This document shows, one piece after another, positions 1 through 34,463 of a stretch of 34,463 nt of DNA. Made by a program: the position numbers and the translations under genes. The stretch's first letter is position 1. Each line of letters starts with the position of its first letter. This DNA is from Burkholderiales bacterium (lineage in GTDB: Bacteria; Pseudomonadota; Gammaproteobacteria; Burkholderiales; Casimicrobiaceae): the NCBI GenBank assembly GCA_020847675.1, contig JADLBN010000103.1, positions 1-34,463 on the forward strand, written 5' to 3'. Under the pieces are notes generated by a model. That model was not told the DNA's origin. It worked only from the letters and a program-made list of their open reading frames with translations, and ran no database searches.

Positions 1-497
1 CAGTAGTCCCAGTTGTTCTGCGCGCTCCGCAGGTTGGTGCGCGGGTCGCGCTTGACCGCGTGGTTCAGGTCGGGGACCTTGAGCGGGTCGCGCAGGAAGA
101 AGACCGGCGTGTTGTTGCCGACCATGTCCCAGTTGCCTTCCTCGGTGTAGAACTTGACCGCGAAGCCGCGGATGTCGCGCTCGGCGTCGGCCGCGCCGCG
201 CTCGCCGGCGACGGTCGTGAACCGCGCGAAGAGATCGGTTTTCTTGCCGACCTGCGAGAAGAGCTTCGCCCGCGTGTAGCGCGAGATGTCGTGCGTCACC
301 GTGAAGGTGCCGTACGCGCCGCTGCCCTTCGCGTGCATGCGCCGCTCGGGGATCACCTCGCGGTCGAAGTGCGCGAGCTTCTCGAGCAGCCAGACGTCCT
401 GCAGGAGCGCCGGCCCCCGCGGGCCGGCGGTCATCGTGTTCTGGTTGTCGGCGACCGGGCAGCCGAACGCGGTGGTGAGCTTGCGCTTGTCCGTCAT
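1..497 (-). CDS. Catalase (haem, monofunctional), N-terminal part; runs off the window
   Basis: This is a haem catalase that breaks hydrogen peroxide into water and oxygen. Only the first 165 residues are inside the window; the C-terminal part lies before base 1. The translation shows the clade-typical start ([20 protein letters not shown]), the catalytic His at about residue 55 in ERRMHAKG, the [13 protein letters not shown] block and the distal-pocket Asn at about 128 in [10 protein letters not shown]. The ATG at 497 is preceded by a good ribosome site (GAGGAA). There is no signal peptide, so it is probably cytoplasmic. It lies 38 bases downstream of the gamma-glutamyltransferase gene on the same strand and may be co-transcribed with it. 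The family assignment is firm; which kat paralogue it is cannot be told. Confidence 0.93.
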
Positions 498-535
498 GAT
501 GCGATTCCTCGTGGTGATTGCCGCACTTTCCGCGG

Positions 536-2146
536 TCAGAATCCGACCGCCTGTCCGTCGCGCCGCGCGTCGGACGCGGCGAGGTAGCCGTCGCCGAGCT
601 TCACGACGAACTGCCCTGCGCCGAAGTCCATGTAGCTGTCGCTCGACTGGACGATCCGGTGACCAAGCGAGTCGAGTCCCTCGCGCACCGGGGCGTCCAT
701 CGCCGGTTCGAGGTCGAGCGTGCCCTCGCGGTTCCAGCGCCAGCGCGGCGCGTCGAGCGCGGCCTGCGGGTTGGCGCCGTGGTCGAGGATCCGGGTGAGT
801 GTCTGAACGTGGCCCTGCGGCTGGATCGGCCCGCCCATGACGCCGAACGCCGCGAATGGCGCGCCGCCGCGCGTGAGGAAGCCCGGGATGATCGTGTGGT
901 AGGGGCGCTTGCCGCCTTCGAACAGGTTCGCGTGGCCCGGTTCGAGCGAGAACGCGGCGCCGCGGTTCTGCAGGCTGATGCCGGTGCCAGGCACCACGAC
1001 GCCGGAGCCGAAGCCCATGTAGTTCGACTGGATGAGCGACACCATGGTGCCCTGCGAATCTGCCGCCGCGAGGTACACGGTTCCGCCCTTCGGCGGGCTT
1101 CCCGGCCCGAAGTCCTGCGCGCGCTTCTCGTCGATGAGCCGGGCTCGCGACGCGAGGTAGCCGCGGTCGAGCAGGTCCTCCGGCTTGACCCGCATGTGCG
1201 CGGGGTCGCCGACGTAGCGGTACGCATCGGCGAACGCGAGTTTCATCGCCTCGATCGCGCGGTGCTGCGAGGCGAGCGAGTCGGGCGAGTGCGTCCCGGG
1301 TTCGAACGACTGCAGGATGCCGAGCGCGATCAGCGTCGCGATGCCCTGACCGTTGGGGGGGATCTGGTGGACCGTGGTGCCGCGGTAGTCGAACGCGAGC
1401 GGGACGACCCAGTCGGCGCGGTGGGCGGCGAAGTCCTGCGCCGCGTGCGCGGCGCCGTGGCGCTTCGCGTGGGCGACCATCGCCTCGGCCAGCGCGCCGC
1501 GGTAGAACGCCTCGCCCTTCGACGATGCGATCGCCTCGAGCGTGCGCGCCATCGGCGGGCAAGCGAAGGTCTCGCCGGGGTGCGGCGCGCGAGCGTGCGG
1601 CAGGAAGTGCTCGGCGAAGCCCAGGTCGTGCGGGAGCACGCCGACCGCGCGCTGCCACTGGGCGGCGATGGTGGGCGACACGAGGTAGCCGTCGCGCGCG
1701 TAGCGCATCGCCGGCTCGAACAGGTCGGCGAAGGGCAGTTTGCCGAAGCGCTTCGACAGCGCGACCCAGCCCGACACCGCGCCGGGAATCGTCACCGCTT
1801 CCCAGCCGCGCTCCGGGATCGCGGACCGGCCCGCGTGGCGCGACGCGCTGGCCGCCGCGGGTGCGCGTCCCGACGCGTTGAGCCCGGTGAGTTCGCCGCC
1901 GTGCCAGACGATTGCGAAGAGATCCGATCCGATGCCGTTGCTGACCGGTTCGACGACCGTCAGCGTGATCGCGGTGGCGAGCGCGGCGTCGACCGCGTTG
2001 CCGCCGCGCGCGAGCATCGACAGCCCGGCCTGGGCCGCGAGCGGCTGGCTCGTGGCGACCACGTTGCGGGCGAGGACCGGCTGGCGTCGTGACGGGTAGG
2101 GCAGCGCCCAGCCGAACGTGGCCGGACCGTGAGCGTCGCGTTGCAT
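536..2146 (-). CDS. ggt: Gamma-glutamyltransferase family protein (Ntn hydrolase), cytoplasmic type
   Basis: The 536-residue protein belongs to the gamma-glutamyltranspeptidase family, which hydrolyses or transfers gamma-glutamyl groups, for example from glutathione. The self-processing, catalytic Thr is about residue 356 in [13 protein letters not shown]. It is followed by the small-subunit motifs SNYMGFGSG and GGPIQPQGH. The substrate-binding Arg is in LNASGRAP near residue 93. There is no export signal, and the short N-terminus ([15 protein letters not shown]) resembles the intracellular YwrD-like branch rather than periplasmic E. coli Ggt. The ATG at 2146 has a strong GAGGAG site; longer in-frame readings upstream look like antisense noise. 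It lies downstream of tctBA with a hairpin between them. The true substrate may not be glutathione. Confidence 0.9.
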
Positions 2147-2177
2147 GGCAGGCTCCTCGGGATGGCGCGCGAACGGG

Positions 2178-2202
2178 CGCCCGGGCTTCCTTCGCCCGGG
2201 CG
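2178..2202 (-). terminator. Hairpin between tctA and ggt
   Basis: A perfect 9-bp stem (CGCCCGGGC / GCCCGGGCG) with a 7-base loop lies 19 bases past the tctA stop and about 30 bases before the ggt start. There is no T-run after it on the minus strand, so it is not a classic intrinsic terminator. It could be a Rho-assisted terminator, an attenuator or an mRNA end stabiliser. Confidence 0.4.
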
Positions 2203-2220
2203 TTCGCACGAACCCGCAGT

Positions 2221-3729
2221 TTACGCCGACTCTTCCTGGAACGCTTCGTCGCGCGTCTTTCGGACCGCCGGCAGCACGATGATGACGAGCAGCAGCGCGG
2301 CCGCGATCAGCATCCCGAGCGACAGAGGCCGGGTGAAGAACACCATGGGATCGCCGCGCGAGAGCAGGAGCGCGCGCCGCAGGTTCTCCTCCATCATCGG
2401 GCCGAGGATGAAGCCCAGCAGCAGCGGAGCCGGCTCGCACTCGAGCTTCACGAAGACCCAGCCGAGCACACCGAACACCGCGGTCACCAGGACGTCGAAC
2501 ACGTTGTTGTTGAGGCTGTAGACGCCGATGCAGCAGAACAGCAGGATGGCGGGGTAGAGAAGCCGGTACGGAACCTTGAGGAGTTTCACCCAGATCCCGA
2601 TCATCGGCAGGTTCAGCACGACCAGCATCACGTTGCCGATCCACATCGACGCGATCAGTCCCCAGAAGAGCTGCGGGTTGCTGGTCATCACCTGCGGGCC
2701 GGGCTGGATGCTGTGGATGGTCATCGCCCCGACCATCAGCGCCATCACCGCGTTGGGCGGGATGCCGAGCGTGAGCAGCGGGATGAACGAGGCCTGCGAG
2801 CCGGCGTTGTTGGCACTCTCGGGGCCGGCGACACCCTCGATCGCGCCCTTCCCGAACCGCGACGGATCCTTCGCGATCTTCTTCTCGACCGTGTAGGAGG
2901 CGAACGCCGACAGCATCGCGCCGCCGCCGGGCAGGATCCCCAGCGCCGAACCGATCGCCGTGCCGCGCAGGATCGCCGGCAGCGCCTCCTTGAACTCCTG
3001 CCACTTGAGCCACAGTCCGGTCACGTTGTCCGTGAACACTTCGCGATGGCCCCGGTGCTCGAGGTTGACGATGATCTCGGCAAAGCCGAAGAGTCCCATC
3101 GCGACGGCGACGAACCCGATGCCGTCGGACAGTTCGGCGATGCCGAACGTGTAGCGCAGCATTCCCGAGTTGACGTCGGTGCCGACGATGCCGAGCAGGA
3201 GGCCCAGCACGATCATCGCGATGGCCTTGAGGAGCGACCCGCTGGCGAGCACCACCGCAGCGATGAGGCCGAGCACCATGAGCGAGAAGTACTCGGCCGG
3301 GCCGAACTTCAGCGCGAACTCGGACAGCGGCGGCGCGAACGCGGCGATCACCAGCGTCGCCACCGACCCGGCGAAGAACGATCCGAGCGCCGCAACCGAG
3401 AGCGCCTTGCCCGCCTTGCCCCGGCGCGCCATCTGGTAGCCGTCGATGCAGGTCACCACCGACGAGGACTCGCCCGGGAGGTTGACGAGGATGGCGGTCG
3501 TCGATCCCCCGTACTGCGCGCCGTAGTAGATGCCGGCGAGCATGATGAGGGCCGAGATCGGCGGCAGCGCGTAGGTGACCGGCAGGAGCATCGCGATCGT
3601 CGGCACCGGGCCGATGCCCGGAAGGACCCCGATCAGCGTACCGAGCAGCACGCCGAAGAACGCGTGCAGCAGGTTCTGGAACGTGAAGGCGACGGAAAAG
3701 CCCAGCGCGAGGTGGTCGAGCAATTCCAT
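2221..3729 (-). CDS. tctA: Tripartite tricarboxylate transporter, large permease TctA
   Basis: This 502-residue polytopic inner-membrane protein is the large subunit of a TctABC-type secondary transporter, a family that takes up tricarboxylates or other organic acids with the help of a periplasmic TctC/Bug receptor. Family signatures are clear: [11 protein letters not shown] at about residues 34-44, then [16 protein letters not shown] at about 73-88, with many hydrophobic helices to the C-terminus. Its length is normal for TctA. The ATG at 3729 lies 4 bases past the tctB stop, so translation is probably coupled. No tctC is present beside it. In betaproteobacteria the receptors are often encoded elsewhere in large numbers, so the substrate cannot be inferred. 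Confidence 0.95.
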
Positions 3730-3733
3730 CGCG

Positions 3734-4192
3734 TCAGCGCCCGACGAAGGCGGGCCAGGTCGGAAGCTGCAGCCCGAGCCCGTAGCTGAACGCCAGGACG
3801 ACGAAGGCCGCGAGCAGCACCGCCGCGACGATCGATTCCTTCCAGTTGTGCTCGTGGCTCGCGACGCTCGAGGTCACGACCAGCAGGATCGCAGCGAGCA
3901 CGAGTCCGAGCGGCACGACGGCGACGCCGAAGAGCACGACGCTGCCCAGCACGATCGCGAGCGGCTTGAGCGTGGGGATCGAGAGGCGCGCTCCCTGCGT
4001 GCGCAGGCCCCGGAAGATCAGGACGGCGCCGATCGCGAGCAGGATGAGGCCCAGCGCGCGGGGAAAGTATCCGGGTCCCATCCGCGCGGCGGTACCCACC
4101 GGATAGGACGCACCCACCGCGATCGCGGCGATGCCGAACAGCGCGAACAGCAGACCGGAGCCGAACTCCTTGGGATTGCGGACCGGCGGCAT
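3734..4192 (-). CDS. tctB: Tripartite tricarboxylate transporter, small permease TctB
   Basis: This 152-residue protein has four predicted membrane helices, first LFALFGIAAIAVGASYPVG, then two adjacent helices around VLGSVVLFGVAVVPLGLVLA, and a last one near the C-terminus. This fits the small TctB subunit of a tripartite tricarboxylate transporter. The identity rests on fold, length and position directly before tctA, because TctB sequences are weakly conserved. The ATG at 4192 follows a very good ribosome site (GGGAGGAAA). It is the first gene of the tctB-tctA pair. The 118 bases upstream, up to the terminator of the neighbouring parvulin gene, must hold its promoter, but I could not pick a convincing one. 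Confidence 0.88.
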   Translation of the reverse strand: MPPVRNPKEFGSGLLFALFGIAAIAVGASYPVGTAARMGPGYFPRALGLILLAIGAVLIFRGLRTQGARLSIPTLKPLAIVLGSVVLFGVAVVPLGLVLAAILLVVTSSVASHEHNWKESIVAAVLLAAFVVLAFSYGLGLQLPTWPAFVGR

Positions 4193-4310
4193 GCGTTTCC
4201 TCCCTCGCGGCGCGGGCGGGATCGTCGCGCCGCCAGCGAGGCGGACGCTGCTGCCGCGGCCTGCGCGAAAGATACCATCGAACGCCCCGGCGCGACGGGC
4301 GCCCGGAACG

Positions 4311-4338
4311 AAAAAGGGCGGCCCATCCGGGCCGCCCT
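4311..4338 (-). terminator. Rho-independent terminator after the parvulin gene
   Basis: On the minus strand a perfect 9-bp stem (GGGCGGCCC / GGGCCGCCC) with a 4-base loop is followed directly by TTTTT (A-run at 4311-4315 on the plus strand). It begins 27 bases after the stop of the PpiC-type gene and closes the ispZ-bolA-ppi unit before tctB. Confidence 0.9.
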
Positions 4339-4364
4339 CGGGGCGGGCGAGAGACCGCCCGAGA

Positions 4365-5171
4365 TCAGACGCCGTTCTTGGCGCGCAGTTCGCGGAAGTA
4401 CTTGTCGAGGTGCTGCGCCTGCATGCGCTGCGCGAGCTGCGGCTTCACCTCGTCGAACGACGGCACCTTGGCGTCGCGCACGTCCTCGACCAGGATCACG
4501 TGCCAGCCGAACTGCGTCTGCACCGGCTGCGGCGTGAACTTGCCCTTCTCGGCCTTCACCATCGCGTCCGAAAACGGCTTCACGAAGTTCGCGGGCGCGT
4601 TCCAGTCGAGGTCGCCGCCCTTGTCCTTCGAGCCCGGATCGGTCGAGCGGGCCTTGGCGAGGTCGGCGAACTTGGCGCCCTTCTGGAGCTGCGCGATCAC
4701 GTCCTTGGCCTCGTCCTGGGTCGCGACCAGGATGTGGGCGACCTTGTATTCCTTGTCGCCGATCTGGTTCTTGATCGCGTCGTATTCCTTGCGCAGATCC
4801 GCCTCCGGGATCGGGTTGGCCTTGACCCAGTCGGCGACGTAGGCGCGCACCAGCACGGTCTGCGCCGCGAGGTCCATCTGCGCCTTGGTGTCGCCGGACT
4901 TGTCGAGCCCCTTCTTGCGCGCCTCGCGCGCGAGCAGTTCGCGCGTGTTGAGTTCCTCGCGGATCGCCGCGCGGAGTTCGGGCGTGTCGGGCTGTCCCTG
5001 CGACGTGCGGTCCTTCAGCACCGCGTCGAACACCGCCGGCGAGTAGAGCGTCTTCCCGGCGTCGGCGGCCTTGGCCGCCACGGCGGCCTTCGGGGCTGCC
5101 GGCGCCTGGGCGTGCGCGGCGGGGAGGGCGAGCGCCGCCAGGAGGGCGAGCGCGAGCGTGGTGCGGATCAT
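4365..5171 (-). CDS. Parvulin-type peptidyl-prolyl cis-trans isomerase, exported (PpiC/PrsA-like)
   Basis: This 268-residue foldase isomerises peptide bonds before proline, probably in the periplasm during outer-membrane protein folding. Residues 1-21 form a Sec signal peptide ending AHA-Q. An Ala-rich linker and a helical SurA_N-like region follow. The parvulin domain spans about 141-232, with the signature EYKVAHILVATQDEA, the central GGDLDWNAP and the FGWHVILVED end. The ATG at 5171 overlaps the bolA stop by four bases (ATGA), so the two are translationally coupled. The ispZ-bolA-ppi order is a common betaproteobacterial arrangement. An intrinsic terminator follows at 4311-4338. Confidence 0.93.
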   Translation of the reverse strand: MIRTTLALALLAALALPAAHAQAPAAPKAAVAAKAADAGKTLYSPAVFDAVLKDRTSQGQPDTPELRAAIREELNTRELLAREARKKGLDKSGDTKAQMDLAAQTVLVRAYVADWVKANPIPEADLRKEYDAIKNQIGDKEYKVAHILVATQDEAKDVIAQLQKGAKFADLAKARSTDPGSKDKGGDLDWNAPANFVKPFSDAMVKAEKGKFTPQPVQTQFGWHVILVEDVRDAKVPSFDEVKPQLAQRMQAQHLDKYFRELRAKNGV

Positions 5172-5467
5172 CGAGCGGTCCTTTCGTGGGAGGAGAAGTA
5201 TTCGTCGGGGGTGTACGCGCGGATCGCCAGTGCGTGCACCGGATGGGGGATCAGGTCGGCCAGCGGGTCGAGCACCGCGCGGTGGCGGGCGAGCCGCCCG
5301 GCCCCGGAGAACGCATCTGACACGATGACCAGCGAAAAGTGCCCGGCGCCGCCGGCCGCGCCCGCGTGTCCCGCATGAGCCGCGCTCTGGTCTTCGAGTT
5401 CGAGGTGAACGGGATCCAGCGCCGCGAGCCGCGTGGCGATGGTTCGGCCGATGTCGGTGGCGTTCAA
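5168..5467 (-). CDS. BolA family protein
   Basis: A 99-residue BolA-like protein, a small family that works with monothiol glutaredoxins in iron-sulfur cluster trafficking and stress responses. Seen in the sequence are the LELEDQSAAHAGH region, FSLVIVSDAFSGAGRLARHRAV (BolA core with the helix-turn-helix-like segment) and the end IPHPVHALAIRAYTPDEY. I set the start at the TTG at 5467, which overlaps the ispZ stop (TTGA) and has a GGGGGAG ribosome site; no ATG fits. Its stop overlaps the start of the parvulin gene. It is the middle gene of the ispZ-bolA-ppi operon. Confidence 0.88.
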   Translation of the reverse strand: MNATDIGRTIATRLAALDPVHLELEDQSAAHAGHAGAAGGAGHFSLVIVSDAFSGAGRLARHRAVLDPLADLIPHPVHALAIRAYTPDEYFSSHERTAR

Positions 5468-6021
5468 GGTCCCGGCGCTCCCCCGTGCGGCTGGGGAGCC
5501 GGGTCCTCCATGTGGCGGGCGAGCCAGAGCCCCTGTCCGATGGCGAAGACCAGCACCAGGCCGATGCCGCCCCACACCTTGAAATTGACCCAGGTATCGG
5601 TGGGGAAATGGAACGCGACGTACCAGTTGGCGAGCGCCATCGCCGCGAAGAAGCCGGTCCAGGACCAGGTCACGACCGACCAGACCGGGGCGGGAACCTT
5701 GACGTCCTTCAGCAGAGCCGCGATCAGGTCGCGGCCGAACAGGACCTTGCCGCCCGCGAGAACCAGACCGAACAGCGCGTAGAGTACCGTCGGCTTCCAT
5801 TTGATGAAGGTTTCGTCCTGCAGCATGAGCGTCGCGCCGCCGAACACGACGATGATCGCGAACGAGAGCCAGTGCACCGCGGACACCCGCCGCTTCCAGG
5901 CGAACCAGGCGATCTGCGCGACCGAGGCCACGATCGCCACCGCGGTGGCGGCGTAGATGCCCTGCCACTTGTAGGCGACGAAGAACAGGATCAGCGGGAA
6001 GTAGTCGGCGAGAAGCTGCAT
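5464..6021 (-). CDS. ispZ: Inner-membrane septation/intracellular-septation protein A (YciB/IspZ)
   Basis: The 185-residue membrane protein matches the YciB/IspZ family, linked in enterobacteria to cell-envelope synthesis and septation. The N-terminus FPLILFFVAYKWQGIYAAT and the conserved core KWKPTVLYALFGLVL and TWSWTGFFAAMALANWYVAF...DTWVNFKV are diagnostic. About five membrane helices are visible. The ATG at 6021 begins just inside the first helix, as usual for the family. It is the first gene of the operon with bolA and the parvulin gene. A perfect TATAAT box lies about 45 bases upstream on the minus strand. Confidence 0.95.
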   Translation of the reverse strand: MQLLADYFPLILFFVAYKWQGIYAATAVAIVASVAQIAWFAWKRRVSAVHWLSFAIIVVFGGATLMLQDETFIKWKPTVLYALFGLVLAGGKVLFGRDLIAALLKDVKVPAPVWSVVTWSWTGFFAAMALANWYVAFHFPTDTWVNFKVWGGIGLVLVFAIGQGLWLARHMEDPAPQPHGGAPGP

Positions 6022-6066
6022 GGGATCCGGTCGGGCCCGCCAGCGAGGCCGCGAAGGGAATCGAGC

Positions 6067-6072
6067 ATTATA
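6067..6072 (-). promoter_or_regulatory. Candidate -10 box of the ispZ operon
   Basis: A perfect TATAAT on the minus strand stands out in very G+C-rich sequence, with the ispZ ATG about 45 bases downstream. No good -35 hexamer is seen at 16-18 bases (best is AAAGGT/CAAAAG). The call is a reasonable sigma-70 guess only. Confidence 0.55.
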
Positions 6073-6136
6073 GCGTGCGCCGAACGCGACCTTTTGGCGG
6101 GCGGGCGGCGGGCGCGCTCCGGAGACAGCGGGCCGC

Positions 6137-6165
6137 GGAAGACCATGTTCAAATTATGGTCTTCC
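6137..6165. repeat. Perfect 10-bp inverted repeat between ampD and ispZ
   Basis: GGAAGACCAT at 6137-6146 is repeated as its exact complement ATGGTCTTCC at 6156-6165, with a 9-base AT-rich centre (GTTCAAATT). It lies in the 256-base gap between the ampD stop (6278) and the ispZ start (6021), both on the minus strand. There is no T-run on either side. It could be an operator for a dimeric regulator or an RNA hairpin ending the ampD message. The rest of the gap shows no gene. Confidence 0.6.
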
Positions 6166-6277
6166 TCGCTGCCCGAGGCGGCCGATCGTGCATGAGCCGC
6201 CGCTCCGGGCGCGATCCGGCGCGAGCGGGACCTCCGAAGGGCACGCCGTTCCGACCGAACCGGCCCGGAGGGACGAT

Positions 6278-6889
6278 CTAGCCTGGGCGCGCCCGACGCT
6301 GCGGGTCCCGGGGTTGAAGCGAGGCCGTCCGCAGCCGCCGGTCAGCCAGCAGATGCTGAAGCCGAGACCAGTCGAAGGACGGGCCCGGGTCGGTCTTGCG
6401 CCCGGGCGCGATATCGCTGTGGCCGGCGATGTCGCCGGCCGGCCACCGGGTCCGGATCCGTCGCACCAGCGCCGCCAGGCGCCGATACTGCCGCCCGGTG
6501 TAAGGACGGTCGTCGGTGCCTTCGAGTTCGATGCCGATCGAGAAGTCGTTGCAGCGCTCGCGGCCTTGCCAGGACGACGCTCCGGCGTGCCACGCCCGGC
6601 GGGTGCAGGGCACGAACTGGACCAGAGCGCCGTCGCGACGGATCAGGAAGTGCGCCGAGACCCTGAGCCCGGCGATCGCCGCGAAGGCCGGGTGCGCGTC
6701 CGCGTCGAGGCGATTGGTGAACAGGCGCAGGATCGCGTCGCCACCGAAGCGTCCGGGCGGCAGCGAGATTCCGTGGACGACGACGAGCGATACCACGGTG
6801 CCGACCGGACGATCGTCCGCGTTCGGCGAAGCGACGCGCCGGGCGCCCGCGAGCCATCCGAGGCGGTCGAACCCGCGGCTCGCGCTCAC
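6278..6889 (-). CDS. ampD: 1,6-anhydro-N-acetylmuramyl-L-alanine amidase AmpD
   Basis: This 203-residue zinc amidase removes the peptide from anhydro-muropeptides in the cytoplasm during peptidoglycan recycling, and so affects AmpC-type beta-lactamase induction where present. The zinc ligands known for AmpD can be placed at His39 (VVVHGISLPPG), His157 (AGHSDIAPGRKTDPGP) and Asp167. The ELEG motif near 121 and CNDFSIGIELEG are also typical. The start is a GTG at 6889. The ampD neighbourhood with pilR-pilS is common in betaproteobacteria. The stop TAG is at 6278. Confidence 0.95.
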   Translation of the reverse strand: MSASRGFDRLGWLAGARRVASPNADDRPVGTVVSLVVVHGISLPPGRFGGDAILRLFTNRLDADAHPAFAAIAGLRVSAHFLIRRDGALVQFVPCTRRAWHAGASSWQGRERCNDFSIGIELEGTDDRPYTGRQYRRLAALVRRIRTRWPAGDIAGHSDIAPGRKTDPGPSFDWSRLQHLLADRRLRTASLQPRDPQRRARPG

Positions 6890-6961
6890 GCGGCGATCCG
6901 TCCGTCGCCCGGACCGGTCCGGGCGGTGCGGATGCGCCGCGCCGGATGCGACAATCCCGGC

Positions 6962-7210
6962 GTGGACCTCGCCATCGGCCTGCCCGCGCTCGTGCTGCTC
7001 GTCGCCGGTTTCATCGCCGTGCGCCGGGTGATCGTCCGCCGGCGACGCAGCCTCGAGGCGTACACGCGCACGCGCGACGAGCGCCTGCGGAAGTCGAAGC
7101 CGAAGGACCGGCGGACCACGCGCGCGGAGATGCGCGCCAACGAGGATCCGACCACCGTGATGGGCCAGATGAGTTCGCAGCCGCGGGATCGCCGGCGCGA
7201 CCGGCGCTGA
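6962..7210 (+). CDS. Small hypothetical membrane protein with a basic tail
   Basis: I do not recognise this 82-residue protein. It would have one N-terminal membrane helix (IGLPALVLLVAGFIAV) followed by a very basic, probably cytoplasmic tail rich in Arg/Lys, ending PTTVMGQMSSQPRDRRRDRR. The start is uncertain. The GTG at 6962 lies just after a -10-like GACAAT (6950-6955), which would make the message almost leaderless; an in-frame ATG at 6932 is the alternative. It is divergent from ampD and convergent with pilR, so it stands alone. A clean hydrophobic helix makes a real gene more likely than noise. Confidence 0.45.
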   Translation: MDLAIGLPALVLLVAGFIAVRRVIVRRRRSLEAYTRTRDERLRKSKPKDRRTTRAEMRANEDPTTVMGQMSSQPRDRRRDRR

Positions 7211-7320
7211 GCGTTCGCGGGCGCGCTTGCCGGAGGCTGCAAGGCCGTGGGCCGTTCAGGCCGGGCGCGCGTCCGCCGCGCCTGCACGACGCCGTGCTGC
7301 GATCCGGGTTCGCGGCCGGC

Positions 7321-8664
7321 TCACTTGATGCCCAGGCGCTCCATCCGGTAGCGCATGGCCCGGAACGTGATGCCGAGAAGCTTCGCGGCGGCGGTCCGGT
7401 TGAAGCGTGTCTTCTCGAGCGCCTCGTTGATCGCCTGGCGCTCGACCCGGTCGAGGTAGTCCTGCAGCGGCCACTTGTCTCCGGGCGGCATCGCCGCGTC
7501 CTCCTCGTCCGCGTCCGGCGTGAGGTGCAGGTCGGCCGCGCTGATGTGCTGCGGATCGGCCGCGAGCGAAAGCCCGCGCTCGAGGATGTTCTCGAGTTCG
7601 CGCACGTTGCCCGGGAACGCGTAGCGCTCGAGGGCGGCGACCGCGTCGGGTTCGAGCCGCGCGGGCTGGCCGCGCGCGAGCCGCGCGAGGATCGCGTTGG
7701 CGATCGACGGGATGTCCTCCTGCATCTCGCGCAGCGGCGGCATCGCGAGTTCGATCACGTGCAGCCGGTAGAAGAGATCCTGCCGGAACGCGCCGGACTC
7801 GACCAGTGCGGGGAGCTTCTTGTGCGTGGCGCTGATGATGCGCACGTCGACCGGCTCCTCGGCCGTCGAGCCGACCTTGCGGACCTTCTTCTCCTGGATC
7901 GCGCGCAGGAGCTTCACCTGCATCGCGAGCGGCAGGTCGGCGACCTCGTCGAGGAACAGCGTGCCGCCGTTCGCGGCCTGGAAGAAGCCGTCGCGATCGG
8001 CGTCGGCGCCGGTGAACGCGCCCTTGCGGTAGCCGAAGAACTCGCTCTCCATGAGCTGCTCGGGAATCGCGCCGCAGTTGACCGCGACGAACGGCTGCGA
8101 GGCGCGCGGCCCGCCGTGGTGGATCATGCGCGCGGCGAGTTCCTTGCCGCTTCCGGATTCGCCGTTGACGAACACGGGCGCCTGGCTCCTCGCGAGCCGC
8201 TCGATCAGCCCGCGAACGTTCACGATCGCGGCCGACTCGCCGAGGAGCTGCGTGGCGCCCGGCGTCGCGCCGGCCGGCTTGTCGGGCACCTTGAGCGCCT
8301 GTTTCACCAGCGCGCGCAGCTGTTCGAGGGCGACCGGTTTCGCGAGGTAGTCGAACGCCCCCGCCTTGAGCGCGGCGACCGCGTTCTCGGCGCTGCCGAA
8401 CGCCGTGATCACGGCAACCGGCACGTCGAGGCCGTGCTGGTTGATGTGCTCGACCACGCGCAGGCCCTCGCCGTCGGGAAGGCGCATGTCGGTGAGGCAC
8501 AGGTCGAAGCTCTCGCGGTCGAGCAGCGCGATCGCCTCGGCGACGGTCGACGCGCGCTCGGTGTCGAGGCCCATGCGCGACAGCGTGAGCTCGAGGAGCT
8601 CGAGCAGGTCGGGTTCGTCGTCGATGACGAGCACTTTCGGCTGGGCGCGGACTCTTCGGGTCAC
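7321..8664 (-). CDS. pilR: Type IV pilus response regulator PilR (sigma-54 activator)
   Basis: The 447-residue NtrC-family activator switches on sigma-54 promoters, classically pilA, when phosphorylated by PilS. Domains: receiver 8-125 with acceptor Asp59 (LCLTDMRLPDG); AAA+ 140-370 with Walker A GESGSGKE (168-175), the sigma-54 contact loop GAFTGA (215-220) and Walker B TLFLDEVADLP; and a C-terminal Fis-type helix-turn-helix (about 400-447, NRTAAAKLLGITFRAMRYRMERLGI). The start is a GTG at 8664 with a strong AAAGGGGAG site, 23 bases after the pilS stop. PilR is favoured over other NtrC-like regulators by its pairing with the membrane kinase and the ampD/PP0621 context. No pilin gene is in the window. 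Confidence 0.92.
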   Translation of the reverse strand: MTRRVRAQPKVLVIDDEPDLLELLELTLSRMGLDTERASTVAEAIALLDRESFDLCLTDMRLPDGEGLRVVEHINQHGLDVPVAVITAFGSAENAVAALKAGAFDYLAKPVALEQLRALVKQALKVPDKPAGATPGATQLLGESAAIVNVRGLIERLARSQAPVFVNGESGSGKELAARMIHHGGPRASQPFVAVNCGAIPEQLMESEFFGYRKGAFTGADADRDGFFQAANGGTLFLDEVADLPLAMQVKLLRAIQEKKVRKVGSTAEEPVDVRIISATHKKLPALVESGAFRQDLFYRLHVIELAMPPLREMQEDIPSIANAILARLARGQPARLEPDAVAALERYAFPGNVRELENILERGLSLAADPQHISAADLHLTPDADEEDAAMPPGDKWPLQDYLDRVERQAINEALEKTRFNRTAAAKLLGITFRAMRYRMERLGIK

Positions 8665-8687
8665 GGTGGTCTCCCCTTTGCGTCTTG

Positions 8688-10334
8688 TCAGGCCGTCTTC
8701 GCGGCGATGGCCGTCGAGGCGCGCTTGAGCGTCATGCGGAACTGCGCCCCGGGCGACTTGGGCAGGAGCTCCAGCGTCGCTGCGTTGGCGTCGGCGAGCT
8801 CGCGCGCGATGTAGAGTCCGAGTCCCGTTCCGCCCGGTCGCGTGGTGAAGAAGGGCTCGAAGATCTGGCTCCGCAGTTCGGCCGGAATGCCGGGGCCGTC
8901 GTCGACCAGCTCGAAGATCACGGCGTCACCCATGTACCCCGCCCGCGCCGCGAGGCGCACGCTCGCCTGCTTCTTCTGGCAGTGCTGCCACGCGTTGCGG
9001 ACGAGGTTCCAGACGATCTGGTTGAAGTGCCCGCGGTCGAAGATCACCATGAGGTCGTCGGGAACGGCGATCTGGACGCTCCCGGGCGGGATGTTCTCGG
9101 CCTGCACGATCTCCTCGACCAGCGAGCGCAGGAATTCGGAGAGCGCGATCGTCTCCGGCTGCTGGCGGTCGCGGCGGTTCAACTGCAGCACCTCGCCGAC
9201 GATGCGGTCGATCCGCTTGCTGTTGTTGCGGATCATGCCGAGGAGCCGCAGTCCCTCCTGGGCGACCGCGCCGTCCTCCTCGAGGAGCTGCGCGGCCTGG
9301 TTGATCGCGGACAGCGGATTGCGCACCTCGTGGGCGATCGACGCCGTCAGGCGCCCCATCGCGGCGAGCTTCATCTGCTGCGCCTCCGACTGCGCACGGC
9401 CGAGGTCCTCGAGGTAGATGAGCGTCCCGCCGTTCAACCCGGATCCGATGCGGACCAGCCGCACGCGGAGCAGGCGCTGGGTGAGATCGACCTTGAGCGG
9501 CGGCAGCGCGATCGTGAAATCGTCCTGCCAGCGCCGCCAGTAGTCGTGCAGCGTCGCGCTGAACTCGGCGAGGCGCATGCCGCCGCGCATGCGGCCGAAT
9601 CCGCCAAGGAGACGCGTGACCTGGGCGTTGTGGCCTCGCACGACGCCGTTCAGGTCGACGACCAGCACGCCGTCCTGCATGTCCTGGATGATGAGCCGGT
9701 TGACCTGCTCGAGGTTGGCGACGTCGATGCCGCGTTGCGCGGCCAGCTCCTCGGAAGCCTTGGTGTAGCGGCCGAGCGCGACGGCGATGCCCACCGTCGC
9801 GAAGTAGCCGAAGCCGACGATCCCGGTCTGCACGATCTGCGCGCCGCCGATGCTGCCTTCGATCGCGCGCCACACATCGAGGCCGAGCAGCACGACCGCG
9901 GCGAGCGCCGCGTGGAAGAACGCGGTCTGCGTGCGCAGGAGCCAGCCGCTCGCGGCGAGCTGCGGGAACAGCAGGATCGGGATCGGCGCGACGGTGTTGC
10001 CACCCGCGGCGATGACCAGCGACAGGAAGAAGATGTCGCCGGCCAGCAGTGCGAGCGCGAGGAGCGGCAGCGTCAGCGGCAGCCGGTCCATCTGGACCCA
10101 GGCGAAGGTCGCGAGCCCGAAGATGAAATAGAGGGCGGTGCCGGTGATGAAGGCGTTCGGCGTGATCGCGGTCACGCCTTTCAGGTCGACGAGGAGCGCG
10201 ATGCCGAAGAGCGCGGCGCCGCACACCGCCCGGTAGAGCCCGATGATCCACAGGATCCGCCGGCCCGAGTCGGTCACCGACGCGGGGAGCGGCGGGGGCT
10301 CGAACGGCGGGATCGCCGGGGCGGGGTCGGGCAT
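8688..10334 (-). CDS. pilS: Type IV pilus sensor histidine kinase PilS
   Basis: This 548-residue inner-membrane kinase has about six N-terminal membrane helices between residues 27 and 188, a PAS-like segment at about 210-315 (IIQDMQDGVLVVDLNGVV), a HisKA domain with phospho-His335 (SIAHEVRNPLSAI), and an HATPase domain with NLVRNAWQHC (N box), DDGPGIP (G1), FTTRPGGTGLGL (G2). Domain order and length match PilS, the partner of PilR, which in Pseudomonas monitors PilA in the membrane. The ATG is at 10334, 11 bases after the PP0621-like gene. The stop is 23 bases before pilR. The three genes read as one operon. Confidence 0.92.
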   Translation of the reverse strand: MPDPAPAIPPFEPPPLPASVTDSGRRILWIIGLYRAVCGAALFGIALLVDLKGVTAITPNAFITGTALYFIFGLATFAWVQMDRLPLTLPLLALALLAGDIFFLSLVIAAGGNTVAPIPILLFPQLAASGWLLRTQTAFFHAALAAVVLLGLDVWRAIEGSIGGAQIVQTGIVGFGYFATVGIAVALGRYTKASEELAAQRGIDVANLEQVNRLIIQDMQDGVLVVDLNGVVRGHNAQVTRLLGGFGRMRGGMRLAEFSATLHDYWRRWQDDFTIALPPLKVDLTQRLLRVRLVRIGSGLNGGTLIYLEDLGRAQSEAQQMKLAAMGRLTASIAHEVRNPLSAINQAAQLLEEDGAVAQEGLRLLGMIRNNSKRIDRIVGEVLQLNRRDRQQPETIALSEFLRSLVEEIVQAENIPPGSVQIAVPDDLMVIFDRGHFNQIVWNLVRNAWQHCQKKQASVRLAARAGYMGDAVIFELVDDGPGIPAELRSQIFEPFFTTRPGGTGLGLYIARELADANAATLELLPKSPGAQFRMTLKRASTAIAAKTA

Positions 10335-10345
10335 GGCGGCGCGCC

Positions 10346-10573
10346 TCAGCCCTTCGGCAGGCAGCCGGGCTCGCGGCAGCGGTAGCCGTCGCGGGCCTTG
10401 ACCGCGTCGGCGCGCGGCAGGAACACGCCGCAGTTCGCGCAGCGGACCGTCGGTCCGCCGAGGTTGCCCGCCGCATTGCGGTCGCGCCGCTTCTTCGCCT
10501 GCGCCGATCCGACGAGGCGGATCGCGAACAGTACGACGAACGCGAGGACGATCCAGAAGATCAGGCGGCTCAT
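10346..10573 (-). CDS. PP0621-like small membrane protein with zinc-ribbon-like Cys pairs
   Basis: A 75-residue protein with one N-terminal membrane helix (LIFWIVLAFVVLFAIRLV), a basic linker (KKRRDRN) and a C-terminal metal-binding-like module: CANCGVFLPRADAV, then CREPGC. This matches small proteins annotated as PP0621 family, often found directly before pilS in betaproteobacteria. The function is unknown. The CxxC plus CxxxC pattern suggests a bound zinc. The ATG is at 10573; longer in-frame readings run antisense into the flavoprotein gene and are rejected. Confidence 0.82.
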   Translation of the reverse strand: MSRLIFWIVLAFVVLFAIRLVGSAQAKKRRDRNAAGNLGGPTVRCANCGVFLPRADAVKARDGYRCREPGCLPKG

Positions 10574-10615
10574 GCGGGATTCCGGAGGTCGCGGCAGAAG
10601 TCGCGGACGCGCAAT

Positions 10616-10638
10616 GCGCCGGCCCGCGGTGCCGGCGC
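10616..10638 (-). terminator. G+C-rich hairpin downstream of the flavoprotein gene
   Basis: A perfect 8-bp stem (GCGCCGGC / GCCGGCGC) with a 7-base loop lies in the 191-base gap between the stop of the FAD-linked dehydrogenase (10765) and the PP0621-like start (10573). There is no T-run, so termination is a guess. Nothing else is recognisable in this gap. Confidence 0.3.
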
Positions 10639-10764
10639 GGCAGGCGACGCCGGGGGCGGCGGATCTTCCTCCCGTCCCCGGAGACGTCCGTGGGACCGGG
10701 GGGTGGCGGGTTGGCTGGATCGGTTCATCGGAAGAGGTGCGTTCCGGAACGGGACGGGAAAGCC

Positions 10765-12186
10765 CTACAGGACCTTGCCGGGGTTGAGGATACCGGCCGG
10801 GTCGAGAGCCGCCTTGATGCGCCTCATCAGCGCGAGTTCGAGAGGAGCCTTGGTGCGGGCGAGTTCGCCGCGCTTCAGCTGCCCGATGCCGTGCTCGGCC
10901 GAGATCGAACCTCCGCGCGAGGCGACCAGGTCGTGGACGATGCGCTGCGCGCGCTCGACGCTCGACGACGAGACGAAGGACTCCGGAGCGGTGCCCGCGG
11001 GCGCGGACAGGTTGTAGTGCAGATTGCCGTCGCCCAGGTGGCCGAACACGACGAAGCGCACGCCCGGGAACGCCGCGCAGAGCGCGCGCTCCGCCTCCTC
11101 GAGGAAGCCGGGAATCGCGGACACCGGCAGCGCGATGTCGTGCTTGAGGTTGGGGCCCTCGCGCCGCTGCGCCTCCGAGATGCCCTCGCGCGCGGACCAC
11201 AGCGCGTCGGCCTGAGCGACCGACCGCGCGACGGTGGCGTCGCGCGCGATGCCGCGGTCGATCGCGCCGCCCAGCATCGCCTCGACGCGGTCGGCGAGGC
11301 CGCGGTCGTCCGCGCTGTCGTCGGCCTGCAAGAGCGCGTACCACGGGTGGCCGGGCAGCGGATCGGGCGTGCCCGCGTGGTGCTTGCGCGAGAGGCCGAG
11401 CGCGAGATCGCTCATGAGTTCGAAGCCGACGAGCCGGTCGCCCAGCGCCTGCTTCGCGAGGTGCAGGAGCCTCACCGCGTCGCCGACGCCGCCGAGCGCG
11501 GCGAGCGCGGTGATCCGGGTGCGAGGTGCCGCGAAGAGCTTGAGCACCGCCACCGTGACGATGCCGAGCGTGCCCTCGGCGCCGACGAAGAGTTGCTTCA
11601 AGTCGTAGCCGGTGTTGTCCTTGCGGAGCGCGCGGCGGAGGTCGAGCACGTTGCCGTCCGCGAGCACGACCTCGACGCCCAGCACGAGGTCGCGGGCATT
11701 GCCGTAGCGCAGCACCGCGGTCCCGCCCGCGTTGGTGGCGAGGTTGCCGCCGATCGTGCACGACCCTTCGGAGGCGAGCGACAGCGGGAACGCGAGTCCG
11801 GCCTCGTTCGCGGCGGCCTGCACCGCGGCGAGCGTCGCGCCCGCCTCGGCGGTGAGGGTCGCGTTGTCGGCGTCGATCGCGCGAATGCGGTTCATGCGCG
11901 CGAGCGACAGGACGATCTCGCCGCCGCCCTCGTGCGGCGTGGCGCCGCCGCACAGGCCGGTGTTGCCGCCCTGCGGCACGATCGGCACCCCGGCTGCCGC
12001 GCAGGCGCGAACGACCTCCCCCACCTCACCCGTGTCGGCCGGGCGGACGACCGCCAGCGCCGCACCGCGGAAGCGTCCGCGCCAGTCGGTCACGTAGGGC
12101 GCGACGTCGTCGACCGAGGTGAGCAGGTTCCCGCTGCCGACGATCGAGGCGAGACGCGCGAGCAAGGTTGCGCCGGGTTCCGCCAT
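10765..12186 (-). CDS. FAD-linked D-2-hydroxyacid dehydrogenase (D-2-hydroxyglutarate / D-lactate type)
   Basis: The 473-residue flavoprotein oxidises a D-2-hydroxyacid and passes electrons to an acceptor other than oxygen. The N-terminal FAD_binding_4 domain (about 35-215) shows VPQGGNTGLCGGATP and SEGSCTIGGNLATNAGG, which contact FAD. The C-terminal FAD-oxidase_C domain carries the metal/substrate motifs GHLGDGNLHYN and SAEHGIGQLKR. These are shared by D-2-hydroxyglutarate dehydrogenase, D-lactate dehydrogenase and GlcD, so the exact substrate is open; the motif set leans to D-2-hydroxyglutarate. The ATG is at 12186, with an AT-rich CATATTA patch 9-15 bases upstream, so the leader may be very short. 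It is divergent from phaM. Confidence 0.88.
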   Translation of the reverse strand: MAEPGATLLARLASIVGSGNLLTSVDDVAPYVTDWRGRFRGAALAVVRPADTGEVGEVVRACAAAGVPIVPQGGNTGLCGGATPHEGGGEIVLSLARMNRIRAIDADNATLTAEAGATLAAVQAAANEAGLAFPLSLASEGSCTIGGNLATNAGGTAVLRYGNARDLVLGVEVVLADGNVLDLRRALRKDNTGYDLKQLFVGAEGTLGIVTVAVLKLFAAPRTRITALAALGGVGDAVRLLHLAKQALGDRLVGFELMSDLALGLSRKHHAGTPDPLPGHPWYALLQADDSADDRGLADRVEAMLGGAIDRGIARDATVARSVAQADALWSAREGISEAQRREGPNLKHDIALPVSAIPGFLEEAERALCAAFPGVRFVVFGHLGDGNLHYNLSAPAGTAPESFVSSSSVERAQRIVHDLVASRGGSISAEHGIGQLKRGELARTKAPLELALMRRIKAALDPAGILNPGKVL

Positions 12187-12233
12187 GCGCGAGCATATTA
12201 GCCGAATCCCCCCCGCGACGCTCCGGAGCCGCC

Positions 12234-12632
12234 ATGGCCAAACCTCCCGACGATGCGCAACCCCCGTCCGGGTTGCCGACCCCGCAGCAGGCGCTCGAAT
12301 TCATGCAGCGCATGTGGAATCCGCTGGGCGTGCCGATGCCCGGCTTCGGCATGCCCGGCGTTCCCGGGATGCCCGGCGCTCCGGCGGCACCCGCGACGGC
12401 GGCCGGCGCGATGCCGTTCCCCAACCCCGCGATGATGTTCGCCACGCTCGATCCGGCCGAGGTGGAGCGCAAGATCGGCGAGTTGCGGGTGATCGAGAAC
12501 TGGCTCGCGATGAGCCTCACGATGCTGCAGATGAGCATCAAGACGATGGAACTGCAGAAGGCATCCCTCGAGGCACTGCGCGGCGTGGCGCCGAAAGCCG
12601 CGGAAGGCAGGCGCGACCAGGGAGGGCGCTGA
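12234..12632 (+). CDS. phaM: PhaM-like polyhydroxyalkanoate granule regulatory protein
   Basis: A 132-residue protein with the layout of PhaM. It has a Pro/Gly/Met-rich N-terminal half (repeated GMPG/PGMP motifs around residues 35-55), then a conserved helical segment LDPAEVERKIGELRVIENWL followed by LTMLQMSIKTMELQKASLEAL. In Ralstonia PhaM activates PHA synthase PhaC1 and links granules to DNA. Here the basic Lys-rich C-terminal tail typical of Ralstonia PhaM is short, so DNA binding is less sure. The ATG at 12234 follows CCGGAG. The stop is one base before the next gene (TGAGATG), so it leads an operon with the GST and PEBP genes. Confidence 0.82.
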   Translation: MAKPPDDAQPPSGLPTPQQALEFMQRMWNPLGVPMPGFGMPGVPGMPGAPAAPATAAGAMPFPNPAMMFATLDPAEVERKIGELRVIENWLAMSLTMLQMSIKTMELQKASLEALRGVAPKAAEGRRDQGGR

Positions 12633-12633
12633 G

Positions 12634-13287
12634 ATGCCGGTCGTCTTCTACTACGGGTCGGGGAGCGTCTACGCCTGGCGCGTCCACCTCGCGCTCGAAG
12701 CGAAGGGAATGGCGTTCGAGCGCCGTGTCCTGTCGTTCTCGGCGGGCGACACCGCCAAGCCCGAGTTCGCCGCGGTGAACCCGCGACACCGCGTGCCGGC
12801 CATCGTCGACGGCGGGTTCACCCTCTACGAGTCGAATGCGATCGTCGAATACCTCGACGAAGCGTATCCGGAACGGGGTCTTCGGCTGTTTCCGGGAGAC
12901 GTGCGGCGGCGCGCGACGGTCCGCCGGCTGGTGAGCGAGATCGACGACTACACCGACGAGGCCACCCGCAAGGTCGTCGAGGAGGTCCTCTACACCAAGC
13001 CCGAGGCGCGTGACGCCGCGAAGCTCGACGCCGCGCGCAAAGCGGTTGCCGACGAGTTCGCCTTCCTCGCGCGCTACCTCGACGGCGACTTCCTCGCCGG
13101 GCCGCTCTCGGCGGCCGATTTCGCGCTCTATCCGTTCGTCGCGTTCATGGACCGCTGCCGGCAGCGCGTGCCGGAGTTCGACGCGGCCGCACTGCTGCCG
13201 CCGCCGCTCGCGGCGTGGAAACGGCGCATCGAGGCGCTGCCGTACCTCGACGCGACCTGGCCGCCGCACTGGGGGAAACGATCATGA
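12634..13287 (+). CDS. Glutathione S-transferase family protein
   Basis: The 217-residue protein has a thioredoxin-like N-terminal domain (1-80) with YYGSGSVYAWRVHLALEAKG, the cis-Pro motif HRVPAIVDGG and the glutathione-binding ESNAIVEYL. An all-helical C-terminal domain (about 90-210) includes AADFALYPFVAFMDR. It probably conjugates glutathione to, or otherwise acts on, an unknown electrophile. The class cannot be fixed. It starts one base after the phaM stop and its stop overlaps the next ATG (ATGA), so the three genes form one operon. Confidence 0.9.
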   Translation: MPVVFYYGSGSVYAWRVHLALEAKGMAFERRVLSFSAGDTAKPEFAAVNPRHRVPAIVDGGFTLYESNAIVEYLDEAYPERGLRLFPGDVRRRATVRRLVSEIDDYTDEATRKVVEEVLYTKPEARDAAKLDAARKAVADEFAFLARYLDGDFLAGPLSAADFALYPFVAFMDRCRQRVPEFDAAALLPPPLAAWKRRIEALPYLDATWPPHWGKRS

Positions 13288-13913
13288 GGCTCCTGACCAC
13301 CGCGTTCGCCGACGGCGGCGCGATTCCCGCCGAGTTCGCGTTCGGCAAGCCCGACGCGACGACGCACGTCGCGCTCTCGGCCAACCGCAACCCCGATTTC
13401 GCGTGGAGCGGGGCGCCGCCAGGGACGCGGTCGTTCGCCTTGCTGTGCGTCGATTCCGACGTGCCCTCGCGCGGCGACGACGTGAACCGCGAAGGGCGTG
13501 TCGTGCCGGCCTCGCTGCCGCGGGTGGACTTCTGCCACTGGGTGCTCATCGACCTGCCGCCGACGCTGCACGCGATCGCGCGCGGCGAGTTCTGCGACGG
13601 TGTGACGCCCCGGGGGAAGCCCGGACCGGCGGCGAAGCACGGTGCGCGGCAGGGCATCAACGACTACACCGGCTGGTTCGCCGGCGACAAGGACATGGCC
13701 GGCGACTACCACGGCTACGACGGTCCCTGTCCGCCGTGGAACGACGCGATCGTGCACCACTACGTGTTCACGCTCTTCGCGCTCTCGGCCGGCCGCCTCG
13801 CGGTCGATGGACGGTTCGGCCTTGCCGAGGTGCGCCGCGCGATGGCGGGCGCCGTGCTCGCGCAGGCCTCGGTCACCGGGCGCTATTCGCTCAATCCCGC
13901 GGTCAGGGCCTGA
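13284..13913 (+). CDS. YbhB/YbcL family Raf-kinase-inhibitor-like (PEBP) protein
   Basis: A 209-residue member of the phosphatidylethanolamine-binding protein fold (YbhB/YbcL group), whose bacterial role is poorly known. Conserved blocks include NPDFAWSGAPPGTRSFALLCVDSDVP, VDFCHWVLIDLPP, GINDYTGWF and YHGYDGPCPPWND, then HHYVFTLFAL. It is longer than E. coli YbhB because of an insert around DDVNREGRVVPASLPR and an extended middle. No signal peptide is seen. It is the last gene of the phaM-gst operon. Its stop lies inside a palindrome that also holds the stop of the convergent M61 gene, and the two coding regions overlap by 11 bases. Confidence 0.9.
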   Translation: MRLLTTAFADGGAIPAEFAFGKPDATTHVALSANRNPDFAWSGAPPGTRSFALLCVDSDVPSRGDDVNREGRVVPASLPRVDFCHWVLIDLPPTLHAIARGEFCDGVTPRGKPGPAAKHGARQGINDYTGWFAGDKDMAGDYHGYDGPCPPWNDAIVHHYVFTLFALSAGRLAVDGRFGLAEVRRAMAGAVLAQASVTGRYSLNPAVRA

Positions 13914-13919
13914 CCGCGG
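13897..13919. repeat. Palindrome holding the stop codons of two convergent genes
   Basis: CCGCGGTCAGG (13897-13907) and its exact complement CCTGACCGCGG (13909-13919) flank one base. The plus-strand TGA of the PEBP gene (13911-13913) and the minus-strand TGA of the M61 gene (13903-13905) sit at mirror positions. Either transcript could form the hairpin; no T-run follows on either strand. Confidence 0.7.
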
Positions 13920-15717
13920 CGTCATCGCCAAGCCAGGCCTGCCTGCGGGCGAGCGCCTGCGGCGACGCGGACTCGTCGGGGGCGAGCCAGGCCGTGTCCG
14001 GCGGTGCGTCCCCGAGCACGAGCGTCGCCTCGATCAGTTCGTCGCGGCGGAACGCGTGGATCGCGACGCGCTCGCCCGGATTGCCGTCCGCGGCGAGTGC
14101 GTCGAGGCGCTCGGCCGTGGCGCGCACGCCGTCGATCGCGACCAGCACGTCGCCGGCCGCGAGGCCCGCGCGTTCGGCCGCGCCGCCGCTGAACACGTGC
14201 TGCAGCCGCGCCTCGCGCGACCAGGTCGCGCCGAGCGAGGCGCGGTTCGCCTCGCCCTCGCCGCGCTTGCCGCCCCGGTCCTTCGGACCCTTGCCGGGGC
14301 GCAGTGCCAACGCGACGCCGTGCCCGCGCAGCAGCGATTCGAGCGGCAGTTCTTCCGTTCCGTCGACGTACGCGTCGAAAAATGCGCCGAGGTCGCCGCC
14401 TCCCAGATCGAGCGCAAGCCGGCGGATGCCGTCCTCCGGCACCCCGGAACCGGCGACGCCGTGGCGCTGCCACAGCGTTCGCAGGAGCTGGTCGAGCGAG
14501 CTTCCGCGCTCGCGCAGCGTGAGGTCGAGCGCCATCGCGACCAGGGCGCCCTTCGCGTAGTAGCTCACGCCGGCGTTGGGCGAGTTCTCGTCCGGGCGGT
14601 AGTACTTGATCCAGGCGTCGAAGCTCGCGTCGGCGACGCTCTGCACGCGCCGCCCCGGCGTGCGCAGCACGGAGGTCATCGTGCGGCCGGCGAGTTCGAG
14701 CCAGCTCTCCTCGCCGATCACGCCGCTGCGCAGGAGCGCGAGGTCGTCGTAGTACGAGGTGATGCCCTCGAACGCCCAGAGCTGGCGCGTGTAGGCCTCG
14801 CGCGCGAGGTCGTAGGGGGAAAACCCCGCGGGCCTGATGCGCTTGACGTTCCACAGGTGGAAGTACTCGTGGCTCGCGAGGCCGAGGAAGTTGCGGTACT
14901 CGTCGCTGACGCGCTCGACGCCGGGCGCGGGCAGGTCGCGGCGCGAGCACAGGAGGCTCGTGCTGGTCCGGTGCTCGAGCCCGCCGTAGCCTTCGCCGAC
15001 CGCGGTCACCTGGAACAGGTAGCGGTCGAACGGGGCGCGCGAAAGCGGCCCGCCGCCGAACAGGTCGCATTGCCACTGGCAGACGCGGGCGAGGTCGCGC
15101 GCGAGGCGCTGGTGGTCGAAGCGCGCGCGCCCGCTCACCGTCACGTCGTGGGTGGCGCCGCCGGCTTCGAACGCGAGGTGCTGGAAGTCCGCCATCTCGA
15201 CCGGGTGGTCGATCAGTTCGTCGTAGCCCGACGCGCGCTGGCGCCCGAATCCCCATGCGGGCGCGCCGTCGCGAGCGAGCGTCGTCGCGACGCGCCAGCG
15301 CGCGCCTTCCGCGTGCGCGGGCGGAGCGATCTCGAGCTGGCAGGGGGAGTCCGTGCGGCCTTCGGGCTGCAGGAACACGGAGGCTCCGTTGAAATACCCG
15401 CGGTTGGCGTCGAGGTAGGCGGTCCGCACCGAGAGGTCGAACGCGTAGACGTCGATCGTGACGGTGAGCGGACCCCGGCAGGGCGCCGCCTGCCAGGTGT
15501 CCTTCGCGAGCTTCTCGAGGCGAACCGGCTTGCCTGCGGCGCTCGCGCGCGCGGCGACCACGTGCCGCGCGAACTCGCGGATCAGGTAGCTGCCCGGCAC
15601 CCACGACGGCAGCACGAAGCGCTGGCCGTCCGGCGACGGCTCCTCGACCGTGCAGTCGACCGTGAACAGGTGCGCGTGGGGATCGCGCGAAGCGATGCGG
15701 TAGCGGACGGGAGGCAA
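13903..15717 (-). CDS. M61 family aminopeptidase with C-terminal PDZ domain
   Basis: This 604-residue zinc peptidase is related to glycyl aminopeptidase (family M61). The N-terminal beta domain is followed by the catalytic domain with the zinc motif HEYFH at 283-287 (SHEYFHLWNVKR) and the third ligand Glu317 in WAFEGITSYYDDL. A PDZ domain covers about 490-575 (LQHVFSGGAAERAGLAAGDVLVAIDG). No signal peptide is evident. The start is a TTG at 15717, chosen for its CGGAGA ribosome site and because it fits the family N-terminus (VRYRIASRDPHAHLF). A TATAAT box lies about 50 bases upstream. Substrate peptides are unknown. Confidence 0.92.
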   Translation of the reverse strand: MPPVRYRIASRDPHAHLFTVDCTVEEPSPDGQRFVLPSWVPGSYLIREFARHVVAARASAAGKPVRLEKLAKDTWQAAPCRGPLTVTIDVYAFDLSVRTAYLDANRGYFNGASVFLQPEGRTDSPCQLEIAPPAHAEGARWRVATTLARDGAPAWGFGRQRASGYDELIDHPVEMADFQHLAFEAGGATHDVTVSGRARFDHQRLARDLARVCQWQCDLFGGGPLSRAPFDRYLFQVTAVGEGYGGLEHRTSTSLLCSRRDLPAPGVERVSDEYRNFLGLASHEYFHLWNVKRIRPAGFSPYDLAREAYTRQLWAFEGITSYYDDLALLRSGVIGEESWLELAGRTMTSVLRTPGRRVQSVADASFDAWIKYYRPDENSPNAGVSYYAKGALVAMALDLTLRERGSSLDQLLRTLWQRHGVAGSGVPEDGIRRLALDLGGGDLGAFFDAYVDGTEELPLESLLRGHGVALALRPGKGPKDRGGKRGEGEANRASLGATWSREARLQHVFSGGAAERAGLAAGDVLVAIDGVRATAERLDALAADGNPGERVAIHAFRRDELIEATLVLGDAPPDTAWLAPDESASPQALARRQAWLGDDAAVRP

Positions 15718-15765
15718 CGTCGGGGATCTCCGTGGCGGGACGCGCGCCCAGGGACCGGGCGCAGG

Positions 15766-15771
15766 ATTATA
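15766..15771 (-). promoter_or_regulatory. Candidate -10 box of the M61 peptidase gene
   Basis: A perfect TATAAT on the minus strand, about 50 bases before the TTG start. The -35 region is weak (CAGGGC at 17 bases). It lies back-to-back with the -10 of the lipid-cluster promoter at 15810. Confidence 0.5.
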
Positions 15772-15809
15772 GGGCAGGGCGGCGGCCGGCCCTGCGCGCG
15801 CGCCGACGG

Positions 15810-15815
15810 TACAAT
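15810..15815 (+). promoter_or_regulatory. Candidate -10 box at the head of the lipid gene cluster
   Basis: TACAAT (one change from consensus) about 37 bases before the ATG of the methyltransferase-like gene. No clear -35 box precedes it. If real, it could drive all eleven following plus-strand genes, which are mostly overlapping or abutting. Confidence 0.45.
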
Positions 15816-15851
15816 CGGACGGCGCGCGACCGCCCGTTGCGCGAACCCGAC

Positions 15852-16472
15852 ATGAACGACCTGCCGCTCACCGCCGCCACCGCCTCGGTCTGGATCTACT
15901 GGTTCATCGTCGGCGCGATGTCGTGGCGGGTGCGCCGTCGCACGCGCCGGCTCGCGGGCGTCGTGCCCGAGCAGGGTATCGAGCAGGCGATGTGGCTCGT
16001 CTGGGTCCCGATGGTGATCTTCTGGATGGCGCTGCCGATGATCGCCGGGTCGAGCCGCGCACCGCAGCTCTCGGTTCCGGCCTGGGCGCGCGAAGGGGCG
16101 TATGCGAACCTGCGCGGCGTCGCAGGGGTCGTGGCGCTCGCCTCGCTCGTGGCGACGATCGAGTGCTGGAAGCGCATGGGACGGAGCTGGCGCATGGCCG
16201 TGACGCCCGGCGAGCGCACCGAACTCGTCACCGGCGGGATGTACCGGTCGATCCGGCATCCGATCTACACGCTGTCGATCCTGCTCGTCGCCGCGTGCGC
16301 GATCGTGCTGCCGACGCTGCCGATGCTCGCGGTGGCGCTCGCCAACACGACGCTGCTGAACCTCAAGGCCCGCAACGAGGAGCGGCACCTGCTCGACATG
16401 CACGGCGAGACGTATGCCGCGTACCTCCGCTCGACCGGACGCTTCCTTCCGCCCCTGTTCGCGAGCCGCTGA
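15852..16472 (+). CDS. Isoprenylcysteine carboxyl methyltransferase-like (ICMT/PEMT) membrane protein
   Basis: A 206-residue protein with about five membrane helices and the ICMT/phospholipid-methyltransferase C-terminal signature: GGMYRSIRHPIYTLSILL, then NEERHLLDMHGETYAAYLRSTGRFLPP. This family methylates lipids or prenylated substrates with S-adenosylmethionine at the membrane face; many bacterial members are uncharacterised. The ATG at 15852 follows a TACAAT -10 box by 37 bases. Its last 59 bases overlap the start proposed for the next gene. It may modify the product of the lipid cluster or be an unrelated first gene; position is the only link. Confidence 0.85.
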   Translation: MNDLPLTAATASVWIYWFIVGAMSWRVRRRTRRLAGVVPEQGIEQAMWLVWVPMVIFWMALPMIAGSSRAPQLSVPAWAREGAYANLRGVAGVVALASLVATIECWKRMGRSWRMAVTPGERTELVTGGMYRSIRHPIYTLSILLVAACAIVLPTLPMLAVALANTTLLNLKARNEERHLLDMHGETYAAYLRSTGRFLPPLFASR

Positions 16473-17406
16473 CGCGCTTGCGGCCGCGGCGCTCGCCGCA
16501 GTGCTCGCCGCGACCCCGGCGGCGCGGCCGCTCGCCGCGGATCTTCCGGACTGCGAACGCCCGGAGAGCTTTGCCGCGCGCGAGTTGCCGTCAGGTTCGG
16601 CGCCGCGGATCGTGCTGCTCCAGGGGTCGCTCGGGCTCGTGACCATGGAGCCGCTCGGCGCCTTCCTCGCCGCGATGGGCTACCCGGCGCGCCAGCTTGC
16701 GGATCCGCGCACCGGCGTCATGACGACCGACAGCGACCTCGACGGACGCCTGCTCGCCGGGATGCTCGCGTGGCAGACGGAGCACGACGGCGTGCGGCCG
16801 ATGATCGTCGGGCACAGCAAGGGCGGCGGCGTGGTGATCGACACGCTGCGCGCGCTCGCCGGACTGCGCGGGAGCGACGTCGCGGTCGTGGATCCCCGCA
16901 CCGGGAACGCCGAGCCGCGCGACCGGTTCACCGATCCGGTGACGCGGCGCGCGACGCCGGTGACCGAACTGCGGCTCCCCTACGCGGCCGCGATCGCCAC
17001 CGGCCGGATGCCGCGGATCCTGCGCGGACAGTTCGAGCTGGCGCGCGTGCTGCGCGAGGTGCCGGACAGCGCCGAGCGGTTCACCGGCTTCACGATTCCC
17101 TTCGACCCGATCGCGGGCGCGTTCGCGGGAGACGAGGACCCGTACGTCGCGACCGGCAGCGCGAAGGTGCGCAACGTCGTGCTGCCGGCCGCCACGAGCC
17201 ACATCGGCGCGCCCCTCACCGAGCACCTCGCCCGCGACGTCGCGACGCGGACCTGGATCGAGCGTTACCGGCCCGGCGGTTCGCAACCCTGGCCCGAGGG
17301 TCCGGACACGACCAACCTCGTGCTGGCCGCGGAGCTCTGGTACGACGTCAAACGGGCGTGGTGCGCCGAGGCGCAGCGCGCCGCGCAGGCGCAACGGGGG
17401 GGGTGA
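16414..17406 (+). CDS. Exported alpha/beta hydrolase (paralogue 1)
   Basis: The 330-residue protein has an Ala-rich signal-like stretch (about 20-42, ALAAAALAAVLAATPAARPLA) and an alpha/beta-hydrolase core with nucleophile Ser135 in GHSKGGG and the likely catalytic His263 in AATSHIGAPL. It is clearly related to the lipoprotein hydrolase two genes downstream: shared blocks include AMGYP..., LLAGMLAWQ.EHD..RPM.VGHS and SAKVRNVVLP..TSH. The start is uncertain. The only in-frame ATG is at 16414, giving a 59-base overlap with the upstream gene and an Arg-rich leader; a GTG at 16501 would cut the signal. Substrate unknown; an acyl ester or lipid is plausible from context. Confidence 0.75.
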   Translation: MPRTSARPDASFRPCSRAADALAAAALAAVLAATPAARPLAADLPDCERPESFAARELPSGSAPRIVLLQGSLGLVTMEPLGAFLAAMGYPARQLADPRTGVMTTDSDLDGRLLAGMLAWQTEHDGVRPMIVGHSKGGGVVIDTLRALAGLRGSDVAVVDPRTGNAEPRDRFTDPVTRRATPVTELRLPYAAAIATGRMPRILRGQFELARVLREVPDSAERFTGFTIPFDPIAGAFAGDEDPYVATGSAKVRNVVLPAATSHIGAPLTEHLARDVATRTWIERYRPGGSQPWPEGPDTTNLVLAAELWYDVKRAWCAEAQRAAQAQRGG

Positions 17407-18696
17407 GTGCGCGGCGCCTTCAACCTGTTCCAGGCGATGATGTTGCGCTGGCGCTCGCGGCACCCGTACAACGCGGTGCACGCCGCACGGGTCGACCGGC
17501 CGCTCGACGAGGCGCACCTGCGCGCGACGCTCGCCGCGGCGCTCGAGGAGGCCGGCCTCACCGGCTACACGTTCGACGCGGCGCGCGCGCGCTACGAGTG
17601 GCGCGGCGGACCCGCCGAGGTGGTTCTCGAAGTCGTGGTGCCCGCGGGCGCGATCGACGAGGCGCTGCGCTCGACGATCGAGCGCTCGCTCGACGCGCCG
17701 TTCGCGCGCACGGGTTCCCACGCTCCGATCCGATTCTCGGCGATCGACGACGGCGACCGCTTCTGGCTCGTGCTCGCCTACGACCACGTGGTCGCGGGCG
17801 GGGACTCGGCCGTCGCGTTGCTGGGCGCGCTGTGCGCCCGCTACCTCGGCGCAGCTCCGCTCGACCGCCTCGAGCGTCATCCGGCGCGCGACCGTCGCCT
17901 GGGTGCCCGCCATCCGCTGCGCTCGGTCGCGGCGGCAGCGGCGCTGCCCCGTCTCGCCGCCCGTGGCAAGCGGGCGAGACGGGCTCCGGGACTCGAAGTG
18001 CGGGACGGCCGCAACGCGTTCGTGATGGCCGAGATCGACGCCGCGACCGTGGACCGGATCGCCGCGACGGCGGAGCGCTGCGGAGCGACACGCAACGACG
18101 TGCTGATGGCGGCGCTGATCCGCGCCGTCGCACCGCTTCGTCCGGCGCCGGCGGCGGGATCGCGGCGCCGGGAGATTGCCGTCGCGTCGATCGCGAACAT
18201 CCGCGGCGACTGCGCCGGACCCGCGGGACGCGTGTTCGGGCAGTTCCTGTCGTCGTTCCGGGCCGCGTACGCCGATCCGTTGAACGCGGCGCTCGACGAC
18301 GTCATCCGCGCGGTTCATGCGGAGAGCCGCGACCTCCGTGCGAAGCGGCGCTACCTGCGGTCGCTCTTCGCGATCGGCCTGTCGGGGCTCGCCTGGCGCG
18401 TCGTGCGCGACGACATGCGCGACTCGCTGTTCGCGAAGCACTACCCGGCCTGGGCAGGGCTCACGACGCTGGCCGTGCCGGGTCTGTGGAACGCGATGTC
18501 GCCGGAGGCGGGCAGCGGACCGGCGGCGTACCGGCGCGGCGTTTCGACCGGTCCGCTCGCGCCGATCGTCGTCGCGGCGACGTTCGCGGGGAACGCGCTC
18601 GGGATCGGTGTATCCTTCCGGCCCGCCGCCGTGGCCGAGGCCGACGCGCGAGCCGTCGTCGAACGTTTCGTTGCCACCCTTCGCTCCCTGAGATGA
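17407..18696 (+). CDS. Condensation/PapA-like acyltransferase with altered HHxxxDG motif
   Basis: The 429-residue protein resembles the CoA-dependent acyltransferase fold (condensation domains, PapA, wax-ester synthases). The active-site segment is AYDHVVAGGDS at about 125-134. Against the family pattern HHxxxDGxS, the catalytic second His is kept (His127), but the first His is Asp and the conserved Asp is Gly. The C-terminal part has a block ANIRGDCAGPAGRVFGQFLSSF, like the conserved latch region of such enzymes. PapA-type relatives move acyl chains from carrier proteins to alcohols, which fits a cluster with a dedicated ACP. The GTG at 17407 directly follows the previous stop (TGAGTG); the stop overlaps the next ATG. 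Confidence 0.65.
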   Translation: MRGAFNLFQAMMLRWRSRHPYNAVHAARVDRPLDEAHLRATLAAALEEAGLTGYTFDAARARYEWRGGPAEVVLEVVVPAGAIDEALRSTIERSLDAPFARTGSHAPIRFSAIDDGDRFWLVLAYDHVVAGGDSAVALLGALCARYLGAAPLDRLERHPARDRRLGARHPLRSVAAAAALPRLAARGKRARRAPGLEVRDGRNAFVMAEIDAATVDRIAATAERCGATRNDVLMAALIRAVAPLRPAPAAGSRRREIAVASIANIRGDCAGPAGRVFGQFLSSFRAAYADPLNAALDDVIRAVHAESRDLRAKRRYLRSLFAIGLSGLAWRVVRDDMRDSLFAKHYPAWAGLTTLAVPGLWNAMSPEAGSGPAAYRRGVSTGPLAPIVVAATFAGNALGIGVSFRPAAVAEADARAVVERFVATLRSLR

Positions 18697-19763
18697 CGTC
18701 TGCCTGCAAGCGCGCCGCGTCGACGTGGGCGCTGGTCGCCGCGCTTGTGCTGTCCGGATGCGCGGCCACCGCGCCGTTCGCGGTCGAGACGCTCGAGCCG
18801 AAGGCGGGCGAACATACGGTGCTTCGCACCCACCCGATCGGCCGGGATCTCGGCGACCGGATCCTCGCACTCGACCCGATGCACGTTTCCGCGAGCGACG
18901 TCGCGAACGTGCTGGCGCAGGCGCCCGCGCCGCGCATCATGCTGATCCACGGCGGCATCTACCCGGTCTATCTCGCGATGGAGTCGTTCGGGTCGTTCCT
19001 CGCCGGCATGGGCTACCCGGAGGCGAAGATCCGCGATCCGGCCAGCGGCGCCTGGTCGTACAGTCCCTATGGGTACACGCCGCGACTCGCGGGCATTCTC
19101 GCCTGGCAGTACGAGCAGGACGCGATGCGCCCGATGCTGGTCGGCCACAGCCAGGGCGGGCTCTACGCGGTCAAGGTGCTGAAGGAACTGGCCGGCGTCT
19201 ACCGCCCGTCGCTCGAGGTGTGGAATCCGGTGACCGACGCGGTCGAAACGCGGGACGCGATTGTCGACCCCTATACCGGCCGGATGCGCCCGGCGATCGG
19301 GGTGCCGGTGAGCTATGCGTCGGCGATCGGCGCGGGCGGCTGGTCGTTGATCCTGCCCAACCAATGGGACGATTTCACGAGCCTGCGCAAGATTCCGGAC
19401 ACGGCCGTCGAGTTCACCGGGTTCGACATCGATGACGACCCGTTCGCCCTGTCGTTTCCGGGAACGCCGTTCGAGGTTCCCTACGTGGCGGCGGGAACGG
19501 CGAAGGTGCGAAACGTCGCGCTGCCGACGACCACCAGCCACGTGCTGGCCCCGCTGTCGAGGGACTTCCTGGACGACGCCCCGGTGCGCCGCTGGATCGA
19601 CGACTACGTGCCGGGACGGGCGCCTCGCGCGGACGACCCGCCCGGGGTCGCCGCCGGGCAGGCGCTCTGGGCCGCGGATGTCTGGCACAGCATCAAGAAG
19701 CACTGGGTGCTGGAGTTGCAGCGCATGGTGCGCGCGGAGCGCGTACTGGCCGCGGGCGGTTAG
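18693..19763 (+). CDS. Alpha/beta hydrolase lipoprotein (paralogue 2)
   Basis: This 356-residue predicted lipoprotein has a signal peptide ending in the lipobox VLSGC (Cys23), so it is probably anchored in the outer or inner membrane facing the periplasm. The hydrolase core has nucleophile Ser153 in GHSQGGL and likely catalytic His283 in TTTSHVLAPL. It is a paralogue of the hydrolase at 16414, with which it shares the flanking blocks MGYPEAKIRDPASG, LAGILAWQYEQDAMRPML and AKVRNVALP. Start ATG 18693 overlaps the stop of the acyltransferase gene (ATGA). Substrate unknown. A periplasmic hydrolase in a lipid-synthesis operon could release, trim or transfer the product. Confidence 0.82.
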   Translation: MTSACKRAASTWALVAALVLSGCAATAPFAVETLEPKAGEHTVLRTHPIGRDLGDRILALDPMHVSASDVANVLAQAPAPRIMLIHGGIYPVYLAMESFGSFLAGMGYPEAKIRDPASGAWSYSPYGYTPRLAGILAWQYEQDAMRPMLVGHSQGGLYAVKVLKELAGVYRPSLEVWNPVTDAVETRDAIVDPYTGRMRPAIGVPVSYASAIGAGGWSLILPNQWDDFTSLRKIPDTAVEFTGFDIDDDPFALSFPGTPFEVPYVAAGTAKVRNVALPTTTSHVLAPLSRDFLDDAPVRRWIDDYVPGRAPRADDPPGVAAGQALWAADVWHSIKKHWVLELQRMVRAERVLAAGG

Positions 19764-19814
19764 AATGGCGATCCGTGGCGGCCTTCGCTCCCGCGCCTAT
19801 CGCCGATCGCTCGC

Positions 19815-20570
19815 ATGACGCTTCCGCTCGCTGGCAGGACCGCGCTCATCACCGGCGGCGCGCGCGGCATCGGCCGCGCCACCGCGTTGAAGCTCGCGCG
19901 TTCGGGCGCGAACGTCGCGATCAACTACTACAACAGCCACGACGAGGCCGAGGCGCTCGCGGCCGAAGTCCGCGCGCTGGGGCGCGAGGCCACGACGATG
20001 CAGGGCAGCGTCGGCGATCCGGACAGCGTCGACGAGATGTTCGCCGCGTTCGATGCTGCCTTCCCCCGGCTCGACATCGTCGTGTCGAACGCGGCGTCCG
20101 GCGTGCTGAAGCCGGCGATGGAGATGAAGCTCAAGCACTGGCGCTGGTGCATGGAGATCAACGCGTTCGCGCTCGCGCTCGTCGCGCAGCACGCCGCACC
20201 GCGCATGAAGGACGGCGGGCGCATCGTCGCGCTGTCGAGTCTCGGGGCGTACCGCGCGATCCCGAACTACGGCTTCGTCGGCGCCTCGAAGGCCGCGCTC
20301 GAGGCGCTCGTGCGCTCGCTCGCGCAGGAACTGGGACCCCGCGGCATCCGCGTGAACACGGTGAACGCGGGCGTGGTCGACACCGACGCGCTCGGGTACT
20401 TCCCGAACCGGGACGCGCTGCTCGCCGAGTACGCGGCGCGCACGCCCGCGGGGCCGACGCTCGCGCCGGAGGACGTGGCGAACGCGATCTACCTGCTCTG
20501 TCTGCCCGAGGCGGACAAGATCAACGGCACGACGCTGTTCGTCGACGGCGGCTTCGCGGTCTCCGGATGA
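19815..20570 (+). CDS. fabL: Enoyl-ACP reductase, FabL type (NADPH)
   Basis: A 251-residue short-chain dehydrogenase matching FabL of Bacillus subtilis, which reduces trans-2-enoyl-ACP as the last step of each fatty-acid cycle. It has the cofactor motif TGGARGIG (about 13-20). Most telling is Tyr152-x6-Lys159 (NYGFVGASK), the enoyl-reductase spacing, instead of YxxxK. FabL-like blocks NAASGVLKPAMEM, HWRWCMEINAFAL and VVDTDALGYFPNRDALL also fit. The ATG at 19815 is 51 bases past the lipoprotein gene; a TAGAAT at 19761-19766 may be an internal -10. The stop overlaps the fabG ATG. FabL is mainly known from Firmicutes and Helicobacter, so its place here is notable. Confidence 0.85.
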   Translation: MTLPLAGRTALITGGARGIGRATALKLARSGANVAINYYNSHDEAEALAAEVRALGREATTMQGSVGDPDSVDEMFAAFDAAFPRLDIVVSNAASGVLKPAMEMKLKHWRWCMEINAFALALVAQHAAPRMKDGGRIVALSSLGAYRAIPNYGFVGASKAALEALVRSLAQELGPRGIRVNTVNAGVVDTDALGYFPNRDALLAEYAARTPAGPTLAPEDVANAIYLLCLPEADKINGTTLFVDGGFAVSG

Positions 20571-21328
20571 GCGCGCCCGTGTCCGGACTCGCGGGAAGGA
20601 CCGCGCTCGTCACGGGCGGCGGGCGCGGCATCGGCCGCGCGATCGTCGGGCGCCTCGCCGCCGACGGCATGGACGTGACGTTCCTCTACGCGAGCAACGA
20701 CGCCGCGGCGCGGGAAGTCGTGGACGCGGCGAGCGCGGCCGGCCGAAGCGTGGCCGCCGACCGGGTCGACGTGCGCGACGCGCAGGCCTGCGTCGACGCG
20801 GTCGAGCGCGTGATCGAGCGGCGCGAGCGCATCGACGTGCTGGTGAACAATGCCGGGGTCATCCGTGATAACCTTTTGGTCGCGCTCGAGCCGGACGACG
20901 TGCGGACCGTGCTGGAGACCAACGTGACGGGGCTGTTCAACGTCACGCGCGCGGTGGCGCCGCACATGACCTCGCGCCGGTCGGGACGCATCGTGAACCT
21001 GAGCTCGGTCGCCGCCACGCGCGGCGGGAGGGGCCAGTCGAACTACGCGGCGAGCAAGGGAGCGATCGAGGCGTTCACGCGGGCGATGGCGGTCGAACTC
21101 GGCCCGCGCGGCATTCGCGTGAACGCGGTCGCGCCGGGGGTGATCGACACCGAGATGTCGAGGGACGTGCGGGAGCTCGCGGGCGACGAGGCGCTCAAAC
21201 GCATCGTGCTGCGGCGTTACGGGACGGTCGACGAAGTCGCGAACGCCGTGTGGTATCTGGCGTCCGATCTCGCGTCGTACGTGACAGGCACCGTGCTGCA
21301 CGTGGACGGCGGATTCAAGATGGAGTGA
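20567..21328 (+). CDS. fabG: 3-oxoacyl-ACP reductase FabG
   Basis: The 253-residue SDR carries the full FabG signature: TGGGRGIG (16-23), NNAGVIRDNLL (94-104), catalytic Asn119, Ser147, Tyr160 and Lys164 (NYAASKGAIEAF), then RVNAVAPGVIDTEM. It reduces 3-oxoacyl-ACP with NADPH. Its pairing with an ACP, dehydratase, ketosynthases and an enoyl reductase argues for a dedicated chain-building role, separate from the housekeeping fabG expected elsewhere. The ATG overlaps the FabL stop (ATGA), and the ACP follows 5 bases after its stop. Confidence 0.9.
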   Translation: MSAPVSGLAGRTALVTGGGRGIGRAIVGRLAADGMDVTFLYASNDAAAREVVDAASAAGRSVAADRVDVRDAQACVDAVERVIERRERIDVLVNNAGVIRDNLLVALEPDDVRTVLETNVTGLFNVTRAVAPHMTSRRSGRIVNLSSVAATRGGRGQSNYAASKGAIEAFTRAMAVELGPRGIRVNAVAPGVIDTEMSRDVRELAGDEALKRIVLRRYGTVDEVANAVWYLASDLASYVTGTVLHVDGGFKME

Positions 21329-21333
21329 TCGGC

Positions 21334-21747
21334 ATGGCGGACAACATCACGCAGCAGGACATCGACGCGGTCTATCCGAAGGTGTCGGCGACGATCGCCG
21401 ACGCGCTCGGCTGCGACGAGGGCGAGGTCAAGCGCGACAGCTCGCTGATCGACGACCTCGGCGCGGAGTCGATCGACTTCCTCGACCTCGTGTTCCGGCT
21501 CGAGCGCGCGTTCAAGGTCAAGATCCCGCGCGGCAAGATCGTCGAGGACTCGCGCGGCACGCTCTCCGAGGCGGAGTTCGAGCAGAAGGGCATCGTGACC
21601 GATCAGGGACTCGCGCAGCTGAAGGCGTTCCTGTCGGAGGTGCCCCCGGAGCGCTTCCGCTCGCCGCTCAAGGTGGTCGAGATCCCGCGACTGTTCACCA
21701 CCGAGACGTTCTGCAAGCTCGTGATCCGCGCGCAGCGGAGCGGATGA
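21334..21747 (+). CDS. Acyl carrier protein, AcpXL-like, with a long C-terminal extension
   Basis: This 137-residue carrier protein has its 4'-phosphopantetheine site at Ser46 in LIDDLGAESIDFLDLVFRLE. The segment FLDLVFRLERAFKVKIPRGKI closely resembles rhizobial AcpXL (IDDLG.DSLDFLDIVF..DKEFGIKIP), the carrier for very-long-chain lipid A acids, more than housekeeping AcpP. About 45 residues follow the usual ACP end, including EVPPERFRSPLKVVEIPRLFTTETFCKL, a conserved-looking tail of unknown role that may dock a partner. The ATG at 21334 has GGAG upstream. Its activating enzyme is probably the AcpS domain at the end of the operon. Confidence 0.88.
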   Translation: MADNITQQDIDAVYPKVSATIADALGCDEGEVKRDSSLIDDLGAESIDFLDLVFRLERAFKVKIPRGKIVEDSRGTLSEAEFEQKGIVTDQGLAQLKAFLSEVPPERFRSPLKVVEIPRLFTTETFCKLVIRAQRSG

Positions 21748-21748
21748 C

Positions 21749-21850
21749 TCCCCCCCGAAGCGCGCTGCGCGCGCCTCCCCCCAGGGGGCGGTCCGGCGTC
21801 CTCGGGGCGGCCCGTCGGACGCCGGTGACATCCCCCCGAAGCGCGTTGCG
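21749..21850 (+). repeat. REP-like repetitive element inside the operon
   Basis: The 111-base gap between the ACP and dehydratase genes holds two copies of CCCCCCGAAGCGCGYTGCG (21751-21769 and 21832-21850, one mismatch, period 81). Between them are an imperfect CCTCCCCC/GGGGGCGG hairpin and a perfect 9-bp inverted repeat CCGGCGTCC/GGACGCCGG (21793-21801 and 21817-21825). This looks like the extragenic repeats common in Burkholderiales genomes. It may act as an mRNA structure that tunes expression across the operon. Confidence 0.7.
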
Positions 21851-21858
21851 GGCCTGAG

Positions 21859-22665
21859 ATGCCGGGACGCTTCCGCGCGTTCTCGTTCGTAGACCGCATC
21901 CTCGCGCACGCGCCCGGCGCGACAGTGCGCGGCCGTTACGCGATTCCGGCCCGCGCGAGCCGTTTCCCGGCGAGCCTCGCCGCCGAGGCCGTGGGCCAGC
22001 TCGCGGCCTGGACCGCGATGAGCCGGCTCGACTTTCGCGTGCGGCCGGTGGCCGGACTCGCTGGCGAGACGCGGTTCGGGCGGCCGTTCGGTCCCGGCGA
22101 CGCGCTCGACCTCGAAGTCGAGATGGAGAGCGCGACCGACACCGACGTCGCCTACCATGGCCGCGCGCTGGTCGGCGGCGAGGTCGCGCTGGTGCTCGAG
22201 CACGCGCTCGGTCCGATGCTGCCTGCGGCGGAGTTCGACGACCCCGCCGCGATGCGCGCCGACTTCGAGACGCTGATCGGCGCAGGCGCCCCCGCGGATC
22301 GCTTCGACGGCGTGGCAGCTCCCGAACTCGCCGTCGAGGAGCTGGAGGCGGGACGCAGGCTCCGCGCGAGTCTCGCGATACCCGCGGATGCCCCTTACTT
22401 CGCCGACCACTTTCCGCGCCGCCCGGTGTTCCCCGCGACGCTCCTGATGGACGCGCTGGGCAGCCTCGCTGCGCGCGCGGCGGGCGACGGCGCGCGCGTG
22501 GTGGGCATGCAGGACGTCAAGGTGCGCGCGTTCATGCCGCCGGGCGAGACGCTCGCGGTCTTCGTCGATCTCGACGGGGACGGCGCGCTCGCGGGACGGG
22601 TGGTGGCCCGCATGCAGGGCAAGCCCGCCGCCACGGCGAAGGTATCGCTGGAGCGTGTGCGATGA
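21859..22665 (+). CDS. Double-hotdog 3-hydroxyacyl-ACP dehydratase (FabZ-like)
   Basis: The 268-residue protein looks like two fused FabZ-type hotdog domains. Domain 1 (about 5-122) matches FabZ around FSFVDRIL, then AAEAVGQ with the acidic Glu43, and AGLAGETRFGRPFGPGD, but has RFP where FabZ has the catalytic HFP. Domain 2 (about 165-268) has HFPRRPVFPATLLMDALG with the catalytic His184 and Asp198 where FabZ has Glu. In FabZ the His and Glu of one site come from different subunits, so the fusion could make one composite site from His184 and Glu43. Start ATG 21859 has a poor ribosome site. The stop overlaps the ketosynthase start (ATGA). Confidence 0.78.
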   Translation: MPGRFRAFSFVDRILAHAPGATVRGRYAIPARASRFPASLAAEAVGQLAAWTAMSRLDFRVRPVAGLAGETRFGRPFGPGDALDLEVEMESATDTDVAYHGRALVGGEVALVLEHALGPMLPAAEFDDPAAMRADFETLIGAGAPADRFDGVAAPELAVEELEAGRRLRASLAIPADAPYFADHFPRRPVFPATLLMDALGSLAARAAGDGARVVGMQDVKVRAFMPPGETLAVFVDLDGDGALAGRVVARMQGKPAATAKVSLERVR

Positions 22666-23969
22666 CGGCGAAACGCAGGGTGGCGATCACCGGGATCGGG
22701 CTCGTCACGCCCGCCGGCAACGACGTAGCGTCCACGTGGGCGACGTTGCGCGCAGGAAGGAGCCAGGGCGCTCCGATCACGATCTTCGACGCATCCGGCT
22801 TCTCGACCCGGATCGCCGCCGAAGTGAAGGGCTTCGACGCGCGCGCGGTGATCGACGACCGGCGCCTCCTCAAGTTCGCGAACCGCGCGCACGCGTTCGC
22901 GCTCGCCGCGGCGGATCAGGCGATCGCGGACGCGGGCGTGAAGCCAACGCACGAGACGCGCGAACGCTGGGGCCTGTCGGTCGGCACCGGCATGATGGGC
23001 ATGGCGTGGCCGGAGCTCTCGACGCTGGGTCTCGCGGCGGGCGACGGGGAGGCCGTCGATCCCGAGCGGCTGGTCGCGAGCGACACCGGCCGCGACCCGA
23101 TGGTGTTCTGCCGCAGCCAGACGACCGCCGGGCTCGCGCTCCTCGGGCGCCGCTTCGGCATCGGCGGCTACTCGACCTCGGTGCACACCGCCTGCGCGTC
23201 GGGCGGTCAGGCGATCGGCACCGCGCTCAAGCTCATCAGGCGAGGCACGATCGACCGCGCGCTCGCCGGCGGTTTCGATTCGATGATCAACCCGGTGGGA
23301 CTCGCCGGCTTCTGCCTGCTGGGCGCGGTGTCCGCCGACAACGACGCCCCGTCGAAGGCGAGCCGGCCGTTCGACGCGACGCGCAACGGCTTCGTGCTGG
23401 GCGAGGGCGCCGGGTTCGTCGTGCTCGAGGACTGGGATCTCGCGAAGGCCCGCGGAGCGCGCATCTACGCGGAACTCGCGGGCGATGGCAATTCGCTGTC
23501 GAGCTACCGGATCACCGATTCGCACCCGTCCGGCGACGGGCCGATCCAGGCGATGCGCTGGGCGCTGGCCGACGCCGACGCATCGCCGTCCGACGTCGAC
23601 TACGTGAACGCGCACGGCACCTCGACGCCGATGAACGACGCCTCAGAGAGCGCGGCGATGCGCGCGGTGTTCGGTGACGGGATCGCGCGCGTGCCGGTCA
23701 GTTCGACCAAGAGCACGATGGGCCACCTGATCGCGGCGGCCGGGGCCGTCGAGGCGGTGGTCTGCACGCTCGCGATCCGCGACGGCGTGCTGCCGGTGAA
23801 CGCCAACTACGCCAATCCCGATCCGGACTGCGCGCTGAACCTGGTCGTCGGACGGGAGCGCGCGCAGAGCGTACGCGTCGCGATGTCGAACTCGTTCGGC
23901 TTCGGCGGCAGCAACAGCAGCCTCGCGTTCCGTCATCCGGACTACGACGGCGGACGGAGGCGAGCGTGA
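22662..23969 (+). CDS. Beta-ketoacyl-ACP synthase (KAS II/FabF family), catalytically complete
   Basis: The 435-residue ketosynthase has the whole Cys-His-His set: Cys178 (VHTACASGGQAIG), His318 (NAHGTSTPMND) and Lys350/His355 (TKSTMGHLIAAAG), plus GGFDSM, RPFDATRNGFVLGEGAG and the C-terminal NSFGFGGSNSSL. It extends acyl-ACP by Claisen condensation with malonyl-ACP. It overlaps the dehydratase gene upstream and the second ketosynthase downstream (GTGA), so the pair is likely made in equal amounts and may form a heterodimer. The arrangement matches the fabF2XL-fabF1XL pair of rhizobia and the KS/CLF pairs of aryl-polyene and type II polyketide clusters. Confidence 0.92.
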   Translation: MTAKRRVAITGIGLVTPAGNDVASTWATLRAGRSQGAPITIFDASGFSTRIAAEVKGFDARAVIDDRRLLKFANRAHAFALAAADQAIADAGVKPTHETRERWGLSVGTGMMGMAWPELSTLGLAAGDGEAVDPERLVASDTGRDPMVFCRSQTTAGLALLGRRFGIGGYSTSVHTACASGGQAIGTALKLIRRGTIDRALAGGFDSMINPVGLAGFCLLGAVSADNDAPSKASRPFDATRNGFVLGEGAGFVVLEDWDLAKARGARIYAELAGDGNSLSSYRITDSHPSGDGPIQAMRWALADADASPSDVDYVNAHGTSTPMNDASESAAMRAVFGDGIARVPVSSTKSTMGHLIAAAGAVEAVVCTLAIRDGVLPVNANYANPDPDCALNLVVGRERAQSVRVAMSNSFGFGGSNSSLAFRHPDYDGGRRRA

Positions 23970-25234
23970 AGGGCGTCGTCGTCACCGGGCTGGGCGCGAT
24001 CTGCGGCGCGGGGAAGTCGCCCGGGGCGATCGTCGATGCGGTGCTCGAAGGGCGGAGCGCTCTCGCGCCGATCGGGACCTTCGACGTGACGTACTGGCCG
24101 CGGCCGGTCGCTGCGGAGATCGCCGACTACAACGCCGCCGCGCTCGCCGGCGATCGGAAGCTCCTCAAGGTCATCCGGCGCACCGACGTCGTCGGACTCT
24201 ATGCCGCGAGCGAGGCGGTTCGTGCGTCGGGACTGGACGCGCATCGCGACGGACTCTCCGGGGAAGAGGGCGCGCGCTTCTCGGAGCGCACCGGGCTCTA
24301 CGCGGGCTCGGGCGGCGGCAACTACCAGAACCAGTACGACTACTTTCCGCTGATCGGCGAGACCGGCGGCGCGCTGCCCGCGTTCGGCCACGAACTCGGC
24401 AGCGGCGTGAACCCGATGTGGCTCCTCAAGTCGCTGCCGAACAACGTGCTGTGCCACGTCGGCATCCGTTTCGGCCTCAAGGGCCCGAACGCCTGCATCA
24501 CCAATCACAGCGTGAGCGGGATGCTCTCGATCGTCGAAGCTGCCGCCGGAGTCGCCAACGACGAGGCCGACCGCGCGGTCGCGGTGGGGCACGACACGCC
24601 GATCGAGCCGCAGAACGTCCTCTACTACCACGGGGCAGGCCTCCTCGCGAAGGAGATCCTGAGGCCCTTCGACGCGTCGCGCGACGGGAGCCTGATGGGC
24701 GAGGGCGCCGGCGCGCTGGTGGTCGAGACCGAGGCTTCCGCGAAGGCGAGGAGCGCCCCGGTGCTGGGCAGCATCCTGGGTTCCGGCCACGCGACCGAGA
24801 GCGAAGGGCTGCTCGCGGTTCGCGACGACGGCAGCGGTCCGGCGCAGGCGATCCGCGCGGCGCTCGACGACGCGGGCGTTACGGCGCGCGAGATCGGGAT
24901 GATCGTCGCGCACGGCAACGGCACGCCGGCTTCGGATCGCAGCGAGGCACTCGCGATCCTCGAAACGTTTGGCACGCACGCGCCGCCAGTGACCGGGTTC
25001 AAGTGGGCGATCGGGCACCTGATCGCGGCGGCCGGCGCGATCGAGACGGTGCTCGCCTTCGAGGCGCTTCGTCGCGGGGTCGTGCCCGGCATTCCGGTGC
25101 TCGACCGGGTCGATCCCGAATTCGCGTCGCTCCCGGTCGCGCGCGAGCCGCGTGAGCCGCGGGGCAACGTCGCGCTCGTGTTGTCGCGCGGCTTCGGCGG
25201 AACCGACGCCGCGTTGGTCGTTCGCGGCGCGTGA
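23966..25234 (+). CDS. Ketosynthase-like partner with Cys-to-Ser change (chain-length-factor-like)
   Basis: The 422-residue protein has the FabF fold but an altered nucleophile: where active ketosynthases have TACxSG it has NHSVSG, putting Ser182 in the Cys position. The other catalytic residues are kept: His316 (IVAHGNGT) and Lys346/His351 (FKWAIGHLIAAAG). It may decarboxylate malonyl-ACP without condensing, or serve as a chain-length factor for the active KS encoded just upstream. A direct Ser-acyl mechanism cannot be excluded. The start is GTG 23966 with GGAGG, overlapping the previous stop. A 163-base gap without a gene separates it from the next one. Confidence 0.85.
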   Translation: MKGVVVTGLGAICGAGKSPGAIVDAVLEGRSALAPIGTFDVTYWPRPVAAEIADYNAAALAGDRKLLKVIRRTDVVGLYAASEAVRASGLDAHRDGLSGEEGARFSERTGLYAGSGGGNYQNQYDYFPLIGETGGALPAFGHELGSGVNPMWLLKSLPNNVLCHVGIRFGLKGPNACITNHSVSGMLSIVEAAAGVANDEADRAVAVGHDTPIEPQNVLYYHGAGLLAKEILRPFDASRDGSLMGEGAGALVVETEASAKARSAPVLGSILGSGHATESEGLLAVRDDGSGPAQAIRAALDDAGVTAREIGMIVAHGNGTPASDRSEALAILETFGTHAPPVTGFKWAIGHLIAAAGAIETVLAFEALRRGVVPGIPVLDRVDPEFASLPVAREPREPRGNVALVLSRGFGGTDAALVVRGA

Positions 25235-25397
25235 CTTCCGGCGATGGGCCCCGCGGTCGCCGCCGTTCCTCCGGAGGTGCGGGACGGGCGACGGCCCGCC
25301 TCGCGCGGGAGGGCGTCCTGAACCTCCACGACGGTCCGCTTGCGCCGCCGTGTCGGGCGCGGGGCTGACGCGGCAGGGCACGGGGAGAGGGCGCGCC

Positions 25398-26627
25398 ATG
25401 GCCGAGTCGAGGGAGCGCTGCGGCATCGACACGGTCGAAGTCGCGCGCGTCGCGCGATTGGTCGAAGCGAGCGACGCCGCCGCGCTGGCCCGGCTCTACT
25501 CGGCGCGCGAACTCGCCGACGCGGGCGAGGGGCCCGGCCGCAACGCCTCGCTCGCCGCGCGCTTCGCCGCGAAGGAAGCCTGCCTCAAGCTGTTCCCGCG
25601 CGAGACCGCGCTCGAGACGATCGCCGCGGCCGATTTCTCGGTCGAGCGCGACGCCTACGGTGCGCCGCAGGTCGTCCCGAGCGCGGCGGCCGAGGCCGTC
25701 ATGGGGCGCTACCGGATCGGCCGCATCGCGCTGTCGATGTCGCACGACGCGACGAGCGCGAACGCGGTCGCGATTGCCGAGCACGCGCCCATCGACGTTC
25801 CCGCGATCGGGCGGTTCGTCTACCGGTTTCTCCCGCTGCGCCGCGACGTGGTGATCGGGAACCTGCAGCGCGTGTACGGCGGCCGCATCGACGAGTCCGA
25901 GATCGTCCGGCTCGCCCAGGCGCATTACGCGCACCTCGCCCGGCTCGCCGGCGAGTTCCTGCGCTTCCGCTGGCTCTCGCCGGCGCGCAAGGCCGCGCTG
26001 GTGCGGGTCGAGAACCTCGAAGGGCCTGGCGGGCTGCGCGAGACGCACGCGCGCGGCAAGGGCGTGCTGATCCTCACCGGGCACTTCGGCAACTGGGAGG
26101 TCGCGACGGTCGCGGGGGTGCAGAAGTTTCCCGAGGCGCACGGGCGCTTTCATTTCGTGCGCCGCGCGATCAAGCCGCGCTGGCTCGAGGCGCTGGTCAC
26201 GCGCCGGTTCGTGCGCGCCGGCTTCGGCGTGCTCCCCAAGCGCGGCTCGCTCGACGCACTGTGCGAGCGGCTCGAGGCGGGGGATCTGGTCGTGTTCCCG
26301 TTCGACCAGCACGCGCGCGGGCGCGACGCCGTGGTCGTCGACTTCTTTGGTCATCCGGCGGGCACGTTCCGCAGCCTCGCGATCATCGCGCAGGCCACCG
26401 GCGCGCCGGTGGTGCCCGCCAGTTCGTGGCGCGAACCCGACGGCACGCACGTGCTGCGGTTCGAGCGGCCGCTCGAAGCCGTCGCGGACGCCGATCCCCG
26501 CGTCGAGGTCGCCGCGAACACGCGCGCGTTCAACGCCGCGCTCGAGCGGCTCGTCGTCCGCCGGCCCGAACAGTGGTGGTGGGTGCACCGGCGCTGGAAA
26601 GCGACCGAAGGATCGCGCGTCGGGTAG
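25398..26627 (+). CDS. Fusion of AcpS-type phosphopantetheinyl transferase and LpxL/HtrB-type acyltransferase
   Basis: One 409-residue reading frame holds two enzymes. Residues about 5-127 are AcpS-like: Asp11 (CGIDTVEVARV), the YSARELADA segment, and Glu60/Lys64 in RFAAKEACLK, the magnesium and CoA residues of holo-ACP synthase. Residues about 133-405 are a lipid A acyltransferase-like (LpxL/HtrB) domain with the HX4E motif HFGNWE (229-234), FPFDQHARG and the family end PEQWWWVHRRWK. The usual N-terminal membrane helix of LpxL is missing; the AcpS domain takes its place. No stop or start codon lies at the junction. ATG 25398 has a GGAGAGG site. It would activate the cluster's ACP and pass the finished chain to a lipid acceptor. 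Confidence 0.85.
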   Translation: MAESRERCGIDTVEVARVARLVEASDAAALARLYSARELADAGEGPGRNASLAARFAAKEACLKLFPRETALETIAAADFSVERDAYGAPQVVPSAAAEAVMGRYRIGRIALSMSHDATSANAVAIAEHAPIDVPAIGRFVYRFLPLRRDVVIGNLQRVYGGRIDESEIVRLAQAHYAHLARLAGEFLRFRWLSPARKAALVRVENLEGPGGLRETHARGKGVLILTGHFGNWEVATVAGVQKFPEAHGRFHFVRRAIKPRWLEALVTRRFVRAGFGVLPKRGSLDALCERLEAGDLVVFPFDQHARGRDAVVVDFFGHPAGTFRSLAIIAQATGAPVVPASSWREPDGTHVLRFERPLEAVADADPRVEVAANTRAFNAALERLVVRRPEQWWWVHRRWKATEGSRVG

Positions 26628-26888
26628 GCCATCGTCTCCCGCGGCGCGGGATCGGGGCGAGACCGGCGCGGCGGCGGTCGAGCGGGGCGAGCCCGACGCG
26701 CACGTTGTCCGCCGGCCGACAGGTGCGTGCCAGTTCCGCTTCCTGCCGGCATCCGCGGCGCCGGGCGGGATCATCCGGCGTCCCTGCCGGCGGCCGTTGC
26801 GCCGCGACGCAAGACGCTACCGCTCCGGCGTCCCGGGTAACGAAAACCTGCCCCGGCGCTCGATGCGCCGCCTCGGGAGACTCCGCCG
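26628..26888. other. Intergenic stretch after the lipid cluster
   Basis: No gene is recognisable. A short palindromic stretch with arms CCCGCG and CGCGGG around one base (26638-26650) just past the acyltransferase stop could form a weak hairpin at the end of the operon message. Open frames here have Arg-rich, antisense-like composition and no family match. Confidence 0.4.
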
Positions 26889-26923
26889 CCTCTGACTTCT
26901 GGCTCCTGACTCCTGACCTCTGA
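26889..26923. repeat. Five tandem copies of a 7-bp unit (CYYCTGR)
   Basis: The units are CCTCTGA, CTTCTGG, CTCCTGA, CTCCTGA and CCTCTGA, back to back. The array ends 3 bases before the 3' end of the tRNA-Arg gene (minus strand). Because 7 is not a multiple of 3, it places TGA stops in all plus-strand frames. Confidence 0.85.
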
Positions 26924-26926
26924 ACG

Positions 26927-27002
26927 TGGCGCCCCGAACACGAATCGAACGTGCGACCTGTCCCTTAGGAGGGGACTGCTCTATCCACTGAGCTACCGGG
27001 GC
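26927..27002 (-). tRNA. tRNA-Arg (anticodon CCT)
   Basis: A full cloverleaf folds on the minus strand. The acceptor GCCCCGG pairs with TCGGGGC (one G-T), the D-arm is GCTCAGTGGATAGAGC, and the anticodon stem GTCCC/GGGAC has loop CTCCTAA. The T-arm is GCACG-TTCGATT-CGTGT, the discriminator is G, and CCA is encoded. Anticodon CCT (plus-strand 26967-26969) reads AGG, a rare codon in such a G+C-rich genome. Confidence 0.96.
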
Positions 27003-27046
27003 GCGCCGGGGCGATTCTACCGGAGGCGTGGAGCGCGCCTTCGGCC

Positions 27047-27817
27047 ATGGCGCAGTGCGTCATGCCAGTCGGCTTCATTGCACCGTACACTTCGCTCCCT
27101 GTCCTGCTGCCCGCCCGCCTGGATACCTTCGAGTCCCTGCTGCTGCAGATCACGCTGGCCGACGTGCTCGCGCTCGCGTTCTTCGTGGCCGCGTGGTTCG
27201 GCTACACGCGCTACGCCGACCGCGAGATGGGGGCCGCGCGCGGCATCCGCGCGCTGATGCACCAGGCGCGGCTCGAATGGGGCCGCCAGATGGTCGTCCG
27301 CGAGCAGCGGGTCCTCGACGCCGCGCTCACCGGCCACCTGATCAACAGCGTGACCTTCTACGCGAACACGTCGATCTACATCGTCGCCGCGCTGATCGCG
27401 ACCGCCGGGGCGCTCGACTCGCTGCTCAACTTCGCGCAGGACCTGCCGTTCGCCAGCCGGCAGTCGCGCCTCCTGGTCCAGGCGAAGCTCCTGCTGCTGA
27501 TCAGCGTGTTCGTGTTCGCGTACTTCAAGTTCACCTGGGCGCACCGCCAGTACACGCTGCTGCTCACGCTGATCGGCGCGACGCCCGACCGCTCGCGCGC
27601 GCCGGACGTTCTCGAGGACCACGCGCAGAAGTCCGCGCGCATCAACACGCTCGCCGGCGACGAGTTCAACCGCGGCGTGCGCAGCTACTACTTCGGGTTC
27701 GCCGCGCTCGGCTGGTTCCTCCACGTAGCGCTGTTCGCGGCGCTGACCGCGCTTATCCTGATCGTGCTGTGGCGGCGCGATTTCCGCTCGCCGACGATGC
27801 GCGCGCTCGCGCGCTGA
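27047..27817 (+). CDS. DUF599-like integral membrane protein
   Basis: The 256-residue protein fits the DUF599 family of unknown function. About four membrane segments are seen: LADVLALAFFVAAWFGYT (35-55), TSIYIVAALIATAGAL (108-123), KLLLLISVFVFAYFKFTW (about 145-162) and a last long one around GWFLHVALFAALTALILIVLW. The soluble blocks GHLINSVTFYANTSIY and EFNRGVRSYYFGFAALGWF are typical of the family. The start is uncertain: ATG 27047 is used, ATG 27062 is the alternative, and neither has a good ribosome site. It lies divergent from the tRNA gene and convergent with tag. Confidence 0.78.
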   Translation: MAQCVMPVGFIAPYTSLPVLLPARLDTFESLLLQITLADVLALAFFVAAWFGYTRYADREMGAARGIRALMHQARLEWGRQMVVREQRVLDAALTGHLINSVTFYANTSIYIVAALIATAGALDSLLNFAQDLPFASRQSRLLVQAKLLLLISVFVFAYFKFTWAHRQYTLLLTLIGATPDRSRAPDVLEDHAQKSARINTLAGDEFNRGVRSYYFGFAALGWFLHVALFAALTALILIVLWRRDFRSPTMRALAR

Positions 27818-27847
27818 GCGTGCCGCGAAGGCGGACCCGGGCGGTGC

Positions 27848-28540
27848 TCAGCGCCGCCGGCGGCCGGTGCCGGAAGGGGACCGGGTCGCGCCCCGCGTCG
27901 TCGGACGTGTGCGCGGCGACGACACCAGCGGAGGCACGACCATGACCTCGCCCGATCCCATCGCCGCGACCTCCGCGTGCCGGTGGCAGCCCGTCATGTG
28001 GTCGTTGGTGAGGCCGGCGGCCTGCATCAGCGCCTGGCAGGTCGTCGAACCGACGAAGCGAAATCCGTTCCGTGCGAGGAGCTTCGCCAACGCATCGGAC
28101 TCCGCGGTGCGGGCAGGCACGTCCGCCGGGACGCGGTACCCGGGCTGGCGGGGCCGGCCACCGACGACCGACCATATCAGGGCAGCGAGCGAACCGCCGG
28201 ACCGCTGCAGGGCGAGAAGCGCCCTCGCGTTGGCGACGACGCTTTCGACCTTGCCGCGGTGGCGCACGATCGACGGGTCGGCCACGAGGCGGTCGATGCG
28301 ACGGGTGTCGAAACGGGCGATCCGGGCCGGATCGAACGCCGCGAACGCCTGCCGGTAGCCGTCGCGCTTCGCGAGGATGATCCGCCACGCGAGGCCGGCC
28401 TGCGCACCTTCGAGTGTAAGGAGTTCGAACAGCGCGCGTTCGCCGGTCTCCGGCACGCCCCACTCGCGATCGTGGTAGCTGCGCTCGAGATCGCTGCCTT
28501 CGCACCATGCGCAGCGGGCGAGGGCGGTGCCGTCGTTCAT
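27848..28540 (-). CDS. tag: DNA-3-methyladenine glycosylase I
   Basis: This 230-residue base-excision repair enzyme removes 3-methyladenine from DNA. It aligns with E. coli Tag: zinc ligands Cys10 and His23 (RCAWC...SYHDREWG, same 13-residue spacing), and His and Cys in [10 protein letters not shown]. The catalytic Glu region reads [16 protein letters not shown]. The C-terminus is longer than in E. coli Tag and ends in a low-complexity Arg-rich tail. The ATG at 28540 is divergent from aat. Confidence 0.95.
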
Positions 28541-28590
28541 CGGTGCATCATACGGCCTGACCGGTGGCGAGCCGCCGCCACGATCACGCC

Positions 28591-29319
28591 ATGCTGCCCT
28601 GGCTTTCCCCGGACGACCCGTTCCCTCCGCTCGAACACGCGCTCCGCGAGCCCAACGGTCTCCTCGCGGCCGGCGGCGAACTCGGCCCGCGGCGACTGGT
28701 CGACGCCTACCGGCGAGGCATCTTCCCGTGGTACTCGCGCGGCCAGCCGATCCTCTGGTGGAGCCCCGATCCGCGCATGGTGCTTTTCACCGCGGAGTTC
28801 CGCGTGAGGCGATCGCTCGCGAAGCGGGTCCGCCAGCGGATCTACGAGATCCGCGCCGACACCGCGTTCGAGCGGGTGATCCGCGCCTGCGCGGGGCCGC
28901 GGGCGAAGCAGCGCGGAACCTGGATCACGCCGGCGATGGTCGAGGCCTATGTCGAGTTGCACCGGCGCGGGGTCGCGCACTCGGTCGAGGCCTGGCGCGA
29001 CGGCGAACTCGCGGGCGGCCTCTACGGCCTCGCGCTGGGGCGGGTGTTCTTCGGCGAGTCGATGTTCGCGCGGGAAACGGACGCGTCCAAGATCGCATTC
29101 GTCCACCTGCTCGACAAGCTCCGGGCGGACGGCGTCGAACTGGTCGACTGCCAGCAGGAGACCGAGCACCTGGCCGCATTCGGGGCGCGGGCGATCCCGC
29201 GGCGCGAGTTTGCGGCGCTGCTCGGCCGATTGATACACTCCGACGCGCCGCCGGTTTCCTGGGTCGCAGGACGATGGCCGGAGGAGCCAGCGGCGGACCG
29301 GCGCCCGATCGCCCCTTGA
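28591..29319 (+). CDS. aat: Leucyl/phenylalanyl-tRNA-protein transferase
   Basis: Aat adds Leu or Phe from aminoacyl-tRNA to proteins with N-terminal Arg or Lys, marking them for ClpAP (N-degron pathway). The 242-residue protein shows the family start [16 protein letters not shown], then [37 protein letters not shown], the core [18 protein letters not shown] and [17 protein letters not shown] chose ATG 28591 over an in-frame GTG at 28564 because known Aat proteins begin just before PWL. It overlaps bpt, the other N-degron transferase. Confidence 0.95.
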
Positions 29320-30035
29320 GCAAGCTCAACGACCTCCCCCTCGCGTCGCTGCAGTTCTACGCGACCGCGCCGTACCCCTGCAGCTACCTGCCGGACCGGC
29401 TGGCGCGCTCGCAGGTCGCGACGCCATCGCACCTGATCGACTCGCGCGTGTACGGGGAACTCGTGCGGCTGGGCTTTCGGCGCAGCGGCGCGTTCACCTA
29501 CCGTCCCTATTGCGACCACTGCCGCGCCTGCGTGCCGGTTCGGGTTCCGGTCGCTGCCTTCCGCCCGAACCGGACTCAGCGGCGAGTGGCGCGCGCGCAC
29601 GGCGCGCTCGCGGTCACGCGACGCGACCTCGCCTACGACCCGGAACACTACGCGCTCTACCTCCGCTACCAGCGGCACCGCCATCCCGGCGGCGGCATGG
29701 ACCACGACAGCCGCGAGCAGTACCAGCACTTCCTGCTTCACAGCAACGTCGCGACCGATCTGGTCGAGTTCCGCGAAGGCCGGGCGCTGCGGATGGTGAG
29801 CCTGGTCGACCGGCTCGCGGACGGGCTCTCGTCGGTCTACACGTTCTTCGATCCCGACGTCGCGCGGTCGAGCTACGGGACCTACAACATCCTCTGGCAG
29901 ATCCGGCGCGCGACGGACCTCGGCCTGCCGTACGTCTATCTGGGCTACTGGATCGCCGAGGCCGCCAAGATGGCCTACAAGGCGTCGTTCCGCCCGATCG
30001 AGGGGCTGGTCGACGGTCGCTGGACCGCGCTCTGA
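29274..30035 (+). CDS. bpt: Aspartate/glutamate leucyltransferase Bpt (Ate1-like)
   Basis: Bpt transfers Leu to proteins with N-terminal Asp or Glu, feeding the same degradation route as Aat. Conserved parts: [20 protein letters not shown] near the start, the Cys cluster [12 protein letters not shown], then [17 protein letters not shown] and YLGYWI. The start is ambiguous. ATG 29274 (253 residues) has AGGA at good spacing and overlaps aat by 46 bases. The TTG at 29316 (239 residues) overlaps the aat stop as TTGA and gives a start closer to known Bpt proteins. The aat-bpt pair is widespread in beta- and gammaproteobacteria. Confidence 0.93.
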
Positions 30036-30437
30036 CCGCGGCTTCGCGCCGCGCCTTGGCGCCGTCGAAGTCCTGCCCGCCAGTCGAAAGGATCCCCGTC
30101 CCCTCCGGGCCCGGCCGCGGGCAGCGCCGTTGCGTCGTTGCCGGGACCTGCCCGTTGTCCGGGGCTTCACCGCACCGGCCGCTATCTCTGGGGGTCGCAG
30201 GAGCATCCAAACCCAAGGACTTGGGGTGGACAACTCGGTGACACGGACGTCAGAATGTTACATCATGTACCATACAATAATGCCTAGTTTGTTGTTTCAA
30301 GGTCGAACTTCCCGACCGAACTCCTTGATTCGGAGCAACCGGCTCCATGAACAATTTGCACCGGCAAACCTTGTTTGCCACAATCGGTCGCGTCTCCGTG
30401 TATCGAGTCGTTCTTCCGCCCCCGAGGGAGTTCCGCC
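30036..30437 (+). promoter_or_regulatory. Long upstream region of rpfF, with an AT-rich patch
   Basis: No gene is seen in these 402 bases. A weak hairpin (GCGGC/GCCGC, 30038-30052) follows the bpt stop. CCCAAG/CTTGGG (30212-30225, 2-base centre) and TGAC-N6-GTCA (30239-30252) are small inverted repeats. About 30250-30300 is only around one third G+C by hand count, far below the surroundings, and contains TACAAT at 30273-30278. The best promoter is at 30356-30384. An out-of-frame ATG at 30347 opens a long frame that overlaps rpfF and is rejected. Confidence 0.55.
30356..30384 (+). promoter_or_regulatory. Predicted sigma-70 promoter of rpfF with palindrome in the spacer
   Basis: The -35 box TTGCAC (30356-30361) and -10 box CACAAT (30379-30384) are separated by exactly 17 bases; transcription would start near 30391, leaving a leader of about 47 bases. 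A perfect palindrome, GGCAAAC-CTT-GTTTGCC (30363-30379), fills the spacer and touches the -10 box. Its position fits an operator for a repressor or a DNA-bending activator of rpfF. Confidence 0.6.
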
Positions 30438-31373
30438 ATGAACGCGATTGCCGACGTCCGCTACCTGTCCACGCCCCGCTTCGCCCAGCTCGAGACGCGT
30501 TTCGACCGCGCCCTCGGCATCTACTGGGCGTGGATGGATCCGAAACCGCAGCACAACTTCAATCCCGCGCTCCTCGCGGACATTGCCGGCTACCTCGATT
30601 CGATCGAGAACAGCGCAGGCACGATGAACGACGATCGCGGCGAGAGCGGCGAGATCCGGTACGCGGTGATCGCGTCGAAGGCGCCGGGCGTCTACAACCT
30701 CGGCGGCGACCTCGCGCTGTTCAAGGCGGCGATCCAGCGCCGCGACCGCGCCGCGCTCGTGCGCTACGGACGCGATTGCGTCGACATCCTGTATCGCTGG
30801 TGGCACAACTGCCACCAGCCGATCACCACGATTTCGCTGGTCCAGGGCGATGCGCTGGGCGGCGGCTTCGAGTGCGCCCTCTCGACCTCGGTGCTCGTCG
30901 CCGAGGAGGACGCGCGCATGGGTTTCCCCGAAATCCTATTCAACCTGTTCCCGGGGATGGGCGCCTACAGCTTCCTGTCGCGGAAGGTCGGACGTCGCAT
31001 CACCGAGGAGCTCGTCACCAGCGGCAGGATGTACTCGGCCCGCGAACTCTACGACCTTGGCGTCGTCGACGTGATCACGCCGAACGGAACCGGTCAGGCG
31101 GCGGTCGAGAGCTACGTGCGCAAGCACTCCCGCTCGGGCAATGGCCGCCGCGGCATCGAGTCGGTCGCGCGCGAGATGAACCCGCTGACCCACGAGGAAC
31201 TGATGCGCGTCGTCGAACTGTGGGCCGACGCGGCGCTCAAGCTCTCCGAGCGGGACCTTCGGATGATGGATCGGATCGTGCGGGCGCAGCAGCGGCGCGC
31301 GGGCGACGACGCGGTGGTGCTGGAATCGGCCGTGTCGAACGTGGTGCCGATCGCTGTCGGCGCCGGCGACTGA
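30438..31373 (+). CDS. rpfF: DSF synthase RpfF (crotonase family)
   Basis: The 311-residue crotonase-family enzyme makes cis-2-unsaturated fatty-acid signals (diffusible signal factor, DSF) from acyl-ACP. Both catalytic glutamates of RpfF can be placed, Glu145 (ALGGGFECALS) and Glu165 (MGFPEILFNLFPGMGAYSF), with the 20-residue spacing of Xanthomonas RpfF Glu141/Glu161. Other RpfF blocks are YNLGGDLALF, SLVQGDALGGG, MYSARELYDLGVVDVI and ERDLRMMDRIVRAQ. The ATG at 30438 has a GGGAG site. An RpfC-like kinase is encoded convergently next door, which supports the DSF role over a plain enoyl-CoA hydratase. No rpfG is present in the window. Confidence 0.93.
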   Translation: MNAIADVRYLSTPRFAQLETRFDRALGIYWAWMDPKPQHNFNPALLADIAGYLDSIENSAGTMNDDRGESGEIRYAVIASKAPGVYNLGGDLALFKAAIQRRDRAALVRYGRDCVDILYRWWHNCHQPITTISLVQGDALGGGFECALSTSVLVAEEDARMGFPEILFNLFPGMGAYSFLSRKVGRRITEELVTSGRMYSARELYDLGVVDVITPNGTGQAAVESYVRKHSRSGNGRRGIESVAREMNPLTHEELMRVVELWADAALKLSERDLRMMDRIVRAQQRRAGDDAVVLESAVSNVVPIAVGAGD

Positions 31374-31400
31374 GCCGGCCGGGTATCGCGTGACGGCTGT

Positions 31401-31418
31401 GCCGGCCGGGGGGCCGGC
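31401..31418. terminator. Hairpin between convergent rpfF and rpfC
   Basis: A perfect 7-bp stem GCCGGCC/GGCCGGC with a GGGG loop lies between the rpfF stop (31373) and the rpfC stop (31434). Another GCCGGCC at 31374-31380 could pair with the same right arm. No T-run is seen; it may serve as a two-way terminator. Confidence 0.4.
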
Positions 31419-31433
31419 GCCGCCTCGCGTTCG

Positions 31434-33638
31434 TCAGGCCTCGGGGGTTCCGCCCTGCCGTGCCTTGCGGCGCTTCTCGAGGTGGTCTTCCAGCGCGAAG
31501 AGCGTGCGGTTCGCGCAGTCGACGAGTTCCTCGGTCCACGGCGTGGCCTTGAGGCGCAGCTGATCGTGCGTCGCCTTGTCGATGCGTGTAGCGACCTGCA
31601 GGAGCTGCATCGCGCCGACCGAGGCCGCGCCGCCCTTGAGCGCGTGCGCGGCGTCCTTCGCGACGTCGTAGCGGCGGCCCGCGAGCGCGTCGCCGATCTC
31701 GCGCACGAGCCGCTCGGTGTCGCCCTTGAACCCGCGCAGCAGCCGGTCGACGAACGTCGGATCGGACGAAAGCCCGGCCAGGTCCCCGAGCACGCCGGGG
31801 TCGAGCGGTGGCGTCTCGACGACGGTCAGCGACGGGCGCTCCTCGACGCGCTCAGGTGGCGGAGCCTGCCTGACGGAATCCGCAGCGAGGTGGCGCTCGA
31901 CCGCGTCGAGCAAGAGCGAGGCGCGCAGCGGCTTGGGCACGAATTCCGCCGCGCCGGCGCGGTCGCACTCCGCGATCGCGTCGGTGGTGACGTTCGCCGA
32001 CACGATCAGGACCGGGATCGGGTTCGCCGTCGTGAAGCGGTAGAGCTTGAGCGCCTCGAGGCCCGACACGAGCGGCATCGAGAGGTCGAACAGCGCGAGG
32101 TCGTAGCCGCCGCGCTCGAGCGCGTCGAGCGCGGCTTCGCCGTTGTCGACCAGCGTGACGAGGTGGCCGCCGCTCTCGAGGATCAGCTGCGCGACGCGCT
32201 GGTTGGTCGCGTTGTCCTCGGCGACCAGGATGCGGGCGCCGCGGATCTTGTGAACCTTGGCGCCGGCACCGACCGGCGCGGTCGACGCCTGCATCGTCGC
32301 CGAGGTGCGCGTGACGCCGGCGAGTTCGTCGGAGAGGTCGATTCCCTGCGGCTGCGAATGGGCGAGGGGAATCTCGAACCAGAAGAGGCTGCCCTGACCG
32401 ACCGTGCTCGCGAGTCCGATGCTCCCGCCCATCAGCATCACCAGGTGGCGGGCGATCGTGGTGCCGAGACCGGTGCCGCCGTACACGCGCGTGACCGAGT
32501 CGTCGGCCTGGGTGAACGGCTCGAAGATGGCGGCCTGCTTGGCTTCGGGGATGCCGATGCCGGTGTCCTGGACCTCGACGCGCACCGTCGCGCCATCGGC
32601 CTCCGAAGGCGTGCTGCGCACCCGGAGCGTGATCTCGCCCTTCTCCGTGAACTTGACCGCGTTCGACAGCAGGTTGAGGAGCACCTGCCGGATGTGGTGC
32701 TGGTCGCCCGAGAACCAGCGGGCGGCCGACGGCTCGATCACCGTGTTGATCGCGAGTCCCTTGTACCGTGCCTGCGGCAGCATCACCTTGACGGTCCCGG
32801 TGACCATGCGTCCGAAGTCGAAGGGCCGCGCCTCGATGGTCACGCGCCCGGCCTCGATCTTGGACATGTCCAGCACGTCCTCGATCTGCGCGAGCAGCAG
32901 GTGCGCCGAGGTCGTCATCGTCTCGACGATCTCGCGCTGCGCCTCGTTCAGGTTGGTCTCGCGCAGCACGTCGGACATCGCGATCACGCCGTTCAGCGGC
33001 GTGCGCATCTCGTGGCTGACGTTGGCGAGGAAGCGCCCCTTCGCCGCGTTCGCCTCGTCGGCGCGCTGCTTCGCCTCGGTGATCCGCTGGGTCAGCACGC
33101 CCACGTAGAACGGCAGCACCAGCAGCGCCACCATGAGGCCCATGCCGACGATGACGTGCAGCGACCAGAAAGGGGACAGCCACATCACGAGCGAGAAGCC
33201 GACGATCGACAGCGCTTGCGAAGCGTGGAGCGCCCGGCGGCCGAAGCGGAAGCCGTTGCCGAACGCCACGAACAGGTAGACCCCCAGGACGAAGGCGCCG
33301 CCTTCGCCCATCTGGAGCAGTGTGTAGGTGGTCGCGCCGTTGTCGGTGAGCATCCCGATCGCGCGACGCGGGACCGACTGGCCACCCTTGGCGAGTACCA
33401 AGAGGAGCAGCATCAGCGACAGCGCGAAGATGCCGCCGCAGGCGATCACGAAACTGAGTTCGTGGTGGTCGAGCGTCCCGTCGCGGTTCACACTCCACAG
33501 GATGTAGACGTAGACCAGGCCGACGAGCACGACCCGCAGGATCGCCTGCTCGAACTCCGGTCGATCGGTGCGCGCGATCATCGACCGCCAGCCCTCGGCG
33601 GTCGTCCACTGCCGCTTCACCTCGCCAGATGTCTTCAT
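31434..33638 (-). CDS. rpfC: RpfC-like hybrid sensor histidine kinase (DSF receptor candidate)
   Basis: The 734-residue hybrid kinase has the RpfC order: about five membrane helices (33-183) with the RpfC-like segment RRAIGMLTDN...FVAFGNGFRFG, HisKA with His209 (NVSHEMRTPLNGV), HATPase (NLLSNAVKF, DTGIGIP, GGTGLGTTI), a receiver with Asp518 (LALFDLSMPLVSG) and a C-terminal Hpt domain with His665 (AAHALKGGAASVG). RpfC senses DSF and passes phosphate to RpfG, which is not in this window. I use ATG 33638: a TAAGAT -10 box (33659-33664) lies between it and an upstream ATG at 33683, which would add 15 residues. It is convergent with rpfF. Confidence 0.88.
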   Translation of the reverse strand: MKTSGEVKRQWTTAEGWRSMIARTDRPEFEQAILRVVLVGLVYVYILWSVNRDGTLDHHELSFVIACGGIFALSLMLLLLVLAKGGQSVPRRAIGMLTDNGATTYTLLQMGEGGAFVLGVYLFVAFGNGFRFGRRALHASQALSIVGFSLVMWLSPFWSLHVIVGMGLMVALLVLPFYVGVLTQRITEAKQRADEANAAKGRFLANVSHEMRTPLNGVIAMSDVLRETNLNEAQREIVETMTTSAHLLLAQIEDVLDMSKIEAGRVTIEARPFDFGRMVTGTVKVMLPQARYKGLAINTVIEPSAARWFSGDQHHIRQVLLNLLSNAVKFTEKGEITLRVRSTPSEADGATVRVEVQDTGIGIPEAKQAAIFEPFTQADDSVTRVYGGTGLGTTIARHLVMLMGGSIGLASTVGQGSLFWFEIPLAHSQPQGIDLSDELAGVTRTSATMQASTAPVGAGAKVHKIRGARILVAEDNATNQRVAQLILESGGHLVTLVDNGEAALDALERGGYDLALFDLSMPLVSGLEALKLYRFTTANPIPVLIVSANVTTDAIAECDRAGAAEFVPKPLRASLLLDAVERHLAADSVRQAPPPERVEERPSLTVVETPPLDPGVLGDLAGLSSDPTFVDRLLRGFKGDTERLVREIGDALAGRRYDVAKDAAHALKGGAASVGAMQLLQVATRIDKATHDQLRLKATPWTEELVDCANRTLFALEDHLEKRRKARQGGTPEA

Positions 33639-33716
33639 CGTGCGTTGCTCAACCCGGTATCTTACGTGGGGGCGTTGCCGCATGCGCCCCGACGCGACCG
33701 TTTCCGGATATCCGCC

Positions 33717-34463
33717 TTGGCCACAGCCGAAAAGCTCATCGTCCCAGCCTCCGACGGCTACCCGCTCGCCGCCACGCTCTGGCGACCCGATTCAGGCCGT
33801 ATCCCGCGACGCTGGGCCATCGTCAACGCCGGGGCCGGCATTCCTGCCCGGTACTACGACCGCTTCGCCGAATGGCTCGCCGACCGCGGAACGGCGGCGC
33901 TCACCTACGACTATCGCGGTGTTGGGGCCTCGGCACCTCCATCACTCCGGGGATTCGAAGCCCGCGTCGAAGACTGGGGAAGCAAGGATTGTGCCGCCAC
34001 GGTTGCCCTCATGGAATCCCGCTACCCGGATGCGAAGTCGGCCGTGGTCGGACACAGCATCGGCGGCTTCGTGTGCGGCCTCATCCCGAAGGGGGAGCGC
34101 GTGGACCGCCTGGCTCTCGTGGGGACGCACACCGGCTACTGGCGCGACTATGCCCGACGCGCCCGCATTCCGATGTTCGTTGCCTGGCATCTGGCGATGC
34201 CGGCGGTTGCGCGAGCGGTCGGCTACGTGCCGGCGCGCCGGTTCGGGATGCCCGACCGTCTGCCGGCCGGCGTCGCGCGCGACTGGTCGTCGCGTCGCAA
34301 GCCCGAGCCGTGGTGGAACCTGCGCCTTCCGGACGGACAGCCCGACCGCGAGCGCATCGACGGCGTGATCGCGCGCTTCGATGCCTTTCGCGCCGATGCA
34401 CTCGTCGTGTCGCTGGCGGACGATCCGTTCGCCACGCGCGAGGCGACCGCGCGCGTGGCGGCG
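33717..34463 (+). CDS. Alpha/beta hydrolase (COG4757-like), partial at the window end
   Basis: The reading frame runs 249 codons to the last base without a stop, so the C-terminus is missing. Seen are IVPASDGYPLAATLW at the start, the oxyanion region IVNAGAGIPARYYDRFAEWL, LTYDYRGVGAS and the nucleophile elbow VVGHSIGGF. This resembles uncharacterised predicted hydrolases of the COG4757 group. The start is a TTG at 33717 (the family-like N-terminus begins there); a second in-frame TTG at 33675 is possible and no ATG is available. It is divergent from the RpfC-like kinase, about 80 bases away. Substrate unknown. Confidence 0.75.
   Translation, partial: MATAEKLIVPASDGYPLAATLWRPDSGRIPRRWAIVNAGAGIPARYYDRFAEWLADRGTAALTYDYRGVGASAPPSLRGFEARVEDWGSKDCAATVALMESRYPDAKSAVVGHSIGGFVCGLIPKGERVDRLALVGTHTGYWRDYARRARIPMFVAWHLAMPAVARAVGYVPARRFGMPDRLPAGVARDWSSRRKPEPWWNLRLPDGQPDRERIDGVIARFDAFRADALVVSLADDPFATREATARVAA

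Follow-up and report, generated by a model that had tools for sequence, protein, structure and literature searches.

The window, by which we mean the whole stretch of 34,463 nucleotides that was analysed, carries an operon of eleven genes (g1 to g11) on the plus strand at positions 15852-26627, and all eleven were found where an earlier note on this DNA had placed them. That note described the junctions as mostly ATGA/GTGA overlaps; a 4-base overlap is indeed present in four of the ten (3/4, 5/6, 8/9 and 9/10), but "mostly" is too strong. Junction 2/3 abuts, junction 1/2 is a 59-base overlap if g2 starts at 16414, and the four remaining junctions are gaps of 51, 5, 111 and 163 bases. We regard this arrangement as an operon rather than a chance cluster because the same gene order recurs in unrelated genomes. 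The genes had been presented as a single eleven-gene system, and they are linked, but they do not form one unit: the operon is made of two modules, a portable core of seven genes (g5 to g11) and an upstream block of four genes (g1 to g4) that occurs in some lineages only. No transporter, glycosyltransferase or thioesterase is present among the eleven genes.

The first gene of the core, g5 (19815-20570), encodes a FabL enoyl-ACP reductase, with 343.6 bits to the model NF005975 (cut-off 328) and a best PDB chain, 3oic (227.8 bits versus 144 for the next), the Bacillus enzyme. In scoring above the curated FabL cut-off and in its closeness to 3oic g5 resembles that enzyme, but Bacillus FabL serves bulk fatty acid synthesis, whereas g5 sits in a dedicated acyl cassette beside its own ACP. 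The active site reads YGFVGASK, with the Tyr and Lys present in 51 of 51 sequences, and this Y-x6-K pattern is that of a FabL-type active site (PMC5006077). Of the 31 family genomes with a g10 match, 26 also have a FabI-type reductase, and FabL is therefore an extra reductase in those genomes; FabI was not found in the window's own bin (89% complete), so that FabL there might serve general fatty acid synthesis. A search for FabV matched none of the genomes and none of the controls, and so carries no information. The second core gene, g6 (20567-21328), encodes a FabG-type SDR, a 3-oxoacyl-ACP reductase (YAASK; Tyr and Lys in 51/51), and is followed by g7 (21334-21747), a long acyl carrier protein of 137 aa with a C-terminal extension (PF00550, 38 bits). 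Homologues of g7 are 136-146 aa long and all 51 carry a Glu before the Ser. The description of this protein as AcpXL-like did not hold, since it scores 43.1 bits to the AcpXL model (cut-off 83), less than the 54.7 bits it scores to the general ACP model. The spacer between the ACP and dehydratase genes holds two exact copies of CCCCCCGAAGCGCG (21751-21845, plus strand); a longer 19-mer of this repeat occurs once in the whole bin. A fused double-hotdog dehydratase of 268 aa is encoded by g8 (21859-22665), with a FabA-like match (PF07977, 44 bits) in its C half, and its N and C halves align best, weakly, to different dehydratase chains. The His of the C half is present in 51/51 sequences and the Glu of the N half in 50/51 (the other is an X), which suggests that the two residues form one composite active site.

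The two ketosynthase (KS) genes differ in their active sites. The first, g9 (22662-23969), is FabF-like (TIGR03150, 438.6 bits, cut-off 493.75) and keeps all four Cys-His-His-Lys residues in 51/51 sequences. The second, g10 (23966-25234), encodes a full-length KS partner in which residue 182 is Ser (in the motif NHS), as had been read previously, and His316, Lys346 and His351 are invariant. The nucleophile column is variable among homologues (S 23, T 18, C 7, A 2, G 1; n = 51), with His-His-Lys in 51/51, and because Cys is kept in 7 of the 51 the nucleophile has not been lost throughout. We considered whether g10 might be a Ser enzyme like DpsC, which uses Ser-His-Asp (PMC12664062), and set the idea aside because the Ser is replaced by Thr, Cys, Ala or Gly in 28/51. 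In a KS tree of 46 rows (quick search, SH-aLRT support only), g9 and g10 each form one clade, apart from the FabF1XL and FabF2XL clades and from eight FabF-like proteins of the same order. The core ends with g11 (25398-26627), a protein of 409 aa in which AcpS (PF01648, ACPS, 36.3 bits, residues 8-93) is fused to an LpxL-type acyltransferase (PF03279, Lip_A_acyltrans, 128.3 bits, residues 136-401). The motif of LpxL-type acyltransferases is HX4(D/E); its His is present in 51/51 homologues of g11 and its Glu in 50/51, and the AcpS Asp is present in 49/51 (the other two are gaps).

The upstream block opens with g1 (15852-16472), an ICMT/PEMT-like integral-membrane methyltransferase of 206 aa (PF04191, 33 bits; PF04140, 31.8 bits; both above cut-offs) that is present in loci of the window's family and in the Verrucomicrobiota loci L138, L142 and L155. 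The window proteins g2, g3 and g4 individually have no Pfam or NCBIfam match at E <= 0.001. An alpha/beta hydrolase, probably secreted, is encoded by g2 (16414-17406, start codon uncertain); it has a GHSKGG motif and 40% identity to its paralogue g4, and in several relatives its slot is empty or has g4 as the best match. The lipoprotein alpha/beta hydrolase g4 (18693-19763, 356 aa) has a lipobox-like GCA, and its Ser153, Asp249 and His283 are invariant in 25 rows, with weak Abhydrolase_6 matches in 7 of the 25 members. For these two hydrolases, which carry N-terminal signal-like stretches, the term "export-side" used in the earlier note is plausible, but for the other enzymes it is not. Between them lies g3 (17407-18696), a putative PapA/condensation-superfamily acyltransferase of 429 aa. 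PapA and condensation acyltransferases share an HxxxDG-type signature, and in g3 the His (His127) is invariant in 21 rows, the Asp is replaced by Gly in the window, and the motif reads HVIADG in L129. The PapA assignment is a prediction from profiles: at E <= 1, 18 of the 21 aligned members match Condensation (PF00668; best 7.4e-18) and 12 match PapA_C, the window protein itself matches Condensation only (E 0.028, under the cut-off), and the g3 profile matches condensation-domain chains and the phthiocerol/phthiodiolone dimycocerosyl transferase 8s6l (E 0.00037).

Homologues of the core are not scattered, and its order is kept across unrelated genomes. The complete core is present in 60 of the 80 named loci that were fetched, with identical order in 60/60 and a span of 6.1-7.6 kb, and 17 of the 20 incomplete cores stop at contig ends. 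The phylum labels of these loci are Pseudomonadota, Methylomirabilota and Verrucomicrobiota, with one Synechococcus, and the carriers include many environmental bins together with named Zwartia and Jezberella strains. The sequences flanking the core are unlike each other in a sample of loci, and 20 mechanically picked ORFs from such a sample belonged to unlike families or had no match, so that no common extra gene was found beside the cores; two verrucomicrobial loci, with hexapeptide-repeat proteins near the core, are an exception to the unlike flanks. Besides the window's family, three verrucomicrobial loci carry the g1-g4 block together with the core, and the PapA-like gene is absent from 30 complete cores with at least 4 kb of upstream sequence. 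Within the family, g3 and g10 are concordant in 62 of 64 genomes (30 with both, 32 with neither), and both discordant cases run into a contig end. The distance matrices of the seven core proteins correlate in all 21 pairs (r 0.82-0.93, permuted maximum 0.21, 51 sequence sets), a pattern that plain vertical inheritance also predicts. A phylum draw searched with g10 at E <= 1e-55 matched 1 of 398 genomes, the window's own, but this draw is thin and its result is no sign of absence; the scan of named loci, unlike the draw, found relatives in several phyla. In a draw from the same order, g10 was matched at E <= 1e-40 in 88 of 200 genomes, but except for G000 and G010 these matches have 31-37% identity, which is also what other KS proteins show (order draws were scored for at most eight candidates per genome). 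One row of alignment A3, L077, has a mis-framed N terminus.

We consider it probable, from the families and residues of its genes, that the core works as a type II acyl synthase, self-contained and fully reducing, a second fatty-acid factory with LpxL-type delivery to a lipid; the earlier proposal that a fully reducing acyl line has an ACP of its own and ends in an acyltransferase is supported. Gene arrangement and residues are read directly, and from the families and residues we infer five steps. The AcpS half of g11 would put the phosphopantetheine arm on g7, and g10, with His-His-Lys and no fixed nucleophile, would pair with g9, there either making an acetyl primer from malonyl-ACP or serving as a chain-length partner. 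Elongation by g9 with malonyl-ACP would be followed by ketone reduction (g6), dehydration (g8) and reduction of the double bond (g5), and for this last reason the chain is expected to be saturated and not a polyene. The LpxL half of g11 would then take the completed chain off g7 and hand it to a lipid acceptor at the inner membrane. The residue at +14 from the His of g8 is variable (D 38, N 7, H 3, E 2, Y 1; n = 51), and we counted this against the explanation. In a fifth step, confined to the window's family and a few Verrucomicrobiota, g3 would add a chain to an acceptor hydroxyl or amine, the hydrolases g2 and g4 would work outside the membrane, remodelling chains or transferring them, and g1 would methylate some group; in the window's family, the PapA and hydrolase pair may thus remodel the product. 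A parallel for this step is mycobacterial acyltrehalose synthesis by PapA3 and Chp2, in which a PapA-type acyltransferase likewise works with a membrane-anchored alpha/beta hydrolase (Chp2, 359 aa; g4, 356 aa), but which differs in its polyketide-synthase donor Pks3/4 and its MmpL10 transporter (PMC4183827); the likeness of g3 and g4 to that pair is at superfamily level only.

An unlikely alternative is that the operon is the equivalent of rhizobial acpXL-lpxXL, a lipid A system for very long chains, which would anchor a membrane-spanning chain in lipid A. The rhizobial cluster similarly has a dedicated ACP, a dehydratase, a KS with a Cys-less partner and a terminal LpxL-family acyltransferase, the LpxL domain of g11 belongs to the lipid A acyltransferase family, and the order ACP-dehydratase-KS-KS-...-LpxL-type is common to the core and to acpXL-fabZXL-fabF2XL-fabF1XL-adhlA2XL-lpxXL (PMC11901934). 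However, the KS clades are separate, and in three acpXL loci Cys, first His and Lys are all missing from the FabF2XL-type KS, which precedes the active KS, whereas g10 retains His-His-Lys and follows it. The six rhizobial genes just named include a dehydrogenase and no enoyl reductase, while the core has FabL and AcpS in addition and no dehydrogenase. In three acpXL loci the ACP is 93-105 aa long, versus 137 aa for g7, and the acyltransferase is 310-327 aa long without an AcpS half, versus the fusion in g11, which in local matches is only 25-29% identical to it. The "perhaps very long" chain of the earlier note, which this alternative also calls for, is borne out by no finding here.

We give an equally low probability to a KS-CLF polyketide synthase, in which g10 would have only the structural role of a chain-length factor and a polyene or partly reduced polyketide would be made into a pigment or antioxidant lipid. 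A KS with a partner, KR, DH, ACP and a lysophospholipid-type acyltransferase make up the highly reducing type II plan (PMC10698177, PMC8358021; E. coli aryl-polyene locus), and aryl-polyene clusters (ApeC-ApeO, ApeR, ApeQ, ApeP) share these components with the window. FabL, however, is present in 60 of the 61 loci that contain g8-g11 and enough upstream sequence to hold it (the exception is L128), whereas PMC10698177 describes highly reducing type II systems as KS-CLF, KR and DH, and the aryl-polyene locus has no annotated enoyl reductase. Its chain-length-factor gene in E. coli is small (723 bases), but g10 is full length with its three residues fixed, and that locus has two ACPs, together with an MMPL transporter, a LolA-like protein, a glycosyltransferase and an acyl-CoA synthetase that are missing from the operon. 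A cultured carrier, Zwartia hollandica, is described as unpigmented (PMC10535154). The distinctness from acpXL and aryl-polyene clusters that the earlier note had asserted is therefore borne out by KS phylogeny and by the genes present. That this is a housekeeping fatty acid operon, relocated or kept as a back-up and making no special product, is highly improbable: all ordinary type II elongation steps are encoded, and no FabI was found in the window's own bin, but FabI stands alongside the core in most carrier genomes, the core KS clades are apart from the FabF-like proteins of the same order, and the core has its own PPTase, its own terminal acyltransferase and a patchy distribution (a single genome in the thin phylum draw).

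Returning to the fully reducing acyl synthase, the ordinary major fatty acids of cultured Zwartia carriers in standard profiles (C16:0, C17:0 cyclo, C16:1 or iso-C15:0; PMC10535154) count mildly against an abundant unusual chain, such profiles not being designed to pick up very long or minor chains. The literature, covered in part and judged by title and abstract opening, yielded no product or description of the cassette. Tentatively, and with more doubt than for the synthase itself, we suggest that it is a portable, self-priming system spread over four phylum labels, in which g10 would decarboxylate malonyl-ACP for the primer while paired with the active KS, and one fused protein would both activate the carrier and deliver the saturated chain; with priming by g10 and these two tasks in a single fusion, only malonyl-CoA, malonyl transfer, reductant and an acceptor would be needed from the host. 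The product would be an undescribed class of surface lipid, and in one betaproteobacterial family the system would be coupled to a PapA and hydrolase pair for remodelling, like that known from mycobacteria. Other dedicated type II acyl lines, acpXL and the aryl polyenes among them, have each led to a lipid that plays a physiological role, and what is noteworthy in this conserved seven-gene line is the enoyl reductase, the PPTase-acyltransferase fusion and the odd KS partner. The natural series of Ser, Thr, Cys, Ala and Gly at one position of g10, against a fixed His-His-Lys, offers a handle on the role of a nucleophile-less KS partner.

We scanned named genomes with a 14-row alignment of g10, the KS partner, and kept 80 of 144 relatives. 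The seven-gene core, FabL (g5), a FabG-type reductase (g6), an ACP (g7), a double-hotdog dehydratase (g8), a KS (g9), g10 and an AcpS-LpxL fusion (g11), is complete in 60 of the 80 loci, in identical order in every one, and spans 6,128-7,644 bases. This bears out a conserved neighbourhood, and the conservation is greater than the sequence alone, read in the earlier note, could reveal. Among the 20 incomplete loci, 17 are truncated by a contig end on the flank where the absent genes would lie. One locus labelled Spartobacteria (L128, 7827-12465) has only g8 to g11 of the core, with different ORFs upstream; FabL, FabG and ACP were looked for upstream of this cassette and not found. At L122 and L134 (each 10001-11260) a g10-type KS is the sole core gene found, a free-standing paralogue; the additional g10 loci L137 and L117 carry matching contig-name prefixes and lie in the same bins.

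Most relatives of the locus bear the label Burkholderiales, Betaproteobacteria or Proteobacteria, and one of the near relatives is labelled Casimicrobiaceae. Carriers of the core are labelled Burkholderiales, Alcaligenaceae, Gammaproteobacteria, Methylomirabilota, Verrucomicrobiota and Synechococcus sp. GFB01, and include the named Burkholderiales/Alcaligenaceae strains Zwartia vadi, Z. panacis, Z. hollandica and Jezberella montanilacus. The bins of L108, L114, L138 and L155 bear improbable names, e.g. Akkermansia muciniphila and Bordetella parapertussis, whereas bins named in this way fall, where included in the tree, among Verrucomicrobiota or Alcaligenaceae rows; the species labels of such bins are therefore unreliable.

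The eleven genes had been read as a single system, but the upstream block (ICMT/PEMT-like g1, hydrolase g2, PapA/condensation-like acyltransferase g3 and lipoprotein hydrolase g4) is separable, g3 being present in 22 of the 60 loci with a complete core, and the interpretation needs to be split into core and block. Since 30 of the 38 complete-core loci without g3 include 4 kb or more of sequence before g5, the block is truly absent nearby in those 30. Genes g1, g3 and g4 occur together in 19 of the 80 loci, and in three Verrucomicrobiota loci (L138, L142, L155) the order is g3-g4-g1, then g5. Retention of the block beside the core in two phyla, in differing orders, speaks for a functional link between them. 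In two verrucomicrobial loci (L129, 299-868; L142, 1663-2208) a hexapeptide-repeat protein is encoded immediately ahead of the PapA-like gene and is a possible additional block member.

Within the family, the Ser-type KS g10 is present in 31 of 64 genomes, and in 21 of the 22 genomes of the genus, the window's own included (E <= 1e-55); g3 is likewise present in 31 of 64 (E <= 1e-20). Both genes occur in 30 genomes and neither in 32. They share a contig in 23 of the 30 joint carriers, and in the other 7 the g10-bearing contig stops before or inside the block. In the two genomes where g3 and g10 disagree, the operon is otherwise present as far as a contig end (g4 to g10 in G577; g1 and g3 to g8 in G619), so carriers number 32 of 64, including all 22 genus genomes. 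We compared longer stretches from 20 genomes: all eleven genes are in order in 7, the g2 slot is filled by a copy closest to g4 in a further 4 and has no match in 3, a contig end interrupts 5, and G010, from another family, has the core without the block. In genome G614 the PapA-like gene (L062, 18661-19842) is matched in three pieces close to a contig end, and another full-length PapA-like match lies on contig C87. A draw of 200 genomes of the order gave a g3 match in the window's genome alone and, besides that genome, g10 at 60% identity in one, G010.

Of the 60 complete loci, 50 gave usable sequence sets, 10 being excluded because of stops or short proteins; with the window this makes n=51. 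Across all 21 pairs of the seven core proteins the distance matrices correlate at 0.82 to 0.93, with a permuted maximum of 0.21 (200 permutations per pair); as judged from distances, this shows the proteins travelling together, and much of the correlation would be expected from vertical descent alone. A quick core tree, built from 1,624 columns of five core proteins, places the six Verrucomicrobiota rows in one clade with one Methylomirabilota row adjoining, a second Methylomirabilota row elsewhere, and the cyanobacterial row within Pseudomonadota on a long branch. Some transfer of the core is likely from this topology, the cyanobacterial row being unsure. The core of Synechococcus sp. GFB01 (L154, 5751-12474) has an odd composition and adjoins a class I aminoacyl-tRNA synthetase gene, and represents either a transfer or a contaminant contig.

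The proposed distinction from acpXL and aryl-polyene clusters is upheld by the added FabL and by a KS tree of 46 rows (quick search; 15 rows each for g9 and g10; aryl-polyene rows on long branches). In this tree g9 and g10 each form one clade, separate from both groups of acpXL-type (XL) proteins, from two E. coli aryl-polyene KS and from eight FabF-like proteins of the order. For the acpXL comparison, with the gene order as in the available text of PMC11901934, we drew 150 genomes of the phylum, 13 with acpXL-type genes, and fetched three loci; in the FabF2XL-type KS of these loci Cys, the first His and Lys are all missing, whereas g10 retains both His and Lys. Highly reducing type II PKSs, as described in an excerpt of PMC10698177, combine KS-CLF, KR and DH to yield polyenes, and relative to that set FabL is additional in the window cassette. 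The aryl-polyene CLF has 211 residues (PMC12664062, in part). For the block, g4 (356 aa) is predicted to be a lipoprotein, and its Ser153, Asp249 and His283 are invariant. Chp2, in the accessible portion of PMC4183827, is an alpha/beta hydrolase of 359 aa that is anchored in the membrane and transfers acyl chains at the periplasmic side, and g3 with g4 would parallel PapA3 with Chp2 as a likeness of architecture.

At E <= 1e-50, a FabI-type reductase is present in 58 of the 64 genomes of the family, among them 26 of the 31 that are g10-positive. Among these 31 it was not found at this threshold in G577, G597, G598, G631 and the window's own bin (G000; 3.76 Mb, 326 contigs, 89% complete, the window being the whole of contig C105). 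The matches score 196.8-452 bits, 9 of the 64 genomes exceeding the 337-bit cut-off of a narrower FabI model, on which g5 scores 143 bits. The window's own bin has 38 SDR matches to g5, and among the 33 inspected a clear active-site Y-x6-K is found in g5 alone, the remainder having mostly Y-x3-K and a few no clear motif. The description of FabL as dedicated to the cassette is therefore well supported for the family and tentative for the window's own bin. Two metagenome-cloned FabL homologues complemented enoyl reductase activity (PMC5006077, partial text).

All 51 sets retain Tyr and Lys in FabL and in FabG, the ACP Ser, the g9 Cys, both His and Lys, both His and Lys of g10, and the LpxL His. 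In g8 the C-half His is present in 51 of 51 and the N-half Glu in 50, the remaining one being X, a pattern consistent with a single composite active site of the hotdog type; position +14 counted from the His, usually an acid, varies (D 38, N 7, H 3, E 2, Y 1). The g10 nucleophile column reads S 23, T 18, C 7, A 2, G 1; its placement is supported by a gap-free alignment with g9 in this region. Decarboxylation depends on the His pair, and the Cys is dispensable. To keep His-His-Lys while losing the nucleophile is what a priming decarboxylase or a partner with altered catalysis would be expected to do; an extending KS has Cys-His-His plus Lys (PMC12664062, excerpt). From families and residues, which support the chain-building side well, we place the cassette as a putative fully reducing type II acyl synthase that has its own PPTase and terminal acyltransferase; we can only infer how long the chain is, how it is primed, what accepts it and whether the LpxL or the PapA transfer comes first.

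The eleven-gene operon itself was soundly called, at 15852-26627 on the plus strand. Its junctions had been described as mostly ATGA/GTGA overlaps, but a 4-base overlap is found at just 4 of 10 (3/4, 5/6, 8/9 and 9/10), which makes translational coupling likely for these gene pairs but not at the majority of junctions. The flanking genes are of ordinary kinds: an M61 peptidase, PEBP, GST and FAD oxidase upstream, and DUF599 downstream, where a tRNA-Arg also lies (26927-27002). In the ACP-dehydratase spacer CCCCCCGAAGCGCG occurs twice, identically, at a spacing of 81 bases (21751-21845), and the extended 19-mer of this repeat occurs once in the entire bin.
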